The position numbers and the translations under genes are program-made. Below the pieces are notes generated by a model. It saw only the letters and a program-made list of their open reading frames with translations. It was not told the origin of the DNA and did no database searches. From a virus, in IMG/VR virus record IMGVR_UViG_3300027976_000042, positions 1 through 59,527 of that record: a stretch of DNA of 59,527 nt, one strand, 5' to 3'. The stretch's first letter is position 1. Each line of letters opens with the position of its first letter. Of the stretch, positions 1 to 59,527 are shown in pieces.

Positions 1-99
1 CTCCTCGTCGGGGTCGAAGTCGCCAATGAATCCTTGGACTATGCCGTCAATGTCGTCGGTGTAGTCGTTGTCGTTGTAGCTGTATACTTGCTCGTTCAT
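1..99 (-). CDS. Partial acidic hypothetical protein (N-terminus only)
   Basis: The reading frame starts with ATG at 99 and runs off the left edge of the window. The 33 visible residues begin MNEQVYSYNDNDYTDD and are rich in Asp and Asn. A very strong Shine-Dalgarno (AAGGAGGGGAG) sits directly before the ATG, which is the main support for a real gene. No domain can be assigned from this fragment. Confidence 0.65.
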   Translation of the reverse strand, partial: MNEQVYSYNDNDYTDDIDGIVQGFIGDFDPDEE

Positions 100-133
100 C
101 TCCCCTCCTTCTCGTTAGCCGCGCCTTGGGTGT

Positions 134-394
134 TCATCCGAGAATTGCTCCTCCCTTATCTGCGAGCCGGCGAAGCCATTTCGGTGAATCCTCGATTTGT
201 TCAATCCGGTCCGCCATCGACCGGAGTTGCTCGGGTGAGTAAAATTGAGGGTCGTGGAATCCTCCCCACATCTCCACGTCCTCGCCGTAGGCCTTCGCAA
301 ATGCAGTCATTGCGAGCCATGTCAAGTTGGCGATGTTGACTTTCTCTGGCTCTTCGAAGTTTTCTTCGTCTTTAGGTGTTAGACTCACACTCAT
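134..394 (-). CDS. Small hypothetical protein, 86 aa
   Basis: This 86-residue protein begins MSVSLTPKDEENFEEPEK and is otherwise helical, with the segment YSPEQLRSMADRIEQIED. It lies 34 bases upstream of the next gene, with that gene's Shine-Dalgarno between them. I do not recognise a family. A diverged copy of its first codons (SLIPKDED) appears out of frame around 645-685, near the start of the preceding ORF, which hints at a local duplication. Confidence 0.6.
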   Translation of the reverse strand: MSVSLTPKDEENFEEPEKVNIANLTWLAMTAFAKAYGEDVEMWGGFHDPQFYSPEQLRSMADRIEQIEDSPKWLRRLADKGGAILG

Positions 395-404
395 CAGTTT
401 GTTC

Positions 405-444
405 GGTTATTTGGTTATTTGGTTATTTGGTTATTTGGTTATTT
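405..444. repeat. Tandem repeat, five perfect copies of GGTTATTT
   Basis: Five exact 8-base units (405-412, 413-420, 421-428, 429-436, 437-444) are followed by GGTCCG. On the minus strand the unit is AAATAACC. It encodes the last residues and the stop codon of the 98-residue ORF upstream and separates it from the 86-residue gene. Because the unit length is not a multiple of three, copy-number change would alter that ORF's C-terminus. Confidence 0.9.
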
Positions 445-727
445 GGTCCGTCGATCGCACCGTAATGGCTGCAACCAGTTCATCCATCTTGGCGACATGG
501 CTGCCGAGCCATGGGAGGGAGCGGGCCTCGGCACGATCAGCGTCTGAACGCCCGACCCACTTAAGCAAGGATACAGCCTCGTTGGTGGCCTTTTTGGCAG
601 CGCTCCAATTGTTTACCGCTTGGGGCGGAGATGGTCGAGTGAGTTGGTGTCTTCGTCTTTGGGTATCAGACTCGCGATTGGCTATTGACGCATGAGTGAT
701 TCTATTCCACTTTGGATTTGCCATCAT
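431..727 (-). CDS. Doubtful hypothetical ORF, 98 aa, possibly decayed
   Basis: The C-terminal two thirds (VNNWSAAKKATNEAVSLLKW onward) look like a normal helical protein. The N-terminal third is Arg/Pro/Gln rich, and the shifted frame there encodes SLIPKDED, resembling the start of the neighbouring 86-residue protein. This suggests a frameshifted relative of that gene. The stop lies inside the AAATAACC repeat. The proposed ATG at 727 has no convincing ribosome binding site. Confidence 0.3.
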   Translation of the reverse strand: MMANPKWNRITHASIANRESDTQRRRHQLTRPSPPQAVNNWSAAKKATNEAVSLLKWVGRSDADRAEARSLPWLGSHVAKMDELVAAITVRSTDQITK

Positions 728-814
728 CCCGGATATGATCTTCTACGCCACTTTCTCCAACTTGGTCAGATTATTTTTACTCATTTGGGTTTGTTGTCGC
801 TCACCATTTACTGG

Positions 815-1114
815 TCACTCACTTTTTGAAGCCCTGTTGTTGGCTCGAACAGATACTCTCTTAACTTCCTGTATTTCTTTGCTTAGCCTGCACTTTTTGA
901 CCTTGCTCCACCTAAGGGCCTTCGTTTCCTCGTTGGCAATCTTACACATGATTGTCATTTCTTTTGCTGAATAGACGCCACTGTCGGTCATGAGCAGGAA
1001 CCTGTCATTGCCAGTTCTGCTCCAGACTCTCCTTGCTCTGATCTTGGCTGTTGAGACTTCCCCGAAGGAAAGCACCGTGTCGTCCGTTGGGTCGTATAAT
1101 TCTACTCGTTGCAT
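815..1114 (-). CDS. Hypothetical protein, 99 aa
   Basis: I place the start at the ATG at 1114 (MQRVELYDPTDDTVLSFGEV), because the longer frame reading back to 1252 would begin inside a strong terminator. The leader is a T-run followed by AGT, without a Shine-Dalgarno. The C-terminus is strongly basic (KVKKCRLSKEIQEVKRVSVR). It is the first gene after the terminator at 1230-1272. No family recognised. Confidence 0.5.
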   Translation of the reverse strand: MQRVELYDPTDDTVLSFGEVSTAKIRARRVWSRTGNDRFLLMTDSGVYSAKEMTIMCKIANEETKALRWSKVKKCRLSKEIQEVKRVSVRANNRASKSE

Positions 1115-1229
1115 ACTAAAAAAAATGCTGGGTGTTGGTGGGGTTGCCCTTTTTGAGGCTGGGCTGCCTATTGTTGATTTCCTCCGACGTCTTTGGTGTT
1201 GCCCAGGTGGACGCTTCCAGTGAGATATT

Positions 1230-1272
1230 AAAAAAAGACCTGCCCGCCCCACCGGAGTGGAGCTGGCAGATC
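1230..1272 (-). terminator. Intrinsic terminator
   Basis: On the minus strand GATCTGCC pairs with GGCAGGTC, and the inner GCTCCAC pairs with GTGGGGC around a TCCG loop. The hairpin is followed by seven T. It ends the transcript of the two genes at 2071-1290. Confidence 0.85.
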
Positions 1273-1289
1273 CCTTCTTTTCTTTGGCG

Positions 1290-1487
1290 TTAAACCTCCC
1301 GATGCCAGAAGACCCGGGTCATGCCCGGGGAACTTGTGGTCCTGTGGACTTCAGCCAGGGGCTCACCCCCGCCCCAGATGAGGGGCTGACGCCAAGCGAC
1401 CCGCTTGGCGAAGGGGTCGGGGGCGTTTCGATTTTCCCCCTCCTTTGTCCAGTTGGTCGCCTTCCTTGTGGGGGGAGTCCTTATCAT
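1290..1487 (-). CDS. Small basic hypothetical protein, 65 aa
   Basis: The ATG at 1487 overlaps the upstream stop (ATGA) and is preceded by a very good Shine-Dalgarno (AAGGAGGAGG, 5-base spacing). The gene ends 18 bases before the terminator. The protein is rich in Arg, Trp and Pro (MIRTPPTRKATNWTKEGE at the start) with no recognised domain. The coupled start and terminator placement argue that it is translated. Confidence 0.6.
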   Translation of the reverse strand: MIRTPPTRKATNWTKEGENRNAPDPFAKRVAWRQPLIWGGGEPLAEVHRTTSSPGMTRVFWHREV

Positions 1488-2071
1488 AGGCCTCCTCCTT
1501 CGCACATGAACCTGGCGTGGCTTTCTCCAGCCAGCCGATGGAAGGCCCTTGCGTCTCCGAGCCTCGCGAAGCTCCTCACTTCGGCGGGCTCTTGGTCGTC
1601 GACTTTGCGGGCCCTTTCCTTGGCCCGCAAATAGCTCCCGGAGAATAACTCCGGGAAATTACCATTCCAGAACAGAATTACATGCCAGGTCTCTCCGGGA
1701 ATAAGGACTTCTTCAAACGCTACCACCATTATCACCGCTATGACGGCGATTGCGGCGAACGAGAGGGCCGCTACCCCCACCTCGTTCACCTCCATGGCAA
1801 ATGCCACCGAGGCACTTGCCACTAGCCCGACCACCAAACCCGCAAGCACCCTGCCTGCTGGGTGAACCGTTACCCCGCCCAGCCGAAGCCGGAGCTGCAG
1901 GTGGCTGTAGATCACCTTGGCCATCCCCACTAGGATGGCCAAGACCGATGCCGCTGCCGATACGCAGCTGGCGATTATTGTTTCCTCTCCGTCCCTCCGG
2001 AGGAGGGAGACGATGCCAACCACGGCTGCGATAGCCGCCGTAGTTATCAATCCATTTATTATTTTTCTCAT
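1484..2071 (-). CDS. Membrane protein with about four transmembrane segments, 195 aa
   Basis: Hydrophobic stretches lie near residues 5-25, 33-55, 73-93 and 98-122, all Ala/Val rich, followed by a soluble tail of about 70 residues containing ETWHVILFWNGNFPELF. It is the first gene downstream of the repeated promoter-like element at 2379-2416, with an intervening leader of about 300 bases. Function is unknown. A lysis-related or host-membrane role is possible but not shown by the sequence. Confidence 0.65.
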   Translation of the reverse strand: MRKIINGLITTAAIAAVVGIVSLLRRDGEETIIASCVSAAASVLAILVGMAKVIYSHLQLRLRLGGVTVHPAGRVLAGLVVGLVASASVAFAMEVNEVGVAALSFAAIAVIAVIMVVAFEEVLIPGETWHVILFWNGNFPELFSGSYLRAKERARKVDDQEPAEVRSFARLGDARAFHRLAGESHARFMCEGGGL

Positions 2072-2378
2072 AACAGCATGCCCGCTCTTCCCCGGGACTT
2101 GACCGAATTGTTATTGACCTTCTGGACGTCGGTGTCGCCCAGAAGCAAAATCTACAGCATGCCGCCGCCACATCCTCCAGCGGGGAGGAGCGACGACGAC
2201 ACTGCTGTTGTGCCACGTGTGGCTAGAGAGTGAGACTGTAGCTCTCCCCGGAGCAATTGAGCGGGGGGGGGAGCTGCAACTTAAGATAACTTAGGTTGAT
2301 CCCCTGTCTCTGTGTTAAGCCAGAGTTACGGGGTGGCGGCCAGTCGAACCGCAGGGAGCCTTTGGGGGCTATATTCCC
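2072..2378 (-). other. Long non-coding leader with hairpin; candidate structured RNA
   Basis: About 300 bases between the promoter-like element and the membrane-protein start contain no supported gene. A G/C-rich hairpin at 2240-2274 (AGCTCTCCCC facing a G-run plus AGCT) and a small GCGG/CCGC hairpin near 2340 are visible. A same-strand ORF at 1713-2216 overlaps the membrane gene in another frame and looks spurious. The leader could be regulatory or a small RNA. Confidence 0.35.
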
Positions 2379-2416
2379 TTCAAAGTATTATGGCATTTCT
2401 GAGGCTGTTTTTCACC
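2379..2416 (-). promoter_or_regulatory. Repeated promoter-like element, copy 1
   Basis: The minus strand reads GGTGAAAAACAGCC, nine bases, then CCATAATACTTTGA. The same two blocks recur at 7638-7672 and 33606-33644, and more weakly at 8354-8393. It starts 30 bases after the stop of the 380-residue gene and points at the membrane-protein gene. CATAAT could serve as a -10 box. The upstream block is not a sigma70 -35, so recognition by the phage polymerase is possible. Confidence 0.6.
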
Positions 2417-2445
2417 GATCTCTCGTAGCTGTTCCCTTCACCGAT

Positions 2446-3588
<1,143 letters not shown>

Positions 3589-3595
3589 CGAAGAC

Positions 3596-4123
3596 TTACT
3601 TGTCCAAAGCAGGCGTTGCTACTTTTCTTTTTTTGTCCGATTTTTTCCCAAGAGTGTTCCCGTCTTTCTCGTTGTTCACCAGGGTGTCGGGGATTTTTGC
3701 ATGAAAGTGCTCCCAGACTATTTTCGTGTGGACGCTCGTGTTTCTGTCTGTGCCGGCATCCACGCTGTGATGAAAAAACAGTCCGTCGATGGGCCGCTTC
3801 TTTACGTATGCCGCCAAAGCCCGAACTCCGGGAGATGGAGATTCGGGGTCCCAGATGTCGGTGACTTCCAGATCTTTACTGACGAGAACTGCTCCGCCAA
3901 CATGCCTGATGAATGAGGAGCAGCAATTGCAGTTGTGGCTCTGCCTTTTTGCCTCATCCTTGAAGGCGTCGAGGTAGACGCTGTAAAGCACGTCTCGATC
4001 GTATTTGACGGAAAACAATACATTCTCCTGCTGTTTGTTTTTTCGAATTAAGCCTTCGAATCTTTCCTTGAGGCCCTTCTTGATTCCCGAAAAGCTAGAT
4101 TCTTCTATGTTAGTCGTAGTCAT
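3596..4123 (-). CDS. Conserved phage protein of unknown function, 175 aa
   Basis: The core motif HNCNCCSSFIRHVGGAVLV, then TDIWD and PIDGLFFHH, matches my memory of a widespread phage protein in which a Cys-x2-Cys motif is followed by a strand and a D-x-W pattern. Related proteins that I recall are longer, so this may be a short version. The basic C-terminus (KKSDKKRKVATPALDK) is probably disordered. The leader is A-rich with no Shine-Dalgarno. Confidence 0.65.
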   Translation of the reverse strand: MTTTNIEESSFSGIKKGLKERFEGLIRKNKQQENVLFSVKYDRDVLYSVYLDAFKDEAKRQSHNCNCCSSFIRHVGGAVLVSKDLEVTDIWDPESPSPGVRALAAYVKKRPIDGLFFHHSVDAGTDRNTSVHTKIVWEHFHAKIPDTLVNNEKDGNTLGKKSDKKRKVATPALDK

Positions 4124-4227
4124 ATTTTTTTTATTTTTTGTTACGCTGAGTAAACCCTCTATTGTCCCGAAGTCTACTTACTGTGATTCGTCCCCTTGGG
4201 TGGACTTGCTCTTAGATTACTTTGTCG

Positions 4228-4488
4228 TTATTGACATTGGCTTAACATGGAGATTTCCGCCTCGTTAAGCTCCCTGATTGCCCATGCAGCAAACGACGAA
4301 GTGGTCGAACTTCTCTCGTCTCCCACAGAGCCCGGACCGAGAGATTTTTTGATAATCTTGTATCTCAAGGTGTCGGTATTTACCTGACTATCGTATAATA
4401 CAAATTCAGGTCCTTTCCCCACCACGTGGCGAACGGTCCCCCTCATATTTGCATAATAACCTCCAACGTGAATTTTGGTTTTCTTCAT
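4228..4488 (-). CDS. Small conserved hypothetical protein, 86 aa
   Basis: It begins MKKTKIHVGGYYANMRGTVR. The pattern of a Gly-Gly-x-Tyr followed by RG-x-VR-x-V is typical of small beta-rich proteins seen in phage genomes. The start has an A-rich leader (ACAAACATAAATG) without a Shine-Dalgarno. A gap of 104 bases before the next gene shows nothing I can name. Confidence 0.65.
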   Translation of the reverse strand: MKKTKIHVGGYYANMRGTVRHVVGKGPEFVLYDSQVNTDTLRYKIIKKSLGPGSVGDERSSTTSSFAAWAIRELNEAEISMLSQCQ

Positions 4489-4572
4489 TTATGTTTGTGT
4501 CGTGTTTTCCTGAAAATCTCTGTCTGGGACCAGAAACCTTTTGCTCTGCAGTGAAGGTCGTTCTTCTCGGAT

Positions 4573-4749
4573 CTAAAGACCTTGAAAAAACTTCCGGAAT
4601 GTCAGGCTGATGCGCCAGTCACAGGGTTGAGGGTGCTTTGGGATTCGATGGAGCATCACTTCTTGGAATCCGGGGGGCATGATGAACAGCGAGCCACGCC
4701 CCAGTAAGTAGCGGTCTTCGGAAGGAACCGCTCCTGTTACCTGGATCAT
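4573..4749 (-). CDS. Truncated 2OG-Fe(II) oxygenase-like protein, 58 aa
   Basis: The sequence LGRGSLFIMPPGFQEVMLHR followed by IP and then DWRISLTFRKF is the C-terminal signature of AlkB-like 2-oxoglutarate/iron oxygenases: the distal iron-binding His (in LHRIP) and the Arg that binds 2-oxoglutarate (in RISLTFR). The N-terminal half with the H-x-D iron ligands is absent. The same frame upstream reads CPTCKG but meets a stop before any other start codon. The ATG at 4749 has AAGGA eight bases upstream. The product is probably a remnant without oxygenase activity. Confidence 0.55.
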   Translation of the reverse strand: MIQVTGAVPSEDRYLLGRGSLFIMPPGFQEVMLHRIPKHPQPCDWRISLTFRKFFQGL

Positions 4750-4774
4750 GCCGATTCCTTTGCACGTTGGGCAT

Positions 4775-4808
4775 AAAAAAGCCCGCCCCGCCTTTCGGCA
4801 GAGCGGGC
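4775..4808 (-). terminator. Strong intrinsic terminator
   Basis: On the minus strand GCCCGCTCTGCC pairs along all 12 bases with GGCGGGGCGGGC around a GAAA loop and is followed by six T. It lies 17 bases after the stop of the 267-residue gene. Confidence 0.92.
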
Positions 4809-4824
4809 CAACTCCAGCCGGGTG

Positions 4825-5628
4825 TTACGCGTCCGGATCTGCCCACTTGAATTTCTGGCTCTCGTAGCCTGTCTCAATGACCCAGTTAATCTTCGTGTCC
4901 GGCGCATAGAAACCTTCGCCATCGGGGTCCTGTCGGCCTCTGGTAAAACTTACATTTGATACTGGGAAGTCCTTTACCTCCACGTCCAGGGCGCTGATTT
5001 CATCTTTTGCCTCGTAGCTTGGCTCCCAATAATCAGTGTCGAGCACGGCTTCCTTCAAGTCGCCGATAAAATTCCTGATCAAGATTGCAGCTTGGGCCGG
5101 TGTGTGGATGTTTTCGATTGCCCAGCGCCCGGTGAATACAGAATCGCTTATGGTCGAGCCAAAAAACGAAGACGGAGAGATGGAAAACCCGTTTCCATTG
5201 TCTCCCATGTCTGCCGCTTTCAGGAAAAAGCCCATTTCATTGAATACCGGCATTAAGGCAGCTTTACCTGCGATGCAAGCCGCCGTCCCGCACGGATTCT
5301 TGGTCCCCCTCTCGATGAGATCTCCGATTTCCTCAGCGCGGTCCTTTGCTGAGACCATGTATCCGCAGAGTCTCCAGGGCAGATAGAACCATGCGTCCAT
5401 TTTTATGTATCCCACTGGTCCGAAACTCTCGAGCTCCCCGACCAGGATCTTGATTCTCTCCAGGAAAGGCTCTTTCAGGGTTACATTTCCGTCTACCACC
5501 GCCATGTCGTCACCATCCGAGTTGAGATACAAAAAATCTGATATCCCTGTATGGTCGCCTTCTTCGAAGTCTTGAAACTTATCTTGCTCAGGAAAATCAA
5601 TCTCTGGCCTTTCTTTTTCTTCACTCAT
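4825..5628 (-). CDS. Hypothetical protein with CGTAACIAG motif, 267 aa
   Basis: An acidic N-terminal tail of about 45 residues precedes a globular domain holding PCGTAACIAGKAAL, then SSFFGSTISDSVF and a helix with AQAAILIRNFIGDL. I recall this order (CGT-x-x-C-IAG, a later FG, then an A-x2-AI-x-I-x2-F helix) from a family of phage and bacterial proteins of unknown function. The start has an A-rich leader (AAAAAATAAATG). A strong terminator follows. Confidence 0.7.
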   Translation of the reverse strand: MSEEKERPEIDFPEQDKFQDFEEGDHTGISDFLYLNSDGDDMAVVDGNVTLKEPFLERIKILVGELESFGPVGYIKMDAWFYLPWRLCGYMVSAKDRAEEIGDLIERGTKNPCGTAACIAGKAALMPVFNEMGFFLKAADMGDNGNGFSISPSSFFGSTISDSVFTGRWAIENIHTPAQAAILIRNFIGDLKEAVLDTDYWEPSYEAKDEISALDVEVKDFPVSNVSFTRGRQDPDGEGFYAPDTKINWVIETGYESQKFKWADPDA

Positions 5629-5696
5629 TTATTTTTTGCCTTTCGTTTTTGTTACAATGTTGAGAATACCCGGTATGTCCTGGGCCCTGCATTCTC

Positions 5697-5981
5697 TTAC
5701 TCTTCCCTGATTGACAGTAAGTCCGGTAGGTCCTCAAATCCTTCCCCCGTCATTCTCGTCTCTTCGAGATAATTCCCGATAGCGTTCCTGATGTGGTGAG
5801 CCATTGATCCCATTTCCGGCTGCCGATCGCAGAGATGAGCCAAGTCGCAGATCAAGTCTCCTATTACTGTCTCGTTCTCAGCTCGAGTAGCCTCCTGGAA
5901 AGCCTCAATCGCTTTCTTGGCCCAATAGCTTCTGTCGTCGTTCATCCCGTCGACGTCGGGTGGTATCTCTGTATCTGGCAT
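5697..5981 (-). CDS. Small conserved phage protein, 94 aa
   Basis: The core VIGDLICDLAHLCDR, then an H-x-IRNAIGNYLEETR segment, resembles a common small phage protein with a D-L-x-C-DL-x-H-x-C-DR helix. I chose the ATG at 5981 (MPDTEIPPDVDG) over one at 6020 because the latter lies inside the hairpin at 6010-6035. No Shine-Dalgarno is visible. Function unknown. Confidence 0.65.
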   Translation of the reverse strand: MPDTEIPPDVDGMNDDRSYWAKKAIEAFQEATRAENETVIGDLICDLAHLCDRQPEMGSMAHHIRNAIGNYLEETRMTGEGFEDLPDLLSIREE

Positions 5982-6009
5982 GATTAGTTTGGTGGGGATT
6001 AGCGATAAA

Positions 6010-6035
6010 GCCTCAAGCAATTCCCTGCTTGAGGC
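6010..6035 (-). terminator. Hairpin, weak terminator candidate
   Basis: GCCTCAAGCA pairs perfectly with TGCTTGAGGC around six bases. On the minus strand it is followed only by TTTATCG, so termination would be inefficient. It lies between the 40-residue gene and the 94-residue gene. Confidence 0.55.
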
Positions 6036-6047
6036 TCTTCGGTTTTG

Positions 6048-6170
6048 TCACTTGCCTTTCTTTTTGGTAGCGCCGGGAATGGCCGGAGAGTAGTCAGGTA
6101 AGGATGTGACAACTCCTCTCAGCGACAGCCCACTTAGAGAGTTGTTTGCCGAGCTCAGAACATCTCTCAT
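6048..6170 (-). CDS. Very small hypothetical protein, 40 aa
   Basis: The ATG at 6170 (MRDVLSSANNSLSGLSLRGV) is preceded by GGAGGAGAGG at good spacing, and the frame is open to the stop at 6048. The C-terminus is basic (KKKGK). The strong ribosome binding site and the hairpin directly after the stop support a real gene, though 40 residues allow no family call. Confidence 0.5.
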   Translation of the reverse strand: MRDVLSSANNSLSGLSLRGVVTSLPDYSPAIPGATKKKGK

Positions 6171-6233
6171 GAGTTCCTCTCCTCCCTGATTTCTGATCCT
6201 GGTTGTGACCGCCAGCTCAGCGTTGGCGAGTTG

Positions 6234-6422
6234 TCACGATATGTCTTCCTGCTCGAATCGAGCGGACTCTTGCTGATGAATAACCCAGTCTTCGTATCCG
6301 AGCCTTGTGTCTCGACTCCGAACTTCGTCTCTCCAGTCCTCCATTGTAAAGTCTTGGTCTTCAGGCCATAAGGTGTCCAGGACATCCTCAGGGAGATGGT
6401 TTCTTTGGTCGTTTAGGCTCAT
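6234..6422 (-). CDS. Small acidic hypothetical protein, 62 aa
   Basis: The protein is acidic and aromatic-rich, beginning MSLNDQRNHLPEDVLDTLWP. It lies between a stable hairpin upstream (6464-6488) and the 40-residue gene. The start has an A-rich leader (ACACACAAATG). No family recognised. Confidence 0.6.
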   Translation of the reverse strand: MSLNDQRNHLPEDVLDTLWPEDQDFTMEDWRDEVRSRDTRLGYEDWVIHQQESARFEQEDIS

Positions 6423-6463
6423 TTGTGTGTTAGATAAAAAATTGATTACATTGATCGAAAGTT

Positions 6464-6488
6464 GGCCACCCCCTGTAAAGGGGTGGCC
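6464..6488 (-). terminator. Hairpin after the 186-residue gene
   Basis: GGCCACCCC pairs with GGGGTGGCC around seven bases, five bases after the stop at 6493. The minus strand continues AACTTTCG, so the T-run is poor. It may act as a weak terminator or an mRNA 3' stabiliser. Confidence 0.55.
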
Positions 6489-6492
6489 GCTT

Positions 6493-7053
6493 CTATTTCG
6501 CCTGACTCAGTCTTTCGCCGACTTCGATAATGGCTTCTTCGATCATCTCGATGGTTGGCTGGAAAGCCCAGACGGGAAGGAGGCTGCCCTTGATCCACGG
6601 TGTGGTTTTTGGGATTTGGTATATCGACTCCGAGAATGAATAAGTCGGAAGTTCATTTGATTCGCTTAGGGTCCATCTGATTTCTTCTGATATCGCCAAC
6701 CAGTCTTGGACGCTGATCCAATCTGGTCTGTTTGGTGAAGTGAGGCACACTCCCCCCATGTGAAAACTGAAATCATTTTGGATGGAGCGGTCGGCTTGGA
6801 GAGTCAGGTAGATCCGAATCGGAACCCACCCTTTGGCATGGGACATATTAATCCCGCTGCCTTCGTTTCTGAGATCCACGTAGGAGAACTGTGAGAAGTA
6901 AACATCTCCCCATGACTTCTTAAAAGCCGACCTCACTCGCTCCACTTCGATAAAAGCGTCGAGTTTCATTTTCATTTCCATTTCTTCCGCCTCCTTTAAG
7001 GCTTTCCCGAAGAATGGAAGCGGGCTTCTTTTTAAGTGAGAGTCTCTTGTCAT
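6493..7053 (-). CDS. Hypothetical protein, 186 aa
   Basis: A basic, Met/Glu/Lys-rich N-terminus leads into a mixed alpha/beta sequence with SWGDVYFSQFSYVDLRNEGS and repeated Trp residues. It overlaps the upstream stop by four bases (ATGA) and so is translationally coupled to the 163-residue gene. No family recognised. Confidence 0.65.
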   Translation of the reverse strand: MTRDSHLKRSPLPFFGKALKEAEEMEMKMKLDAFIEVERVRSAFKKSWGDVYFSQFSYVDLRNEGSGINMSHAKGWVPIRIYLTLQADRSIQNDFSFHMGGVCLTSPNRPDWISVQDWLAISEEIRWTLSESNELPTYSFSESIYQIPKTTPWIKGSLLPVWAFQPTIEMIEEAIIEVGERLSQAK

Positions 7054-7541
7054 TTTTTTTGAGGGTTAACGATTATTGCCTCTTCCGCTCTTCTCGCGGA
7101 CGTCAGGACTTCCAACTGAAAATTGTAAGCGGGTCCACCTATGTTTCTTGCCGCTTTGCCTAACCCACACGCTCCTAGATTGCCTAGCCGACCTCCACTT
7201 TCCGTGAATAGAATCGGGGCTTTCACATACTTTTCGATTTCCCAGAGTGCGTCATGGAGGAAGGAGATATCAATGTTCAGGGGTAATGACGTGTGGATTG
7301 TCCACTCACCTCCGGGCAATATCCTCTTAGGCAGGACTAGATCCTCTGATGTCGCCATTTCGGATCCAAGACTCATCGGGAATATGCTTGCCACTCTGTC
7401 GTCAATTTCTCGAATCAAGATCACTGCACCCGGTTTTCTGATCCCATAGGCCTCCCTTACCTGATGTGGGGCCGGGAGACACTTTGGATCCAGCCGTCTA
7501 ATCTCTGGGGGCTGTTGGCCCTGCGTCATTAATCTTTCCAT
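7050..7541 (-). CDS. Hypothetical protein, 163 aa
   Basis: This is the first gene after promoter-like element 2. The start may be the ATG at 7541 or the ATG at 7529 (MTQGQQPPEIRRLDP), and the codons between them contain a GGAAAGA that could serve the second. The body contains GGRLGNLGACGLGKAARNIG, a Gly-rich turn-and-helix stretch. No family recognised. Confidence 0.6.
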   Translation of the reverse strand: MERLMTQGQQPPEIRRLDPKCLPAPHQVREAYGIRKPGAVILIREIDDRVASIFPMSLGSEMATSEDLVLPKRILPGGEWTIHTSLPLNIDISFLHDALWEIEKYVKAPILFTESGGRLGNLGACGLGKAARNIGGPAYNFQLEVLTSARRAEEAIIVNPQKK

Positions 7542-7548
7542 GCTGTTC

Positions 7549-7630
7549 GTAATGGGGGGGGTTGGGGAGAGAGAGCTAACAGCTCTCCCTCCCCCCGGAA
7601 CCCAACCGGTATAGAAAAGTTCAGGGTTGG
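7549..7630 (-). other. Structured 5' leader, G/C-rich hairpins
   Basis: Two inverted repeats lie between promoter-like element 2 and the gene start. GAGAGAGAGCT faces AGCTCTCCCTC at about 7566-7592, and CCAACC (7602-7607) faces GGTTGG near 7625. A similar G-run hairpin lies downstream of element 1 (2240-2274), so the two transcripts may share leader features. Confidence 0.4.
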
Positions 7631-7637
7631 GGCACCA

Positions 7638-7672
7638 TCAAAGTATTATGGCGTTTTTGGGCTGTTTTTCAC
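7638..7672 (-). promoter_or_regulatory. Repeated promoter-like element, copy 2
   Basis: The minus strand reads GGTGAAAAACAGCC, eight bases, then CCATAATACTTTGA, nearly identical to copy 1 including four flanking bases (GATC). It begins immediately after the stop of the 136-residue gene and points at the 163-residue gene. Confidence 0.6.
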
Positions 7673-7675
7673 CGA

Positions 7676-8086
7676 TCAGTCCTCCCAAATGTTTGGGTGG
7701 GTTTGCAGATATTCCTTTACCTTTTTTGCATTTTCCGCCGACTTAGACGGGTTTTCGCCAAGGTTCATGTCCGCTCGGAAGAACTCCCATCCCAACTCGA
7801 CAGACATGAAATGTCTCATAGCTCTGATAGCCTCTATGGATTTTTCAAATTTCTCCTCAGATGCATCTCGATCTTTGATCGCAGTCTCGACTCTGGCGCT
7901 AAGATCTCGGACTTCCCGCTCTCTTGCGTTGTAAGCCTTTTCTGCTGCTTTCCAGTTGTCCAGCATGCACTTCCGATCGTTGCCCAGCCCCTTCACTCTT
8001 GTGATCAGGGGGCCCTCTTCTGTGACTGCGTCTCCGCTGTAATTCTCGATCCAGGCGGCGTTGATCGATTCGATTAATTTTTGCAT
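7676..8086 (-). CDS. Coiled-coil hypothetical protein, 136 aa
   Basis: The middle of the protein (about residues 40-95) is a charged heptad-like helix, including KAAEKAYNAREREVRDLSAR. The C-terminus ends in an aromatic, charged tail. The leader is A-rich (TAAAAATGAAAAATG) with no Shine-Dalgarno. Function unknown. Confidence 0.6.
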   Translation of the reverse strand: MQKLIESINAAWIENYSGDAVTEEGPLITRVKGLGNDRKCMLDNWKAAEKAYNAREREVRDLSARVETAIKDRDASEEKFEKSIEAIRAMRHFMSVELGWEFFRADMNLGENPSKSAENAKKVKEYLQTHPNIWED

Positions 8087-8123
8087 TTTTCATTTTTAGT
8101 TTCCGTCTTTTAAGTCTCTGAGT

Positions 8124-8144
8124 CTCGGGGGGTCGGACCCCGAG
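8124..8144 (-). other. Stable hairpin in the intergenic leader
   Basis: CTCGGGG pairs perfectly with CCCCGAG around seven bases, between the zinc-ribbon gene (stop 8149) and the start at 8086. No T-run follows on the minus strand, so an mRNA-stability or translational role is as likely as termination. Confidence 0.45.
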
Positions 8145-8148
8145 AACT

Positions 8149-8355
8149 TTAAGCCAGAGTGGAGAGAGCTTGTCTCCCATGAGGAATAATCTTGTCCAGG
8201 ACAAGACCTTTCGTTTCGCATTCAGGGCAGATCCCTGGAGCGAGTGTCAGTTGTTCCCCGGTTATCGGATTTTTGACTTCAACGACTTCCGGGGTAAACC
8301 GCTTCCGGCACGACCTACAAGGTCGAGGGGCAGTGACAGATAGTTGAGTTTCCAT
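8149..8355 (-). CDS. Zinc-ribbon protein, 68 aa
   Basis: Two Cys pairs, CRSC (residues 13-16) and CPEC (43-46), separated by a beta hairpin, form a classic zinc ribbon. The protein is small and has no other domain, so it probably binds nucleic acid or a protein partner. The start at 8355 overlaps a short upstream frame (TGATGG) and lies six bases after the CATAAT of promoter-like element 3, which would give a leaderless mRNA. Confidence 0.65.
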   Translation of the reverse strand: METQLSVTAPRPCRSCRKRFTPEVVEVKNPITGEQLTLAPGICPECETKGLVLDKIIPHGRQALSTLA

Positions 8356-8393
8356 CACAGTATTATGGCTGATTCCTGCCCGTTTTTGCCATC
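8354..8393 (-). promoter_or_regulatory. Promoter-like element, diverged copy 3
   Basis: The minus strand reads GATGGCAAAAACGGGC, nine bases, then CCATAATACTGTGATGG. The CCATAATACT block is exact, while the upstream block is only partly conserved. The same bases could instead encode a 21-residue peptide (ATG at 8417, after AAAGGAGG) that ends on the next start codon, so this copy is less certain than the others. Confidence 0.35.
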
Positions 8394-8491
8394 CCGGGTT
8401 AGAGCCCCGGAACTTGGCATCCTCCTTTGCCACCGAAGCCTGCGCGGAACTATTCGGTGTCCAATGGCTCGTCCTGGTCTTTCTCCTGGGT

Positions 8492-8845
8492 TTACGACAT
8501 CTCGATTCCTTCCGGTTCGGGACTTCCGGGAGGGTTCAGTTGCTGAGGTCCTGAACGCCGCCACGTCTCTTCGTCAATCTCCAGGAAGACGGGGCCGTCT
8601 TCTCCGGTGAATGTCCCTTCGACGTTGAATGAGAGATATTCATCTGCCTCTTCCTCGGTCATGCTGGAGTGCCGAATCAACTCTTCAATCATACCCTGCC
8701 TGTCGTAGCAAACACGAGGTGCGATGTCGATCCCCGATATTACGCCAACGATGCAGGACTCGAATCCGTTAAGAAAAACGCAATTCATATTGTCCAAGTC
8801 GAAACCGGCTATGTGCCCCCTCTTTAGGATCTCGGTTTGATCCAT
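8492..8845 (-). CDS. Conserved small phage protein, 117 aa
   Basis: The segment VCYDRQGMIEELIRH followed by SMTEEEADEYLSFNVEGTF matches a recurrent phage and plasmid protein in which a predicted catalytic or binding loop precedes an E-E-A-x-E-Y-x-x-FNV motif. Function is not known to me. The Pro-rich tail (about the last 20 residues) is probably disordered. Confidence 0.65.
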   Translation of the reverse strand: MDQTEILKRGHIAGFDLDNMNCVFLNGFESCIVGVISGIDIAPRVCYDRQGMIEELIRHSSMTEEEADEYLSFNVEGTFTGEDGPVFLEIDEETWRRSGPQQLNPPGSPEPEGIEMS

Positions 8846-8849
8846 GATA

Positions 8850-9197
8850 TCAGGAAGCGACTTTGGGTCTCCGTTTCACGGCACGTCCGCCGTCAAACCA
8901 CTTGGGCCCAACGGTCCGAGACACGAAAGTCCTCCACGAGGCATTCCCCCCATATTGACTGTGGAGTCTCTTCAGGAGCATCGTCTCGATGGCTCCCGGC
9001 GAGGCCTTGCTGGAGTAGATGCCGTGCTTCTGAAGCGACTTCGCTAACTCCCAGAGCGCCTCTTCTTTCCCTGACTTGAGATGGCTGACCATAGCGAGGC
9101 CGAATGACGAAAAGAAATCCTGCCGATCGGCGTGAAGAATTTCCGCTGCATCGCTGAATTTGTTCCGGGCTACTTTAGTCCCTGGCTTGAATTTCAT
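8850..9197 (-). CDS. Basic hypothetical protein, 115 aa
   Basis: The protein is largely helical and basic at both ends (MKFKPGTKVARNKFSD at the start, AVKRRPKVAS at the end), which would suit nucleic-acid binding. It starts after a long A/T-rich leader without a Shine-Dalgarno and ends four bases before the next start. No family recognised. Confidence 0.6.
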   Translation of the reverse strand: MKFKPGTKVARNKFSDAAEILHADRQDFFSSFGLAMVSHLKSGKEEALWELAKSLQKHGIYSSKASPGAIETMLLKRLHSQYGGNASWRTFVSRTVGPKWFDGGRAVKRRPKVAS

Positions 9198-9239
9198 ACT
9201 TTTGATTTTTACTTTTTGTTTTTGCTTTGTTTTATCGAG

Positions 9240-9761
9240 TCACTCTGACTCTCCTTGACTAAGAATCTTTGCCTCTGCCATTTGTAGCAGAAACCTCCTA
9301 ACGTCTATCATCTCCTGACACCTGAAAAACGACTTCGCGTAAATCCTAACTTCACCTTTAAATGCGCTGGCCCTGATATTATGTCCGTTTTCCTCCAGGT
9401 ATTCTTTGCAACCATCTTCAGTGAATGTGATCATCTGATCGACCCATCGAGTCTGGTAACTGTATTCGGTGAAATCCCCTTGACCTTCGTCAGCCTCCTC
9501 GTCGGGGTCAAAATCAGGATCGCCCTCTCCTGGATGCAAATCGAAAACCCATTCGCCGTCGGCAAGTGAGAGCCAGCACCGCTTGTCAAACCAGCCCACT
9601 TCGTATCCAGGATCTGCTTCCAGGGACTGAACGCAGAACATCGGATTTATTGTGCTCCGGTTGTCCTGAGTTCTGATTTTCTCCCCTATCCCGGCCGCTA
9701 TTTCTTTGAGGCGTTCCAGGCGTTCTTTACGCTCTTCGGGGCTTTTCTCTTGTCGGGCCAC
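9240..9761 (-). CDS. Conserved phage protein, 173 aa
   Basis: The pattern INPMFCVQSLE, a Trp-rich strand region, an acidic loop, EDGCKEYLEENGHNIR, then IYAKSFFRC and a final helix fits a common phage and bacterial family of unknown function (NP-x-F-x-VQ ... N-x-HN). The probable start is a GTG at 9761, which overlaps the upstream gene by 64 bases. No ATG lies before the conserved motif. Confidence 0.65.
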   Translation of the reverse strand: MARQEKSPEERKERLERLKEIAAGIGEKIRTQDNRSTINPMFCVQSLEADPGYEVGWFDKRCWLSLADGEWVFDLHPGEGDPDFDPDEEADEGQGDFTEYSYQTRWVDQMITFTEDGCKEYLEENGHNIRASAFKGEVRIYAKSFFRCQEMIDVRRFLLQMAEAKILSQGESE

Positions 9762-9991
9762 GCTGCCGGATTCTCGAGGTTTTTCCCCAGCTGTGTAAAC
9801 TGGATCTTGAACGCCCCCTTTGGGATTCTGGTCTGGTCCAGTAATTGGCCCACTTTTTTGAACTCCGTCCCTTCCGGGATCTCCTGCACTTCCAGCACCC
9901 AGATCGGAGTCCCCCTCCTCTCGCCGGGCCGTGCTGTAGGCTCCGCCGGGATTATAACCCCGTCTGGTCCCATCTTGAATTTCATTGTCAT
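9698..9991 (-). CDS. Hypothetical protein, 97 aa
   Basis: A small basic protein with a central strand region (GTPIWVLEVQEIPEGTEFKK) and a Lys/Trp-rich C-terminus. Its last 21 codons overlap the next gene in another frame. Two nearby ATGs (9991 and 9985) are possible starts, both A-rich without a Shine-Dalgarno. No family recognised. Confidence 0.55.
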   Translation of the reverse strand: MTMKFKMGPDGVIIPAEPTARPGERRGTPIWVLEVQEIPEGTEFKKVGQLLDQTRIPKGAFKIQFTQLGKNLENPAAWPDKRKAPKSVKNAWNASKK

Positions 9992-10022
9992 TGTTATCGT
10001 AACTATTCCTGTGGCGTTTAGT

Positions 10023-10493
10023 TCAGTCTTCTGTTGTGTCCGGCGGCATCGCTGAAGCCATCAGGGCTTCATCCGAATACCTCTTTTTCCACTCTTCCCA
10101 GGAGACGGTCATCCCGTCTCCAAACCACTCCTGATACTTCCTGAAGTCCCTCACTGCCTGGACCGCATTAACCATGCAAATCCTGGCCTTTACGGATCCT
10201 ACAGGTGCCACGTGGAGGAACGAGATTAAGGCCTCGTAACTACACCACTTGGTCAGATCCACTTCTGGCTTCTTGGTTCCACCTTCCGTTGCCTTTGGAG
10301 CAGCACCTTTATCGAGTGCCATATCCGACAGCGAAATTATTTTGAATGGGCCTCCCTTGTCTCCTGACCACCGTAGCAGGACTTGACCGCCATTTGCGGG
10401 GTCCAGAGACACTTCCAGGTCTTTGCCTCTCTCGTCTGCGATTTCAGGGCACCGCCTTGTGATTCTCTTGTTGAGCGGATTTCTAGATGCCAT
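10023..10493 (-). CDS. Hypothetical protein, 156 aa
   Basis: The first gene after the tRNA and its terminator. An N-terminal basic region is followed by strands (VLLRWSGDKGGPFKIISL), a linker rich in Ala, Gly and Lys, and a helical C-terminal half with RDFRKYQEWFGDG. No family recognised. Confidence 0.6.
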   Translation of the reverse strand: MASRNPLNKRITRRCPEIADERGKDLEVSLDPANGGQVLLRWSGDKGGPFKIISLSDMALDKGAAPKATEGGTKKPEVDLTKWCSYEALISFLHVAPVGSVKARICMVNAVQAVRDFRKYQEWFGDGMTVSWEEWKKRYSDEALMASAMPPDTTED

Positions 10494-10566
10494 CAGATCT
10501 TGCTTCCTGTTCTCCTGCCCGGCGATTACGCGGGTTTGGTGTTTTTGTATTCATTGATTTACTAAA

Positions 10567-10600
10567 CAAAAAAGACGCTCGAATGAGCGTCTTTGTTTTT
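10567..10600 (-). terminator. Bidirectional intrinsic terminator after the tRNA
   Basis: GACGCTC, an ATTC loop, GAGCGTC and then six T on the minus strand, with a T-rich run on the plus strand as well. It lies nine bases after the tRNA 3' end and separates it from the next gene. Confidence 0.9.
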
Positions 10601-10608
10601 GGTGATGA

Positions 10609-10683
10609 TGGTGTCCCCGTCAGGATTCGAACCTGAATCTAAGCTTTAGGAGAGCCTTGTTCTATCCATTGAACTACGGGGAC
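10609..10683 (-). tRNA. tRNA-Arg(CCU)
   Basis: The cloverleaf is complete: acceptor GTCCCCG/CGGGGAC, D stem GTTC/GAAC, anticodon stem AGGCT/AGCTT (one G-T pair) with loop CTCCTAA (anticodon CCT, reading AGG), and T stem TCAGG/CCTGA with loop TTCGAAT. The genome encodes ACCA at the 3' end (discriminator A plus CCA). It is followed by an intrinsic terminator. Confidence 0.95.
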
Positions 10684-10690
10684 TGATGTT

Positions 10691-10930
10691 TTATCCTAAA
10701 ATTATCCTGCCTGGTTCCATCAACGGGCCGGCCTGCTGGATCATCGGTATGTGGTGGTTGTTTGCATTCCACTCAAAATCCGAGTCGCCCACCCTGGATA
10801 CTAGAACTGCACCTCCGGGGAGCTCGATGCACATCACGAGAAGTTTCCCGTAAGTGTCTCGTATCTCCACCTTTGTGACGCCAGCTTCACCTGGCTTCTC
10901 CAGAGATCCTGTTTTTAGACTTACTGTCAT
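10691..10930 (-). CDS. Small beta-rich hypothetical protein, 79 aa
   Basis: The protein alternates short strands (KVEIRDTYGKLLVMCIEL) and ends eight bases before the tRNA. Its ATG overlaps the upstream stop (ATGA). It ends the operon that begins around 13550 and contains the MYG1-like gene. No family recognised. Confidence 0.6.
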   Translation of the reverse strand: MTVSLKTGSLEKPGEAGVTKVEIRDTYGKLLVMCIELPGGAVLVSRVGDSDFEWNANNHHIPMIQQAGPLMEPGRIILG

Positions 10931-11406
10931 TGGGGTTGCGCCGCCTGCTGTCCCTGAGCCTGCTGAGCCTGGGCTCCGGCAAGCATTTGCTCGAGCTGAG
11001 CCACCCTTTCCTTCAGTCTGTCTGGGTCCTGACTGGCTCCTTCTGCTGCCTCCGGCTTTTTCTCGCCGGAGCTACCGGACGAAGGCAGAGCCGATCTCAT
11101 CTCCGAGATAGCATTTTGGACCGTGACTAGAGCTCCTGAGATCTCCCCGTGCATCTGCTCCAGCATCGCCACCACATCGTCGAGGGTGACCCCCCCGGGG
11201 GACACTGCATTTGAATTTGCATCTTGCTGAACCGGTGGCGCCTGACCTGAGGCGGCAGCCGCTTGGACTTGCTGCTGGGTCTGCGGAGACGGGACGAAGG
11301 CTCGCTTCATGGTCAGGATCTCTCTGACGCCCTGGATGCTGGACCCGCTTACCTGTTTGGGGGAACCTTCTCCTTGAGCTCTGAGCTGATCATTCGGGTG
11401 TGCCAT
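10927..11406 (-). CDS. Gln/Ala-rich hypothetical protein with coiled coil, 159 aa
   Basis: I start at the ATG at 11406 (MAHPNDQLRAQGEG), one base after the MYG1 stop (TAAGATG), rather than at 11424 inside that gene. Two predicted helices (DDVVAMLEQMHGEISGAL and RLKERVAQLEQMLAGAQ) are joined and flanked by Gln/Ala/Pro/Ser-rich low-complexity sequence. Such proteins often serve as structural scaffolds in phages, but nothing here proves it. Confidence 0.6.
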   Translation of the reverse strand: MAHPNDQLRAQGEGSPKQVSGSSIQGVREILTMKRAFVPSPQTQQQVQAAAASGQAPPVQQDANSNAVSPGGVTLDDVVAMLEQMHGEISGALVTVQNAISEMRSALPSSGSSGEKKPEAAEGASQDPDRLKERVAQLEQMLAGAQAQQAQGQQAAQPQ

Positions 11407-11407
11407 C

Positions 11408-12562
11408 TTACACGTTCGCCTCAATATCAGTTTTTTGAAAGGGGGCGTTTTGGAATCTTTTGGCTGCCTCTTTCGCCATGGAAATGGCCCCCTTCATGTT
11501 TCGGTGCCCCGCGATGAAGCCCTCTTCCCTTGCGAACATTGCGCCGTTTTTGACATCACTGCCCGTGGCGGCGTCTAGCTTTGCCCCTCTTAGCCCCCCC
11601 CATTCTTTTGGGAGCGGGCTATTTGACTCCCACGACCCGAGACTCAGGGGGACTGATTTGACGAGCCAGTAGTGCCCGCCCTTGGATGGGAATACCACAA
11701 ACCTGACGCCTCCCTTCTTTATGATTGCTCTCTGCCATGGAACGAAGGCGGGCAACAGAACGATACCGCTCGAGATCATTGACGCGTCTCTGGCCTCTAG
11801 CGCATCGGCGATGACCCTTGACGCCAAAGCTTCGGAGGCTAGGTGAATGATCTCACGTTGCATCATCTCGGATACGACGTAAACCGATCGGACAAAGATG
11901 GTTCGGATCGATAGACCTCTTTCCAGCCAAGAGAACGAATATCTTGCCATGATTCTGTTCAGGGTTGGGGAAGTCGTCGGGCCCCAAGTGACATCGACTC
12001 CATCTGGGTCACCTGGCTTCAGCCACTTCATCTTCCCCTCTTCGTCTTTGGACGCAGTCATCTTGTAGTTGGTGTCTACCGCGTCTACTGGCGCCACAAA
12101 AAACCGATCAAATTCTCTGGCGACCTCCTCGATGATTTTTGGGGCCAAAATTTCGGGGTGCGTCACCGCGATTTTCTGGCTTAGAACTCGGGCAATAGCG
12201 ATTTTGCCGTATCTGTCCCAAACCAAGCCGGCTGAGGCGTAGGGGATCCCAGATTGTCTGATCTTCCCTTCAGTCCCCGATTTCCACTGATGGTGATCAA
12301 ACCTGCCGCTGTCCGGGTCATACACAGACCCGACGTCCACAAGAATGTCCATCTTGCTTAGAGCGTCGGATCTCCGGGTTCTAATCACGGCCTCTGGGTT
12401 TATACCAAGTGCGAGCACTAAGGTTCCCACCCCGACTACCTCGTCCAAATGGCACGACCCTGAGTGAGTCGCTACTTTAGGGAAGCCGTCATTATTTTGA
12501 AAAAACTCTTCCTCTCCGAGTTCTCCTTCCCAATCTTCTCTGGGTTCGTCTGTTTCAGTCAT
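11408..12562 (-). CDS. MYG1-family (UPF0160) metal-dependent hydrolase, 384 aa
   Basis: The N-terminal motif KVATHSGSCHLDEVVGVGTL matches the family's THNG-x-F-H-x-DE. VDVGSVYDP and then RFDHHQ match its VDVGG-x-YDP...DHHQ, which supply metal ligands in this DHH-like fold. The C-terminus matches the conserved end (PLPKEWGGLRGAKL, then GFIAGHRNMKGAISMAK). Length and motif order fit full-length MYG1, a 3'-5' RNA exonuclease in eukaryotes with bacterial relatives. All motif residues are present, so activity is plausible. The ATG overlaps the previous stop (ATGA). Its role in a phage is unknown; RNA turnover is an inference. Confidence 0.88.
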   Translation of the reverse strand: MTETDEPREDWEGELGEEEFFQNNDGFPKVATHSGSCHLDEVVGVGTLVLALGINPEAVIRTRRSDALSKMDILVDVGSVYDPDSGRFDHHQWKSGTEGKIRQSGIPYASAGLVWDRYGKIAIARVLSQKIAVTHPEILAPKIIEEVAREFDRFFVAPVDAVDTNYKMTASKDEEGKMKWLKPGDPDGVDVTWGPTTSPTLNRIMARYSFSWLERGLSIRTIFVRSVYVVSEMMQREIIHLASEALASRVIADALEARDASMISSGIVLLPAFVPWQRAIIKKGGVRFVVFPSKGGHYWLVKSVPLSLGSWESNSPLPKEWGGLRGAKLDAATGSDVKNGAMFAREEGFIAGHRNMKGAISMAKEAAKRFQNAPFQKTDIEANV

Positions 12563-12780
12563 CTGTGTTGTTGTTTTTTAATCCCGGGGTTCATATCCGG
12601 AAGTTTTGTTGGTTTGTCGTTATACCGAAAGAGGACCAGGCCCCAGACCAGACTCGCGATTATCATGATCACGATCTTGAACTTCCACCTCCTCCTGTAT
12701 TTGGCTTCGACTTTCTCGATCTCGGCCTCTGTCTTTGCTGTCATCAGCTCCAGAGATTTTAGTATTCCAAAGTCTGGCAT
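12559..12780 (-). CDS. Small single-pass membrane protein, 73 aa
   Basis: A charged helix (TAKTEAEIEKVEAKYRRRWK) leads into one transmembrane segment (about residues 34-52, FKIVIMIIASLVWGLVLF), followed by a short basic tail. By the positive-inside rule the basic stretch before the segment would be cytoplasmic. It is coupled to the MYG1 gene by ATGA. Function unknown. Confidence 0.6.
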   Translation of the reverse strand: MPDFGILKSLELMTAKTEAEIEKVEAKYRRRWKFKIVIMIIASLVWGLVLFRYNDKPTKLPDMNPGIKKQQHR

Positions 12781-12801
12781 TTTTATCCTCTTTCTTTTTG
12801 T

Positions 12802-13029
12802 TTACCCAGTCGACTCTACTTCTTCGATTTTGGTCCAGGCCTCCCACCTCATACTGCGGAATTGATTAGAGCATTTGTTCCTGACAAAGCAGGTCTGGCA
12901 TTTCCTTACCTCTATTCTGCGGTCAGGCTTAAATCTCTCGGGTGCAAAATCCGAACGCTCCTCCTGCTTCCACACGGCTTTTCCTCCGCATAGAAATGTC
13001 GAACACCGCGGCGGACTGCTCTTTACCAT
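12802..13029 (-). CDS. Cys-rich small protein, 75 aa
   Basis: Cys residues at about 9 and 14, then KCQTC and a further KC, with many Arg/Lys, resemble a small metal-binding protein. The ATG at 13029 overlaps the end of the upstream gene by seven bases and has an excellent Shine-Dalgarno (AAGGAGGGGG). Function unknown. Confidence 0.6.
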   Translation of the reverse strand: MVKSSPPRCSTFLCGGKAVWKQEERSDFAPERFKPDRRIEVRKCQTCFVRNKCSNQFRSMRWEAWTKIEEVESTG

Positions 13030-13550
13030 AGCACCCCCTCCTTGCTGGTCACCACGCCACCAGGCCTGCTTACAGGAACAAACGCTTGTTCTCCGTTGCT
13101 AAACGTCCCTGTGCTGTTGAGTGCCTGCTTGTGGAAAGCTTTGTGAAGTTCTTTTTTGAAGTTGTCGCAAATCATCCGAGTCCAGTTTTTATTCCTGGAG
13201 TAGTCCATCGCATGGTTTTCACTACAATCAGAGGGCTCTCTAGGGGCCAGGCAAATCGATATCAACCCGTTGTATTCCGCGACGGAGATCTCCGCTGATC
13301 CATTCTCGAGGACGACGTGATTTTCTCTTCCCTCCCATCTGTCCGCTACTTCGAACGATGGATACCTAAATTGAATTACCGTCACCAGATATTCCAGAAA
13401 ATCGCTAAACTCAAAAAAGGAGAAGCTGTCGTCTTCGCTGTTCTCTTCGCTATCATCTTCGGGTTCCTGCTCTTGATCCCATGTAAAAGAGATCCCGTGT
13501 AAGTATACTGTTTCGTAGGCATTAGAATGCCTTGACACTGATCTTGCCAT
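13023..13550 (-). CDS. Acidic hypothetical protein, 175 aa
   Basis: An Asp/Glu/Ser-rich stretch (about residues 25-42) precedes FSFFEFSDFLEYLVTVIQF and a mixed C-terminal domain. It starts five bases after the stop of the fused RNA polymerase gene, so it is the first gene downstream of it and probably on the same transcript. It is not the missing beta' part: no trigger-loop-like or Gly-Arg motifs are seen. Confidence 0.6.
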   Translation of the reverse strand: MARSVSRHSNAYETVYLHGISFTWDQEQEPEDDSEENSEDDSFSFFEFSDFLEYLVTVIQFRYPSFEVADRWEGRENHVVLENGSAEISVAEYNGLISICLAPREPSDCSENHAMDYSRNKNWTRMICDNFKKELHKAFHKQALNSTGTFSNGEQAFVPVSRPGGVVTSKEGVLW

Positions 13551-13555
13551 TTTTG

Positions 13556-16500
13556 TTATCCAATTTTTATAGGACTGTCGATTGCGATAGCCCCTGATTT
13601 GTAAGCCTCAACCGCTTCCTCCCTCGTTTTGAATGTCAACACTTCCGAGCTTTTTGGATTTGGCTTTGTAGCATTGAACAGGCCTAGGATGAATTCCTGA
13701 CTTGGAATGTAATGCGGCTTCCTCTTCGAAATCGAAAGAAGGTTTTTGCTCGGAAACATTTTCTCTCGAATCTCCTTGATGGCTTCCGGCGAGATGGGCA
13801 CATGGACGTTCATTTGGTCTCCGTCGAAATCTGCATTGAACGGATTTACGACAAGAGGGGAAATCCTAATGGCATTCCCCGGGACTAGGATTGGATCAGC
13901 CCCGGCGATCGAAAATCGGTGAAGTGCCGGATCCCTGGAATACATGGCGGGGCGGTATTTCATCTCCTCGAGCAGGAAGTTCTTCGCAATCGGAGTCCTT
14001 TCTTCGATCTGCCTCGCAGCCTCGTTGGGTTTCATCCCGGCTCTGACCATTCTTCCCATCGTAAAAGGGGAGTAGGAGGTCCAGGCGATATCCTCAGGCA
14101 AGCCGACCTGGTCCATGTTCAGTCTGGCATCCGGGACGATTACTGAGCGCCCCACGGTATTCACTGGGTGACCCAGGACTTTTGACATGAACAGTCCCGC
14201 CTTCGGTCCTTTGCCGTCCCCTGTGAGAGCCTTCAAGAATCCTTTGATCCCTTTTTCTCTTGTCTCTGCATGGATTGGATCTCCGACACCCTGGATCGCT
14301 TTCACGGCGTCATAGATCGAAAGTCTTTCGTCCATCAAGTCCGCGTCAGGTAGGATTTCTCTGTTCGATCGATAAGAAGCTCGAGCGTTCAGGAGGTCTT
14401 TGTAGAGGTAATTGGAGTCTGACACGATGGTCATGTCACCCATCTTCACAGCGGGACGGAATGCCGGCGGCATCACTGGGACCTTGGAAATCATCATATC
14501 TCCTGCCGACAACCCGGCATTCCGAAGCCCCTTGATGGCTTTGAGCTTCTTGAGCGCGTCGTTCCTGGCCGAGCCTCTCGTTGCCTTCACTGTCTCCAAA
14601 GAAGCTTTCTCCGCGGCCGGAAGATCGATGCTGTCCAGGGCCTTCTTCAGTGCCTTGGTCCCTGTGCCTCCCTGGTAGGGCTTTTCGCCCGAGAGGACCG
14701 ACCTCATCCCTTTTGAGGTGAGGCCTAGAATCGCCCTGAGTGAATCTTCCATCACCGGATTGGGAATTGGGTCATCGAGTTTAATCACCCCCCATCCCCT
14801 TTGCTGTGGCCCTCCAAAAATCGAGTAGTCAAAAAGACCCCCTTTGATTGGCTCTCCGGTCTTGTCGTCGATCGTGTCGAATGAGTTCACCTCAATCGGG
14901 CGAAGCTCGTCGACGTCCTTGTCCGTCATGGCCGAGATGCTAACTGTCCTGTCGTTTTCGTTCACCCTGATTCCAGCCGCCCTTAGCGTGTTGAGATACT
15001 TCTTGTAGATGAACGGGACCTTTGGCGGGTTTGGAAGCGGCTTCCCGGAGGTGATACCTTTCCAGATCTCCGGATCGTCGACTCCGCGGTAGACGTGGGC
15101 ATCTCTGAGAACTTCTGTGGCGCCATACCCGGCCAGCGCCGTATTCATGAGGCCTCCCAGTCTTTTGGCTCCTTCCGCCCCTCCTTTCGCTGGTTGCTCG
15201 TTGATGTCTGTGGCTCCGTCATCCCGGGCCGAGATTTTACCTTCAGCCATGTGCTCGAGCTTCATGAAGTATTGAACTCCAGTCATCACGTCGTCAATCT
15301 TCCTCCCTGTCTCCTGGTCTGTGAGCGTCTCGTTTGGTTTTACGCCAGCGGCGAGCAACTGCTTCTTCACGTAAGCCAGGGTGTCGCCGTCTGTTCCGTC
15401 TTTCAGGACAAGCCTTTGGCCGGTCTTTCGGGCAATCTTACCGAGTTGGGCCTCAAATACCATAGCCGGATTCACCCGGCCGATCAGGGCAGCTGGGTTG
15501 ATAAAGATCTCGATTGGATCCCCATTTTCGTCGACCGGCATTTTGTTGTCAGGAATCACCTTCCCGATAACTCCCTTGGCGCCTTGGCGAGCCGAGAGTT
15601 TATCTCCAACGGCCGCCGGGGCATCATATTTGATATTGATCCTGAATCCTTTCCTCCCTGAGAACGAATCAGTCACGAAACCTTCGTGCGCTTTTTCCCA
15701 GACCTGGGAATTGTCGTCGAAGGCCCCTTTCATCATCTTCCCAAGATTTCCGAGAGCAGAGTCCTTGGACGTGACGAGTTTTGGCCGAAAAGAGAGAGCT
15801 ACCGGATCCCCGGGATTGACTACAGACCCGAGCTTCAGCATCCCGTTGTCGTTAAGTTTGTCCAGTTGGTCGCGTGTGTATCTGCCCGGGAACATTGAGA
15901 GAAATCTCTTCTTTCCCACAAGGTCCCCTCTGGAGGTGTCCACTTCGACTTTAGCCAGATGAGACGAGGTCAGCTTCCGAGCTGCGGATTCCGACACTGC
16001 AATAGAATCTTCGAATGAAGATCCGCCTGGTGCCGCAGCAAAGGCGACTCTGAGGTTTCGCCCTAGGGCCAAGTCTCCGTCAGGGGTGACGTAGTTGTTT
16101 TTGGCTATGGGCTGGCCGGCAAGGATCTTGTCCCCGATTTTTACCAGAGATGTTTCATGGACAAACGTCTTCTTTGCATTTGGAAAGTATTCATAAAGCT
16201 CCTCGTTCCAGGTTTTCCCGTCAGCTCCTTTGAACTTGATAAAGTCTTTCCCGATGTTCACGACTTCGCCGTCTTTTCTTGCGTTTCGGAGCCCAATTTT
16301 CCGCCCAAGAATTCTGGAAGTGCCCTCTCCTGTTTCGTCGTCGTAAGCGTCCACCAGCGGGGCCTCCTGCTCGGATGTCGGGACCGCCTGGGTAAAATAT
16401 TTGGCGCTGATGAAAAGCCTGGACCCCTTCATATTGAAAGCTCCGGGAATCAGGTTACTCGCGTCGGCAAACATCTGCCTGGATCCTATCATCTCGTAAT

Positions 16501-16582
16501 CGGCATCTGACTTGTGAATCATGTCTGTCCCCTTGCCGGTGAAGGCCGGCAGGAGAGGGTCCGTAGTTGGGGTTGGGTCCAT
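13556..16582 (-). CDS. Fused RNA polymerase chain: beta C-terminal part plus beta' N-terminal part, 1008 aa
   Basis: Residues about 20-545 are the C-terminal part of beta. They include RLFISAKYFTQAVP (cellular MGSNMQRQAVP), GDKLSARQGAKGV (328 and 336 match the two catalytic-centre lysines), INPAALIGRVNPA, and the end GGLMNTALAGYGATEVL. From about 550 the chain continues as beta': GLFDYSIFG, VMPPAFRP, the NTVGRSVIVPDARLNM region, and the catalytic NADFDGDQMNVHVP with Asp 918, 920 and 922. It stops about 85 residues later, where beta' would go on to the bridge helix and trigger loop. The N-terminal Cys zinc site of cellular beta' is absent. Beta starts where the 789-residue gene product ends, so the two gene products must assemble. 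A phage multi-subunit polymerase is certain; its promoter specificity and partner subunits are not visible. Confidence 0.93.
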   Translation of the reverse strand: MDPTPTTDPLLPAFTGKGTDMIHKSDADYEMIGSRQMFADASNLIPGAFNMKGSRLFISAKYFTQAVPTSEQEAPLVDAYDDETGEGTSRILGRKIGLRNARKDGEVVNIGKDFIKFKGADGKTWNEELYEYFPNAKKTFVHETSLVKIGDKILAGQPIAKNNYVTPDGDLALGRNLRVAFAAAPGGSSFEDSIAVSESAARKLTSSHLAKVEVDTSRGDLVGKKRFLSMFPGRYTRDQLDKLNDNGMLKLGSVVNPGDPVALSFRPKLVTSKDSALGNLGKMMKGAFDDNSQVWEKAHEGFVTDSFSGRKGFRINIKYDAPAAVGDKLSARQGAKGVIGKVIPDNKMPVDENGDPIEIFINPAALIGRVNPAMVFEAQLGKIARKTGQRLVLKDGTDGDTLAYVKKQLLAAGVKPNETLTDQETGRKIDDVMTGVQYFMKLEHMAEGKISARDDGATDINEQPAKGGAEGAKRLGGLMNTALAGYGATEVLRDAHVYRGVDDPEIWKGITSGKPLPNPPKVPFIYKKYLNTLRAAGIRVNENDRTVSISAMTDKDVDELRPIEVNSFDTIDDKTGEPIKGGLFDYSIFGGPQQRGWGVIKLDDPIPNPVMEDSLRAILGLTSKGMRSVLSGEKPYQGGTGTKALKKALDSIDLPAAEKASLETVKATRGSARNDALKKLKAIKGLRNAGLSAGDMMISKVPVMPPAFRPAVKMGDMTIVSDSNYLYKDLLNARASYRSNREILPDADLMDERLSIYDAVKAIQGVGDPIHAETREKGIKGFLKALTGDGKGPKAGLFMSKVLGHPVNTVGRSVIVPDARLNMDQVGLPEDIAWTSYSPFTMGRMVRAGMKPNEAARQIEERTPIAKNFLLEEMKYRPAMYSRDPALHRFSIAGADPILVPGNAIRISPLVVNPFNADFDGDQMNVHVPISPEAIKEIREKMFPSKNLLSISKRKPHYIPSQEFILGLFNATKPNPKSSEVLTFKTREEAVEAYKSGAIAIDSPIKIG

Positions 16583-16682
16583 TCCAAGACCTTAGCTTAC
16601 TGACCCGTTTCTTCAAGCCTGCGGATTAAAAGGCCGTCTCCCTGAAGTTCCCCATCATCTCCTTATAGTCCCTTTCGTGAAG

Positions 16683-17105
16683 TTAGGAATAGTCCCAGAT
16701 CTTGGATGTCTGCTTTTTTGTGGGAGTCTTTGATCCGAAGCAGTGGAACCCGGTGAATGACTTCGACATCTTGACTGCATCCCAGATGAGACCTTCAGCC
16801 TCCTCTCTCCTGCGTTGCCCAAGCTCTTCCCGGTCCCGCCCATGCATCAACGCACCTTTCAAGGGCCGGTAGCCCTCAGGCGGCTCCCAGTGATCATCCT
16901 CGAGGCAAAGCTCGTTCACTCCCTTGAAGCATTTCCTGCCTTCGATGATTTCCCGCTGGCTGTCGAGCGAGATCGGTTCCTCGCCGTCCACGATGCACTC
17001 AAGGACCGAGAGGGCCCCTTGATGGTCACCCTCGTGCCACCGGTCCCGGACGTGCTCCGTGATAAACTCTCCCGAGATCGAAAATGACACTGATGCTGTG
17101 GTCAT
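16683..17105 (-). CDS. Hypothetical protein, 140 aa
   Basis: A mostly helical protein with LCLEDDHWEPPEGYRPLKG in the middle and a basic C-terminus containing KTPTKKQTSK. It overlaps the upstream stop by one base. It belongs to the block of six small genes that separates the two RNA polymerase genes. No family recognised. Confidence 0.6.
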   Translation of the reverse strand: MTTASVSFSISGEFITEHVRDRWHEGDHQGALSVLECIVDGEEPISLDSQREIIEGRKCFKGVNELCLEDDHWEPPEGYRPLKGALMHGRDREELGQRRREEAEGLIWDAVKMSKSFTGFHCFGSKTPTKKQTSKIWDYS

Positions 17106-17611
17106 CAGGCGTCAGGCTCCTTGTGTCTCCTCAGAGCTTCTGCGTGATACTCCGAACCCATGTCTGCAATCTCCCGCACAAAGGCAATTGCATCCTTGTC
17201 ATTCAGGAAGGTCTCGGATTCGTCCAGTCTTTGGATTTCGTCGCCGTTGAATAACCCCCAACCTTCTCCTGAGGCCCGAGCGTTGTCGAATTGGCAATCG
17301 GGGTCTTCTTCCGGACCTTCGTCCGGAGCCTCCATTATAATATCTGCCATCGCCTTAGTTTGGATCCCTCTTTTTAGGGCTTCCCTGTCCCTCCTCCACC
17401 GATATAGACTGACGACACTGGCAGCCGAGACTTCCTGGGACCTGGACAAATGCCAGATTTCCTCGACCTCCTCTTGTGGGAGGTTGTCGACAATGACTCC
17501 ATAGTCAGTTTCCACGGAAAACAGGCCTGTCCTCTTGTCGTGGCTAATCACAATGGCGTTGCCGAATCTTCTGCCGTCCTTGGTAAATAGTAGCTGTCCT
17601 TGATATATCAT
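17105..17611 (-). CDS. Hypothetical protein with two small phage domains, 168 aa
   Basis: Residues 1-55 (FGNAIVISHD, then VETDYGVIVDNLPQEEVEEI) resemble a common phage beta domain with an F-GN-A-I-V ... TD-x-G pattern. Residues about 108-160 (GEGWGLFNGDEIQRLDESE) resemble another recurrent phage module. The combination looks like a fusion. Function unknown. Confidence 0.6.
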   Translation of the reverse strand: MIYQGQLLFTKDGRRFGNAIVISHDKRTGLFSVETDYGVIVDNLPQEEVEEIWHLSRSQEVSAASVVSLYRWRRDREALKRGIQTKAMADIIMEAPDEGPEEDPDCQFDNARASGEGWGLFNGDEIQRLDESETFLNDKDAIAFVREIADMGSEYHAEALRRHKEPDA

Positions 17612-17635
17612 TTTTCTTTTTCTTGGGTTTTGCTT

Positions 17636-18130
17636 TTAAGGTCTCCGTATTGCCGATCCGAATTCTGGACTTTCTTCTTCTGGCAGCCCGATTGCTCTTA
17701 CCGCCTCTAGAGACATAAATACAAATTTGTTTCCATCCGTAACTGCTGCGTTGAAGATTTTGTTGAAGGCCTGAAACTTCATTCTCCAGATCACTGGGTG
17801 AAGATTTTTGAATATTTTTTCGAGATCGTCATCGATGTTTATTCTCCCGCTGCTATCTATAAACCCGTGCCTTTCTGTCTCTTCCTCTGTTAGATTTAAG
17901 CACCTAATCGTAACGTAGTCCTCCTCTGCAAATTTAATGCACGCCGAACATGGATTGCTAGACGCTATTATGTGTCTTGGGGCGCTTGTAGCCGATTCCG
18001 GCATCTTGAGCTTTTGCTTAAGTCTGGGTGAGAGTCGTCCAAACAAAATTAGCGATTCGGTTTCTCCACACCAAAAGCAGACGCTCAGTGACGGGTTTAC
18101 TCCGTGGTTTGGGTCAATAATTATATCCAT
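17636..18130 (-). CDS. Putative zinc-binding protein, 164 aa
   Basis: CFWCGE (about residues 18-23) and CSACIKF (about 61-67) give two Cys-x2-Cys pairs, as in a zinc-ribbon protein family I have seen in phages (CFFCG ... epC-x2-C). The remainder is a helical domain with IWRMKFQAFNKIFNAAVTD. It is part of the small-gene block between the polymerase genes. Confidence 0.65.
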   Translation of the reverse strand: MDIIIDPNHGVNPSLSVCFWCGETESLILFGRLSPRLKQKLKMPESATSAPRHIIASSNPCSACIKFAEEDYVTIRCLNLTEEETERHGFIDSSGRINIDDDLEKIFKNLHPVIWRMKFQAFNKIFNAAVTDGNKFVFMSLEAVRAIGLPEEESPEFGSAIRRP

Positions 18131-18157
18131 AGTCTTTGTGTTATCGTTTAGCCTTCG

Positions 18158-18649
18158 TCACCAGTCATACACTCTTAAGAGCGGTATTGTCGGGCCGTCG
18201 GCGTCAAATCTTAACCAGAAGTCTCTGACATCTTCTTCTGGTTCTCCGTGAGACCCTATCGTTATTTGAGTTCTCAGCATTGACCTGATTCTCTCCGTGC
18301 AATCCAAAACACTGTCAGGTAAATCTGTGTAACGGGTAACGTCAGAATGAACCATATAGCCATACCCAGTTTTAATCACGTCCCCGAAGTCGCTACATCC
18401 ATCTAGCGCGTCGGGACCGCTCAGGTGAGATGTAGAGAGCGTGATGACTAGGTCCACCTGTATGAGAAGTGAATCCAGGAAGTCGAACATCGATGTGAAA
18501 GGATCCTTATCACCGGGACCCATAAAGCCATAATTTCTTCTTGATGGAGGCAAAGCTGGCTCTGGAGTGGGAGGCAATTGAGCCCGGACAAGAGAAATGT
18601 GAGGGCCCTGGTCTTCCAGGTCGTCAATGTCATCGTTCAGGCCAGTCAT
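18158..18649 (-). CDS. Hypothetical protein, 163 aa
   Basis: An acidic N-terminus (MTGLNDDIDDLEDQGPH) and Pro-rich linker precede a helical domain with FLDSLLIQVDLVITLSTSHL. It overlaps the end of the upstream gene by 20 bases. No family recognised. Confidence 0.6.
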   Translation of the reverse strand: MTGLNDDIDDLEDQGPHISLVRAQLPPTPEPALPPSRRNYGFMGPGDKDPFTSMFDFLDSLLIQVDLVITLSTSHLSGPDALDGCSDFGDVIKTGYGYMVHSDVTRYTDLPDSVLDCTERIRSMLRTQITIGSHGEPEEDVRDFWLRFDADGPTIPLLRVYDW

Positions 18650-19022
18650 AGGACTTTGCCTCCTTATTCCAGCTGATCATTTGGTAGCTCACGCTGTCAA
18701 TTTCAAAAACCCTTTTGTTCTCTGTCTTCTCCGTTGCTTCATGCAGCCTGCCAACCCAGATCATTCCGAGGTCCCAATCCTCATGTCGATCGGCGCTGAC
18801 AACCACTCCGACTTGGAACCGACCATCAGGAAGTTCCTTTATCATCTCGTTGAGGGGCTCACATCCGTTCTCGTGAGGGTAGCCTCCCTCCTCCGCCAGG
18901 TAATACCCGGCGGCGGCAATGTCATCAAGGGTCTCCTCTTCGTTTTCCGAGTAAAGGAAAAACGGATGCCCATCCGATTGATTCATGTGTTCGGTCACGT
19001 CTTCTACCGTGAATTCTGGCAT
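18630..19022 (-). CDS. Acidic hypothetical protein, 130 aa
   Basis: A helical acidic protein containing YSENEEETLDDIAAAGYYLA and a later strand region around VGVVVSADRHEDWDLGMIW. The start has an A-rich leader (GACTAAAATG). Function unknown. Confidence 0.6.
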   Translation of the reverse strand: MPEFTVEDVTEHMNQSDGHPFFLYSENEEETLDDIAAAGYYLAEEGGYPHENGCEPLNEMIKELPDGRFQVGVVVSADRHEDWDLGMIWVGRLHEATEKTENKRVFEIDSVSYQMISWNKEAKSYDWPER

Positions 19023-19069
19023 TTTAGTCTAATTTATTTTTTGGTTTGTCTGGTCCTTCGGCGGCGGAA

Positions 19070-19990
19070 TTACAGAGCTTTGCCCGCTCTCCACTCTTCC
19101 ATCTCGAGATCTGAGACTCGAAACCAAGTCTGAACCCAGAATCCGTCTTCCGATCTCCTGACTTGAGCATCTTCGTCGATCAATTGTTCAGGGTCGTCGT
19201 CGAATACCCACTTTGCGAAGTCCTTTGCTTGGCATTCAGCTTCTGGTTTGTTTGCGGTAGGATCCCAAACTGAATCCAGGAAAGGGCATTCAGTCTCTCC
19301 TGAGAGGATCCTGACCAAGTCGCTTGGCCGGACTCTTCGATAATTTTCGAAATCTGCATTATCGGCTACGTGGAGACGCTCATCATAGTCGACAGCCCTC
19401 ACTCGAAATCCGGAGCACAATCTGGGAAAGGGGGTGTCAAAAGCATTTTCGTTGGCGACAAAAATGTATCCCACGAGCATAAAGCCTGAAAACGCAGAGC
19501 CGCCTCTTGATCCAGGATAGCCGGTATTTTTGATCAAGGGGATCCGAAAAGTAGGAAAGTTCCAGTCAAGCAGATCACTTGCGTAGATCATTTGATTATC
19601 GATCAAGACCTGCCGAAATTTCTCACACTCCTCATCCATCCTGCCCTTTACCGTGCCGTAAATAGAAGGCATCAGAAATCCAATGACTAAGGACGTGAGC
19701 CCTCCGTCTAACCTTGTCGCTGTTTCGCTCTCGGAAACAGACAGGTCAACCTGCCATTTTATCGGCCCATCTGCCAATCCGGAAAACGGAAAGTTAGGGA
19801 GTTTGAATTCCTCGAGAGATATGGACGCTTGATTTACCGACACGACCTTGTGGGTCTTCGATTGAAGCAAGAAGGTGCCCTGCACAGGGGAAGTCCCCTT
19901 GATTCTGACGACCCCGGGGTTGTCACAGTTTCCGCCTAGGACGATACCTAAGGATATGTCCTGAATTTTTGTTCGATGTATTTTAGCCAT
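19070..19990 (-). CDS. Hypothetical protein, 306 aa, between RNA polymerase genes
   Basis: It overlaps the stop of the beta N-terminal gene by one base, so it is probably co-translated with it. The N-terminal half is beta-rich (ISLGIVLGGNCDNPGVVRI) and the C-terminal 90 residues are acidic with FAKWVFDDDPEQLIDEDAQV. I looked for beta' C-terminal motifs and found none. Its position suggests, but does not show, a link with the polymerase. Confidence 0.65.
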   Translation of the reverse strand: MAKIHRTKIQDISLGIVLGGNCDNPGVVRIKGTSPVQGTFLLQSKTHKVVSVNQASISLEEFKLPNFPFSGLADGPIKWQVDLSVSESETATRLDGGLTSLVIGFLMPSIYGTVKGRMDEECEKFRQVLIDNQMIYASDLLDWNFPTFRIPLIKNTGYPGSRGGSAFSGFMLVGYIFVANENAFDTPFPRLCSGFRVRAVDYDERLHVADNADFENYRRVRPSDLVRILSGETECPFLDSVWDPTANKPEAECQAKDFAKWVFDDDPEQLIDEDAQVRRSEDGFWVQTWFRVSDLEMEEWRAGKAL

Positions 19991-22359
19991 TAGCCATGGA
20001 ATTTAGGGAATAGAACTCTGCGTCCATAAATCTGAGAGGGGGTCCTCCAGACTTTTTTCCCCGTCCTGGCGTCGATCAGCGGAATGAAGACCTGATTGTT
20101 CGGTCCTTTTCTCGCTGACGATATGAGCCTTTGGTCAATGCCGACCATCCCCGATTCCGGAGTCCTGACAACGTCCACCACGCCCAATTGCGACGGGTGA
20201 ACATTCCTGGCCTCAACTGGAATCGATTCGCTGCTTCCAATCCCACCTTCACCAATCTGCGTGATGCGGAATCTGGCGTCCCATAGGTCAACTGGATTGA
20301 CTCCACCGACCGCCTGAGACAGGCTGTTGCCGACTATGAGACTCTCAAGTTGCGGGGTGAAGTGCCCCGACTTCAGGCCTTTCAGCGACCCATTGTATCT
20401 TGATCGGAATAGTAGAGTCCGGCCGATCTGGCCGGCGTCTTTAGCTACCCTCTCTTCCATGAAGTCATCCACAGTGTGGAAGGCCTGGTTCGCCTTGTCG
20501 TCTCGGTCATCCACGTCGGCCTCTCCCCTATTCATGGCGAGGAGCTTGCTGGTGACGTCTACAATTGTGTCTGGTCCGAAATTGGAATGGCTATGCCCAA
20601 GATTCCTCATCGAGATCTCTGGGTCAATTTCCATCTTGCTCAGTTGCTCCACTACGATACTGGCCCTTTCTTTTGTCAGGGCGTCCCCCTTGCCTCTCGG
20701 TAAGTCTGCCTGGGCCGGGCCGAACGATGAGGTCAAGGCCGCCAACTTAGGGCGAGCGGCACCGGGGATGGAGATTAAATCCCCAGCTCCCATCTCGGTT
20801 TTTATCAGCCTCTTGACCCCACTGGGGACCGATCCCTTCAGTGTGTGAATCCTGAACCCGGAAGGTTTGTGTGTGATCCCTGAGATTCCTTTATCTTCGG
20901 AGTCCACGAAGAACTCATCAGGCACCTCTCTCATGAGAGCGGTCAGGATTACCTGCTTCTGCTTGTAATTACCGCGGTCAGATTCTTTCTTTGCGGAAAT
21001 TAGAAGGTCGACCGCCCTTGATTGAGCCGTCTTCCTTTCTGATGCCGGAGACTTTACGTCATCGCTGGTTATCCAGTTCCTGAATTCCTGAATCGTCATC
21101 GGGGTAATGTTTCCGCACTTCCACCCCGCATTGAAATTTGAAAGATACAGATCTTTTGCCTCTTGGCGATTCTTTGTCCCGAACACAATTTTGTGCTTGT
21201 CAAACTTGCCACTCCCCTGAGTGACCTGATCTATGATAAAGACTATTTCAGAGCTTAGGTCTGGGCCCAGAAATACATCCAAGTGGTCTCCGTCGGCTCC
21301 GACTGTCCCTTTGATGTAGCCGTAGTCGCATTCCATTTTAGAGCTCCACCGGGCTCCGTTGGGTGCTATCCCGGATCTGATTGAGCCTTTCGGGTTCTCG
21401 ATCGTAATCGGGAGCCCGTCGATGCGGACATGGCCTTTCGCGTAATTTCCTGCGACGGCTCGAGCGTCGGATGGATTTTTGTCGACCATCCTTCTGGCCT
21501 GAGATAGGGCGCCTTTGTTGACGCTGAAGACGTCTTTTTTTCCGGGAACCACAATCAAGGCTGCTGCGGTCTTCCGCGGCCCATCGACAGAATCTCCACT
21601 GTCTTCTGGTTCTTCGTCCGGGATAGACAGGTCATCGGCAATTGCCGCGGCCTCCATCCTCTCCCTGAATCGATTAGCCCTGGTGCCGACCACCTTGTCG
21701 AAAAATTTATCAAAAGCCTTGTCGTCGGCCCCTTTTGAGTTCTGCTCCCAGACTTTTTCCCCCCATCTTTGCTTTAGGATGTCGTCGCTGACCCCGACTC
21801 CTTTCAGAATTGGGTAGAGTTTGATCCTGGAGTTCCCAATCATTGCTCGGAAGACTCCTGTCTCCGGCTCCATAAAAACCCTCATGGACGGTCCAGTCCC
21901 GGGTTTCGGATTCACGTGGGCCTCGAGTTCTCCATTCTCTTTTCTCCTGGAGTATACCCCAGGCCGCAGCCGGGTCTGGCTTGAGACCATGTATTCAGTC
22001 CCGTTATTGATGAAGGTCCCTCTCTCTGTCAGGTATGGGACGTTTGCGACAAGATGCTTTTTCTTTGTGTCGAGGAGTTCCCCGGTCACCTTATTGATCA
22101 TCTTGAAGTCTCCCCTAAGGGGGACCGAGAGTCGACCTCCGGACATCACAGCTTTCTTCTCGGATACTGGACCGTAGTAGAGCTTGTCCTCGTCGTAACT
22201 CAGATTAGAAAGTTCGATCCTGACGTCATTGTCCTCAAGTGGGAAGCGAGTCTCAAAGGCGCTTTTGGTCCTGTCCAGTATTGACGTGCGCAAAGCGTCC
22301 GTATCGTAAAACGATCGGAGCTGTGATTCGTCAATTTCTTGGATCTTGTCGCCGTTCAT
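19990..22359 (-). CDS. RNA polymerase beta subunit, N-terminal part, with inserted pyrophosphatase-like domain, 789 aa
   Basis: Beta signatures are NVPYLTERGTFINNGTEYMV and then SSQTRLRPGVY near 107-136, LLAMNRGEADVDDRDD near 606-621 (fork-region GE-x-x-DD-x-D), SQAVGGVNPVDLW near 681, IGEGGIG, and VEARNVHPSQLGVVDVVRTP near 715-733. The chain ends where cellular beta continues with the IPFLEHDD block; that block begins the 1008-residue protein. Residues about 250-535 are an insertion. Its first half has YGYIKGTV and GADGDHLDVFLGPD (about 354-367), which fit the family I pyrophosphatase signature D-G-D-x-x-D-V and the phage 'InPase' domain. Its second half (about 447-520) contains GISGITHKPSGFRIH, another phage module. 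Whether the insert is catalytic is inference. Confidence 0.93.
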   Translation of the reverse strand: MNGDKIQEIDESQLRSFYDTDALRTSILDRTKSAFETRFPLEDNDVRIELSNLSYDEDKLYYGPVSEKKAVMSGGRLSVPLRGDFKMINKVTGELLDTKKKHLVANVPYLTERGTFINNGTEYMVSSQTRLRPGVYSRRKENGELEAHVNPKPGTGPSMRVFMEPETGVFRAMIGNSRIKLYPILKGVGVSDDILKQRWGEKVWEQNSKGADDKAFDKFFDKVVGTRANRFRERMEAAAIADDLSIPDEEPEDSGDSVDGPRKTAAALIVVPGKKDVFSVNKGALSQARRMVDKNPSDARAVAGNYAKGHVRIDGLPITIENPKGSIRSGIAPNGARWSSKMECDYGYIKGTVGADGDHLDVFLGPDLSSEIVFIIDQVTQGSGKFDKHKIVFGTKNRQEAKDLYLSNFNAGWKCGNITPMTIQEFRNWITSDDVKSPASERKTAQSRAVDLLISAKKESDRGNYKQKQVILTALMREVPDEFFVDSEDKGISGITHKPSGFRIHTLKGSVPSGVKRLIKTEMGAGDLISIPGAARPKLAALTSSFGPAQADLPRGKGDALTKERASIVVEQLSKMEIDPEISMRNLGHSHSNFGPDTIVDVTSKLLAMNRGEADVDDRDDKANQAFHTVDDFMEERVAKDAGQIGRTLLFRSRYNGSLKGLKSGHFTPQLESLIVGNSLSQAVGGVNPVDLWDARFRITQIGEGGIGSSESIPVEARNVHPSQLGVVDVVRTPESGMVGIDQRLISSARKGPNNQVFIPLIDARTGKKVWRTPSQIYGRRVLFPKFHG
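21070..21447 (-). other. Pyrophosphatase-like domain inserted in RNA polymerase beta
   Basis: This segment codes for residues about 305-430 of the beta N-terminal protein. The order Y-G-Y-I, three bases of loop, then D-G-D-H-L-D-V matches the substrate-metal site of soluble inorganic pyrophosphatases, with His replacing the usual Pro. DKHKIVFG and a helix with AKDLYLSNFNAGW follow, as in the stand-alone phage domain. The larger insertion spans roughly 20755-21612. Confidence 0.75.
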
Positions 22360-22379
22360 AGCTGCCAGCGTGCTGAAGC

Positions 22380-23393
22380 TTAGCCTGTGATGGGCAGGGG
22401 ATGGGCGTCAACTCCGATATCCATGAGGTCCTCTTCTAGGCCCAAAGATACCTCATCTGAATCTTCCCTGGCGGATTCCCCAATTTCTTGCTCCCGAGAG
22501 TCATTGGACCTCCGGGAAAATTCTTGAAGATTGAGGGCTATCAGTGTGTTTTGCAGAACCGATGCTGCGCCCTTCATAGACCGAGCTTCGCCGATCGACA
22601 CACTGGACATCAACAAGTCTGGATTTTTCTCTCGGAATTGTTTCCGGTTTTCGCTGATGTAAAGGTCGTCGAGGTCCCGCTCTTTTTGGAGCCTGCTCCT
22701 GTGCGTCAGAATTCCTGCCGCCACGGTAGTCAGGACCATCCCCCCAACCGCGAAGTCAGTGGCCCTGGAGAATTTATCCCCAAAGGACATAACGGCAGCT
22801 TTCCTTGAAGGCTCGGAACCCGAACCAGTTATCTTGTCGAGCCCCCCTTTTACAATATTTGGGAGATCGGATACTGAATCTGATACCTCATCTGACACCT
22901 CATCGACCACGTCCCTCTGAGGGACGCTCTCCTGCCCCCGGGTATGGGTGATCTTGTCCAGGTGCCTTGACTTCACAGTCCGAATTTCTCTCTCGAGCTG
23001 AGATTTCTCTCGGTTGTCCAGGTAGTTCGAAAGGATAGTGTAAGTTGCGACCCCGGGCAATGTCATTGCGGCAATTGAAACCGGGAGGTCCCAGGTTACG
23101 GGTCCTCGCGGAACTCCACCAAACCAGCCCCCCTCGGCAGAGAAGGTTTTCGACGCGACCTTTCGGCCCTCTTCCTGATCACCTTGTTGGGCCTCGGAGG
23201 CTGATCTCGCCTCAATTTTAGGAGCCGAGAGGAACTTCTTTCGGTTCCTCTCTTCCAGCTCTCCTCTGACGTCCGAGACCGCCTTCACCCCGAGCGCGAT
23301 TGCCACTCCTTTTGCGGCCGAAATGGTTCCGTATCTTGCGAGCCTGTCTTTGACTAGGCTGTAGACTCCGAGTCTGGGTTGGGAATTGGGCAT
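22380..23393 (-). CDS. Membrane or virion-associated protein, 337 aa
   Basis: Two hydrophobic segments (about residues 105-125, VSIAAMTLPGVATYTILSNY, and 214-232, FAVGGMVLTTVAAGILTH) are separated by a charged helix and an acidic stretch containing DEVSDEVSDSVSDL. The C-terminus is acidic. It starts 28 bases after the upstream stop and lies immediately before the beta N-terminal gene. Three consecutive proteins of this type precede the polymerase, which would suit an ejected or inner-virion role, but this is inference. Confidence 0.6.
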   Translation of the reverse strand: MPNSQPRLGVYSLVKDRLARYGTISAAKGVAIALGVKAVSDVRGELEERNRKKFLSAPKIEARSASEAQQGDQEEGRKVASKTFSAEGGWFGGVPRGPVTWDLPVSIAAMTLPGVATYTILSNYLDNREKSQLEREIRTVKSRHLDKITHTRGQESVPQRDVVDEVSDEVSDSVSDLPNIVKGGLDKITGSGSEPSRKAAVMSFGDKFSRATDFAVGGMVLTTVAAGILTHRSRLQKERDLDDLYISENRKQFREKNPDLLMSSVSIGEARSMKGAASVLQNTLIALNLQEFSRRSNDSREQEIGESAREDSDEVSLGLEEDLMDIGVDAHPLPITG

Positions 23394-23420
23394 CGTAATG
23401 AATTGCTGGTTACTGGTTGC

Positions 23421-24089
23421 TCAAGCATCACCCTCTGGTCTGGTTGAGTCAACCGACTTGGGACCGGATCTTTTGAGCTTACGCCTGTCCACAACATCGA
23501 TTCTCTCCCTTTTCACCGCCGCCTCCGCTACGTCTCCCGTCCGGAGAACTATGATAGCCCGATAACCAAGCGGGGCGTTAGGGTCCAGAATAATGACCGG
23601 TGGAGCATCTTCCATGACCACGATCCTTTTTGATTTTGGGTGGCAGATGGTTTCAATCTCCTTTGAGTAAGCTGCGGCGTCCTCCGGTTTTGCCAAGTCA
23701 AAGACCACCGTCCTGATCTTCGCGTAATGCCTTACTACCTTCTCCTCTGTGTTTCTCGGACCGGGAAGAATGCCGTTGGTTGGGTCGGTTTGGACTTTGT
23801 TGAACTCCCCTGCGCCAAACCCTTCTTCTGGCTCGGCCTGATCTCGGGTTTTTTCAGGGTCTTCTTCGGCCTCGTCAAAATGGCTGTCAAAGCTGGTCGC
23901 AAATACGCTTTTGCCTCCAATAGGCGGGGGCCCTTCGGCCCTGTCAGCTTCTTTGGCTTCCTGGGGCTGAGAGCCCGATCCTTCGAGGTCTTCTTCTAGC
24001 AAGTCAGTCAGCATCCCTCGAAGCTCAGGCGGCATCTCGTGGTCGGCTTCCTGGTTCCCACCTTCTGTATCAAGTTGATCCTGCGTCAT
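23421..24089 (-). CDS. Acidic hypothetical protein, 222 aa
   Basis: I start at ATG 24089 (MTQDQLDTEGGNQEAD), where TGAGATG joins it to the upstream stop. An ATG at 24119 in the same frame is possible. The first 110 residues are acidic and low complexity, and the rest forms a globular domain with IRTVVFDLAKPEDAAAY and VIILDPNAPLGYRAIIVLR. The C-terminus is basic. No family recognised. Confidence 0.6.
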   Translation of the reverse strand: MTQDQLDTEGGNQEADHEMPPELRGMLTDLLEEDLEGSGSQPQEAKEADRAEGPPPIGGKSVFATSFDSHFDEAEEDPEKTRDQAEPEEGFGAGEFNKVQTDPTNGILPGPRNTEEKVVRHYAKIRTVVFDLAKPEDAAAYSKEIETICHPKSKRIVVMEDAPPVIILDPNAPLGYRAIIVLRTGDVAEAAVKRERIDVVDRRKLKRSGPKSVDSTRPEGDA

Positions 24090-24090
24090 C

Positions 24091-24558
24091 TCAGTCGAGG
24101 AGCTCAACCAAGGAGCCATTTTGTCCCTTGCTGTCAGGCTTAGGGGCTTTTGACGTAGTAGACCTGGACGCAACGTCGGGGCTTGATTGGGACGACTGCG
24201 GCTCTGCCTCCTCTTCTCCCGGGATAGCAAACCCGCCCCTGGACATGGCGATATCGGAGATTGCCCGAAGCCTCTCCCTTGTGTTCGCAACACTCGGACT
24301 TCTTCGTTTGCTGGCTGCAAGCTCGAGTCTGTGGTGCGCCCTGCCGGACATATCGCCGACTACTGCTGCAAGCACTGGCGGGGCCAGAAGCAAATACGGG
24401 GCTGCCTTTAATGCGCCCTCGATCATGTTTGCCTGTTTCATCTGGCCCGTGCGATCGCCGAAATGACTTCGAATGCCAGACTGGATGGCAAACCTTCTGT
24501 GTTTTTCGGAGTATTCGCCCCCCTTGATTAGATCGCTGATAATTTGTGACTCGTTCAT
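24091..24558 (-). CDS. Small protein with one hydrophobic segment, 155 aa
   Basis: Residues about 51-68 (APYLLLAPPVLAAVVGD) form one likely membrane or buried segment, followed by a basic helix and a Ser/Pro/Gln-rich tail. The leader is GATAAATG, where the upstream stop (TAA) overlaps the start. It is the middle gene of a three-gene group of hydrophobic proteins. Confidence 0.6.
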   Translation of the reverse strand: MNESQIISDLIKGGEYSEKHRRFAIQSGIRSHFGDRTGQMKQANMIEGALKAAPYLLLAPPVLAAVVGDMSGRAHHRLELAASKRRSPSVANTRERLRAISDIAMSRGGFAIPGEEEAEPQSSQSSPDVASRSTTSKAPKPDSKGQNGSLVELLD

Positions 24559-25410
24559 TTATCTGTAAGTTTTGAATCCTGGGGTGTAAGTCCAACTGTC
24601 GGACCTTTGGTTCTCTAAGACTGCTCCTCCGATCATAGCTCCAACGACTGCGGAGATTCCTCTTTGAACTGGCCCGGCGCCGGCGGCTCTGGCTGCAAAA
24701 TAACCAGCTATGGCTCCTCCGCCCTGGTGGATTAAAGAGTCCATGGACGCTGACCTGCCAGATCCGCGTGTCGCTTCGTCGATCTGACGGAACATAATCC
24801 TTTTGGTCTCAAACGGGATTGCCGAGTCAGCCATGACCTGCCTTTTTAGTTGATCGTCTGACGCCCTCCAGGCTGCCTTTTTTTCCGCCCACATACGTCC
24901 TAGGCTCACTGACAGGTCTTTAGGCGGCGGACCGTGAAGGAGGTCGTTCCAGGGACCAGGAACCTGCGGCATTCGGGCCCTGACTCTGGTCTCGATGTCG
25001 CTGCCCGGCTTGACCAGAAGTTTCTGAATCGACCCTCCCGGAAGCAGGGGTTCGGACCCTCTCTCCGGGACAGACCTTTTAAACAACGACAGATGCTTTC
25101 CGATCGTAGACTTCGGATTGTTTGCCGCTGACACCGCGGCGTTAGTCAAGGCTGATGTTCCCAGTCCTGCGGCGGCGCCGTAGAGCCCCCGCCTGAGCCT
25201 CCTCCTCCTTGCTTCGTCTGGGGTCGCTCCTGGGTCGTTTAACCCAAATCTGTCCATTGCCACGTCAGACGCCATTCCCAATCCAGCCCCGATGGCGGTT
25301 GCTGCAGCCAGAGATCCAACGACTGATCCTCCTTTCGGCGGGGCTATGGGGGACAGAAGGAAATCCCCAATCCCGTAACCCTTTGCCAATTTCTGTCTTG
25401 TCGTGATCAT
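24559..25410 (-). CDS. Gly/Ala-rich hydrophobic protein, 283 aa
   Basis: Several small-residue hydrophobic stretches are seen: GGSVVGSLAAATAIGAGLGM (about 28-47), YGAAAGLGTSALTNAAVSAA (about 77-96) and a C-terminal pair around GGGAIAGYFAARAAGAGPVQ and ISAVVGAMIGGAVL. Such Gly-zipper segments occur in membrane-inserting phage proteins. No family is recognised. The product could be a virion protein released on infection. Confidence 0.6.
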   Translation of the reverse strand: MITTRQKLAKGYGIGDFLLSPIAPPKGGSVVGSLAAATAIGAGLGMASDVAMDRFGLNDPGATPDEARRRRLRRGLYGAAAGLGTSALTNAAVSAANNPKSTIGKHLSLFKRSVPERGSEPLLPGGSIQKLLVKPGSDIETRVRARMPQVPGPWNDLLHGPPPKDLSVSLGRMWAEKKAAWRASDDQLKRQVMADSAIPFETKRIMFRQIDEATRGSGRSASMDSLIHQGGGAIAGYFAARAAGAGPVQRGISAVVGAMIGGAVLENQRSDSWTYTPGFKTYR

Positions 25411-25431
25411 TCTTGGTTTTCCCAGAGAATA

Positions 25432-25509
25432 CTATTCGTTCCTGGCGAGCTCAAGACGTTTCTGATGGCTTTCGGGTCTGACTTTGTCGGCCTTGGCCCT
25501 TTTTGTCAC
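25432..25509 (-). CDS. Possible tiny basic protein, 25 aa
   Basis: A GTG at 25509 overlaps the preceding stop as GTGA and opens a frame of 25 residues (MTKRAKADKVRPESHQKRLE at the start), very rich in Lys and Arg, filling most of the gap before the next gene. There is no Shine-Dalgarno. The overlap is the only positive evidence. Confidence 0.3.
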   Translation of the reverse strand: MTKRAKADKVRPESHQKRLELARNE

Positions 25510-25859
25510 TCACTGTCATCGATATCATGTTTGTTCCACCTAGCACCCAGAGAATACTCATCCTGGATCCCTGCCGAAAAGCCGGGAATCATTTCGGTGA
25601 GTTCCGCTGCGCCCAAGATTTCCGGGCTGTCGATGAGTCTGACCTCCTTTACTTTGGCTGGGCAGCCTTCTTTCTCGAGGGCTGCTACACGAGATTCTGC
25701 TCCCGACTTTGTCAGCCACACAGAGTCGACTGGTTTTTCCCAGTTATCCGCAATTACGAGATGCAGCCCTTTAAGCATTCTCACCCCTCCTTCCAACCTA
25801 AGGGTTATCCCCAGCTCAACAATGGAGCGACTGACCAATATTCTGCTATCTTTTGACAT
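25506..25859 (-). CDS. Hypothetical protein, 117 aa
   Basis: A small alpha/beta protein with LHLVIADNWEKPVDSVWL followed by the helix GAESRVAALEKEG. It starts two bases after the stop of the AcrVA2-like gene and should be co-expressed with it. No family recognised. Confidence 0.6.
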   Translation of the reverse strand: MSKDSRILVSRSIVELGITLRLEGGVRMLKGLHLVIADNWEKPVDSVWLTKSGAESRVAALEKEGCPAKVKEVRLIDSPEILGAAELTEMIPGFSAGIQDEYSLGARWNKHDIDDSE

Positions 25860-25861
25860 AA

Positions 25862-27184
25862 TTATCCTTCATCCCCATCTGGGGGGTTTACGAGTATGGG
25901 TTCAAACCATTTTTCTTTTTTCTGTTGCCGGCCCTTTCCGAAAGATACGGTATGGATGTGTCCGGCCCTCCAATGGGTAACCACTTTTTTACCACTTGGC
26001 TCTAGCCCTGGCCCTGGCGGACTTTGATAAGTTACCCTCCTCTTGTATGACGCGCCTATTGTCCTTGGAGTCCTGACGTCAACCTGACCAGATTTCCGGC
26101 TTCTTATGGTTCCTGTTTTTGAACTTGAACCCATTAACTCTGGCCGCATTGAGGCGATGAGGCATAAGTTAACTGCCGCCGAAACTGTAGTTATTATGTG
26201 ATCCCTACTGACGGGTTCGATCTCCTGCCCATCTCCTGTGCTATGGCCGAAGTTGGCGTTTCTGAGCCTCTCTATGGCCTTTCCAACTTGACATGCTCCG
26301 TCTTCTACTTGGATTGGTATTGACGTTATTACCCGGCTTCTATTGCATGCATGCACATTGACAAACCTCAGTTCATTGACATTTACGACGTGGACAAAAA
26401 GATGAGTAATTTCGACATCGGCCGAATACGTCAACCCGCGAAGGTCGGACATTCCTTTTGGGACAACGAATGTCATCGATTTGAATGGCATCGGAGTCAG
26501 GTCCATATTCCAGACTTCGGGGGGTTTTGTTCTAAGGGCAGCGTCATACATTTGTCGACCTACGATCCAAAATGGAAAATCGTGTAACTGCCCAGCTACA
26601 AAGGCCATTAAGATATTCCTGTCATCGCCGGCCATGATGGATTTCATCCGCATGTGAGCGATCTCGTAGCTGACCTTCTTTCCCTTAAATTCCGGACCAG
26701 AGATATCCGAGGTCCCGGCTTCTAAGCTCTGAGTATGACTCCGAAACCTTTCGGTCACCATGGCTCCCCTGGCCATAAAGGCCGCTACTGGTCTCACTCC
26801 ATGTGACCAGTTCGGACAATCCCATTTGATTTTTTTGAATACCTCAAACCATCCCTTGTTGTTTTTTGCGGCAAAATTTTCGTAAATATCTTCGCATTCT
26901 CTTTCCTGCTCACGAAACGCGGAATCCGTTAGGGTCAGGCAGCTCAAGGTGATTAAGCTCGAGCATTCTGACAATGGGTAGATCTCCGTTCCGGTGGACT
27001 GAGTCCCGGGAAGCTTCCGAAACATATCGGCAAGATTCAATAAGTCTCCGCTCTTAATGAATTTGCTTATCTCGTGGATCCATATCCCAGTTAGTTCCTT
27101 GATGGCCTCCGCAATTTTTACCGCCTCTGCGTCTTTGTATAAACTCCTGAACCTCTTGTCCAATCTTTCGAGTTTGCTGGTCAT
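25862..27184 (-). CDS. AcrVA2-like protein, 440 aa
   Basis: The C-terminus reads VVTHWRAGHIHTVSFGKGRQ, then EKWFEPILVN. This closely follows the end of AcrVA2 as I remember it (H-x-RRGH-x-H, G-x-G-x-x-K, R-x-RW-x-P-x-x-VN). Upstream, a region of strands (MPFKSMTFVVPKGMSD, then FVHVVNVNELRFVNVH) and a helix with AAVNLCLIASMRPEL match the expected order of that family. AcrVA2 inhibits Cas12a production by acting on the nascent Cas12a chain. Many relatives in phages and plasmids have unknown roles, so an anti-CRISPR function here is only a possibility. The ATG overlaps the upstream stop by four bases. Confidence 0.6.
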   Translation of the reverse strand: MTSKLERLDKRFRSLYKDAEAVKIAEAIKELTGIWIHEISKFIKSGDLLNLADMFRKLPGTQSTGTEIYPLSECSSLITLSCLTLTDSAFREQERECEDIYENFAAKNNKGWFEVFKKIKWDCPNWSHGVRPVAAFMARGAMVTERFRSHTQSLEAGTSDISGPEFKGKKVSYEIAHMRMKSIMAGDDRNILMAFVAGQLHDFPFWIVGRQMYDAALRTKPPEVWNMDLTPMPFKSMTFVVPKGMSDLRGLTYSADVEITHLFVHVVNVNELRFVNVHACNRSRVITSIPIQVEDGACQVGKAIERLRNANFGHSTGDGQEIEPVSRDHIITTVSAAVNLCLIASMRPELMGSSSKTGTIRSRKSGQVDVRTPRTIGASYKRRVTYQSPPGPGLEPSGKKVVTHWRAGHIHTVSFGKGRQQKKEKWFEPILVNPPDGDEG

Positions 27185-27396
27185 GAGATCAGGTAAGCTT
27201 TTGTTGATGCTGCCACGTCCGTTGTCGTGACTTCTATTGTCCCGTCAAATTTCATTGTGTGGAACGTGACGTTGGGAATCTCGAGGATCTCATCCCCGCG
27301 AGCGTCTGTTAAAACCCCTTCGGCCATGGACATGGTAAATCCCTCCGGGAAAACGCGGCCTTCGATTTTAACACTTTTGGTAAATACGTATTTCAT
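27181..27396 (-). CDS. Small beta-rich protein, 71 aa
   Basis: I use the ATG at 27396 (MKYVFTKSVKIEGRVFPEGF), because the longer frame to 27486 would cross the terminator at 27426-27460. The leader is A/T-rich (TTATCAAAAATATG). The protein has three or four short strands and ends in an overlap with the next gene. No family recognised. Confidence 0.6.
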   Translation of the reverse strand: MKYVFTKSVKIEGRVFPEGFTMSMAEGVLTDARGDEILEIPNVTFHTMKFDGTIEVTTTDVAASTKAYLIS

Positions 27397-27425
27397 ATTT
27401 TTGATAATTTTGCAATTGAGCCATG

Positions 27426-27460
27426 AAAAAGGGGCCGACAGTGAAGTCGGCCCCTTTCTT
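27426..27460 (-). terminator. Bidirectional intrinsic terminator
   Basis: GGGGCCGAC pairs with GTCGGCCCC around six bases, flanked by A/T runs on both sides. The minus strand ends in five T. It follows the Ala/Asp/Lys-repeat gene and precedes the 71-residue gene. Confidence 0.9.
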
Positions 27461-27506
27461 GCTCTTTTTTCTTGGGGCTCGCCCAATTCCTCCGCAAAGC
27501 TGAAGA

Positions 27507-28070
27507 TCAGCCGTTGGTTTTTTTGGGGCTCTTCACTATCTTCAGCTCTGTCGGCGCTGCCTTGTCGGCTGCTGCCTGCTCGGCTGCCTTGTCGGCTGCT
27601 GCCTTGTCGGCTGCTGCCTTGTCGGCTGCTGCCTTGTCGGCTGCTGCCTTGTCGGCTGCTGCCTTGTCGGCTGCTGCCTGCTCGGCTGCTGCCTGCTCGG
27701 CTGCCTCGTCGGCCGCTGCCGGTTCGGTTGCGGATTTCACCCCAGGCGTCACGGACAGAGAAGGAGATGGTGGGTTTTTGTCGGCGTTCGGTCTTTCGAT
27801 GACCTGAACGTATAGGCTACCCACGGATGATCTCTGGATCCTGCTGTCTTCCGCGCCGGAAGGTGAGCCATTGTCGTCTTCGGTTTTGGTTTCTGCGGCT
27901 TCGGCTTCTGCGGCTTCGGCGACAAATGAGTTGAAATTCTGGACGAGCTTCTCGATCCCATTTTTGACTGCGAGGCCTTGTCTCGACGTCGAGATTAGAT
28001 GGCTGTCAAATTTTAGAGCTGAGATGAAAATGCCGCCTTGCCGATTCTGTGAAATGATGATGGATACCAT
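27507..28070 (-). CDS. Ala/Asp/Lys-repeat protein, 187 aa
   Basis: The N-terminal 60 residues are globular (MVSIIISQNRQGGIFISALK). An acidic Glu/Ala stretch follows, then about 70 residues built from a repeated A-A-A-D-K unit, predicted to be one long charged helix, and a short basic tail. It starts six bases after the -10 box of a near-perfect sigma70 promoter, so it is probably a leaderless transcript. A structural spacer or scaffold role is possible. Confidence 0.65.
   Translation of the reverse strand: MVSIIISQNRQGGIFISALKFDSHLISTSRQGLAVKNGIEKLVQNFNSFVAEAAEAEAAETKTEDDNGSPSGAEDSRIQRSSVGSLYVQVIERPNADKNPPSPSLSVTPGVKSATEPAAADEAAEQAAAEQAAADKAAADKAAADKAAADKAAADKAAADKAAEQAAADKAAPTELKIVKSPKKTNG
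27586..27675. repeat. 15-base tandem repeat, six perfect copies
   Basis: The plus-strand unit GCCTTGTCGGCTGCT repeats exactly six times, with degenerate partial copies on both sides (about 27556-27720). It encodes the K-A-A-A-D repeat of the 187-residue protein. Copies identical at the DNA level suggest recent expansion. Confidence 0.92.
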
Positions 28071-28076
28071 GTTCCC

Positions 28077-28105
28077 ATATTATCTGCCTATGCTCGGCCT
28101 GTCAA
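28077..28105 (-). promoter_or_regulatory. Sigma70-type promoter, leaderless geometry
   Basis: TTGACA (28105-28100), a 17-base spacer and TAATAT (28082-28077) lie on the minus strand, with the ATG only six bases after the -10. Transcription starting at the usual distance would begin at or next to the ATG. Confidence 0.8.
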
Positions 28106-28674
28106 GGGAGAGATCCGACAGGACAGCCGGCGGAGGATCCGGGAAAAGCCATTTCCACGACGTCTGCCGAGCCGGCAAACGCTGGAATAAGTAAGATCAC
28201 AAGTCCTGAGTCCAAGGAGAAGACGTATCCAGATCCAAGTCCTTCGCCGCCGGCGTCGCTCAAAACCTCGATGTCCAACTTGGACACGAGTGACCCCCCG
28301 GTGATCCCCTTCTCGGATATTTCCTGAATTACCTCCTCTGCTCTATCGGTATTGCTGCCACCTGACGGATCATCTTTCCACTTTTTGAGATCCACTCCGA
28401 CCGCGTCTAGGAAGGAACTTGTCGTCAAAGCTGAATTACTGGACTGGTCTACCATCAAGATTGGCAGTCCACCATTCTCCAAGATCCAGGAGATGTCGGG
28501 ACCTGACATGTCCTTGATGATAGATGCGACCTTGGTGGTCGCCAAGTGCTTCGAGATCATCGTGACTCCGGCCCCGGCAACCAGAATTAAAACCGCCAGG
28601 ATGGACAGTCTTTGCCAGAGACTCACAAGGCTGTAGCTTGCGCTGCGCGACATTGATTCAGTTTTTGATCTCAT
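28102..28674 (-). CDS. Single-pass membrane protein, 190 aa
   Basis: The ATG at 28674 overlaps the holin stop (ATGA); a longer frame to 28854 runs inside the holin gene and is rejected. A transmembrane segment lies at about residues 22-41 (LSILAVLILVAGAGVTMISK), followed by a soluble domain. Its position directly after a probable holin would suit a lysis accessory protein, but no spanin or endolysin signature is seen. Confidence 0.6.
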   Translation of the reverse strand: MRSKTESMSRSASYSLVSLWQRLSILAVLILVAGAGVTMISKHLATTKVASIIKDMSGPDISWILENGGLPILMVDQSSNSALTTSSFLDAVGVDLKKWKDDPSGGSNTDRAEEVIQEISEKGITGGSLVSKLDIEVLSDAGGEGLGSGYVFSLDSGLVILLIPAFAGSADVVEMAFPGSSAGCPVGSLP

Positions 28675-29150
28675 CTGTGTTTGGGCGGTGTGGTTTCTTT
28701 TTCTTGTTCTTCCTCTACGTCTACCCCGAGGAGGACAGATGCCTTTTTCTTCAAAACCTTGATGCTGAAGTCGACCACGGTAGTCCCTCCAAACCCCGCC
28801 ATGGCAGAAATGCCAATGAGCAAGTAGATGTCCTGCCCTGCAAACCGACTCCAAAGAACCAGGGCCACTATGAAGCCCATGATTCCGCTATTCAGAATGG
28901 CGGAAACTATCTGGACCCAGGTGATGCTTTGACCACTCCTCAGAAGCGCCGCAAGGCCTCCGAGCGAGGCGAAAAGAAATATTCCGCAAAAAAAGACCCA
29001 GTGGTCGGTGCTGTAGCCCTGCTCACCGTCCTGGAATCTCCTGTCGTCAGCCTGGGCGAGAGTTGAACTCCCCGGGGTTGATTGATGCAGCCACGGTGAG
29101 GTCTTCCTATCGTCTTCCTCGCGATTTCGAAACTGGTTTTCGTTGTTCAT
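28671..29150 (-). CDS. Probable holin, 159 aa
   Basis: Three hydrophobic segments are visible: HWVFFCGIFLFASLGGLAAL (about 49-68), IVSAILNSGIMGFIVALVLW (about 80-99) and IYLLIGISAMAGFGGTTVV (about 107-125). A charged cytoplasmic tail follows (VLKKKASVLLGVDVEEEQEK). The pattern, including the G-x-GG near the last segment, resembles phage holins of the superfamily III type. The first 45 residues are soluble, which is longer than usual. It lies four bases after the portal stop. Confidence 0.55.
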   Translation of the reverse strand: MNNENQFRNREEDDRKTSPWLHQSTPGSSTLAQADDRRFQDGEQGYSTDHWVFFCGIFLFASLGGLAALLRSGQSITWVQIVSAILNSGIMGFIVALVLWSRFAGQDIYLLIGISAMAGFGGTTVVDFSIKVLKKKASVLLGVDVEEEQEKETTPPKHR

Positions 29151-29154
29151 AAGG

Positions 29155-30948
29155 TTACACTTGCCCGCTTAACACCGCCTGCATCCCAGCATCTTGCCCC
29201 ACGCTCCTTGCCAGGCCCCTCTTCTCCTTCATTTTCTGAGTGACCATCGCATGGAGAGCCTCGTTTGTCTGCTTAATCGACCTGAGCCGTCGATTAACCT
29301 CCGCTTGTGGGATGTTGGGGTCAAGTAATTCTCCGGCTATCTGATCGGCTTGCGACACAGACTCCATTGGGTCGACGCCGCCTTGGCCGCTTTGGCCGCC
29401 CTGACTGCCCTGACTGGAATCAACGAGGGAGAGTTGCTCCATTTCGAGCTTCTCCTGAGCCTCCGTTTGTTTCCTTTGCTGGGTCATCTGCTCCTCAATG
29501 ATGAGGTCTTGCTCGAGAGATGGGTCAATCCCCATCGGGCGGAACCCCGTCTCCTGCGAGACCATCTGACCAGACACAGCTTGAAGTCTCCACATTTTGT
29601 TGTCGAGATCGTCAACAATCGTAACTGATTCCATTTCACAGGTGTAGCTCCCGTGCTCCAGATACGACGTTAGAATGTCTGCCCACCATTGCAGAACTTT
29701 GTTATTCCCGTTCACAAGGTTTGACCAGCTCCGTTCGAAAAGCCTGAGCGCGACTGGGGCCGCCTGCAGTGTCATGCTGGCTCTGTAAAACTCCGGAGGA
29801 ACCCCGCGAGCATTTAGAATCCGTCCTTCCTCGTCTTCGACCAAGTCTCGAGTCGAGGCGGACCTTCCCTCCCCGCCTATCGCCTGATAGTCGACTGGGA
29901 AAGGGAGCACGTGCCAGTCAATTCCACTCATCCTGTGCGTTTCTACCGCGGACTGGAAATTAGCAGCAAACTTGGACATGGACGCATTCATAATCGAATT
30001 GCCCTCTGAGTATGAACCTTGCTTTGGACTGACCAGCCTCATGGGCGTGATGTAGTCCAGCATTAGCCTCTCGTCCTGGCGCATCAGGATCTGGAGGCGA
30101 AAGAAATTCCTGAAAGCGCCCAGGATTGGAGGTGACCCCCACCCCCTGGTTGGCAGTCCAGCAAGGGTTGGCTCCTTCAGGTGAAGAACGTATTCAGGCC
30201 TGAGCTTTAATTTCTGATTCCTCCTGATGCAGTCCAGGACCGGCATTGGCAGAGTCTTGAGAAAAAATTGACTGTTGTCCCGGACCTTTCTTTTTGTGTG
30301 CTCTGAGATTGATACCCAGTATTCCGCCTCCTGGGTGATGTCGTTGAATTCGATGTGAACCTTCTTGGGGTCCCACACGACCATCTGGACCTTCTTCGGG
30401 TCTTTGTCGGGACGATCGATTGCTTTGTGCACCGTGGTTTTTTTGCACTTCCTACAGTCGAGGGTGAAGTCTCCCGTCTGAAAGTTAAACGCTGCGGTGC
30501 TGGAAGCTCCCGAAAATGTCGTCTCGGTTTTACACGTTTGGCACGAAAGAGACCGGATGAACGGAAAATGCGGAGATATGACGGCATTGCCGTAGGCCAT
30601 AAAATTCACGTCAACCTGCCTGAGCTTTGAGACAGTCGTCGTGTCTCTTGTCAGGACTTCTTCAAACTCCTTCCTTTTTTTGTCGTCGCCTCCGGATAAC
30701 TTGATGGAAGTCAGGAAATAATCCACAACCCTCTCTGAGCCTTTCTTGTAGGTGGGAAAGTTCTCGTAGAGAAATTCACACATTCGAAATGCCTCTGACA
30801 TGGAATTGGGGACATATTCAGATGCCATGTCTCGCCAGACATCGCCAAACTTACTCCTCGCCAGCCCCGCCATCGGAATTGAGGTTGGGACTGCGATTCC
30901 GCTGGCGGACGCCCACGAATTTGATGCCGGTGCGATAGAATTGTTCAT
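29155..30948 (-). CDS. Probable portal protein, 597 aa
   Basis: Length, helical content and the order of segments fit a phage portal: an N-terminal helical region, a wing (VWDPKKVHIEFNDITQEAEY), WGSPPILGAFRNFFRLQILM as the conserved portal core helix, and GVPPEFYRASMTLQAAPVAL followed by a long C-terminal helical and Gln-rich tail. A zinc-ribbon insertion (CQTC about 135-138, CRKC about 164-167) is unusual. The portal forms the dodecameric DNA gate of the capsid. The start overlaps the previous stop (TAATG). No terminase or major capsid gene was recognised nearby. Confidence 0.65.
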   Translation of the reverse strand: MNNSIAPASNSWASASGIAVPTSIPMAGLARSKFGDVWRDMASEYVPNSMSEAFRMCEFLYENFPTYKKGSERVVDYFLTSIKLSGGDDKKRKEFEEVLTRDTTTVSKLRQVDVNFMAYGNAVISPHFPFIRSLSCQTCKTETTFSGASSTAAFNFQTGDFTLDCRKCKKTTVHKAIDRPDKDPKKVQMVVWDPKKVHIEFNDITQEAEYWVSISEHTKRKVRDNSQFFLKTLPMPVLDCIRRNQKLKLRPEYVLHLKEPTLAGLPTRGWGSPPILGAFRNFFRLQILMRQDERLMLDYITPMRLVSPKQGSYSEGNSIMNASMSKFAANFQSAVETHRMSGIDWHVLPFPVDYQAIGGEGRSASTRDLVEDEEGRILNARGVPPEFYRASMTLQAAPVALRLFERSWSNLVNGNNKVLQWWADILTSYLEHGSYTCEMESVTIVDDLDNKMWRLQAVSGQMVSQETGFRPMGIDPSLEQDLIIEEQMTQQRKQTEAQEKLEMEQLSLVDSSQGSQGGQSGQGGVDPMESVSQADQIAGELLDPNIPQAEVNRRLRSIKQTNEALHAMVTQKMKEKRGLARSVGQDAGMQAVLSGQV

Positions 30949-31142
30949 TAGCTTTTTGCCGTTACCGAATCGCTCAGGCTCAGAATCTCGTTCTCGATCG
31001 AAGTCGATTTACCCGCTTGGCATTTTCCGCACTTAGCCACTCCCGATGACGTCAAGCGGGATTCTCCGCCGCATGACGCGCACGGGGTTCTGTGGGCTTT
31101 TACGTCCCCGGTCTTTTTTGTCACCTTTCGATCCTGAGCCAT
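30948..31142 (-). CDS. Zinc-ribbon protein, 64 aa
   Basis: CASC (residues 22-25) and CGKC (38-41) form a compact zinc ribbon between basic and acidic tails. It is coupled to the portal gene by TAATG, and the portal itself has an inserted ribbon. The ATG lies five bases after the -10 box of a sigma70-like promoter. Function unknown. Confidence 0.65.
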   Translation of the reverse strand: MAQDRKVTKKTGDVKAHRTPCASCGGESRLTSSGVAKCGKCQAGKSTSIENEILSLSDSVTAKS

Positions 31143-31147
31143 GCCCG

Positions 31148-31176
31148 ACTCTATCTTGTGATACCGCCCAGGTCAA
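31148..31176 (-). promoter_or_regulatory. Sigma70-type promoter, leaderless geometry
   Basis: TTGACC (31176-31171), 17 bases, TAGAGT (31153-31148), then CGGGC and ATG. It would drive the zinc-ribbon, portal and holin genes with essentially no 5' leader. Confidence 0.65.
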
Positions 31177-31261
31177 GCTTCTCCCCGATTCAAGACAGTG
31201 ACCGGTGTCGGCCTCAGGCATTTGTGCTCTCGTGGAGCGTGTGTAGGGGGGGCTTGCCCCG

Positions 31262-31876
31262 TCAAGGCTCTTCCCCTGAGACCTCGATAAAGACCGAGAC
31301 ATCCAACCCCATAATCCGAGATCTCAGTCCGGTGGAGTAAATGTGAATCTTCTCGTTGAGTTCGGTGATCAGGCACTCTTCTCCTTGCGGCATCTCAAAT
31401 GAGAATGGGGATCCCGGCTTTGTGGCGATCAAAAGAGCCCCATTGTCACCTCTCGACATTTCCTCGATTTCCACCCCCTTGAGCTTCAAGTTTCCGTATT
31501 CCAAGTCGATCGTCTTCCGGCTCATTGCCTCACTTCTGGTCTGTTCGTGGTGGCTCACAGGCTGAGCTTTGGCTTTTTGGACCCTAACTTTTTTTTCTTT
31601 GATCGGCTCAACATGCACCTGGATCTCTTTGATGCTTTCAGCTTGGGGGCTTTGATCGGAGACGACAATAAGCCCTCGGTCCACCAGCTCCGGCATTTCC
31701 TCCACTATCAGGAACGGGATTTTCCCTGCTGATTCTGTGAGGTCAACGGGCCTATTGTCCATGTCAACAACGTGAAGCGTTTTATCCGTTCCGCGCCTTC
31801 TCCCCCCGGCCTGGACTTCAGAGGCTCCAAGATTCCTAATTAGGGAATTTTTCTCAATGTCGTTATTTGATGCCAT
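31262..31876 (-). CDS. Hypothetical protein, 204 aa
   Basis: An N-terminal region with KTLHVVDMDNRPVDLTESAG is joined by a Lys/Glu-rich linker (VEPIKEKKVRVQKAKAQ) to a beta-rich C-terminal domain. It starts six bases after the stop of the 212-residue gene. No family recognised. About 120 non-coding bases follow before the next gene and hold the promoter at 31148-31176. Confidence 0.6.
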   Translation of the reverse strand: MASNNDIEKNSLIRNLGASEVQAGGRRRGTDKTLHVVDMDNRPVDLTESAGKIPFLIVEEMPELVDRGLIVVSDQSPQAESIKEIQVHVEPIKEKKVRVQKAKAQPVSHHEQTRSEAMSRKTIDLEYGNLKLKGVEIEEMSRGDNGALLIATKPGSPFSFEMPQGEECLITELNEKIHIYSTGLRSRIMGLDVSVFIEVSGEEP

Positions 31877-31882
31877 AGCCTG

Positions 31883-32521
31883 TCACCCTCCTGTCAGTCC
31901 GGGCTTTGCCGATAGCGAGTCAGAGCCCCCAGGTCTGATTGCCTCCCCCTCCATTGCAACCGGGTCGGACATGATTTCGGTTTTGGCGTCCTGGTCGGTT
32001 ATCTGTGGAGGTGCAAAAGCGTGCCCCCTGGTTTCCGACAGAGCAGCAATAGACGGTGTTCCCGGGATCTCCGAGTTCACTTCTTGGTCAAGCTTGTTCT
32101 CCAGCGCCAGGAAGCTCCCGCCGTCGGAAACCATCTCGAAGATGTCATTTTCCTCTGTCTCGATTTTTTTGATCATCTGCTTGGCGAATCTCTTCGCCGC
32201 ACCTTCGGGTAATGTGGCGACCTTCTCTTCAAACCCGGCCCTTTTTTCCGCAAGGGCCATGAAATGCTCCATAGTTGTGTCTTCGATTACTCCCTGGAAT
32301 CGTTGGCCTGCCTTGAGCATTGCCAGCTTGCTCGAAGCTCTTACAAACTGCTCCGAAATCTTAGTGATGTTCCTGGCCGACTCGACCATCGTTCGGCTAA
32401 TCTCCACGGTGGCTTCTCCCACCTGGGACGAGATGTCAATCATCGCCGTTTCGACCGACTCACTAAGCCTGTCGATCCCCTCCCCTATTCTTGTGTTATT
32501 GTCTTGGTTTTGGTCTTTCAT
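31883..32521 (-). CDS. Coiled-coil hypothetical protein, 212 aa
   Basis: Residues about 8-70 form a long amphipathic helix (IDRLSESVETAMIDISSQVG and beyond), resembling coiled-coil linker proteins. The C-terminal 60 residues are Pro/Gly/Ser rich. The start overlaps the previous stop (ATGA). No specific family recognised. Confidence 0.6.
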   Translation of the reverse strand: MKDQNQDNNTRIGEGIDRLSESVETAMIDISSQVGEATVEISRTMVESARNITKISEQFVRASSKLAMLKAGQRFQGVIEDTTMEHFMALAEKRAGFEEKVATLPEGAAKRFAKQMIKKIETEENDIFEMVSDGGSFLALENKLDQEVNSEIPGTPSIAALSETRGHAFAPPQITDQDAKTEIMSDPVAMEGEAIRPGGSDSLSAKPGLTGG

Positions 32522-32910
32522 ACTGAGTAAATTTGTGCAAAAATGTTTAAGTCTTCCCCTATCCCTGCTTGGTCCAATGATCCTATTTGTGACGACCCGG
32601 ATATGTAAAATCCTGATCCCATCATTATCGGGCCATGCAAGAACACGAACCCGCCCTCTCTGATTGGCAACCTGATCTTAGGGATATCCCCCTCAATCGG
32701 ATATCGATCTAAATCGAAAATTTGGATCCATTTCTCGGCGCCACCGTTGGTTACGATTAGACTGCCAAAGCGGCACCCCCTATTGGAAACCTCTACGCAC
32801 AAGACGGGATCTACGGTGAAGAACTGAACCCGGAGGTCCGTAGCCATGAGCCCTATATTGGCCCTCATCTGCTCTCTTATTGGACCTCGCTTCCCGCTCT
32901 CGTCTTGCAT
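32518..32910 (-). CDS. Conserved phage beta-rich protein, 130 aa
   Basis: GSLIVTNGGAEKWIQIFDLD, then IPKIRLPIREGG and MGSGFYISGSS, resembles a small beta-sandwich module often found among phage structural genes (L-I-V-T-N ... V-Q-I-F-D ... P-I). I use the ATG at 32910 rather than a TTG at 32919. A TTGACC lies 17 bases before a poor -10 (GATTGA) five bases from this ATG, echoing the leaderless promoters nearby. Virion role is inference. Confidence 0.6.
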   Translation of the reverse strand: MQDESGKRGPIREQMRANIGLMATDLRVQFFTVDPVLCVEVSNRGCRFGSLIVTNGGAEKWIQIFDLDRYPIEGDIPKIRLPIREGGFVFLHGPIMMGSGFYISGSSQIGSLDQAGIGEDLNIFAQIYSV

Positions 32911-33006
32911 TCCAATCAATCACCCGTGACTCGACTTGGGTCAAGACGATTCACGGGTTTCTCCGGCTACTGGCGCGAGAGATAAAAAAATGCCACTGAA
33001 GGAATA

Positions 33007-33039
33007 GCCCCCGCCCAACCTTACGGCTGGGGCGGGGGC
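33007..33039 (-). terminator. G/C-rich hairpin after the lipoprotein-like gene
   Basis: GCCCCCGCCC pairs with GGGCGGGGGC around a stem end and GTAA loop. On the minus strand the T-run is weak (TATTCCTTC). On the plus strand TTTTTT follows a few bases later. It is probably a terminator for the gene ending at 33066. Confidence 0.6.
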
Positions 33040-33065
33040 ATATCTTTTTTGGGAGAGATCGAGGC

Positions 33066-33551
33066 CTATGCGGCCTCGTCTCTCTTTGCCTGAGGCTCGA
33101 CCTGAGCCTCTGATGATGTGGTTTCGGTTTCCACCGTCAGCTCCGTCTCCAGAGCCCAGGGTTCTACCGGCCCGACCGCATCTATCGGGGCATCTTCTTT
33201 CTTCGGAGCGACGCCACTGGGCGTCACCTTTGTCGTTTTCGTTGTCGTGGACGTCTCCGTCCTGGTTCTCCTGGCCTTGACCAGTTCGGCGATGGAACGC
33301 CCAAAGACGAATAGGGCCAAGGCCCCGACCAGGATGATGGCCACCGTGGCCGCCGCCTGCGTCTCGTTGCGAGATGTGTTCGCTGCCGCGGCCGAAAGGG
33401 CCGCGAAGGTTGCCGCGTTCTCGGCCCTGATGGCCGACTGCTCCGTCGCGGAGGACAGTGCCTCCAGCCTGTCGATGGGGGAACACGAGGTTCCCAGGAT
33501 CGAGAATGCTACGATGGCCATAAGGCCGGTTGAGACTTTAATTGTATTCAT
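33066..33551 (-). CDS. Possible lipoprotein with a second membrane segment, 161 aa
   Basis: A signal-like N-terminus (MNTIKVSTGLMAIVAFSILG) is followed by TSC, which could be a weak lipobox. A Ser/Ala/Asn-rich helix and a second hydrophobic segment (about 68-84, AATVAIILVGALALFVFG) follow, then an acidic Thr/Glu/Pro-rich tail. This layout is compatible with a lysis or envelope protein, though no spanin family is recognised. It is the first gene after promoter-like element 4. Confidence 0.55.
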   Translation of the reverse strand: MNTIKVSTGLMAIVAFSILGTSCSPIDRLEALSSATEQSAIRAENAATFAALSAAAANTSRNETQAAATVAIILVGALALFVFGRSIAELVKARRTRTETSTTTKTTKVTPSGVAPKKEDAPIDAVGPVEPWALETELTVETETTSSEAQVEPQAKRDEAA

Positions 33552-33605
33552 ATTTTTGGGTTCTGGTTCGGGATCGTTGCTGTCAACCGCGACGGCTATG
33601 ATCCC

Positions 33606-33644
33606 TTCAATACATTATGGTAGTTTTAGCCTGTTTTTTCACCC
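33606..33644 (-). promoter_or_regulatory. Repeated promoter-like element, copy 4
   Basis: The minus strand reads GGTGAAAAAACAGGC, eight bases, then CCATAATGTATTGAAGGG. It starts just after the stop of the 507-residue gene and points at the lipoprotein-like gene 55 bases further on. Confidence 0.6.
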
Positions 33645-33648
33645 CACC

Positions 33649-35172
33649 TCATGGCAACCATTTTGCGAAGGAGAAGGCCCCATACTTGTCCGCATTCTTG
33701 TCGCTTTCCTTGATCGCTCCGGCTAGATCCTGAATCCTGGATTCTATCCTGCTGCCCGGAGTTGCCGGAGAATACTCCGCAGCCACAGCGAGACTCCCAT
33801 ACCGGTCTCTCTCCATTTTCTTGCTAATCTCTAACTCTGCAAAGCCCAAGGGCTCTATTTGATTCCCTATTTTACACGTCCAGGGACAGCTATAAGCAAC
33901 CGGAATTTCGGAGATCCCGGCCTGTCTTCCGCGCCAAGTCTCACTTCCCTCGTTGCGATTGACTCTACGGTGGAACAAGTTAGGGGCCGAATACTTGTAG
34001 GACGCTTTGTATCTGCCCGTTGGGTCGACAGTCGACAGCTCCATCCAGCAATCGTCACTGAGGTATGCATTTGCGGTTGCCACCCCCCAATCCCAAGAGT
34101 CCCGAAAAAAACCACCCCGTGAAATACTTTCGTCCGGGGTGAGGGACAGAGGGCCTGGCACGTCTCCTAACGGCCAGGGATGGGGTGAGCCGAACTCCCA
34201 GTTGGCCATAGGGTTAAACTCCAGCATCATAAATAGGGCCTTGAGACCCGTGGTAGGGTCATTCAGTTCTATCCGCTTGGCTCCCGCTCCCAGCAACCCA
34301 CTCGCCATTGCCACTGTGGCCGTCGCCCATCTTTTGGCGCCCTTCATCGAGTCAAAATGAAAGGCCGGGGTTATTGAGAAGCTCCGAGTGGGAACTAACG
34401 ACTCTGCCGCTATAACCCTTAGTATTTCTGCCAGCCGTAGCCTGTCTGTGTTCGAAGTAGGATGAATTTTGTGGATGGAAGCCAAGTGTTTACTCGATCG
34501 CTCCACCAGTAACTTGATGATTGAGCCGATGTATTTCCAGGACAGTAAGGCGCTATCTGGGTGCCCGAAGATTGACTTCCTGATCTGTTCTGAAACATAC
34601 TGAGCCTTCATTCCCATCAGATCCCGACAAGCTCCTTGACTGTGGTGTGTCCGAAAGGGAGAGTTATCGGTCCGATAATTCGAAGTTTTGTGGCCAAGAA
34701 TTACCGTCTTGTGGGTCAGCATAGAGTAGATAATTCTCGCAGCCTTGCCCTCGATTTTACCTACCTTCGGGGTGGCGGATACGAGGCAATAGGGGTAAGC
34801 CGCGTGACCACTTAGTGTTTTTCTGACTTGGCAAAAACTCGAATCTTGTGATTCTGCGTTGACGGCCCTGGCCATCGAGGCTCTGAACCACTCCAGAGTG
34901 GGGCAGATCTTTTCGTAAAGAATCGAAAATTCACTCTTCGGGTCTCGGACTAGGATTCTATCCCCGGGCTCCATCAGTTCTCGCTCTTCCTTCGAGGGTG
35001 GAGGCAATCTTGGATCCCTGGTTATGATTTGAGGGCTTGGGTCAAATGACCCCCAGCCGGCGGCATTCGGGAATTTTGTGTAGGCCCTTTGGCCGGATGG
35101 GGAAAGCCAAGAAGTTCTCATCCTCCTTTGCCATCTCTCTGATCGGCTATTTTTTCTCTTCCCGTCCGTCAT
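33649..35172 (-). CDS. Hypothetical protein, 507 aa
   Basis: A large protein without a recognised domain. A basic N-terminus (GKRKNSRSERWQRRMRTSW) is followed by a mainly helical middle and a C-terminal part with SWDWGVATANAYLSDDCWME. The first ATG (35172) overlaps the upstream gene by 26 bases; an ATG at 35121 follows AAAGGAGG but too closely for ideal spacing. A structural role is possible from its position only. Confidence 0.65.
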   Translation of the reverse strand: MTDGKRKNSRSERWQRRMRTSWLSPSGQRAYTKFPNAAGWGSFDPSPQIITRDPRLPPPSKEERELMEPGDRILVRDPKSEFSILYEKICPTLEWFRASMARAVNAESQDSSFCQVRKTLSGHAAYPYCLVSATPKVGKIEGKAARIIYSMLTHKTVILGHKTSNYRTDNSPFRTHHSQGACRDLMGMKAQYVSEQIRKSIFGHPDSALLSWKYIGSIIKLLVERSSKHLASIHKIHPTSNTDRLRLAEILRVIAAESLVPTRSFSITPAFHFDSMKGAKRWATATVAMASGLLGAGAKRIELNDPTTGLKALFMMLEFNPMANWEFGSPHPWPLGDVPGPLSLTPDESISRGGFFRDSWDWGVATANAYLSDDCWMELSTVDPTGRYKASYKYSAPNLFHRRVNRNEGSETWRGRQAGISEIPVAYSCPWTCKIGNQIEPLGFAELEISKKMERDRYGSLAVAAEYSPATPGSRIESRIQDLAGAIKESDKNADKYGAFSFAKWLP

Positions 35173-35509
35173 TCTTGGGTTTCTCGCTTTCGTTCTTGAG
35201 ATTCACGACATTGGGATGCGAGCTACGATCCTGAATTTTGTCGTCATCGTCCATCAGGCCGTTAAAGAACTCCCCGACACGATCGGAAAAATCAAAATTT
35301 CTAGTTCGGACCAGGAGTGCTAACACGGTAAGGCCTAAGACCGGGACAATCACGCTGATGAGAGCAGCGGACACAAACAGGGCTGATAGTAGAATACCGA
35401 AAGCCGTGGCGAAGAGGATGGAAGAGCCGAGTCGATTTTCGTCTTCCTCAAAAAAAAGGGCGACATTGAATGCCGCCTTTCCGATTACCGATAATATTTT
35501 GTTTTTCAT
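35147..35509 (-). CDS. Membrane protein, 120 aa
   Basis: One long hydrophobic region (about 30-67, SSILFATAFGILLSALFVSA onward) probably forms two transmembrane segments, followed by an acidic cytoplasmic tail. The leader is A-rich (TTAGAAAAAATG) without a Shine-Dalgarno. Function unknown. Confidence 0.6.
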   Translation of the reverse strand: MKNKILSVIGKAAFNVALFFEEDENRLGSSILFATAFGILLSALFVSAALISVIVPVLGLTVLALLVRTRNFDFSDRVGEFFNGLMDDDDKIQDRSSHPNVVNLKNESEKPKNDGREEKK

Positions 35510-35514
35510 TTTTT

Positions 35515-35838
35515 CTAATTGAGAGCCTCCCGCGCTGAGGGGAGGGCTTTTGCTTCAATGCGGCCGGGGCCGCAAGTCTCCGATTCTCTGATCTCCACTA
35601 ATCTCCTTTTCATTAGGGAATTTACGATTCTCTCGTGTTTGCTTTTTCCTCCGTATGAGGATCCGCAGATTGTTTCCCCGACGTTACACCACCCGCCGTT
35701 ATGGAGCAGCTCCGAAAGCAGCTCCTGTTGATTGCCACCAAGTTGCGGCCTGTCAGACGCAAATTCTCGGGTGGCGTTTTCTTCTGGTGGGAATGCCTGC
35801 ATTCTAGTGAAGAAATCAAGTATTCCTGGGTTTGTCAA
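35515..35838 (-). CDS. Predicted winged-helix DNA-binding protein, 107 aa
   Basis: Residues about 38-85 (ELLSELLHNGGWCNVGETIC, then GGKSKHERIVNSLMKRRLVE) have the helix, helix, wing order of small winged-helix regulators, with a basic recognition helix. It overlaps the upstream gene by 23 bases. It could be a phage transcription factor; no exact family recognised. Confidence 0.55.
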   Translation of the reverse strand: MTNPGILDFFTRMQAFPPEENATREFASDRPQLGGNQQELLSELLHNGGWCNVGETICGSSYGGKSKHERIVNSLMKRRLVEIRESETCGPGRIEAKALPSAREALN

Positions 35839-36364
35839 GAGCTCCTCTTACGGCTTTGACGGTCAAGTCTGGGAGACTGCTCCGAAGCTCTTTTTGTATA
35901 TCGAGGATAGTTAAGGCTGCGGCGTGGCCGGCATTCGCTGCGTTGGACTTGGCTTCCGTCCTCTGTTTTGTGTAGGAGTTCGAGTTTACAGACTTGGCAA
36001 GAGCCGAGATGGCCACTATGACGATGGACCAGCCGTGTGGGATCTGCGCATCTCCAAAATACATGGAAATGGTGTAGATAATGATTTCGAGGATTGGAGC
36101 CAGGACGGCGACGATCGAAAGAAAACTGTCTACTCCCTTAGCTAGGGACCACTCCGACGTGTCGTGGCCGCGGCTGGACTCTGCGCTCTTGACCAAAACC
36201 TCCGCCGCCATTTCTGCGATTTCCAGGATCCTGGGATCAACCCCCACTATAATTTTGGGGGTCTCTCCGGGGGGCCGATCCTCATTCCACCATTGATTGT
36301 CCTCGTCGACTTTGAAAGCCCGAGTGGGTTGGGGCGTCGGCTGGTTTTTGGAGGATTCTACCAT
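35816..36364 (-). CDS. Membrane-associated protein, 182 aa
   Basis: The N-terminal 80 residues are soluble, with a helix IVGVDPRILEIAEMAAEVLV. Hydrophobic segments lie near residues 87-107 (FLSIVAVLAPILEIIIYTIS) and 113-128 (GWSIVIVAISALAKS), followed by a charged helix with KQRTEAKSNAANAGH. The ATG is five bases after the -10 box of a sigma70-like promoter. Function unknown. Confidence 0.6.
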   Translation of the reverse strand: MVESSKNQPTPQPTRAFKVDEDNQWWNEDRPPGETPKIIVGVDPRILEIAEMAAEVLVKSAESSRGHDTSEWSLAKGVDSFLSIVAVLAPILEIIIYTISMYFGDAQIPHGWSIVIVAISALAKSVNSNSYTKQRTEAKSNAANAGHAAALTILDIQKELRSSLPDLTVKAVRGALDKPRNT

Positions 36365-36369
36365 CCCCC

Positions 36370-36398
36370 TTAATATTTCCTATACCCACAATAGTCAA
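36370..36398 (-). promoter_or_regulatory. Sigma70-type promoter, leaderless geometry
   Basis: TTGACT (36398-36393), 17 bases, TATTAA (36375-36370), then GGGGG and ATG. It is the third promoter in the window with this spacing to the start codon. It lies in the gap between the HD-domain gene and the 182-residue gene. Confidence 0.65.
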
Positions 36399-36410
36399 GA
36401 CAATCTTATC

Positions 36411-37214
36411 TCAGGAAGGGATTGCGTCCCTAATTGACTCGACGCTCATTGCTACGGTCTCATTCAGTCCTCTGCTCGAGATCATGTCGGCAAAGTGAAG
36501 TGAGATCGCAAGAAGTGATTCAGACCCCGCATGATGACTTCTTCTTGCTGAATACCCTCCGTCGTGGATTTCGATTGCCTGGGTCACATCTTCCTCAAAT
36601 AACTCGAGCATCCCCGGGTGCAGGGAATCTACGAGCGCTGCCGATATCCAACCTTCGGATAGCGTGTTCCCCCACCTGTTGACCATAACTGTGGCGAAAT
36701 TGTGGGCCATCCAATCCACCTTTTCGTCTTCGCTTGCACCCTCCGGCAGGTTGTTTGGCGGAGACATGGACAGAAAATTCGGATCCCGCTTAAAAGGTTT
36801 TGCCGTCGATCTCTCTCCCTTTTTGAGGATGTTGGGAATGTAGAGCGGGCGCCCAAACATATCCTGAACCTTGTTGAAATCGTGAAGCATGGATGCCACT
36901 AAGGCGTTTGCTTTGTCCGACCTCGACAAGCCCCTTATGTCGAGCCGAAGGTCTTGCCACCCGACTACAGATGCCATTGTTCTGCACGTCTGAATGAAAA
37001 CCTCCACCGAGTGGACCATCATTCCGCCTGGGTAAGCATGATGTCTTGTCCCGGAGCTTGAGGCCGGCGATTCCATATACCCTCCGATCCTGGCAATCAG
37101 GAATTGGTTGAATTTTTCTGCGGCCTGAGTTGAGACGCCAACACTCACAACATCCGTCGCCCATTCGATGAATTCACTCTCAAAATTTTGCTCAAATAAT
37201 ACTGCGTTTTTCAT
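36411..37214 (-). CDS. HD-domain phosphohydrolase, 267 aa
   Basis: HHAYPGGMMVHSVEVFIQTC and then ALVASMLHDFNKVQDMFG carry the H...HD...D metal-binding pattern of HD hydrolases, with a later IEIHDGGYS as a likely further ligand region. I start at ATG 37214 (MKNAVLFEQNFESEF), which follows AAGGAAG and overlaps the area of the upstream stop. Substrates of this group include nucleotides, cyclic nucleotides and RNA, and the sequence does not tell which. It sits alone among genes of unknown function. Confidence 0.75.
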   Translation of the reverse strand: MKNAVLFEQNFESEFIEWATDVVSVGVSTQAAEKFNQFLIARIGGYMESPASSSGTRHHAYPGGMMVHSVEVFIQTCRTMASVVGWQDLRLDIRGLSRSDKANALVASMLHDFNKVQDMFGRPLYIPNILKKGERSTAKPFKRDPNFLSMSPPNNLPEGASEDEKVDWMAHNFATVMVNRWGNTLSEGWISAALVDSLHPGMLELFEEDVTQAIEIHDGGYSARRSHHAGSESLLAISLHFADMISSRGLNETVAMSVESIRDAIPS

Positions 37215-37215
37215 G

Positions 37216-38034
37216 TTATTCTTCCTTGTCTGATGTTTCTTTTTTTCTTGCTGCTTCAAAAATTGATTGGAAAAATTCCTGAGGGGGCTGGGGTAAGTTT
37301 GAAATTCCGGATATGTCTACACCGTAGTCACTTCTGGTGCTTTTCTTATCGCCCCTTCTCTGGTTTTTCCCGTGTCTGCCGCCTTCCGTGTCAAACCAGT
37401 TGGACGCGGCTTCCTCATCGTCTGCCACCGACTTGGCAAACGCCGAGTAGAGAGGTGAGCAAACCCCCTCAAATTTGACGAATGATCTTTTCAAAGCTTC
37501 CAGCAGGTCCTCCGTAGTTGATCCGGACTGGATTGGGGTTTTGCTTCTGGCCCTCCTAGTTTTTGAGATAAGGAATGGGCTCGAGGCTACCTTATTGCCC
37601 TCGGCGAGCGCACCGCTAATCATCGACGCCACCATTACTAAACCTCCGTTGCCGAGCTCTGGCTCGTCTGACTCGTCTGACTCGTCGATCCAAGTGCTCT
37701 TAAAATTCCCTGAGCCTGAGTCTTTTGCTCCTCCGATATTGTAAGATCCGTCCGGCATCTTCTCTCCATCTTTCATCAGCTTTTCCAACCCCTTGATGAT
37801 GACCATCGTGGAGATCATGTAGAATAAGGCATCCCCACTTTCGGAAAAAGCAGAAATGCTTTCTTCGTTAAGCTTCTCCATAGAGAGAGCGTAAATATTC
37901 GGCCCCGATCCTGTCATGATTATCTCGTGTGGGTCCATTACCCTCATCGAGACGATAACGTAGGACAGCTGCGAAAGTCCTTCCAGACTTCCTCCAATTA
38001 CATCTTCAAGTGTCTGAGTTTTTGAATCTTCCAT
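37216..38034 (-). CDS. Hypothetical protein, 272 aa
   Basis: The N-terminal half is helical (DALFYMISTMVIIKGLEKLM). A Ser/Asp/Glu-rich loop (DESDESDEPELGNGG) follows, then a basic stretch. The C-terminus is charged. It follows the terminator at 38046-38074 and is coupled to the HD-domain gene. No family recognised. Confidence 0.6.
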   Translation of the reverse strand: MEDSKTQTLEDVIGGSLEGLSQLSYVIVSMRVMDPHEIIMTGSGPNIYALSMEKLNEESISAFSESGDALFYMISTMVIIKGLEKLMKDGEKMPDGSYNIGGAKDSGSGNFKSTWIDESDESDEPELGNGGLVMVASMISGALAEGNKVASSPFLISKTRRARSKTPIQSGSTTEDLLEALKRSFVKFEGVCSPLYSAFAKSVADDEEAASNWFDTEGGRHGKNQRRGDKKSTRSDYGVDISGISNLPQPPQEFFQSIFEAARKKETSDKEE

Positions 38035-38045
38035 TTTGATAAAAT

Positions 38046-38074
38046 GAGGGGCGCCACTGACTGCGACGCCCCTC
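38046..38074 (-). terminator. Intrinsic terminator
   Basis: GAGGGGCG pairs with CGCCCCTC and the minus strand continues ATTTTAT. It lies 25 bases after the stop of the 594-residue gene. Confidence 0.75.
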
Positions 38075-38098
38075 TTGAGTTGACTTACATCCTATGAC

Positions 38099-39883
38099 TT
38101 ACCTGGCGAGCTTTTCCATGTCCAGGGTGAACGGAGGTAACCCCCCCATTGTCGACTTGTACACCTTCATGGGCGTGGCCATCTTTGCAGCCCATAGAGC
38201 CGGCGGGATGGAACCTTTGACCTGGGGCGTTTGCCCTGGTGAAACCCATTCCGACGTAAAACACGGAATCCCTCTGTCTGCTGTGGGGCTGACCGAAAAG
38301 TAGGCTTTGAGAAGTCGGAGAGACCCACTCATAGCTTCGTTACACGATTTAATTTCCTTCACGTAATCACTCAATGTCCTATTAAAGACCAACGGGGCTT
38401 GCCCCGAAGCCTGGGACGAAATGAACGCCGCTGCCTCGTCTGCTCCAAACTGACGAACCTCACCGAAAAAGCGAATCAAGGCTGCTTCCGCCCCTTGATC
38501 CCCCATCCTTCTCCTGAGGGAGCGATTATGCAGACTGCGACGAGCCGGGAACAGCGAGGAGGCGGCATAGTTGCGAATCTCGTCTGCAAGTTCCCTGGCT
38601 ACCGCAGCAAAAGCTGTGCTTGCCGCGGTTTCGAAGTTTGAAACACCTCCCGTGAGTGCCGCATCCCTGATTGCATCTGCCCTGTCGAGTGCCGACGAGA
38701 ACAGCTTCATGATCCCACCACCTCCCAGCTCAGTGCAGTAATGCCTTGCCGCTGACACGACAAAAGTAGACCATCGATCGAGGCTCACGAATCTGGGATT
38801 CGCATGGGTAGAGAACGAATCCTCTTTCTCAAACATGGCAATTGCATCGTCGCTTGTCCAGACTGATGCCACCAGGATTTGATCGGAGCTCTCGGCTTCC
38901 ATTGACATGTCCACTTTGAGATGGGCCTCGGCAAAGCTGAAGAACTCAGAGCCGTGGATGCCGGGGGTATTTGCTGTCCGGCGCTCTAGGCCCGCCTCAA
39001 TAGAACCTGGAATCCCGAGGATCTTGTTGAGACCTCTGCCTCTGGCTTCGATTGCAGACCTGACGACTTTTGAGCCGGCCGCCTTTGCTCCTTCTTTGAC
39101 CTTGATGTGGCCGCCCTCCACGTCGCTGACCAAGCAAATCGCGTCGCCACTTGCGAAGGCTGAGTTGCCCAGAGCCGAGGCGACGTAAGTCCTGAGGGAT
39201 CTGAAATTGTCCCGATGTTCGGAATCCCGGATCCCACCTGAATACTTCAATGTCCCTCCCTGGAACAGATATGTCGACATCCTGACGTCTGGGCCTTGGT
39301 TGGCTTCGCTGTTGACTGGATCGATTCCCAACTTCTCCAGGATATCATGTGGCAGAGCCGGATTTTCGATTGGGCCGCCCCTGAACTTCAGAACCGGGTC
39401 TCCTTCATTCCTGATATCTGCCGCCACGATCATCAGCCCATTTGCCGGATAGATATTATCCATCCCGAGCACTTTAGTGTGAGTGACCACAGGGGCGTTA
39501 GAGTTTTTGTCGAACACCGAGATCAGAGTCCGGTCCCTCACTTTGGTCGGCGCCGCCGCCTTTTTCTTTTCTTTTACCGCCTTGGCCTTTTGTGTCGCTT
39601 CCTTGGCCTGCTCTGGTTTCTGCTCCGGCTCCGGCTCCGGTTCCGGTTCTTTTTCGTCTTGGACTAGCTCGACAGCGAGGTCGAGAAGCGCCTTGGCTTC
39701 TTCGATCTGCTGGACCTCCAGTCCAGTCTCGTTACTGCCTCCGCTGGACAGCTCATCCAGCTTTGCGTGCAACGACTTGGAGAGGCTTTTGATTCCTGTT
39801 CCTGTGGAGATGTCTGCTGGAAAAGCATCTCCGATAATACCGACGGCCTCTAAGGCCAACTCATGAGCTTGGGTTCCTATCAT
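38099..39883 (-). CDS. Large hypothetical protein, 594 aa
   Basis: I start at ATG 39883 (MIGTQAHELALEAVGIIGDA). A Glu/Pro/Lys/Ala-rich linker (about residues 85-125) separates a helical N-terminal region from a large domain with GLMIVAADIRNEGDPVLKF, DAICLVSDVEGGHIKV and, nearer the end, AGLERRTANTPGIHGSEFFS. The region is flanked by terminators on both sides, so it is a single-gene transcript. It is probably abundant or structural, but no family is recognised. Confidence 0.65.
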   Translation of the reverse strand: MIGTQAHELALEAVGIIGDAFPADISTGTGIKSLSKSLHAKLDELSSGGSNETGLEVQQIEEAKALLDLAVELVQDEKEPEPEPEPEQKPEQAKEATQKAKAVKEKKKAAAPTKVRDRTLISVFDKNSNAPVVTHTKVLGMDNIYPANGLMIVAADIRNEGDPVLKFRGGPIENPALPHDILEKLGIDPVNSEANQGPDVRMSTYLFQGGTLKYSGGIRDSEHRDNFRSLRTYVASALGNSAFASGDAICLVSDVEGGHIKVKEGAKAAGSKVVRSAIEARGRGLNKILGIPGSIEAGLERRTANTPGIHGSEFFSFAEAHLKVDMSMEAESSDQILVASVWTSDDAIAMFEKEDSFSTHANPRFVSLDRWSTFVVSAARHYCTELGGGGIMKLFSSALDRADAIRDAALTGGVSNFETAASTAFAAVARELADEIRNYAASSLFPARRSLHNRSLRRRMGDQGAEAALIRFFGEVRQFGADEAAAFISSQASGQAPLVFNRTLSDYVKEIKSCNEAMSGSLRLLKAYFSVSPTADRGIPCFTSEWVSPGQTPQVKGSIPPALWAAKMATPMKVYKSTMGGLPPFTLDMEKLAR

Positions 39884-39978
39884 AGTATATTTACTGATTT
39901 TTGTTACTGTTGTTATTTGTGGCCCTTGAGGATTTCGCGTCCACGGTCCACACGGTCCACACAAAATTTGACGCTTTT

Positions 39979-40008
39979 GGATAAAACACTTCTAGGGTGT
40001 TTTGATCC
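39979..40008. promoter_or_regulatory. Near-perfect inverted repeat, operator candidate
   Basis: GGATAAAACAC and GTGTTTTGATCC form an inverted repeat with a seven-base centre (one extra base in one arm). It lies between the terminator at 40027-40061 and the start at 39883, where a promoter for the 594-residue gene must be. It could bind a dimeric repressor or fold as a second hairpin. Confidence 0.45.
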
Positions 40009-40026
40009 CGAATTAGTTGCATACGC

Positions 40027-40061
40027 AAAAAAAGCCCCACTCGATTTCTCGAGAGGGGCTT
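40027..40061 (-). terminator. Strong intrinsic terminator
   Basis: AAGCCCCTCTCGA, an ATTT-type loop and TCGAGTGGGGCTT form a stem (one mismatch) followed by seven T on the minus strand. It ends the long replication operon 34 bases after the 191-residue gene. Confidence 0.92.
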
Positions 40062-40094
40062 AAAATTTTCCCTTATCTGAGCTTGCCAGAATCG

Positions 40095-40670
40095 TCAGGG
40101 CATCCTGGTATAGGGCTGATATGAATGCACTCCGAACTCCTTCACCAGCGGCTGGATCACTTTATTGACCACTTGAGTGGGGGCAAAAGCGTATCCGAGA
40201 ACCGAGAATTCAATGCCTGACTTCCCTTCGAGTGTCCTGACTGCACAGACCGGTCTTGGGTCATTCCCCGAGAAAAGCCCGAACATCCCAGCCCTGTGCG
40301 TGCCCTCCATCTTCTTGACTACCAATCCGAAGGACGCTTCGATCACAGAGTTGATTCTTGCCAACACGTCGACCTGGGGGGTTTCGGACTTGTCCTCTTT
40401 GGTTTGTCCGCCCTCCAGGTCGTGCAGTTTGCCATCGTTGCCGACCACTTTTTGGGGCAGGTCCTTAGAGACCTCCTTGATTATGCTCACCCCCTTGTGC
40501 GCTGTGTCACCCTTTCTTTTTGGTCCTGCCTCTTGCCCCCAAGGTTGTTTCACTGGCCCGGGCGGACCGGTTAGGACGACCTGGAGGGGTGTGGGGGCTG
40601 GTTCCTGAGCTTCAACCCCCTGGTCTGGCTTGCCAGGGGCTTCTGGGTCTTGAGTATCTCTTGATTCCAT
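40095..40670 (-). CDS. Hypothetical protein, 191 aa
   Basis: The first 95 residues are Pro/Gln/Lys-rich low complexity (PGKPDQGVEAQEPAPTPLQV), and the rest is a globular domain with LARINSVIEASFGLVVKKME and VCAVRTLEGKSGIEFSVLGY. It is the last gene of the replication run, after RuvC. No family recognised. Confidence 0.6.
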   Translation of the reverse strand: MESRDTQDPEAPGKPDQGVEAQEPAPTPLQVVLTGPPGPVKQPWGQEAGPKRKGDTAHKGVSIIKEVSKDLPQKVVGNDGKLHDLEGGQTKEDKSETPQVDVLARINSVIEASFGLVVKKMEGTHRAGMFGLFSGNDPRPVCAVRTLEGKSGIEFSVLGYAFAPTQVVNKVIQPLVKEFGVHSYQPYTRMP

Positions 40671-40715
40671 TTCTTCTATTTTGGGTTATTCCTTTTTGCC
40701 TTTGGTCGGCTACTG

Positions 40716-41201
40716 TCAGCGAAGCAGTTGCATTGGGGCGCTTCCCTTTTCGTCGATTATGGCCTGCATCACGCAGATGGCATCTGCCATGTCGTGGGTC
40801 ATCTTCTTCGCCTTCGGCCGGATTTCCATAGCCCTCGCAATCATCGCGTCTTTTGATGCCCCCCCGTGGCCAGTAGCCAGGTTCTTCAGTTCGGTGGGGG
40901 CGTAAGCCCTGTATGGTATGTCCTTGGCCTCGCAGAAGAGGATGATCACTCCTTCAAAACGGGCCTGCAGTTTGACACCGCTGCCCTTTGTGCAATTTGA
41001 CGATTCGAACGATACAATGTCCAGGCCTGGCCCCAGTCTCATCTTCTCGAGAAAATTCCAGAGCCTCAGGAGTCTCATCCCGGGGGACTCATCTTTGTTC
41101 TTGGAAAGATCAATTACGCCGAAGGTCCCATCGGTGTGGGACCATCCGCAAGTCGTTGCCGGGTCAAGTCCGAGGACTCGGATATCTTCATTGCTGTCCA
41201 T
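40716..41201 (-). CDS. ruvC: RuvC-like Holliday junction resolvase, 161 aa
   Basis: The first catalytic strand is RVLGLDPATTCGWSHTDGTF (Asp 13). FESSN supplies the Glu, and KNLATGHGGASKDAMIARAM followed by THDMADAICVMQAI supplies the C-terminal Asp pair, in the RuvC RNase H-fold order. Length fits single-domain RuvC. It would resolve branched recombination or replication DNA before packaging. It lies downstream of RecA in the same operon. Confidence 0.85.
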   Translation of the reverse strand: MDSNEDIRVLGLDPATTCGWSHTDGTFGVIDLSKNKDESPGMRLLRLWNFLEKMRLGPGLDIVSFESSNCTKGSGVKLQARFEGVIILFCEAKDIPYRAYAPTELKNLATGHGGASKDAMIARAMEIRPKAKKMTHDMADAICVMQAIIDEKGSAPMQLLR

Positions 41202-41209
41202 TCGTCATG

Positions 41210-41824
41210 CTACTCCTGGAGTGTAAAGGCGTCAAGAGTGGAGAGCACCCTCCTTGACGGCCTTCTATCTTCCCAGACCCACATCGAGATCATGGGGTGA
41301 ATCGAAAGGGTGTCGATCGACATCGTTTTCCTGCTGCCGTATCTGTAATACACCATCAGGACTCCCTTGCTGGATCTGAAGACCATCGCCGTGTCGTCTA
41401 CCCTATGTCTGCTGACCCAGGCTCCGGCGGTGTTTTTCGCTTCTGTGAATTCATCTTCGAGGATCTTGGCTGGCGACCTTGATCTCCCGGTTTTTGCGTG
41501 GGCCTCTTCCAGATCGACTCCTCCTGTCCCGACCATCACCCCCAACTCAATATCGGCGGCTTTAGCCGGAACCCTTCTATACACCAGAATAGACCCTTCA
41601 AGTTCGCCGAATGACTCCAATGAAAGGTTTATCAGGGGGCACTCGGAAATCCCTCTGGGCTTGTATCCATCGGGAAGCCCGAGTCTTTTTGCGACCATCG
41701 AGGCAACCAAAGATGATTCGTCTCTCGACGTGTTGCTCGGCTCTTTCCTCTTATCTCGCATCGCCGCCGCCATCCGGTCTCTGATCTGGCCTGGGGTTTC
41801 TTGTTCGTCCTCTGTATCAGTCAT
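41210..41824 (-). CDS. Hypothetical protein, 204 aa
   Basis: A charged N-terminal tail (about 1-45) precedes a domain with GELEGSILVYRRVPAKAADI and a basic beta-rich end (VLMVYYRYGSRKTMSIDTL). Its position between RecA and RuvC suggests a recombination or replication role, which the sequence does not confirm. Confidence 0.6.
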   Translation of the reverse strand: MTDTEDEQETPGQIRDRMAAAMRDKRKEPSNTSRDESSLVASMVAKRLGLPDGYKPRGISECPLINLSLESFGELEGSILVYRRVPAKAADIELGVMVGTGGVDLEEAHAKTGRSRSPAKILEDEFTEAKNTAGAWVSRHRVDDTAMVFRSSKGVLMVYYRYGSRKTMSIDTLSIHPMISMWVWEDRRPSRRVLSTLDAFTLQE

Positions 41825-41842
41825 GGTCTTTGAGTTGCCGTA

Positions 41843-43279
41843 TTATTCACCTTCGTCCTCGTCTTCCTCTTCTTCGGAGGTGTGGACTGTCCCCGCGGCG
41901 CCGGCCGCACTTGACGAAAACTCCAAAAAGTTCGGGACCTGTCCGCCCCACTCCGACGGGAAGTAAACTTGCGAAATTCTTGGTGGCATCTCAATGTCGA
42001 ACTTTGACATAAACCATGCGATGTGGTCTACCGAGTGTATCGCTTTGTAGAAGTCGATGTAGCCCATCGGCCTGCCGTCGGACCCGATGTCTCGTTCCTC
42101 GCACCAAAATTTTGGCCCCTTCACTTTTGAAATTCCGCAGAGATCCGAAGCGTAAAGTGCATCGATCGTGGGTCTCTCAAAAATGACCCCTCTCTGGAAG
42201 TCGACCTCAGAGGTGAATTGTCGGAACGGGAATCGGACCTTGTTCTTCTTGAAGGTGTGCCTGATCTGGAAACCTCTTTTGCCGCCCGAGGCGTCTTTGA
42301 TCACGGCACCCTTTTGCAGGTATTCCCAGTAGGTCGTGAAAAAGTCGAGGGATTTGCCACCCTCCCCTTTGACCTTGTCAATGGTCGCTCTTTTGATCCT
42401 CGACTCCAGGCCGGTGTAAATCTTCTCCTTTCCCTGGTTCCCGAAGATCAGGGTTGTGTTTGTGTCTTTGAGCCTCTTTCTCACGTGCTCCAGGTAAGGC
42501 TTCAGAATGCGGGCTTTTTCGCCAAACCCCACTGAGAGAATCTTGGAAACTTCCAGACTTTGATCTTGCACATTATTCGTGGCCGATCCAGCCACGGAGT
42601 CAAATATGATGATCTTTGGCAGGGTGCCTCCCTTGTCATATTTTTCAAATGTGTCCAAGGCATCCAGAACCATTTGCAAGCCGCTCTCGAATGTGTCGGC
42701 CTGGAAAAAGTTGTCTTGGAATAGGTCGTAGTGTTCGCCCAAGACAGCTGCTGCGTGAGAGTGGACTACTGCATCTTCGGTTTCCACCATTGCTGCAAAG
42801 CCGCCCACGTCCATCACCATTTTGGACATCCAATACATCGATGTTGTCTTTCCGCACCCCTCAAAGCCCAGCATCTCGCCGATCTTTCTTGTTGCATACC
42901 CAGGCCGCCCCAACGCCCACATGGCGCAAATGTCCGGCAGGAAGATGTAGCTGACGTGCTCTCCCACTTCATCCATCGTGGCAAGTTCGGATTTTCCATA
43001 GCGCTTCCGCGCTTTGTCCCCGTTCCGAAATTCTTTCATGGCGGCCCTCATCCCTTCCTGGGTGGCAGGCTCTACCTTTTTCTTTTTCGGAACTTTTTTC
43101 TTTGGCTCTGCTGCCAACTGTTTTGCGGTGCTGGCTTTTCTTACCGGCGGGCTGCCGACTTCGTTGTCGTCCAGGGTTCGTGCCTTCGTCCCTGACGGCG
43201 TCTTCTTGCTTGTCTCTTTAGCGACAGCCTCTGCTGGCACCTCGGATACAACTTCTTCCTCTTTTTCTTTTGGGTTCAT
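41843..43279 (-). CDS. recA: RecA/UvsX-like recombinase, 478 aa
   Basis: After a Lys/Pro-rich N-terminal extension of about 90 residues comes the RecA core: Walker A GFEGCGKTTS, a following VETEDAV (RecA's E-x-D-A region), Walker B KIIIFDSVAGS, then RKRLKDTNTTLIFGNQGKEK (RecA N-Q region). The C-terminus is acidic (EEEEDEDEGE). It forms filaments on single-stranded DNA for strand exchange and recombination-dependent replication. The long basic extension is unusual for bacterial RecA. A hairpin with four T sits just before its start. Confidence 0.88.
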   Translation of the reverse strand: MNPKEKEEEVVSEVPAEAVAKETSKKTPSGTKARTLDDNEVGSPPVRKASTAKQLAAEPKKKVPKKKKVEPATQEGMRAAMKEFRNGDKARKRYGKSELATMDEVGEHVSYIFLPDICAMWALGRPGYATRKIGEMLGFEGCGKTTSMYWMSKMVMDVGGFAAMVETEDAVVHSHAAAVLGEHYDLFQDNFFQADTFESGLQMVLDALDTFEKYDKGGTLPKIIIFDSVAGSATNNVQDQSLEVSKILSVGFGEKARILKPYLEHVRKRLKDTNTTLIFGNQGKEKIYTGLESRIKRATIDKVKGEGGKSLDFFTTYWEYLQKGAVIKDASGGKRGFQIRHTFKKNKVRFPFRQFTSEVDFQRGVIFERPTIDALYASDLCGISKVKGPKFWCEERDIGSDGRPMGYIDFYKAIHSVDHIAWFMSKFDIEMPPRISQVYFPSEWGGQVPNFLEFSSSAAGAAGTVHTSEEEEDEDEGE

Positions 43280-43282
43280 TGC

Positions 43283-43315
43283 AAAACGGCGACAAGGCGG
43301 GCGGCCTTATCGCCG
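43283..43315 (-). terminator. Hairpin in front of recA; attenuator candidate
   Basis: CGGCGATAAGGC pairs with GCCTTGTCGCCG around five bases and is followed by TTTT on the minus strand, only four bases before the recA start codon. It could cause partial termination between the acidic-tail gene and recA, or mask the recA start. Confidence 0.65.
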
Positions 43316-43344
43316 TAGCGGTTAAAGGTTATGTGACTTTCAGG

Positions 43345-44865
43345 TCAGTCTTCGTCGTCGAGCATCGCCGAGATTTTAGTCCTGCTTCCTGAGTTGGAGC
43401 GGGCCGAAGAATCGACAGCCGCTTTACTGGCCTGCTTCTCTGCCTTTTTGGGTGCTTCGTCTTCATCAAACGGGGGAGCGTCTTCTTCGTCCACCGGTGA
43501 CAACGGGGGCTCCTCCTTCTTGGCCTTTGTGGGCTTTGCCGGAGGCAAGTCGTCGTCGTCGTCTTTTGATGCCTTTGACTTGACCGGGGGGAGATCATCA
43601 TCAATCAGATCGTCCTCCTTGTCCAACCCGGACTTTGCTTTTGCCGCTCCTTTTGCCGGAGGCTCATCGTCGTCGATGTCTTTCTTGCGATTGGATTTCG
43701 ACGCGGCTGCTGGTGGCAGATCGTCGTCGTCGTCCTTGTGGCTGCTCGCCCGGGACTTACCGGTCATTGGGATGTCGTCGTCTTCCTCTTCTTGAATCGA
43801 CCTTTTTTCTGGTTTTGACTTCCTGTCCCGGCTTCCCATGGCTGAGCGGGGCGACGCCTTACTTGCCGACGAGGAGGCACCAAAGAGCTTCGAAATGAGA
43901 GCCTCATATTCAAGTCCTTCATTGCCCCAAGCCTCGATCATCAGATCTTTCGCATCTTCTCCGTGAGGCAAAAGAGCCTCCGCGGCCACCTTTGCCGTCT
44001 CGATGGCTGTCATGCTCACGAACACCTCTTCCGGGGTCAAGCGGTTGGCCAGGTTTGACTTTGAGATTTTGAACCTGGCCTCATCCTCCAGAACGTAGGC
44101 ATTGTAGACCGACTGGCCTCCCTGAGGGGGCCGGCAAAGAGACACTTCGCACAACGCCATGTTCCTTGGGTCTGTAATGTCCCCGTGGTAAAACCGGCCT
44201 TCGAAGTCGTCTTGTTCCAGTTCAGTGTGTCCCTTTACGAGCGTATCCAGGCTCTCGGCAAGCCCCCAGACTCCGGAGTCTTTCTTTTTCTTTGTGCCGG
44301 ACTTGGCCGAAAGTTCCTCGTATTGATACGGGAAAATCGCCTGCCTTGAGCACACGAGGAACTTGTTCACCAGGTCGCGCCTTTCTGGGACTACGACGTT
44401 CATCCCGATTCTCAAGTCAGACCGGCGAAGCAAGTGATCTTTCCATGCGTCGTCGTCTTTTTTGATCTTCTTCGTTTCGAGATCCTTCCCGATGAGATGC
44501 CAGTAATCCGTCCCGTCCCATGCGGTTTTCCAGAGAAGCTCGACCGGATCGGTCTCTTCCGGACCAAAGAAGAACTTTGGAGAAATGATATTGTGAGTCC
44601 CACCAACGCCCCTCCACTGTGGGAACAGCCACATCCATTCGGAAAAGCTGTCGTCTTCGAGCCGGAAGGGAAGGTAGGACCCCTTGTCGTATTCGCCATC
44701 CTCGTCCACCGCGATTGCCGGCAAGACACCAAATATGATGGCCGCGTCTTTACTGGCAAAAACGACCTGGGATGTTGCCGATGGAAGGAAGGTCAAGTCT
44801 TTAAAACTTCCTCCCCCTGTGTCTGAGGCTCTGAGTGCGTCAGTGATTCTTTGTCTTTTTCTCAT
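43345..44865 (-). CDS. Candidate ssDNA-binding protein with long acidic tail, 506 aa
   Basis: Residues 1-325 are globular with many aromatics (WMWLFPQWRGVGGTHN, YWHLIGKD). Residues about 330-506 are low complexity, with several D-D-D-D-L-P-P-type acidic repeats separated by Lys/Ala/Ser stretches, ending SAMLDDED. A globular domain plus acidic C-terminal tip, encoded between DnaE and RecA, is what one expects of a phage single-stranded DNA-binding protein. I see no diagnostic OB-fold or zinc motif, so this is inference from context and tail. Confidence 0.5.
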   Translation of the reverse strand: MRKRQRITDALRASDTGGGSFKDLTFLPSATSQVVFASKDAAIIFGVLPAIAVDEDGEYDKGSYLPFRLEDDSFSEWMWLFPQWRGVGGTHNIISPKFFFGPEETDPVELLWKTAWDGTDYWHLIGKDLETKKIKKDDDAWKDHLLRRSDLRIGMNVVVPERRDLVNKFLVCSRQAIFPYQYEELSAKSGTKKKKDSGVWGLAESLDTLVKGHTELEQDDFEGRFYHGDITDPRNMALCEVSLCRPPQGGQSVYNAYVLEDEARFKISKSNLANRLTPEEVFVSMTAIETAKVAAEALLPHGEDAKDLMIEAWGNEGLEYEALISKLFGASSSASKASPRSAMGSRDRKSKPEKRSIQEEEDDDIPMTGKSRASSHKDDDDDLPPAAASKSNRKKDIDDDEPPAKGAAKAKSGLDKEDDLIDDDLPPVKSKASKDDDDDLPPAKPTKAKKEEPPLSPVDEEDAPPFDEDEAPKKAEKQASKAAVDSSARSNSGSRTKISAMLDDED

Positions 44866-44874
44866 ATTATTGTC

Positions 44875-47800
44875 TTACTGATTTTCCGTTTCCGGGAATA
44901 TTATTGTGTCTGCGACCAAGGAGCGTTTGCCTCCAAAGTCATTGATTCTTCCATTCACCACAACCAAGTCCCTGACTTTTAAGAAGTCTGCGACCTCAGA
45001 ATAGAGGTCACTGAAGACTGTTACCGAAGCAGTTGAATCTTGATTAGCAACCGAGATGAAGCACATGGCGTCTCCCTTTTTCGTGTTGATCTTCTTGATT
45101 TCCCTGACAACTCCCCCTATCGACGTTCTCGCTCCGTCTGCCCTCGCTGCTACGACCGAAGCACACTGAACGGATCTCTCCGTTATCCTGGAGAGGTATC
45201 CAGCATAGTCCGGCTCGATCATCGGGAACGCATCTCCCTGAGCCTTCATTACCTGAATCTCGTTTAGATCCGTGAACGAGCTTTGTTTCTCCCCCCTCAG
45301 CTCCAGATATCTCCTGTAGATTGCATTTCTTCCCAGGATACTATCCCGGGGTCCGACGCCGAACAGGTTATCCATGGCCCCAGACCAGATCAAAGCTGAG
45401 AATACTCTCTTGTTCGCTTTCTTCCGATCAATCTTCTGGTAAAGCTCCTCCATTGAGCAGAACGGCCTGGCCTCGATGACAGCTTCGGCCGCCGTCTTGA
45501 CTCCGTGGACCATCCTGAGAGGGAACACGATGCGTCCCTTGTCTGACCTGCCCACCTTGTCGGCGACGAACACATCAACATCACTTGATATGACATCAGG
45601 TGTCGAGATGTATCTCGAGCAGAATCTGGCGTTAGCTCTCAGGTCGTCCTTGCTACTATTCTGCAGGGCGCTTGCCCACCACTCGACCGGGTAATTCTCC
45701 TTGAGGTATTGGCAAACATATCCCAAATAAGAGTAAGCCAGTGAGTGACTATTTGACACCACCACCCCATTGGCGATGAAGTTGTGATCCTTGCTGTCGA
45801 CCTCAAGGTCCCGGGTGGGCGCCATGCCTAAGCTTCTGACAGAGACAATTTTGCTCAATTGCGTAATCTCGCAATCGCTGTGTGGCCACTGAGTGAACAC
45901 ACGCCATCCATTTTGCAGGATTTCCCATAGAGGGCGCTGGGTCCCGTCTTCGCAGAGGTATTTGTGATTTATTGATGTCTGCAATTTCATCTCATTCTCC
46001 AGCTCCACCTCCCACAGCTCGGCTTCCGAATCCATCACGTCCGTCACCCGGACGAAATGTTCAGAGCCCGTAGCAACTTCATAAGCCTTCACGAATTCTC
46101 CCTTCTCAATGCATCCGATGGGCCTGTCCCCGTTGGGCGTTTGCAGTTTCACGTCAAGCCCGATGCATTTATTAAACGAGTAGTTCGAGGCGGCAATGCA
46201 GAGCGAGATAAATGATTCGGTCTGGGATTCCGTCCATCCATTGGCTGACAGCCTTAATCTGATCTCCGGGATCAGGGCATCCATTTTGTCTTTCTTTTTC
46301 TTCCCCACAATCTCCCGGATCTCATCGGCTTCTTCCTCTGAATAGCCGCAGGCAATCTGGAACATCTCTGTGATCTGCTCCTGAAAAAGACAAACCCCGC
46401 CGGTGGGCTCGAGAATGCCTTTTACCGATGGGTGAACGAAAGACGGGTTCTTAGACATATCCCTCACTCCAACCCACTGGTCGACCAGAGTTGTCTCCCC
46501 GTCCGGCATCAAAGCAAACAGGGTCCCTGGCCTCCCGGCGGCGGTCATCTGGGCCAGGTCGAGAATCGAGACTGGCTTGTATCGGCGAGAGAGATCGATC
46601 CCGATCGGCTTGTTGAACTGAAACACCGTTTCATTTCTGCCTTCATGAAAAGCTAACCAAGTCTTCTCGTCATCCAAGGGAATGTCGTAGATATCGATGT
46701 TCTTCCCCCTGATTCTTCCGACCCATGATACGGCGCCGCTGACATCCTTTAGGGTGTTCAACCCTAGGATGTCCATCTTTATCAGCCCCATGGCCTCCAC
46801 CGGTCCCATCGGATACTGAGTGCATTCTTCTCCGTTTACCCGGCAAATGGGGATGATGTCTGGAATTGAAGAGTCTGCTGCGGCATAGGCCGAAGCGTGT
46901 CGCCCGATTGATTTCGGAATATTGAGGACGTCCTCAACTCCTCGTCTTACCTGGGGATACTTCTCAAAGAAGTTTGCCACGATCGGTATTTCGTCAATGA
47001 TCCCGGGATGAAAGACTTCCATTTCGTCCGTGTATCCGAAGATCCATCCTTTTGAGTCCGCTACCCCTTGAGGGGCAAAGGGCAATGCTTTTGCCACCTC
47101 ATCCACCTCAAGAGCCTTTTCCGGATCGGTCTGAGTCGATAGCACCACCCGAGAGACCTCCCTGATTGCGCTTCTGCCTCTGATGGTTCCCAGGGTGCAG
47201 ATCCTGATGAATCTGTCCCCAAGCTCGGCTTTCATAATCTCAGCGACCACTGATGGGTTGGCAAAGTCCAAATCGATGTCGGGGAATTTTCTCCTACCGA
47301 TCCGAGCATTAGACAGAAATCTGTAAAAGCTTAGGCCCCACTTGATAGGGTCCAAGTGGGTGATATTCAAAAGGTAAGCCAGCAAACATCCAGCCGCGGA
47401 TCCACGCCCGGGGCCGCTATTCTCGCCGGCAGCTCTGGCTTTCCGGCACACCTCCTCGACAAAGAGGAAGTATGGCAAGAAGTTGACAACCCCATTGTTG
47501 GCAATGACTTCGATCTCCTCTTCCAGCCGTGTTATATATTCCGGTTCGTCTCTTGGCATTCTGCCATGCTCCTTAATCAGATCTGCGATCATCCTAAGAT
47601 ATTGGGCGTCAAGGTCTTCCGGAAATTTGTCTTTCACCTTCTGAGGGACGTTGACGGAGGGCATCCGAATCCGGGTCTCGACGTGGATTTTGTCCACCAT
47701 TGAAACCAGGAGTTCGTTGTTTTCGACAGCCTCTTTGAACTCGGAAGAGAAGTCTGCCAACCCCAGGCTGCCGGACCATAGATCCCACGCCTGCTCCGTG

Positions 47801-48057
47801 GTCATCTGGTAGTAGGCCTCTGTGAATCTCCAGCCATCCGGGTTCCCGTTTTGCAGGAGGATGTCTTGAACAAACTTGAGGTCGGGGCTGACCATATGAC
47901 TGTCCGTGGTCAGCAAAAGCGGAAGTTTTAGGTCGTTTGCCAGCTCCATCATCTCCAAGTTTATGAACCTCTGGGTGTCACCACTTGGCATGTCGAACGT
48001 GCACTCCTTGCCTACTTTGCCACCTGCCACGCTCCACGATTTGATCCTTTTTCCCAT
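44875..48057 (-). CDS. dnaE: DNA polymerase III alpha (DnaE), C-terminal polypeptide with intein, 1060 aa
   Basis: It begins with the end of the PHP domain (LKLPLLLTTDSHM; Asp 52 and His 54). The polymerase core follows: GPGRGSAAGCLLAYLLNIT (about 215-233), PDIDLDF with catalytic Asp 260 and 262, and KMDILGLNTL with Asp 429. The fingers region NYSFNK is interrupted by a 139-residue intein (631-769) and resumes at SHSLAYSYLGY. A C-terminal OB domain (about 960-1045, ISVANQDSTASVTVFSDLYS) is present. After splicing the chain would be 921 residues. The start overlaps the previous stop as TAATG and has its own strong GGAGGAAA site, so the N-terminal PHP part is a separate protein. It is the replicative polymerase of the phage. 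Confidence 0.95.
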   Translation of the reverse strand: MGKRIKSWSVAGGKVGKECTFDMPSGDTQRFINLEMMELANDLKLPLLLTTDSHMVSPDLKFVQDILLQNGNPDGWRFTEAYYQMTTEQAWDLWSGSLGLADFSSEFKEAVENNELLVSMVDKIHVETRIRMPSVNVPQKVKDKFPEDLDAQYLRMIADLIKEHGRMPRDEPEYITRLEEEIEVIANNGVVNFLPYFLFVEEVCRKARAAGENSGPGRGSAAGCLLAYLLNITHLDPIKWGLSFYRFLSNARIGRRKFPDIDLDFANPSVVAEIMKAELGDRFIRICTLGTIRGRSAIREVSRVVLSTQTDPEKALEVDEVAKALPFAPQGVADSKGWIFGYTDEMEVFHPGIIDEIPIVANFFEKYPQVRRGVEDVLNIPKSIGRHASAYAAADSSIPDIIPICRVNGEECTQYPMGPVEAMGLIKMDILGLNTLKDVSGAVSWVGRIRGKNIDIYDIPLDDEKTWLAFHEGRNETVFQFNKPIGIDLSRRYKPVSILDLAQMTAAGRPGTLFALMPDGETTLVDQWVGVRDMSKNPSFVHPSVKGILEPTGGVCLFQEQITEMFQIACGYSEEEADEIREIVGKKKKDKMDALIPEIRLRLSANGWTESQTESFISLCIAASNYSFNKCIGLDVKLQTPNGDRPIGCIEKGEFVKAYEVATGSEHFVRVTDVMDSEAELWEVELENEMKLQTSINHKYLCEDGTQRPLWEILQNGWRVFTQWPHSDCEITQLSKIVSVRSLGMAPTRDLEVDSKDHNFIANGVVVSNSHSLAYSYLGYVCQYLKENYPVEWWASALQNSSKDDLRANARFCSRYISTPDVISSDVDVFVADKVGRSDKGRIVFPLRMVHGVKTAAEAVIEARPFCSMEELYQKIDRKKANKRVFSALIWSGAMDNLFGVGPRDSILGRNAIYRRYLELRGEKQSSFTDLNEIQVMKAQGDAFPMIEPDYAGYLSRITERSVQCASVVAARADGARTSIGGVVREIKKINTKKGDAMCFISVANQDSTASVTVFSDLYSEVADFLKVRDLVVVNGRINDFGGKRSLVADTIIFPETENQ
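45751..46167 (-). other. Mini-intein within DnaE, 139 residues
   Basis: Starts with Cys (CIGLDVKLQTPNGDRPIGCI, block A) and has a TSINHKYL block B with the T-x2-H. It ends DLEVDSKDHNFIANGVVVSN (blocks F and G), followed by extein Ser. No homing-endonuclease domain is present. The insertion falls between NK and SHS of the conserved FNKSHS motif, four residues beyond the site used by cyanobacterial split DnaE inteins. The residue before the final Asn is Ser rather than the commoner His. All residues needed for autocatalytic splicing appear present. Confidence 0.95.
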
Positions 48058-48899
48058 TATAGTATTTCCTCCGTCTCTAGGCTGCCTACAGAGACAACCC
48101 CACTGGATGTTAAATGTTTGATGAAGTCCTTCGTTCCGAATCTCTCGGGTGTAACCGAAATGATTTTCGTGACTCCGGGCTTTCCGGCGGCTTGCTTTGC
48201 GGTCATGTCTCCCAGGTTAGTCTCGAGAATGTCATACGGCATGAATGCACAAGTCTCTCCATCTTCTGTCTCGGCGATGACTACTTCTTTTGCCCAGTCT
48301 GAGTTTGACGGAGTGGGCATCACTTCCACAAATAGTCGACCCTTAAAGATTTTCCTAAGCCTCTTGATTGATTTGGCAGCTTCGTGCCTTTCACCCCTGA
48401 TGAGGGGGTAAGACACTGGCCCGAGAATACACCCGGTGCCGCAAATCAGATTCTCGGAGAAGTTGTAGAGATCTTGCCAGGTCACCCTTGGTTTTGAATT
48501 GCCGAACTTTTTGACAACTCGGCCTTCCTGCCACGATGTGTTGCAGAGACACATCAGGTCTCTGTAACCTGCCGTGTTCCTGGCCCACAGGGTCAGATGG
48601 AAGTAATCGAATTTCGTCCGTTTTTTCCCGGGCTGCTCCACAAACTCGTAGTCGTCTCCAGGGTGAAGGTAGACTTCAACCCCCGGTATGGGCTTTATCT
48701 CCCTCTCCCTGCTGAGGCGAAATAGATCGTAGTGTCCCATGACGTAGCCGTGGTCGGTGCAAGAGCACGCTAAAAGGCTGTGTTTGGTGCACCAATTGAT
48801 GTAATCGCCAACCGTGCTGACAGCATCCAATATGGAATTATCCGTATGGACGTGCAGTGGGTAAATTTTACTCTTGGTCGGGGGCTCCGTTTTTTTCAT
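48057..48899 (-). CDS. dnaE: DNA polymerase III alpha, N-terminal PHP polypeptide, 280 aa
   Basis: I start at ATG 48899 (MKKTEPPTKSKIYPLHVHTD), which overlaps the primase stop as ATGA. PHP motifs are HVH (16-18), CTDHG, GVEVYL, YFHLTLWARN and LICGTGC, giving most metal ligands of an active PHP phosphoesterase. The last Asp/His pair is in the downstream polypeptide. About 110 residues after LFVEVMP, to the end of this protein and into the next, have no counterpart in ordinary DnaE. The protein presumably pairs with the 1060-residue chain and may supply proofreading. Confidence 0.88.
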   Translation of the reverse strand: MKKTEPPTKSKIYPLHVHTDNSILDAVSTVGDYINWCTKHSLLACSCTDHGYVMGHYDLFRLSREREIKPIPGVEVYLHPGDDYEFVEQPGKKRTKFDYFHLTLWARNTAGYRDLMCLCNTSWQEGRVVKKFGNSKPRVTWQDLYNFSENLICGTGCILGPVSYPLIRGERHEAAKSIKRLRKIFKGRLFVEVMPTPSNSDWAKEVVIAETEDGETCAFMPYDILETNLGDMTAKQAAGKPGVTKIISVTPERFGTKDFIKHLTSSGVVSVGSLETEEIL

Positions 48900-49963
48900 A
48901 GGTTTAGTGACTCCCGGAGGAACTTCTTGATTTCGCTTCTTGTGACTTCCTTCTGTCCGGGGTCTTCTCTCCCGGGGAGCTTCCTGACAATTAATCGGCA
49001 AGACTCCATTATTGATTTCATTGCGTCCTCGATCGACCTCTTCTTCATGTCGACTCCACTGTCGGGGACCCAGACGACCGTCTCGAACCTGTTTTTTAGG
49101 ATCCTTATTTGGTGACCCGACGGGACTTCGCCAAAATAGGCGACACTGAATGGTCCGATCTTGTGGACATCAAACACGCCCTCAGATATGACAACCGTGT
49201 CAAACTCTGATGCCGAATCAAGATTGTAAAGAAGGGTCGATTTCCTCATCGACGGGAGGTGGAACCATTTGGGAATGTGGTGATCACCCCATCTCCCCCC
49301 TTCTCCGCTCTTCTCGATGAGATTCCATTTTTTTCCGTCCCAGACCTCTTTTGTCTCTCCTTGAACCAGATCCCTTTCGATTCTCCTGGCGGTCCACCCA
49401 ACGGGCTCCCCTCCTTGCATCACGGGGAACACAATCCGGCCTTCCGTTTTGAGCTCTCCATTCATCAACTCGAACTGACCCTCAGCACAATACAAAGCCG
49501 CGAATGGATGGTCCTCTGATGCAAATTCATCTGGATCCATCCCTCGGTGGACTTCGAGATACTCATAGGCCGGGTGCCCGCGGGGGAGGTCATGCAATGG
49601 AATTGTCCTTCCTGGCGCCAGGATCTTTCCGTCGGCCCACCTTTGGCTCTTGCCCTGGGAGGCAATGAAACCACTCCTGTGCTGACCCTGTGGTTCGGTT
49701 CTGTCTCTGACCAGGTGAAGATGACCATACCTCCTTGAAACTATCCCATCAAAAAACGAGGCCCATGCGTCTCCGCTTCGGCTGCAGTCCTGACAGTGAA
49801 AGGCCCCTCCCTCGTTGATGTAGAGTTTATATCGCCCCCCTTTTTGATGAGGGAATGGGCAGTGGACTACAAACTCCGATCCATTTCTACCATACGTTTC
49901 CCGGGCTTCGGGGAACACTCTCTGCACTATCTCGACGGTGAGTGGATTTTTTTCCTTACTCAT
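48896..49963 (-). CDS. dnaG: DnaG-like primase, 355 aa
   Basis: An N-terminal zinc-binding domain (VHCPFPHQKGG, then FHCQDCSRSGDAW; Cys, His, Cys, Cys) is followed by a linker and a Toprim domain with TVVISEGVFDVHKIG (catalytic Glu) and VVWVPDSGVDMKKRS (Asp pair). It makes RNA primers for the DnaE polymerase. The protein is shorter than bacterial DnaG, lacking an obvious helicase-binding C-terminal domain. It overlaps the DnaB stop by one base. Confidence 0.88.
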   Translation of the reverse strand: MSKEKNPLTVEIVQRVFPEARETYGRNGSEFVVHCPFPHQKGGRYKLYINEGGAFHCQDCSRSGDAWASFFDGIVSRRYGHLHLVRDRTEPQGQHRSGFIASQGKSQRWADGKILAPGRTIPLHDLPRGHPAYEYLEVHRGMDPDEFASEDHPFAALYCAEGQFELMNGELKTEGRIVFPVMQGGEPVGWTARRIERDLVQGETKEVWDGKKWNLIEKSGEGGRWGDHHIPKWFHLPSMRKSTLLYNLDSASEFDTVVISEGVFDVHKIGPFSVAYFGEVPSGHQIRILKNRFETVVWVPDSGVDMKKRSIEDAMKSIMESCRLIVRKLPGREDPGQKEVTRSEIKKFLRESLNL

Positions 49964-51426
49964 TACGCAAAATCCTCCTCCAGGGTTGAGGACCTTGTCC
50001 CTGGCTCAGCCCTTCTGGACGCTGCGCCGACAGCCGGCATGTCGCTGTTTTGGTCATAGTCGTAGAAGGTCTGGGTAGCCCCATCTCCTCTGATCTTTAT
50101 TTTGAATTTGTCACCGTCTCGGTTTTTGGCACATCGGAAGTTGAATATTCCTTCCGAGAGCTGTGCCTCGGATCCCCCAAGGGAACACCAGATCGAGATC
50201 GGGTCGTTCTTCTTTCTGGAGTCTCGAGCCGCAGTAAGCCCGGGAGCGGTGTTCTTGTTTCCCTCGTCGTTGGCCTGGGTCAGTATCCACCCAGCCACCC
50301 GCTGGCTTCCAAACACTGAAGTCAGTTGCTTGGACATTTCTCCAATCTTGTCTCGAGTGTCTTTGTTTGCCGCATCAAATTCCTTTGTCTGGGGGAGGCC
50401 CATGATCTCCAGGTAATCAGCCACTGCGAGTTTTGGGTCCTTACCCTCTTCCCTTAGCTTCTCGAGTTTTGCCTCCACATCAAGGAAGGTCGGAGTCCTA
50501 TCTATGATTTCGCAGATATCCAGAAATTCGAGTGCGTTTCTGATTGTAGCGTCTGAGTCGATTCTCCTTTCTAGTTCTTCTTGCACCTCCTCGTTGATCT
50601 GCGTTCGGCTTTTGACTCCGGTGTAATCGCCTTTCCAGATCAGGTCGTAAGGGTATCCAATCAGGGACGAGACGTATCGGCACATCAACTGCTCCGCCGG
50701 CATCTCGAATGAGAAGAAAGTCGAGTGCTTCCTGATCCTTGCGTTTCTCTGGCATATGTGAAGTCCAAATGATGATTTTCCATAGCCAGTGTAGGCACAG
50801 ATCATCCCGGCTTGTCCAACTGGCAGGCCACCTCCAAGCATCGAGTCAACTGAGTCAAGGCCAACGCCGATGACCTCTTTGTCATCATTCGGAAGGAAGG
50901 TCTGAAGCAGGTCCATTGCCCGGGTAGGCCTATCCCCTTGGCCGGAAGACATCGCCCTGGCTCGTCGGTAGATCGACGTTAGATTGCCTGCGATCGACTC
51001 TGGGCTGTCCAGGTCGCCCTCCGACACACCCAGGATTTCCCTCCGTGTTCTCTGGTAAGCCACGAACCTGGGGATCATCTCCATGATCAGGGTCGGGTGA
51101 AGGCTTACTTCCCCGATTTCATCTAAAACATCTTCAACGTCCTGGATCTCCTCTCTGGTTATCTGGCCTGATTTTGCCATTTCCGCAAGCACAGGGACCA
51201 AATAGTCAATGGGGGCGCAATCGTCACCACCGGCAGCAAAAGACCTGTGCCCCTCTGAAAACTCCTGCATCGCCAGGAACACTGCCCGGTGCGATGGAAC
51301 GTCGAAGTCAGTTTGGGATATTTCCCCTCTGACAAGAAGGCGCTTTACTGGGGCCGACCTCCACAGGTGACTCAGGAGGTTCAACTGCCAGTGTCGATTG
51401 AAAAGCTCGTGCTGACCTAAATTCAT
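49963..51426 (-). CDS. dnaB: DnaB-like replicative helicase, 487 aa
   Basis: The N-terminal domain (LNLLSHLWRSAPVKRLLVRG, then FDVPSHRAVFLAMQEF) matches the DnaB N-terminal bundle. The C-terminal motor has Walker A AYTGYGKSSFGLHI, FFSFEMPAEQLMCRY (the SLEM-like motif), Walker B LAVADYLEIM, and GWILTQANDEGNK. The tail is Ala/Gly/Arg rich. It unwinds DNA at the fork as a hexameric ring. The start codon (MNLGQHELFNRH) lies 119 bases inside the preceding gene. Confidence 0.92.
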   Translation of the reverse strand: MNLGQHELFNRHWQLNLLSHLWRSAPVKRLLVRGEISQTDFDVPSHRAVFLAMQEFSEGHRSFAAGGDDCAPIDYLVPVLAEMAKSGQITREEIQDVEDVLDEIGEVSLHPTLIMEMIPRFVAYQRTRREILGVSEGDLDSPESIAGNLTSIYRRARAMSSGQGDRPTRAMDLLQTFLPNDDKEVIGVGLDSVDSMLGGGLPVGQAGMICAYTGYGKSSFGLHICQRNARIRKHSTFFSFEMPAEQLMCRYVSSLIGYPYDLIWKGDYTGVKSRTQINEEVQEELERRIDSDATIRNALEFLDICEIIDRTPTFLDVEAKLEKLREEGKDPKLAVADYLEIMGLPQTKEFDAANKDTRDKIGEMSKQLTSVFGSQRVAGWILTQANDEGNKNTAPGLTAARDSRKKNDPISIWCSLGGSEAQLSEGIFNFRCAKNRDGDKFKIKIRGDGATQTFYDYDQNSDMPAVGAASRRAEPGTRSSTLEEDFA

Positions 51427-51967
51427 AATTTTTCAAAATGTGACACTTCAGGTCACGATCCCACTTCATCTTCTCTGCCGCCACTTTCCCTAAGCTTGCT
51501 TGGACCTCGGGGAAATCGACCTCCGAGCAGTGTATCACCTTCGAGAGTGCCGAGAAGTCACTGAGTCGTATCGCTTCGTCGAGCGGAGTCCCATGACTTA
51601 GGACCATCATCGACAACCTCTCCTTTTCCAAGATGAATTTCCTGAGCCCCATTGATGGCCCGTCCCGGTAAGTCTCGTGGTATGAGTTTATGGCCCACTC
51701 GCTTCCGATCGACGCCAGGTATGGGTAAGCGCCGGGACACGTGAGAAACAGGGCTCTCATGAACTCATAGGGGTCGGCCTTTGCCGATTCCACAAATTCG
51801 GAAGCCCTGGCTATGGCGTTTTTCGTTTTCTTGCAGTTTACCGGGATGAAGTTTTTTCTCTCGCTGCCGGACCTCAGGAGCCCGTAGGCCATCTTCAGGT
51901 GCTCGGCGGTGGAGGCCGCTGGTCTCGAGATTGAGAATTTTATTGGGAGATCAACCTTCTTTGTCAT
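51308..51967 (-). CDS. Hypothetical protein, 219 aa, overlapping dnaB
   Basis: I start at ATG 51967 (MTKKVDLPIKFSISRPAAST), which overlaps the upstream stop as ATGA. The protein is helical with YEFMRALFLTCPGAYPYLAS and ends in a Pro-rich tail that is read through the dnaB start in another frame. Its place just before the helicase gene is that of phage helicase-loader genes, but no loader motif is recognised. Confidence 0.6.
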   Translation of the reverse strand: MTKKVDLPIKFSISRPAASTAEHLKMAYGLLRSGSERKNFIPVNCKKTKNAIARASEFVESAKADPYEFMRALFLTCPGAYPYLASIGSEWAINSYHETYRDGPSMGLRKFILEKERLSMMVLSHGTPLDEAIRLSDFSALSKVIHCSEVDFPEVQASLGKVAAEKMKWDRDLKCHILKNYEFRSARAFQSTLAVEPPESPVEVGPSKAPSCQRGNIPN

Positions 51968-53349
51968 TTCTCGGCCTTTTCTTTCTTCAGCTCCTGGAAC
52001 CACGGCTGAGCAATGAGCCACGCTTCCCCTTTCGGAGTTACGACGGTTTGAAGGCCCCTCACGTATTCTCTAATCTTACCGTTCCAAATCTTGGGCCGAG
52101 TGATCCTGAAACGCCTTTTGTCCGGGACTGACTCGTAAGGCACCAAAGACCCGACCCTGGATGGACTTCCCTGAAACCGATAGAGAATTTTCCTGTCCAG
52201 GAGGTTCTTGAAAAAACTGGCTGGGCAGACTTTGTGAGATTTGGCCACCTCCATCAGCGACAGCTCCCCCGGAGCTTTGTCCATGCTGTCCACAAAATTC
52301 ACTGCCGGCTCCTGAAATTTGATGACCTTATTGGCTTTCTCAAGCTTTTCGCTCACCTCGGTCAATTTTGCAAGAGATCCTGAGTCGATCTCTGCCTTGG
52401 TCATCAACCTCTCGACCGCATCTGCGCAGATCCTGAGGGCTTGGGCCAGGTCCTGTGGCGTTTCGATGCTGATCTGATGAGTGCGCAAGGCCATCATTTT
52501 GTCAAATACAGCTACCGCCGCCTCCTTCGAGTAACTCATCATCAGAATCATGCACTCCCTCTGAGGTAGCTGGTAGTAAGGCTGTGGCCGACCGAGCGCA
52601 TCAAAATAGATCTGCTCAAACTTGAGCAGATCTCCGCTCAGCCCCTTCGCTGTCGACCGAACGTCCCGCAGCACGTTACGGTGAGGTTTATTGGTGATGG
52701 CCGCGATCTCTAGAGTCGAGATGGATACCGGACCATTTCCCGTGCGGGCCGTCTCGTCGAGAACGTCCAGTTCAATCCGGCTTCCATTTTCATCACTGGG
52801 TGTCGTGGCGGGCTCGGCATCTGCGTCTGCACCCCCAAGTCCCTGACTCTTTTGGGATAAAAACTCCTCTTCCTCTGCCCTGGCTTTTTCTCTGTTGCTT
52901 ACTGACGGATCGACCTTCTGATTTTCTGAGATCACTGATTCAGCAAGAAGATAAGGAGTCTGAATCGCGGCTACAACTTTTGCAAAATCGTGCGCCCTGG
53001 ACTGTGGCTTGCGCATCAGAGAGTAAGCCTTCAAAATGCCGGCTTTTGTCCAGAGATCGTAATGCAGTGAGTCGCTGTCTTTTTTGTGAATGCGCCCATA
53101 TCTACTCCCCTTGAGGATGTGAACCCCGTCCTCCAGGATTCCGGCGTTCCTCCTTTTGATTCCGCGCAGCGCCCCCTGCGAGATGCCAAAGCCTTTTGCC
53201 GCCGACTTGGGGGTCATTACCACCGTGTGATCTTTGTACATCCTGGCCGGGACTTCCACTCCGTTTACCTCTATGGTAATTTTGCCGAATTGAGTGCACA
53301 TATTAAATTCCAGCTGTTCGTAATTGTTGCTGTTTTTGTTGTCGCTCAT
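51964..53349 (-). CDS. Phage regulatory protein with Rha-like and KilAC-like domains, 461 aa
   Basis: Residues about 205-290 (STLEIAAITNKPHRNVLRDV, then YYQLPQRECMILMMSYSKEA) match the Rha/antirepressor N-terminal type: a strand-helix unit with N-K-x-H-x-x-V-x-R-D and a later L-x-K-x-E-x-x-x-L-V-like helix. Residues about 350-455 (ELSLMEVAKSHKVCPASFFK, then TPKGEAWLI) match the KilAC antirepressor domain. The N-terminal 130 residues may be an ORF6N-like domain. Such proteins control phage lytic-lysogenic or early gene decisions. Here the protein sits at the head of the replication genes. Confidence 0.78.
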   Translation of the reverse strand: MSDNKNSNNYEQLEFNMCTQFGKITIEVNGVEVPARMYKDHTVVMTPKSAAKGFGISQGALRGIKRRNAGILEDGVHILKGSRYGRIHKKDSDSLHYDLWTKAGILKAYSLMRKPQSRAHDFAKVVAAIQTPYLLAESVISENQKVDPSVSNREKARAEEEEFLSQKSQGLGGADADAEPATTPSDENGSRIELDVLDETARTGNGPVSISTLEIAAITNKPHRNVLRDVRSTAKGLSGDLLKFEQIYFDALGRPQPYYQLPQRECMILMMSYSKEAAVAVFDKMMALRTHQISIETPQDLAQALRICADAVERLMTKAEIDSGSLAKLTEVSEKLEKANKVIKFQEPAVNFVDSMDKAPGELSLMEVAKSHKVCPASFFKNLLDRKILYRFQGSPSRVGSLVPYESVPDKRRFRITRPKIWNGKIREYVRGLQTVVTPKGEAWLIAQPWFQELKKEKAEK

Positions 53350-53579
53350 AGTTCTCTAAACTTTGGCTCTTTTTGGGTTTCTAAATTTTTGACCTTCTCC
53401 TGCATCGAAGTTATTTCGGCCTTTGCCTCCCTGAGTCTGGACTCAGATATCAGTAGATGCTCTCTCAGTTCCGCTTCCTCCGTGGCTCTGTCTGCCGGCT
53501 TGACACTCTCTGTCTTACGCATTCCGGCCGAAAATGCCAGGAGGGCAAGGCAGAAGAACCACAGCGCTAAAGATGCCAC
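53346..53579 (-). CDS. Small membrane-anchored coiled-coil protein, about 77 aa
   Basis: The visible start is a GTG at 53579. The same frame stays open upstream and encodes a basic stretch (NERKKSSSYNRHKRLAVVV), so the true start may be earlier at a non-ATG codon. A transmembrane segment (LALWFFCLALLAFSAG) is followed by a charged coiled coil (EAELREHLLISESRLREAKA). The layout resembles inner-membrane spanins, though it lies in the replication region. The stop overlaps the next start (ATGA). Confidence 0.5.
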   Translation of the reverse strand: MASLALWFFCLALLAFSAGMRKTESVKPADRATEEAELREHLLISESRLREAKAEITSMQEKVKNLETQKEPKFREL

Positions 53580-53628
53580 GACGACTGCCAGGCGTTTATG
53601 CCTATTGTAACTGGATGATTTTTTCCGC

Positions 53629-55107
53629 TCATTCTGGTGTCTCCAAAAAAGAGATTTCTCTGTGGTGCTCCGGCCTTAGGATTTCATATCCACGGTCTCG
53701 ATAAACTGAGATCCTGGTGGCAGACTTCCTTTTCGTCTGATTGTCAAATCGGTCGTCAAATGTGACGATATATCCGACCGTCTTGCCCGGAGCTTTTCGG
53801 CGGCATCGTCCGGCCCTTTGGGACACCTTGACGTTTGACGACGTCCAATTGGCGTCGATCACCACGCGGAGATTACTCGGGTCAACTCCCTCTCCCATTG
53901 CGTCGGTTGAAACAATTCGGAGAAGATCTCCGGATTCAAACCCCTCCAGTATCCTGGTGTATTCGTCGGCCGGCAGGTCGGAATGGAAAAGTTCAAACCC
54001 CTCTGGGAGGTATTTCTCGGCGAGAATTTTCGCATGTTCCAGGGTCCTGACAAAAACAATGGTCTGCCACTCAGGGGGAACTTTCTCGGCTACCTCCGCT
54101 ATGATTTTGTTTCTTGTTGGGTTTCTCCAGATCGCTCTTCTCTCTGCGGAGATCGGAGATTTTATGTCTGAGATGTTTGGGCCCCTTTCTACTGGTGCCA
54201 CGAAGATTTTTAGTGGGACGACCCGTCCGAGTTCTTCTGCCTGCTCATCTGATATGACAGAGCAGACACCGCCAAAGATCCCTTCTATGAGGTGGTGCCG
54301 ACCATCGAACCTGTCGACCACAGTTCCACTGAGTCCAAATTTGACCGAGTTGTGGAACTTGGTGAGGGCCTTGGTCTGAAGTGGTGCTGCTGCGTGGTGG
54401 ACCTCATCGTAAATCAGGCATCCGGTGGCATCCGGGTCAAACCGATCGAGGACCGCATTTGTGCAGACTACGACGTCTCCATTTTTGAATTTGGCACCTT
54501 GCCTTGTTCCGACGGTTATCCCGTCGTCTTTCAGGAGCTCTTTCAGGCCCGTCACGAGGCGACGAACCACTGTGGCGCTCTTGGTGGTGACCACGACTCC
54601 AGATCCCCTGTAGGCTCGGCAGAGCGCAGCAATGAGATAGGTCTTGCCGTATCCCATCGTTGCGTCTACAACGGCCCCACCAGCCAGGTGATTCTCACCG
54701 TCCCAGACCTGAGACAGGGCATCGATCACCACCAACTTCTGATCGTCCTTGAGCCCCCGGACTATGGACCGGTTGATAATTGGGATTGGTGCCGAGTATT
54801 CAAGCCTTTGGATCAAAATCCCGGACATCCCCCGGGCAATCAGGATATCTCGGACTCTCCCCAGGAATCCATCATAGGTGGAGATCTCACCTTCCTTACC
54901 TTCCCGATACATTCTGTATGTTCTGGTAATTATCCTTTTTGTGTTTCTGAATCCGGTGTGCCTCACTCCATTCCCGTCGACGTAGGAGTATTCCTCGGTT
55001 GCCATCTCCTTGGCCTTGTAGGTCAGCTTCTTTTTGATCTCCTCGGTAGCCAGGCTGAACGGGATTCTCAAGGCTCCGCACCTCAGGGTAAGGGTAATTT
55101 CATTCAT
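53629..55107 (-). CDS. SF2 DNA/RNA helicase, 492 aa
   Basis: I start at ATG 55107 (MNEITLTLRCGALRIPFSLA), eight bases inside the end of the gp46-like gene. Helicase motifs in order: Walker A DATMGYGKTYLIAALC, VVVTTKSATVV (Ia), LIYDEVHHAAAP (DEAD-type II), FGLSGTV (III), FVRTLEHAKILAEKYL (IV), VSTDAMGEGVD (V) and VSQRAGRCRRK (VI). This is a type III restriction/UvsW-like SF2 helicase. Next to gp46/gp47-like genes it probably acts in branch migration or recombination-dependent replication. Confidence 0.88.
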   Translation of the reverse strand: MNEITLTLRCGALRIPFSLATEEIKKKLTYKAKEMATEEYSYVDGNGVRHTGFRNTKRIITRTYRMYREGKEGEISTYDGFLGRVRDILIARGMSGILIQRLEYSAPIPIINRSIVRGLKDDQKLVVIDALSQVWDGENHLAGGAVVDATMGYGKTYLIAALCRAYRGSGVVVTTKSATVVRRLVTGLKELLKDDGITVGTRQGAKFKNGDVVVCTNAVLDRFDPDATGCLIYDEVHHAAAPLQTKALTKFHNSVKFGLSGTVVDRFDGRHHLIEGIFGGVCSVISDEQAEELGRVVPLKIFVAPVERGPNISDIKSPISAERRAIWRNPTRNKIIAEVAEKVPPEWQTIVFVRTLEHAKILAEKYLPEGFELFHSDLPADEYTRILEGFESGDLLRIVSTDAMGEGVDPSNLRVVIDANWTSSNVKVSQRAGRCRRKAPGKTVGYIVTFDDRFDNQTKRKSATRISVYRDRGYEILRPEHHREISFLETPE

Positions 55108-57313
55108 TTTCGATTGTAATAATCTGGTCAAAGCTCTCCATGAGTGATGTGTCGTGGGTGACGACGAGGTATTGGGTTCCGGACTCCCTGGCCAAGTTGG
55201 CCATCCTTTCCATGACCCTGGGGAGATGGGCGACCTTTTTCTTGTCAAGCCATACCGTGGGTTCGTCAAGGACCAGGAATCCAGCGCCGGCGCAAAAGGT
55301 CTCGGCGGCTGCCAACCGAAAAGCGACGGACAGGGCTACCTGTTCCCCGCCGGAGAGGTCCTGTGGGGACATTACCTTTCCCATCACTCGCCCCCCGAAA
55401 ACGCAGTCAAAGTCAAAACCCTCTTTCGCATCGACGTAGAAATTTGATTCCAGAGCGTCGAGGTAATCATTGATCCTTGCGCTGATTTTTTTCACCCTTG
55501 CGCTGACGATCTTCTTTGGGGCCGCGGAGTAATGGAAGATAGACCTTACCCCGGACACAATCCTTCTGGACTTTTCCGAGGCGCTCAAGTCTTTTTCAAA
55601 CCCCAAGGCTCTTCCCAGTTCTTTCCTCAGATCCTCGAGTTCGGCCTGGCAATTCCAAACCTTTGCTCTCGCGGGGGCCACTAGCGATTTCTTATCGGAC
55701 AGCTTTCCCTTAATCCTGTCCAGTTTCTCAAGCTCTTTTATCGCCTCTGCGGCCGATGCGAACTCAACCTCGGAGTCTTGAATGTCAAACTCTCTGGTTT
55801 GTTTGAGCTCGGCCTCCATGGCGAGCAGGGACTTTTGCTTTACCCCTAGGGCTTCTTCATCCGCCTTGATCCCTGATGTGACGTTCCGGACCTGCTCAAT
55901 AACCTGTTCCAGTTTACTCGATTGAGTGATTCTTCCCCAGGTCTCAATAGCCGAGTCTGACGCTACCTTCAGTTCTTCCTGGGCTTCTTTGATCTGAGAT
56001 TCATAGTTCTCAAGCTTCCACTCGCTTTTGGAAATCTCTTTTGTTATCGAGTCCACCTTCGCGACTTTGCCGTCTAGTTTCGCTTTCAGGGACGAAACCT
56101 CGTCTCCGCTCTCGGATAGGATCTTCCTGCCCCTGTCGTATTCTTCCTGGATCTTTTCCGTGTCTTCCTCTGTCAGTCCGCTTCTCAGGCAGGTTAGACA
56201 TTCGGCGTTGTCTCCGGTAAGCAAAGCCCGCCTTGCGACGTCCTGGTCTTTTGCGCTTCGGAAGTCGTCGCTAAGGGTCTGGATTTCAATCTTGAGTTTT
56301 TCCACTTCTGTCACCAGCTTGGTGACAGACTTGCCCGACTCCTTTTTGACTTCCTCAAGGTCTTGCCTGAGTGGATCTGCGGACCTTCTTAGGGTTTTGA
56401 TTTTCTCGGTCAGGCTCTCGATTTTTTGCGAGTAACCAAGCCTTTCTTTGAGATCAGCCAGTGATACCCCATGAATCTCCACTCTTTTGGCGGCTACACT
56501 TTCTTTGAGCTCTTCGATTTCAGATCTGACTCCGGAAACCCGTCCGACGATCAGAGACTCTTGGGTGCTCGTCTCACGAAATTTGATCCAGTTTCTAGCT
56601 GGGACCGCTCTTTGGGATTCGAACTCCTTCATCTGCTCGTCGACATCGCTGACCTCGCGCTCCAGATCTTGAAGCAGAAGCTCTGCCTCATCTGTTGCTT
56701 TTTCCGCCTCCGGAATCAGGATCTCGGTCAACTCCTTGGATGGACGATACCCGTGTGGAACCTTGGGGATTGGAATGTCTGAAAGAACCTGGGCTATCGT
56801 TGCTTCGATCGTCTCTGCTTTCTCAACCCCAAAGAACGACATCGCCATCCTTTCCCTGACTGAACTCTTCGGGTCGAACAGAAGTGAGGTGATGTCCGTC
56901 TGGGGCGTGAATATGACCCCCTTTAGGACGGTGGCTGGATATGGGAACAACTCAGCCATCGCGGCATTCACCGGCCCCGAAGCTGTCTTTGGTGACCAAC
57001 TCAGCGGATCGCCATTGTGGTCCTTTCCACTCAGTGAGCAGCCGGACCCGTCGAGATCCCTTGAAACGGTAACAGTCTCCAGGCCATCATTGGTCATCCA
57101 GTCAAGAATCACAGACCCCTTCCTTTCTCCGTAGGTGATCATCTTGTCTTTTTTCTTCCGAAAAGATCCTGTAATGGCCTCTCCTATGGATGAGACAAAA
57201 TTGGTCTTGCCGCTTCCATTCTCCCCGACTATCCCGATTAGATTGCCGGTGAAGGTCACGTCCAGCTCTCGGTGTTGGCAGTAGTTGTTTAGGCGTAGCC
57301 TGAGAAGTTTCAT
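55100..57313 (-). CDS. SbcC/gp46-like recombination ATPase, 737 aa
   Basis: Walker A is GIVGENGSGKTNFVSSIGEA (about 28-47). Two long coiled-coil arms flank a zinc hook (ECLTCLRSG, Cys-x2-Cys near residue 370). The C-terminus has the ABC signature DLSGGEQVALSVAFRL, Walker B FLVLDEPTVWLD and the H-loop YLVVTHDTSLM. With the Mre11-like partner encoded immediately upstream (overlap of four bases) it forms the nuclease complex that processes double-strand ends. Confidence 0.93.
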   Translation of the reverse strand: MKLLRLRLNNYCQHRELDVTFTGNLIGIVGENGSGKTNFVSSIGEAITGSFRKKKDKMITYGERKGSVILDWMTNDGLETVTVSRDLDGSGCSLSGKDHNGDPLSWSPKTASGPVNAAMAELFPYPATVLKGVIFTPQTDITSLLFDPKSSVRERMAMSFFGVEKAETIEATIAQVLSDIPIPKVPHGYRPSKELTEILIPEAEKATDEAELLLQDLEREVSDVDEQMKEFESQRAVPARNWIKFRETSTQESLIVGRVSGVRSEIEELKESVAAKRVEIHGVSLADLKERLGYSQKIESLTEKIKTLRRSADPLRQDLEEVKKESGKSVTKLVTEVEKLKIEIQTLSDDFRSAKDQDVARRALLTGDNAECLTCLRSGLTEEDTEKIQEEYDRGRKILSESGDEVSSLKAKLDGKVAKVDSITKEISKSEWKLENYESQIKEAQEELKVASDSAIETWGRITQSSKLEQVIEQVRNVTSGIKADEEALGVKQKSLLAMEAELKQTREFDIQDSEVEFASAAEAIKELEKLDRIKGKLSDKKSLVAPARAKVWNCQAELEDLRKELGRALGFEKDLSASEKSRRIVSGVRSIFHYSAAPKKIVSARVKKISARINDYLDALESNFYVDAKEGFDFDCVFGGRVMGKVMSPQDLSGGEQVALSVAFRLAAAETFCAGAGFLVLDEPTVWLDKKKVAHLPRVMERMANLARESGTQYLVVTHDTSLMESFDQIITIENE

Positions 57314-58680
57314 ATATTTTTGAGCGTTGATTCGATGCTGCCCGGATTCACCCAGGCCTGTTTTGCGAGGTCTGAGATCTGACTGGCAAATTCGTCGTCT
57401 GCTGTTATCTCCAATGATGAGGCCTCGATAGCCATCATGACGATGTCATCGGTGAAGGTGCCCTCCTCGTCGTTCGTGTTTCTGACCCAGCTGGACATAT
57501 CGGTCTTGCTCGAGACGTCTTTCCCGTCAACCGGATCTGCCACGACTATCGAACATCTTTCCGTTAAGCCCTCTCTGTCTTTTGACGTCCTGATTAACTC
57601 CTCGCCAAACTCTACGGCTTTTCTCCTGTTCACAATCTCCGAGTCGTGCGGGTAGAGGACTCTTAGCAGGATCTTGTCGAAACACTCGAATGTCTGCGGT
57701 TGCTCCTCTAGCTGGTCTGTCACGGAAAAAATTCCGAACATCTCACACCCGATTCGGGTGTAGTCCGCATTGGCAATCCGGTAACTCTCTGAGTCAAAAA
57801 TTCCCATGCTCCCAACGAAGGATGGAGTTGTGATCAGCCTGTAACCTCCGTCGTCAGACCCTCTGATCTCGATCTCGACTATGTGCCTTGTGGCTTCCGG
57901 GCAAATCCGAACCATGGTGAGCTTGTCGGCATCATCAGCGGTTTCATCGATAGTGATGAGCCACGCACCTTCATTTCCGGACTCATTCTCTTTGATCCAG
58001 GTGGAAGGACCACTGTATGCGATGGTGCTTTTTCCTCTCCTTCTCACAGCCATTTTGTGGATGTCGCCCATGGCAACGTAAGTAGCTATTCCGTCTACGG
58101 AGTCGTCGTCCAGTTCCGTCTCGAATATGCCGCCGGTGGCCCAGGAGGCGCTTTGATGGCATATCAGAATGTCCGGGTGAATCTCTGGGCTGTATCTCAC
58201 TTGCCCGAGTATCTCTCTGATGTGAGGGCCTGGAGCAAAGTCGAGAGGGAGGACGGTGACGCCACCAGGGGAAACTTCCTGTAAGTGGTATTTTTTCTCG
58301 ATCGCCTCGTCGTAGCTGAACGACTTCATCACCGTGTCTGGAAACCCGACTCTGAGACACTCGGACCACGTCCTGGTGTCTTGATTCTTTTTGTTGCCGG
58401 ACTTTGAGTATTTCATCGAATCGTGATTCCCGTCCACGATCGCAATTTTGCAGCCATGCTTTTCGGCAGTTCTGATGAGGTGAAGGATAGGGATCAGGTC
58501 GGTTGGAGTAACGACTGGAGAGTCAAATGTGTCTCCCGCCAGGATAACCAGATTTGCTGAGGTTTTCCTGATCTGCCTTGAGAGCCAATATACAAAATGA
58601 GAAATGTCTCTTCCTAGGTCCCGCTTTCCCATCGGGATTGCTCCCAGGTGGATGTCTGCTGCGTGAATGATCGTAGTCAT
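57310..58680 (-). CDS. SbcD/Mre11/gp47-like nuclease, 456 aa
   Basis: Metallophosphatase motifs are HAADIHLGA (I), LVILAGDTFDS (II), KIAIVDGNHDSM (III), ILICHQSASWA (IV) and YVAMGDIHKMA (V), all with their metal ligands. The C-terminal 150 residues are acidic and would contact the ATPase. It supplies exo/endonuclease activity for end resection. It overlaps the RNase H-like gene by four bases upstream and the ATPase gene downstream. Confidence 0.93.
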   Translation of the reverse strand: MTTIIHAADIHLGAIPMGKRDLGRDISHFVYWLSRQIRKTSANLVILAGDTFDSPVVTPTDLIPILHLIRTAEKHGCKIAIVDGNHDSMKYSKSGNKKNQDTRTWSECLRVGFPDTVMKSFSYDEAIEKKYHLQEVSPGGVTVLPLDFAPGPHIREILGQVRYSPEIHPDILICHQSASWATGGIFETELDDDSVDGIATYVAMGDIHKMAVRRRGKSTIAYSGPSTWIKENESGNEGAWLITIDETADDADKLTMVRICPEATRHIVEIEIRGSDDGGYRLITTPSFVGSMGIFDSESYRIANADYTRIGCEMFGIFSVTDQLEEQPQTFECFDKILLRVLYPHDSEIVNRRKAVEFGEELIRTSKDREGLTERCSIVVADPVDGKDVSSKTDMSSWVRNTNDEEGTFTDDIVMMAIEASSLEITADDEFASQISDLAKQAWVNPGSIESTLKNI

Positions 58681-59321
58681 GGTCTTATTGTTCGAGCTTT
58701 TGATATGAGGTGTTTTTCCATCTCCATCACCGGCACTGGGCCCGACTTCACTTCGCTACTTGAAAAGAAGGAGGGGTCGACCAGGTAAATTGAACAGGAG
58801 TGGGATACAGCTGCCGGGTCCTCGAATGTGACCCCGTGGATCCTGTTTTGGCCGGATATCTTGTCGGCAATCTCCAGCCCCCACGTCGTGTTCCTGGGTC
58901 TCCACTGAATGGAAACGCCACCTGGGAATAACCCAGCCAGGCTGCTGAAATCCCTCCATAGCGACCCCCTGATCCCAGACGGTGTTTTCTTGCCTGGAGC
59001 GGAAGGCGGGGTAACCCCCCTGGCCGTCCTGTCTACCTGGGCGTTGTCGACATACAGGTCAAGCGACGTAGATTTCAGATCTTCGTCCCCTACCAGAAAT
59101 CTCGCAGCCTTTAGGCCCGATAGGACCCCAGCTATTTCCGCACCTAGGACTCCAGACACCGAACTGTCGGATCTTCCCGTGACTGCCATTGCGAAGCTTC
59201 CTCCCGGGGTATCGCAGATCTTGCAGTAATCCTGCTTCCATTCCAAGACTGCGCACCAGGCAGCAGGCTTCTCCTTTTTTCCGGACACGGCAGAGGCGTC
59301 CGAAGATATTCTGATTTTCAT
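58677..59321 (-). CDS. RNase H-like fold protein, 214 aa
   Basis: RISSDASAV gives the first Asp. GAEIAGVLSGLKAARF gives the Glu helix, LDLYVDNAQV the second Asp, and QWRPRNTTWGLEIADKIS the last Asp in the RNase HI pattern. The C-terminal 60 residues are extra. If active it would remove RNA primers laid by the phage primase, or it could be a structural RNase H-fold protein. It is the first gene of the operon in the window, with an A-rich leader (GTCGTAAAAATG). Confidence 0.65.
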   Translation of the reverse strand: MKIRISSDASAVSGKKEKPAAWCAVLEWKQDYCKICDTPGGSFAMAVTGRSDSSVSGVLGAEIAGVLSGLKAARFLVGDEDLKSTSLDLYVDNAQVDRTARGVTPPSAPGKKTPSGIRGSLWRDFSSLAGLFPGGVSIQWRPRNTTWGLEIADKISGQNRIHGVTFEDPAAVSHSCSIYLVDPSFFSSSEVKSGPVPVMEMEKHLISKARTIRP

Positions 59322-59527
59322 TTTTACGACTACCTCTTTTGGTTTTGCCAGACATAGAGGTCTCAGACCTGGCTTTAGGTTTGGTCCTGCAGGGCAACAG
59401 GATTTCCGCCCGATGGTTGACTAAAATTGGGGCCAGGATCTCGACCAGGGGCCAGGATCTCGACCAGGGGCCAGGATCTCGACCAGGGGCCAGGATCTCG
59501 ACCAGGGGCCAGGATCTCGACCAGGGG
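59322..59527. other. Non-coding right end of the window
   Basis: The first 107 bases show no supported ORF. A minus-strand frame reading into the RNase H-like gene is a shadow. No clear promoter is visible. The remaining 99 bases are a tandem repeat. The region may hold upstream regulatory sequence or a contig end. Confidence 0.4.
59429..59527. repeat. 19-base tandem repeat, five copies, running off the window
   Basis: The unit GGGGCCAGGATCTCGACCA repeats exactly at 59429, 59448, 59467, 59486 and 59505, with four more bases at the end. Copies are identical. The number of copies beyond the window is unknown. It could be an iteron-like or terminal repeat, or an assembly artefact at a contig end. 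Confidence 0.9.

What the first reader, a model, noticed from the sequence alone, without database searches (positions are those of the whole stretch)
19990..22359. Pyrophosphatase-like domain built into a phage RNA polymerase beta subunit
Residues about 250-535 of the beta N-terminal chain are an insertion. Its core (YGYI, then GADGDHLDVFLGPD) carries the D-G-D-x-x-D motif of family I pyrophosphatases, known in phages as the InPase-type domain. Unmistakable beta motifs lie on both sides in the same frame. RNA polymerase releases pyrophosphate at each step, so a tethered enzyme could pull synthesis forward or limit pyrophosphorolysis. I know of no described polymerase with this arrangement. 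His replaces the usual Pro in the motif, and catalysis is unproven.
Basis: partly seen in the sequence, partly recalled or inferred. Interest (0 to 1): 0.9.

Follow-up and report, generated by a model that had tools for sequence, protein, structure and literature searches.

The report
Pyrophosphatase domain inside phage RNA polymerase
A phage RNA polymerase of the kind that is packed inside virus particles carries a pyrophosphatase-type enzyme domain spliced into one of its lobes, and related phages put other enzymes into the same spot, so the polymerase seems to double as a carrier for injected enzymes; the enzyme activities remain untested.

Summary
The 789-aa ORF at 19990-22359 (-) is the N-terminal half of a multisubunit RNA polymerase (RNAP) beta chain. 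It holds a 327-residue insert (residues 233-559) that 25 aligned relatives lack. Residues 300-430 match Pfam InPase PF18823 (E 2.6e-49), and AlphaFold2 folds this part with confidence. The next RNAP gene carries the catalytic NADFDGDQ.

The insert lies in the beta lobe. In 246 related RNAP loci, most have only 40-71 aa at this place. A few lineages insert other enzymes there: 2H phosphoesterase, HAD phosphatase, SET methyltransferase, Cys-rich modules. In four contigs of a separate clade, InPase is instead fused to the N-terminus of the same RNAP chain, in two of them with LysM and lysozyme domains. InPase therefore probably joined this polymerase twice. The orthologue in Salmonella phage Arash is the protein most often detected in its virions, so this is probably a virion RNAP.

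Best reading: a co-injected virion RNAP that carries effector enzymes, here an InPase whose likeliest substrate is pyrophosphate. Direct coupling to RNA synthesis is possible but unproven. InPase in virion 'polyvalent' proteins is known (Iyer 2017). I found no report of InPase inside an RNAP, nor of the lobe as a cargo site.

The parts
19990..22359 (-). Whole ORF, 789 aa: N-terminal half of the RNAP beta chain with the InPase insert
21664..22359 (-). Beta residues 1-232 (protrusion and first part of the lobe)
   Evidence: phmmer to solved beta chains; occupied in all 25 relatives to residue 229
20683..21663 (-). Insert, residues 233-559, between lobe segments ('site A')
   Evidence: columns empty, or nearly so at the edges, in all 25 insert-free relatives
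21052..21519 (-). InPase domain, residues 281-436 (Pfam PF18823 match at 300-430)
21277..21300 (-). Metal-binding motif GADGDHLD (D356, D358, D361)
   Evidence: aligned with E. coli PPase in hhalign, 24 columns
21190..21237 (-). Further conserved residues: D377 (IIDQ), D387 and K390 (FDKHK; family FDEHK)
20815..21051 (-). Second module of the insert, residues 437-515, related to a domain encoded by a separate gene upstream of the RNAP gene in relatives
   Evidence: tblastn mostly 32-49% identity in about 40 RNAP loci
19993..20682 (-). Beta residues 560-789 (rest of the lobe and Rpb2 domain 3)
13556..16582 (-). Second RNAP gene, 1008 aa: C-terminal half of beta fused to the N-terminal half of beta' with NADFDGDQ
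   Evidence: PF00562 E 4.3e-41, PF00623 E 3.5e-26
29155..30948 (-). Homologue of the Arash portal protein gp204, a gene found upstream of the RNAP gene across the family
   Evidence: E 6.5e-50 to the Arash portal; homologues in 87 RNAP loci

Best explanation
The polymerase is most likely a virion RNAP: packed in the phage particle and injected with the DNA to transcribe early genes. Its beta lobe has taken up an InPase enzyme domain and a small second module, held on flexible linkers. The RNAP thereby delivers a metal-dependent phosphohydrolase into the cell in the first moments of infection. Its likeliest substrate is inorganic pyrophosphate, including that made by the polymerase itself; a nucleotide-like host signal is the main alternative. 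Shown here: the domain, its place, the intact acidic motif, the recurrence of other enzymes at the same place, and a second InPase fusion in another clade. Inferred: packaging in this phage (from the Arash orthologue and synteny), catalytic activity and substrate.
For: InPase E 2.6e-49 inside beta. Insert bounded at 233-559. Confident fold with pyrophosphatases as the 50 best structural matches. Motif aspartates D356, D358 and D361, plus D377, D387 and K390, retained. The Arash orthologue gp206 is the protein with most spectra in purified virions (3516), with beta' gp216 at 1210 (PMC10585845). Portal homologue upstream. At the same lobe site relatives carry HAD+2H (L004), SET+HAD+2H (L155), SET+2H (L243), an unnamed part plus 2H (L240) and Cys-rich+2H (L005, L247). 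InPase is fused to the N-terminus of the RNAP in L250, L251, L259 and L260, with LysM and Phage_lysozyme2 domains in L259/L260, in a clade apart from the window. Known InPase contexts are virion or polyvalent proteins.
Against: Packaging was not shown for this phage; the Arash authors allow that abundant enzymes might be carry-over. The window carries K388 where the family has a near-invariant glutamate. Only 24 columns align with E. coli pyrophosphatase by profile, TM-scores are modest, and I found no measured activity for any PF18823 member. The lobe InPase is unique to this contig among the loci sampled.
Confidence: 0.55

Rival explanations
1. Coupled pyrophosphatase: the domain acts on pyrophosphate leaving the same polymerase, favouring elongation and limiting pyrophosphorolysis. 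The tether matters because it keeps the enzyme at the polymerase.
For: InPase is joined to this RNAP at two different places in two clades. The substrate would be made by the host protein. Iyer 2017 proposed pyrophosphate clearance by polyvalent InPase domains. A beta part of Bacillus jumbo phage (AR9-type) RNAP is fused to an HD phosphohydrolase (PMC7824862).
Against: The same site takes SET, 2H, HAD and Cys-rich modules. Most relatives manage without any insert. Host cells already hold soluble pyrophosphatase, and the lobe lies along downstream DNA rather than in the pyrophosphate exit channel (both general knowledge, not tested here).
Confidence: 0.25
2. Packaging or docking module: the domain serves mainly to place the RNAP in the head (as it hangs from the portal in other phages), with catalysis secondary or lost.
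For: InPase is found at the C-terminus of portal or minor head proteins. Residues 529-765 of the Pa193 portal gave no density; the gp19 portal in PDB 9b41, which I take to be the same protein, holds InPase at 636-761. K388 replaces a near-invariant Glu.
Against: The metal-binding aspartates are all kept. Insert-free Arash RNAP is found in virions anyway. Enzyme domains of other folds occupy the same site.
Confidence: 0.12
3. Neutral passenger, or an insert removed from the mature protein (intein-like or cut out by a head protease).
For: The module borders carry K-x-A motifs (RKTAAAL 262, SERKTAQ 440, RPKLAAL 536) that are mildly enriched in head-region proteins of relatives. Inteins do occur elsewhere in relatives' RNAPs.
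Against: No intein splice blocks at the ends of the insert by eye. No protease site is known. K-x-A enrichment is weak and partly from low-complexity sequence.
Confidence: 0.08

Closest known systems
InPase (PF18823) in phage polyvalent and portal proteins (Iyer et al. 2017, PMC5512222; phage portal gp19, PDB 9b41)
   Same: Same domain family, about 40-55% identity, motif kept; host proteins are virion or head proteins, as proposed here
   Different: Here the host protein is a multisubunit RNAP beta chain and the domain sits inside its lobe rather than at a chain end or in a giant polyvalent protein
Virion RNAP of Salmonella phage Arash (gp206/gp216, PMC10585845) and Vibrio phages D69/D148/D181
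   Same: Homologous beta-beta' N-half polypeptides (29-32% identity over the 1008-aa gene), next to the portal gene; Arash gp206 is the most detected protein of its virions
   Different: No insert in the lobe; Arash has beta and the beta' N-half in one chain, the window has beta split in two genes
Bacillus jumbo phage (AR9-type) RNAP with an HD phosphohydrolase fused to a beta part (PMC7824862)
   Same: A phosphohydrolase fused to a phage multisubunit RNAP subunit
   Different: Other enzyme family, other position (C-terminal beta part), other phage group
E. coli beta SI1 and other lineage-specific inserts in the RNAP lobe (general knowledge)
   Same: Extra domain carried by the beta lobe
   Different: The phage insert is an enzyme domain and, by my reading of the alignment, lies in another loop of the lobe
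Phage P23-45 tape-measure-fused virion RNAP (PMC10770324)
   Same: Virion RNAP that is physically joined to another virion function
   Different: There the RNAP is fused to a tail protein; here enzymes are inserted into the RNAP

Membership tests
Pfam InPase PF18823 | Profile score above the curated cut-off | tested here: met
   167 bits against 26.8, E 2.6e-49
Pfam InPase PF18823 | Conserved residues: E321, R328, W338, Y346, D356, D358, D361, Q378, D387, K390 | tested here: met
   All present at conserved columns; the near-invariant E of FDEHK is K388 here
Pfam InPase PF18823 | Pyrophosphatase activity | not testable with these tools
   No assay; none found in the papers read
Family I soluble inorganic pyrophosphatase | Same barrel fold | tested here: inconclusive
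   50 best PDB matches are all pyrophosphatase entries, but TM about 0.4 or less and rmsd 6.5 A or more
Family I soluble inorganic pyrophosphatase | Phosphate-binding residues outside the D-x-D-x-x-D region (K29, R43, Y141, K142 in E. coli, general knowledge) | tested here: inconclusive
   Only 24 columns around the motif align
Multisubunit RNAP beta/beta' | Beta domains on both sides of the insert, DFDGD triad in beta' | tested here: met
   NADFDGDQ in the 1008-aa gene
Multisubunit RNAP beta/beta' | C-terminal half of beta' (trigger loop) | tested here: inconclusive
   Not found in the 59.5-kb contig; the contig is a linear fragment, so it may lie outside
Virion RNAP | Presence in virions | not testable with these tools
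   Reported for the Arash orthologue; portal synteny here
Polyvalent proteins (Iyer 2017) | Several effector domains in one injected chain | tested here: inconclusive
   Multi-domain inserts in relatives and here; injection not tested; no metallopeptidase domain in this chain
Intein | Splice blocks and Cys/Ser ... His-Asn-Cys/Ser/Thr ends | tested here: not met
   By inspection of residues 225-565; no intein model matched this chain

The most novel reading that the evidence does not exclude
A multisubunit RNA polymerase with its own built-in pyrophosphatase that acts on its own product and drives early phage transcription in the injected complex, evolved at least twice in this family.
Probability: 0.22. 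Interest if true: 0.9.

Novelty: new variant of a known kind. Interest (0 to 1): 0.75.

Why it matters
It joins two ideas so far kept apart: virion RNA polymerases and polyvalent virion effectors. If right, the lobe (and N-terminus) of a large, little-studied family of phage RNAPs is a loading site for enzymes delivered at the start of infection, so reading these inserts gives a list of candidate early host-takeover or counter-defence activities. It also makes the 2017 proposal that InPase domains clear pyrophosphate for early transcription directly testable in one polypeptide.

Tried and rejected
Intein or homing insert: rejected, no splice motifs; inteins of relatives lie elsewhere. Assembly artefact: unlikely, the insert is in frame, sits at the site used by other lineages, and has the GC of its flanks (0.53 against 0.51 and 0.54). 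Unusual His in the motif: rejected, it is common in the family. Mixed alignments of beta and InPase fragments (A5, A6) were misaligned and dropped; A7 was used. First viral scan with the single chain found nothing. Apparent N-terminal extensions in L257, L269, L289 and L293 were extrapolation errors. K-x-A motifs as protease or packaging signals: only weak enrichment. The last viral scan found no further N-terminal InPase-RNAP fusion beyond the four contigs.

Full report
Observation. The window is a linear 59.5-kb IMG/VR contig. The ORF at 19990-22359 (-) encodes 789 aa without a stop. Residues about 31-212 and 594-745 match solved RNAP beta chains, and residues 300-430 match Pfam InPase PF18823 at E 2.6e-49. 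The next RNAP gene, 13556-16582 (-), is the C-terminal half of beta fused to the N-terminal half of beta' with NADFDGDQ. Foldseek places the modelled chain among RNAP beta structures.

Where the insert lies. Salmonella phage Arash and Vibrio phage D181 encode homologous chains without the insert. Aligned to 25 insert-free relatives, residues 233-559 are absent from all of them. The site lies between two parts of the lobe; in the close relative L237, Pfam Rpb2 domain 2 spans it. AlphaFold2 gives high confidence to most of both beta parts and to the InPase region, and low confidence to residues 252-279 and 482-556, which I read as flexible linkers. The InPase alone models at pLDDT 91.6, pTM 0.87. 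Its 50 best PDB matches are all pyrophosphatase entries, though at TM of about 0.4 or less; Iyer 2017 notes that this group lacks a hairpin of classical enzymes. The aspartates of the motif and the other invariant residues are kept; K388 replaces a near-invariant Glu.

Second module. Residues 437-515 are mostly 32-49% identical to a domain encoded by a separate gene upstream of the RNAP in about 40 relatives. The window holds no second copy.

Census. Scans of IMG/VR and of genome contigs gave 260 loci with this beta region, 246 of them measurable at the lobe (some loci share a contig, and a few genome-contig loci are bacterial). In one search, 225 loci have 75 aa or fewer there and 20 have more. 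The larger lobes are of three sorts. Site A, as in the window: HAD+2H (L004/L244), SET+HAD+2H (L155, L156, L241, L242), SET+2H (L243), an unnamed part plus 2H (L240), Cys-rich+2H (L005/L248, L247), a small Cys/His module (L337). Site B, some 40 residues on: 2H-like domains that have lost the His motifs (L006, L007, L148, L161). And inteins (L317, L326). L312 and L314 were not resolved. SET and 2H-SAK matches pass Pfam cut-offs in L155 and L243, 2H-SAK in L004 and L240; HAD in L004 rests on PHROG 1238 (E 2.5e-27) and the DxDGT motif; 2H in L005 is just below its cut-off; site B is named from resemblance only. The window is the only InPase at the lobe.

Second fusion. In L250, L251, L259 and L260 InPase (E about 1e-51 to 1e-50) is at the N-terminus of the same polypeptide as beta and beta'; L259/L260 add LysM (E 1.5e-15) and Phage_lysozyme2 (E 2e-8) between InPase and beta. 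A tree of the beta N-half puts the window with insert-free L237-L239 and L296 (support 99/98) and the four N-terminal fusions in another clade whose next members L254 and L023 lack InPase (100/100). With the different positions, two separate acquisitions are the simplest reading.

Why a virion RNAP. In Arash, gp206, the orthologue, gave the most spectra of any protein in purified virions (3516), and beta' gp216 gave 1210 (PMC10585845); its authors note that carry-over is possible. The gene lies by the portal in Arash, and the portal homologue is upstream of the RNAP in 87 sampled loci and in the window. A peptidoglycan-binding and lytic module on the L259 chain also fits a protein that crosses the cell envelope (inference).

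Mechanism. Because unrelated enzymes recur at one place on a polymerase whose orthologue is a virion protein, I prefer cargo delivery to obligatory coupling with catalysis. Pyrophosphate remains the likeliest substrate for the InPase. The two InPase fusions keep direct coupling alive as a rival. Which proteins enter the cell, whether the chain is processed, and what is hydrolysed are all untested.

Known and new. InPase in virion and portal proteins, and the pyrophosphate-clearing proposal, are published (Iyer 2017). An HD phosphohydrolase fused to a phage RNAP beta part is published (PMC7824862). Full-text searches found no report of InPase within an RNAP or of enzymes in the lobe of phage RNAPs, but the library holds only open-licence papers.

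Noticed in passing
L259:8216-15505 and L260: RNAP beta-beta' chain preceded by InPase, LysM and Phage_lysozyme2 domains in one ORF: a polymerase with cell-wall binding and lytic modules.
   Followed up: partly
L155, L156, L243 lobe inserts: SET methyltransferase domains inside a phage RNAP beta lobe, together with HAD and/or 2H phosphoesterase domains that resemble RNA end-repair parts.
   Followed up: partly
window 13556-22359; L237, L239: Beta is split in two genes with unrelated small genes between; L237 and L239 share the split. In Vibrio phage D181 a homing endonuclease gene sits in a split at a similar place.
   Followed up: partly
window 19990-22359, residues 262, 440, 536; ORF 22380-23393, residues 77 and 197: K-x-A motifs (RKTA, RKVA, RKAA) at module borders; KQA/KTA/KVA mildly enriched in head-region proteins of relatives. 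Possible processing or packaging signal.
   Followed up: partly
window 11408-12562 (-): MYG1-family exonuclease-like protein (PF03690, E 5.3e-54) downstream of the RNAP genes in a phage.
   Followed up: no
window 44875-49001 (-): DNA polymerase III alpha (finger, NTPase, HHH domains) with its PHP-like N-terminus apparently in a separate gene (48057-49001).
   Followed up: no
L040, L021, L251, L259, L317, L326: Inteins in the RNAP genes of several relatives, at positions other than the lobe insert site.
   Followed up: no
L206:21353-22333: A stand-alone InPase gene about 9 kb downstream of the RNAP gene in another member of the family.
   Followed up: partly
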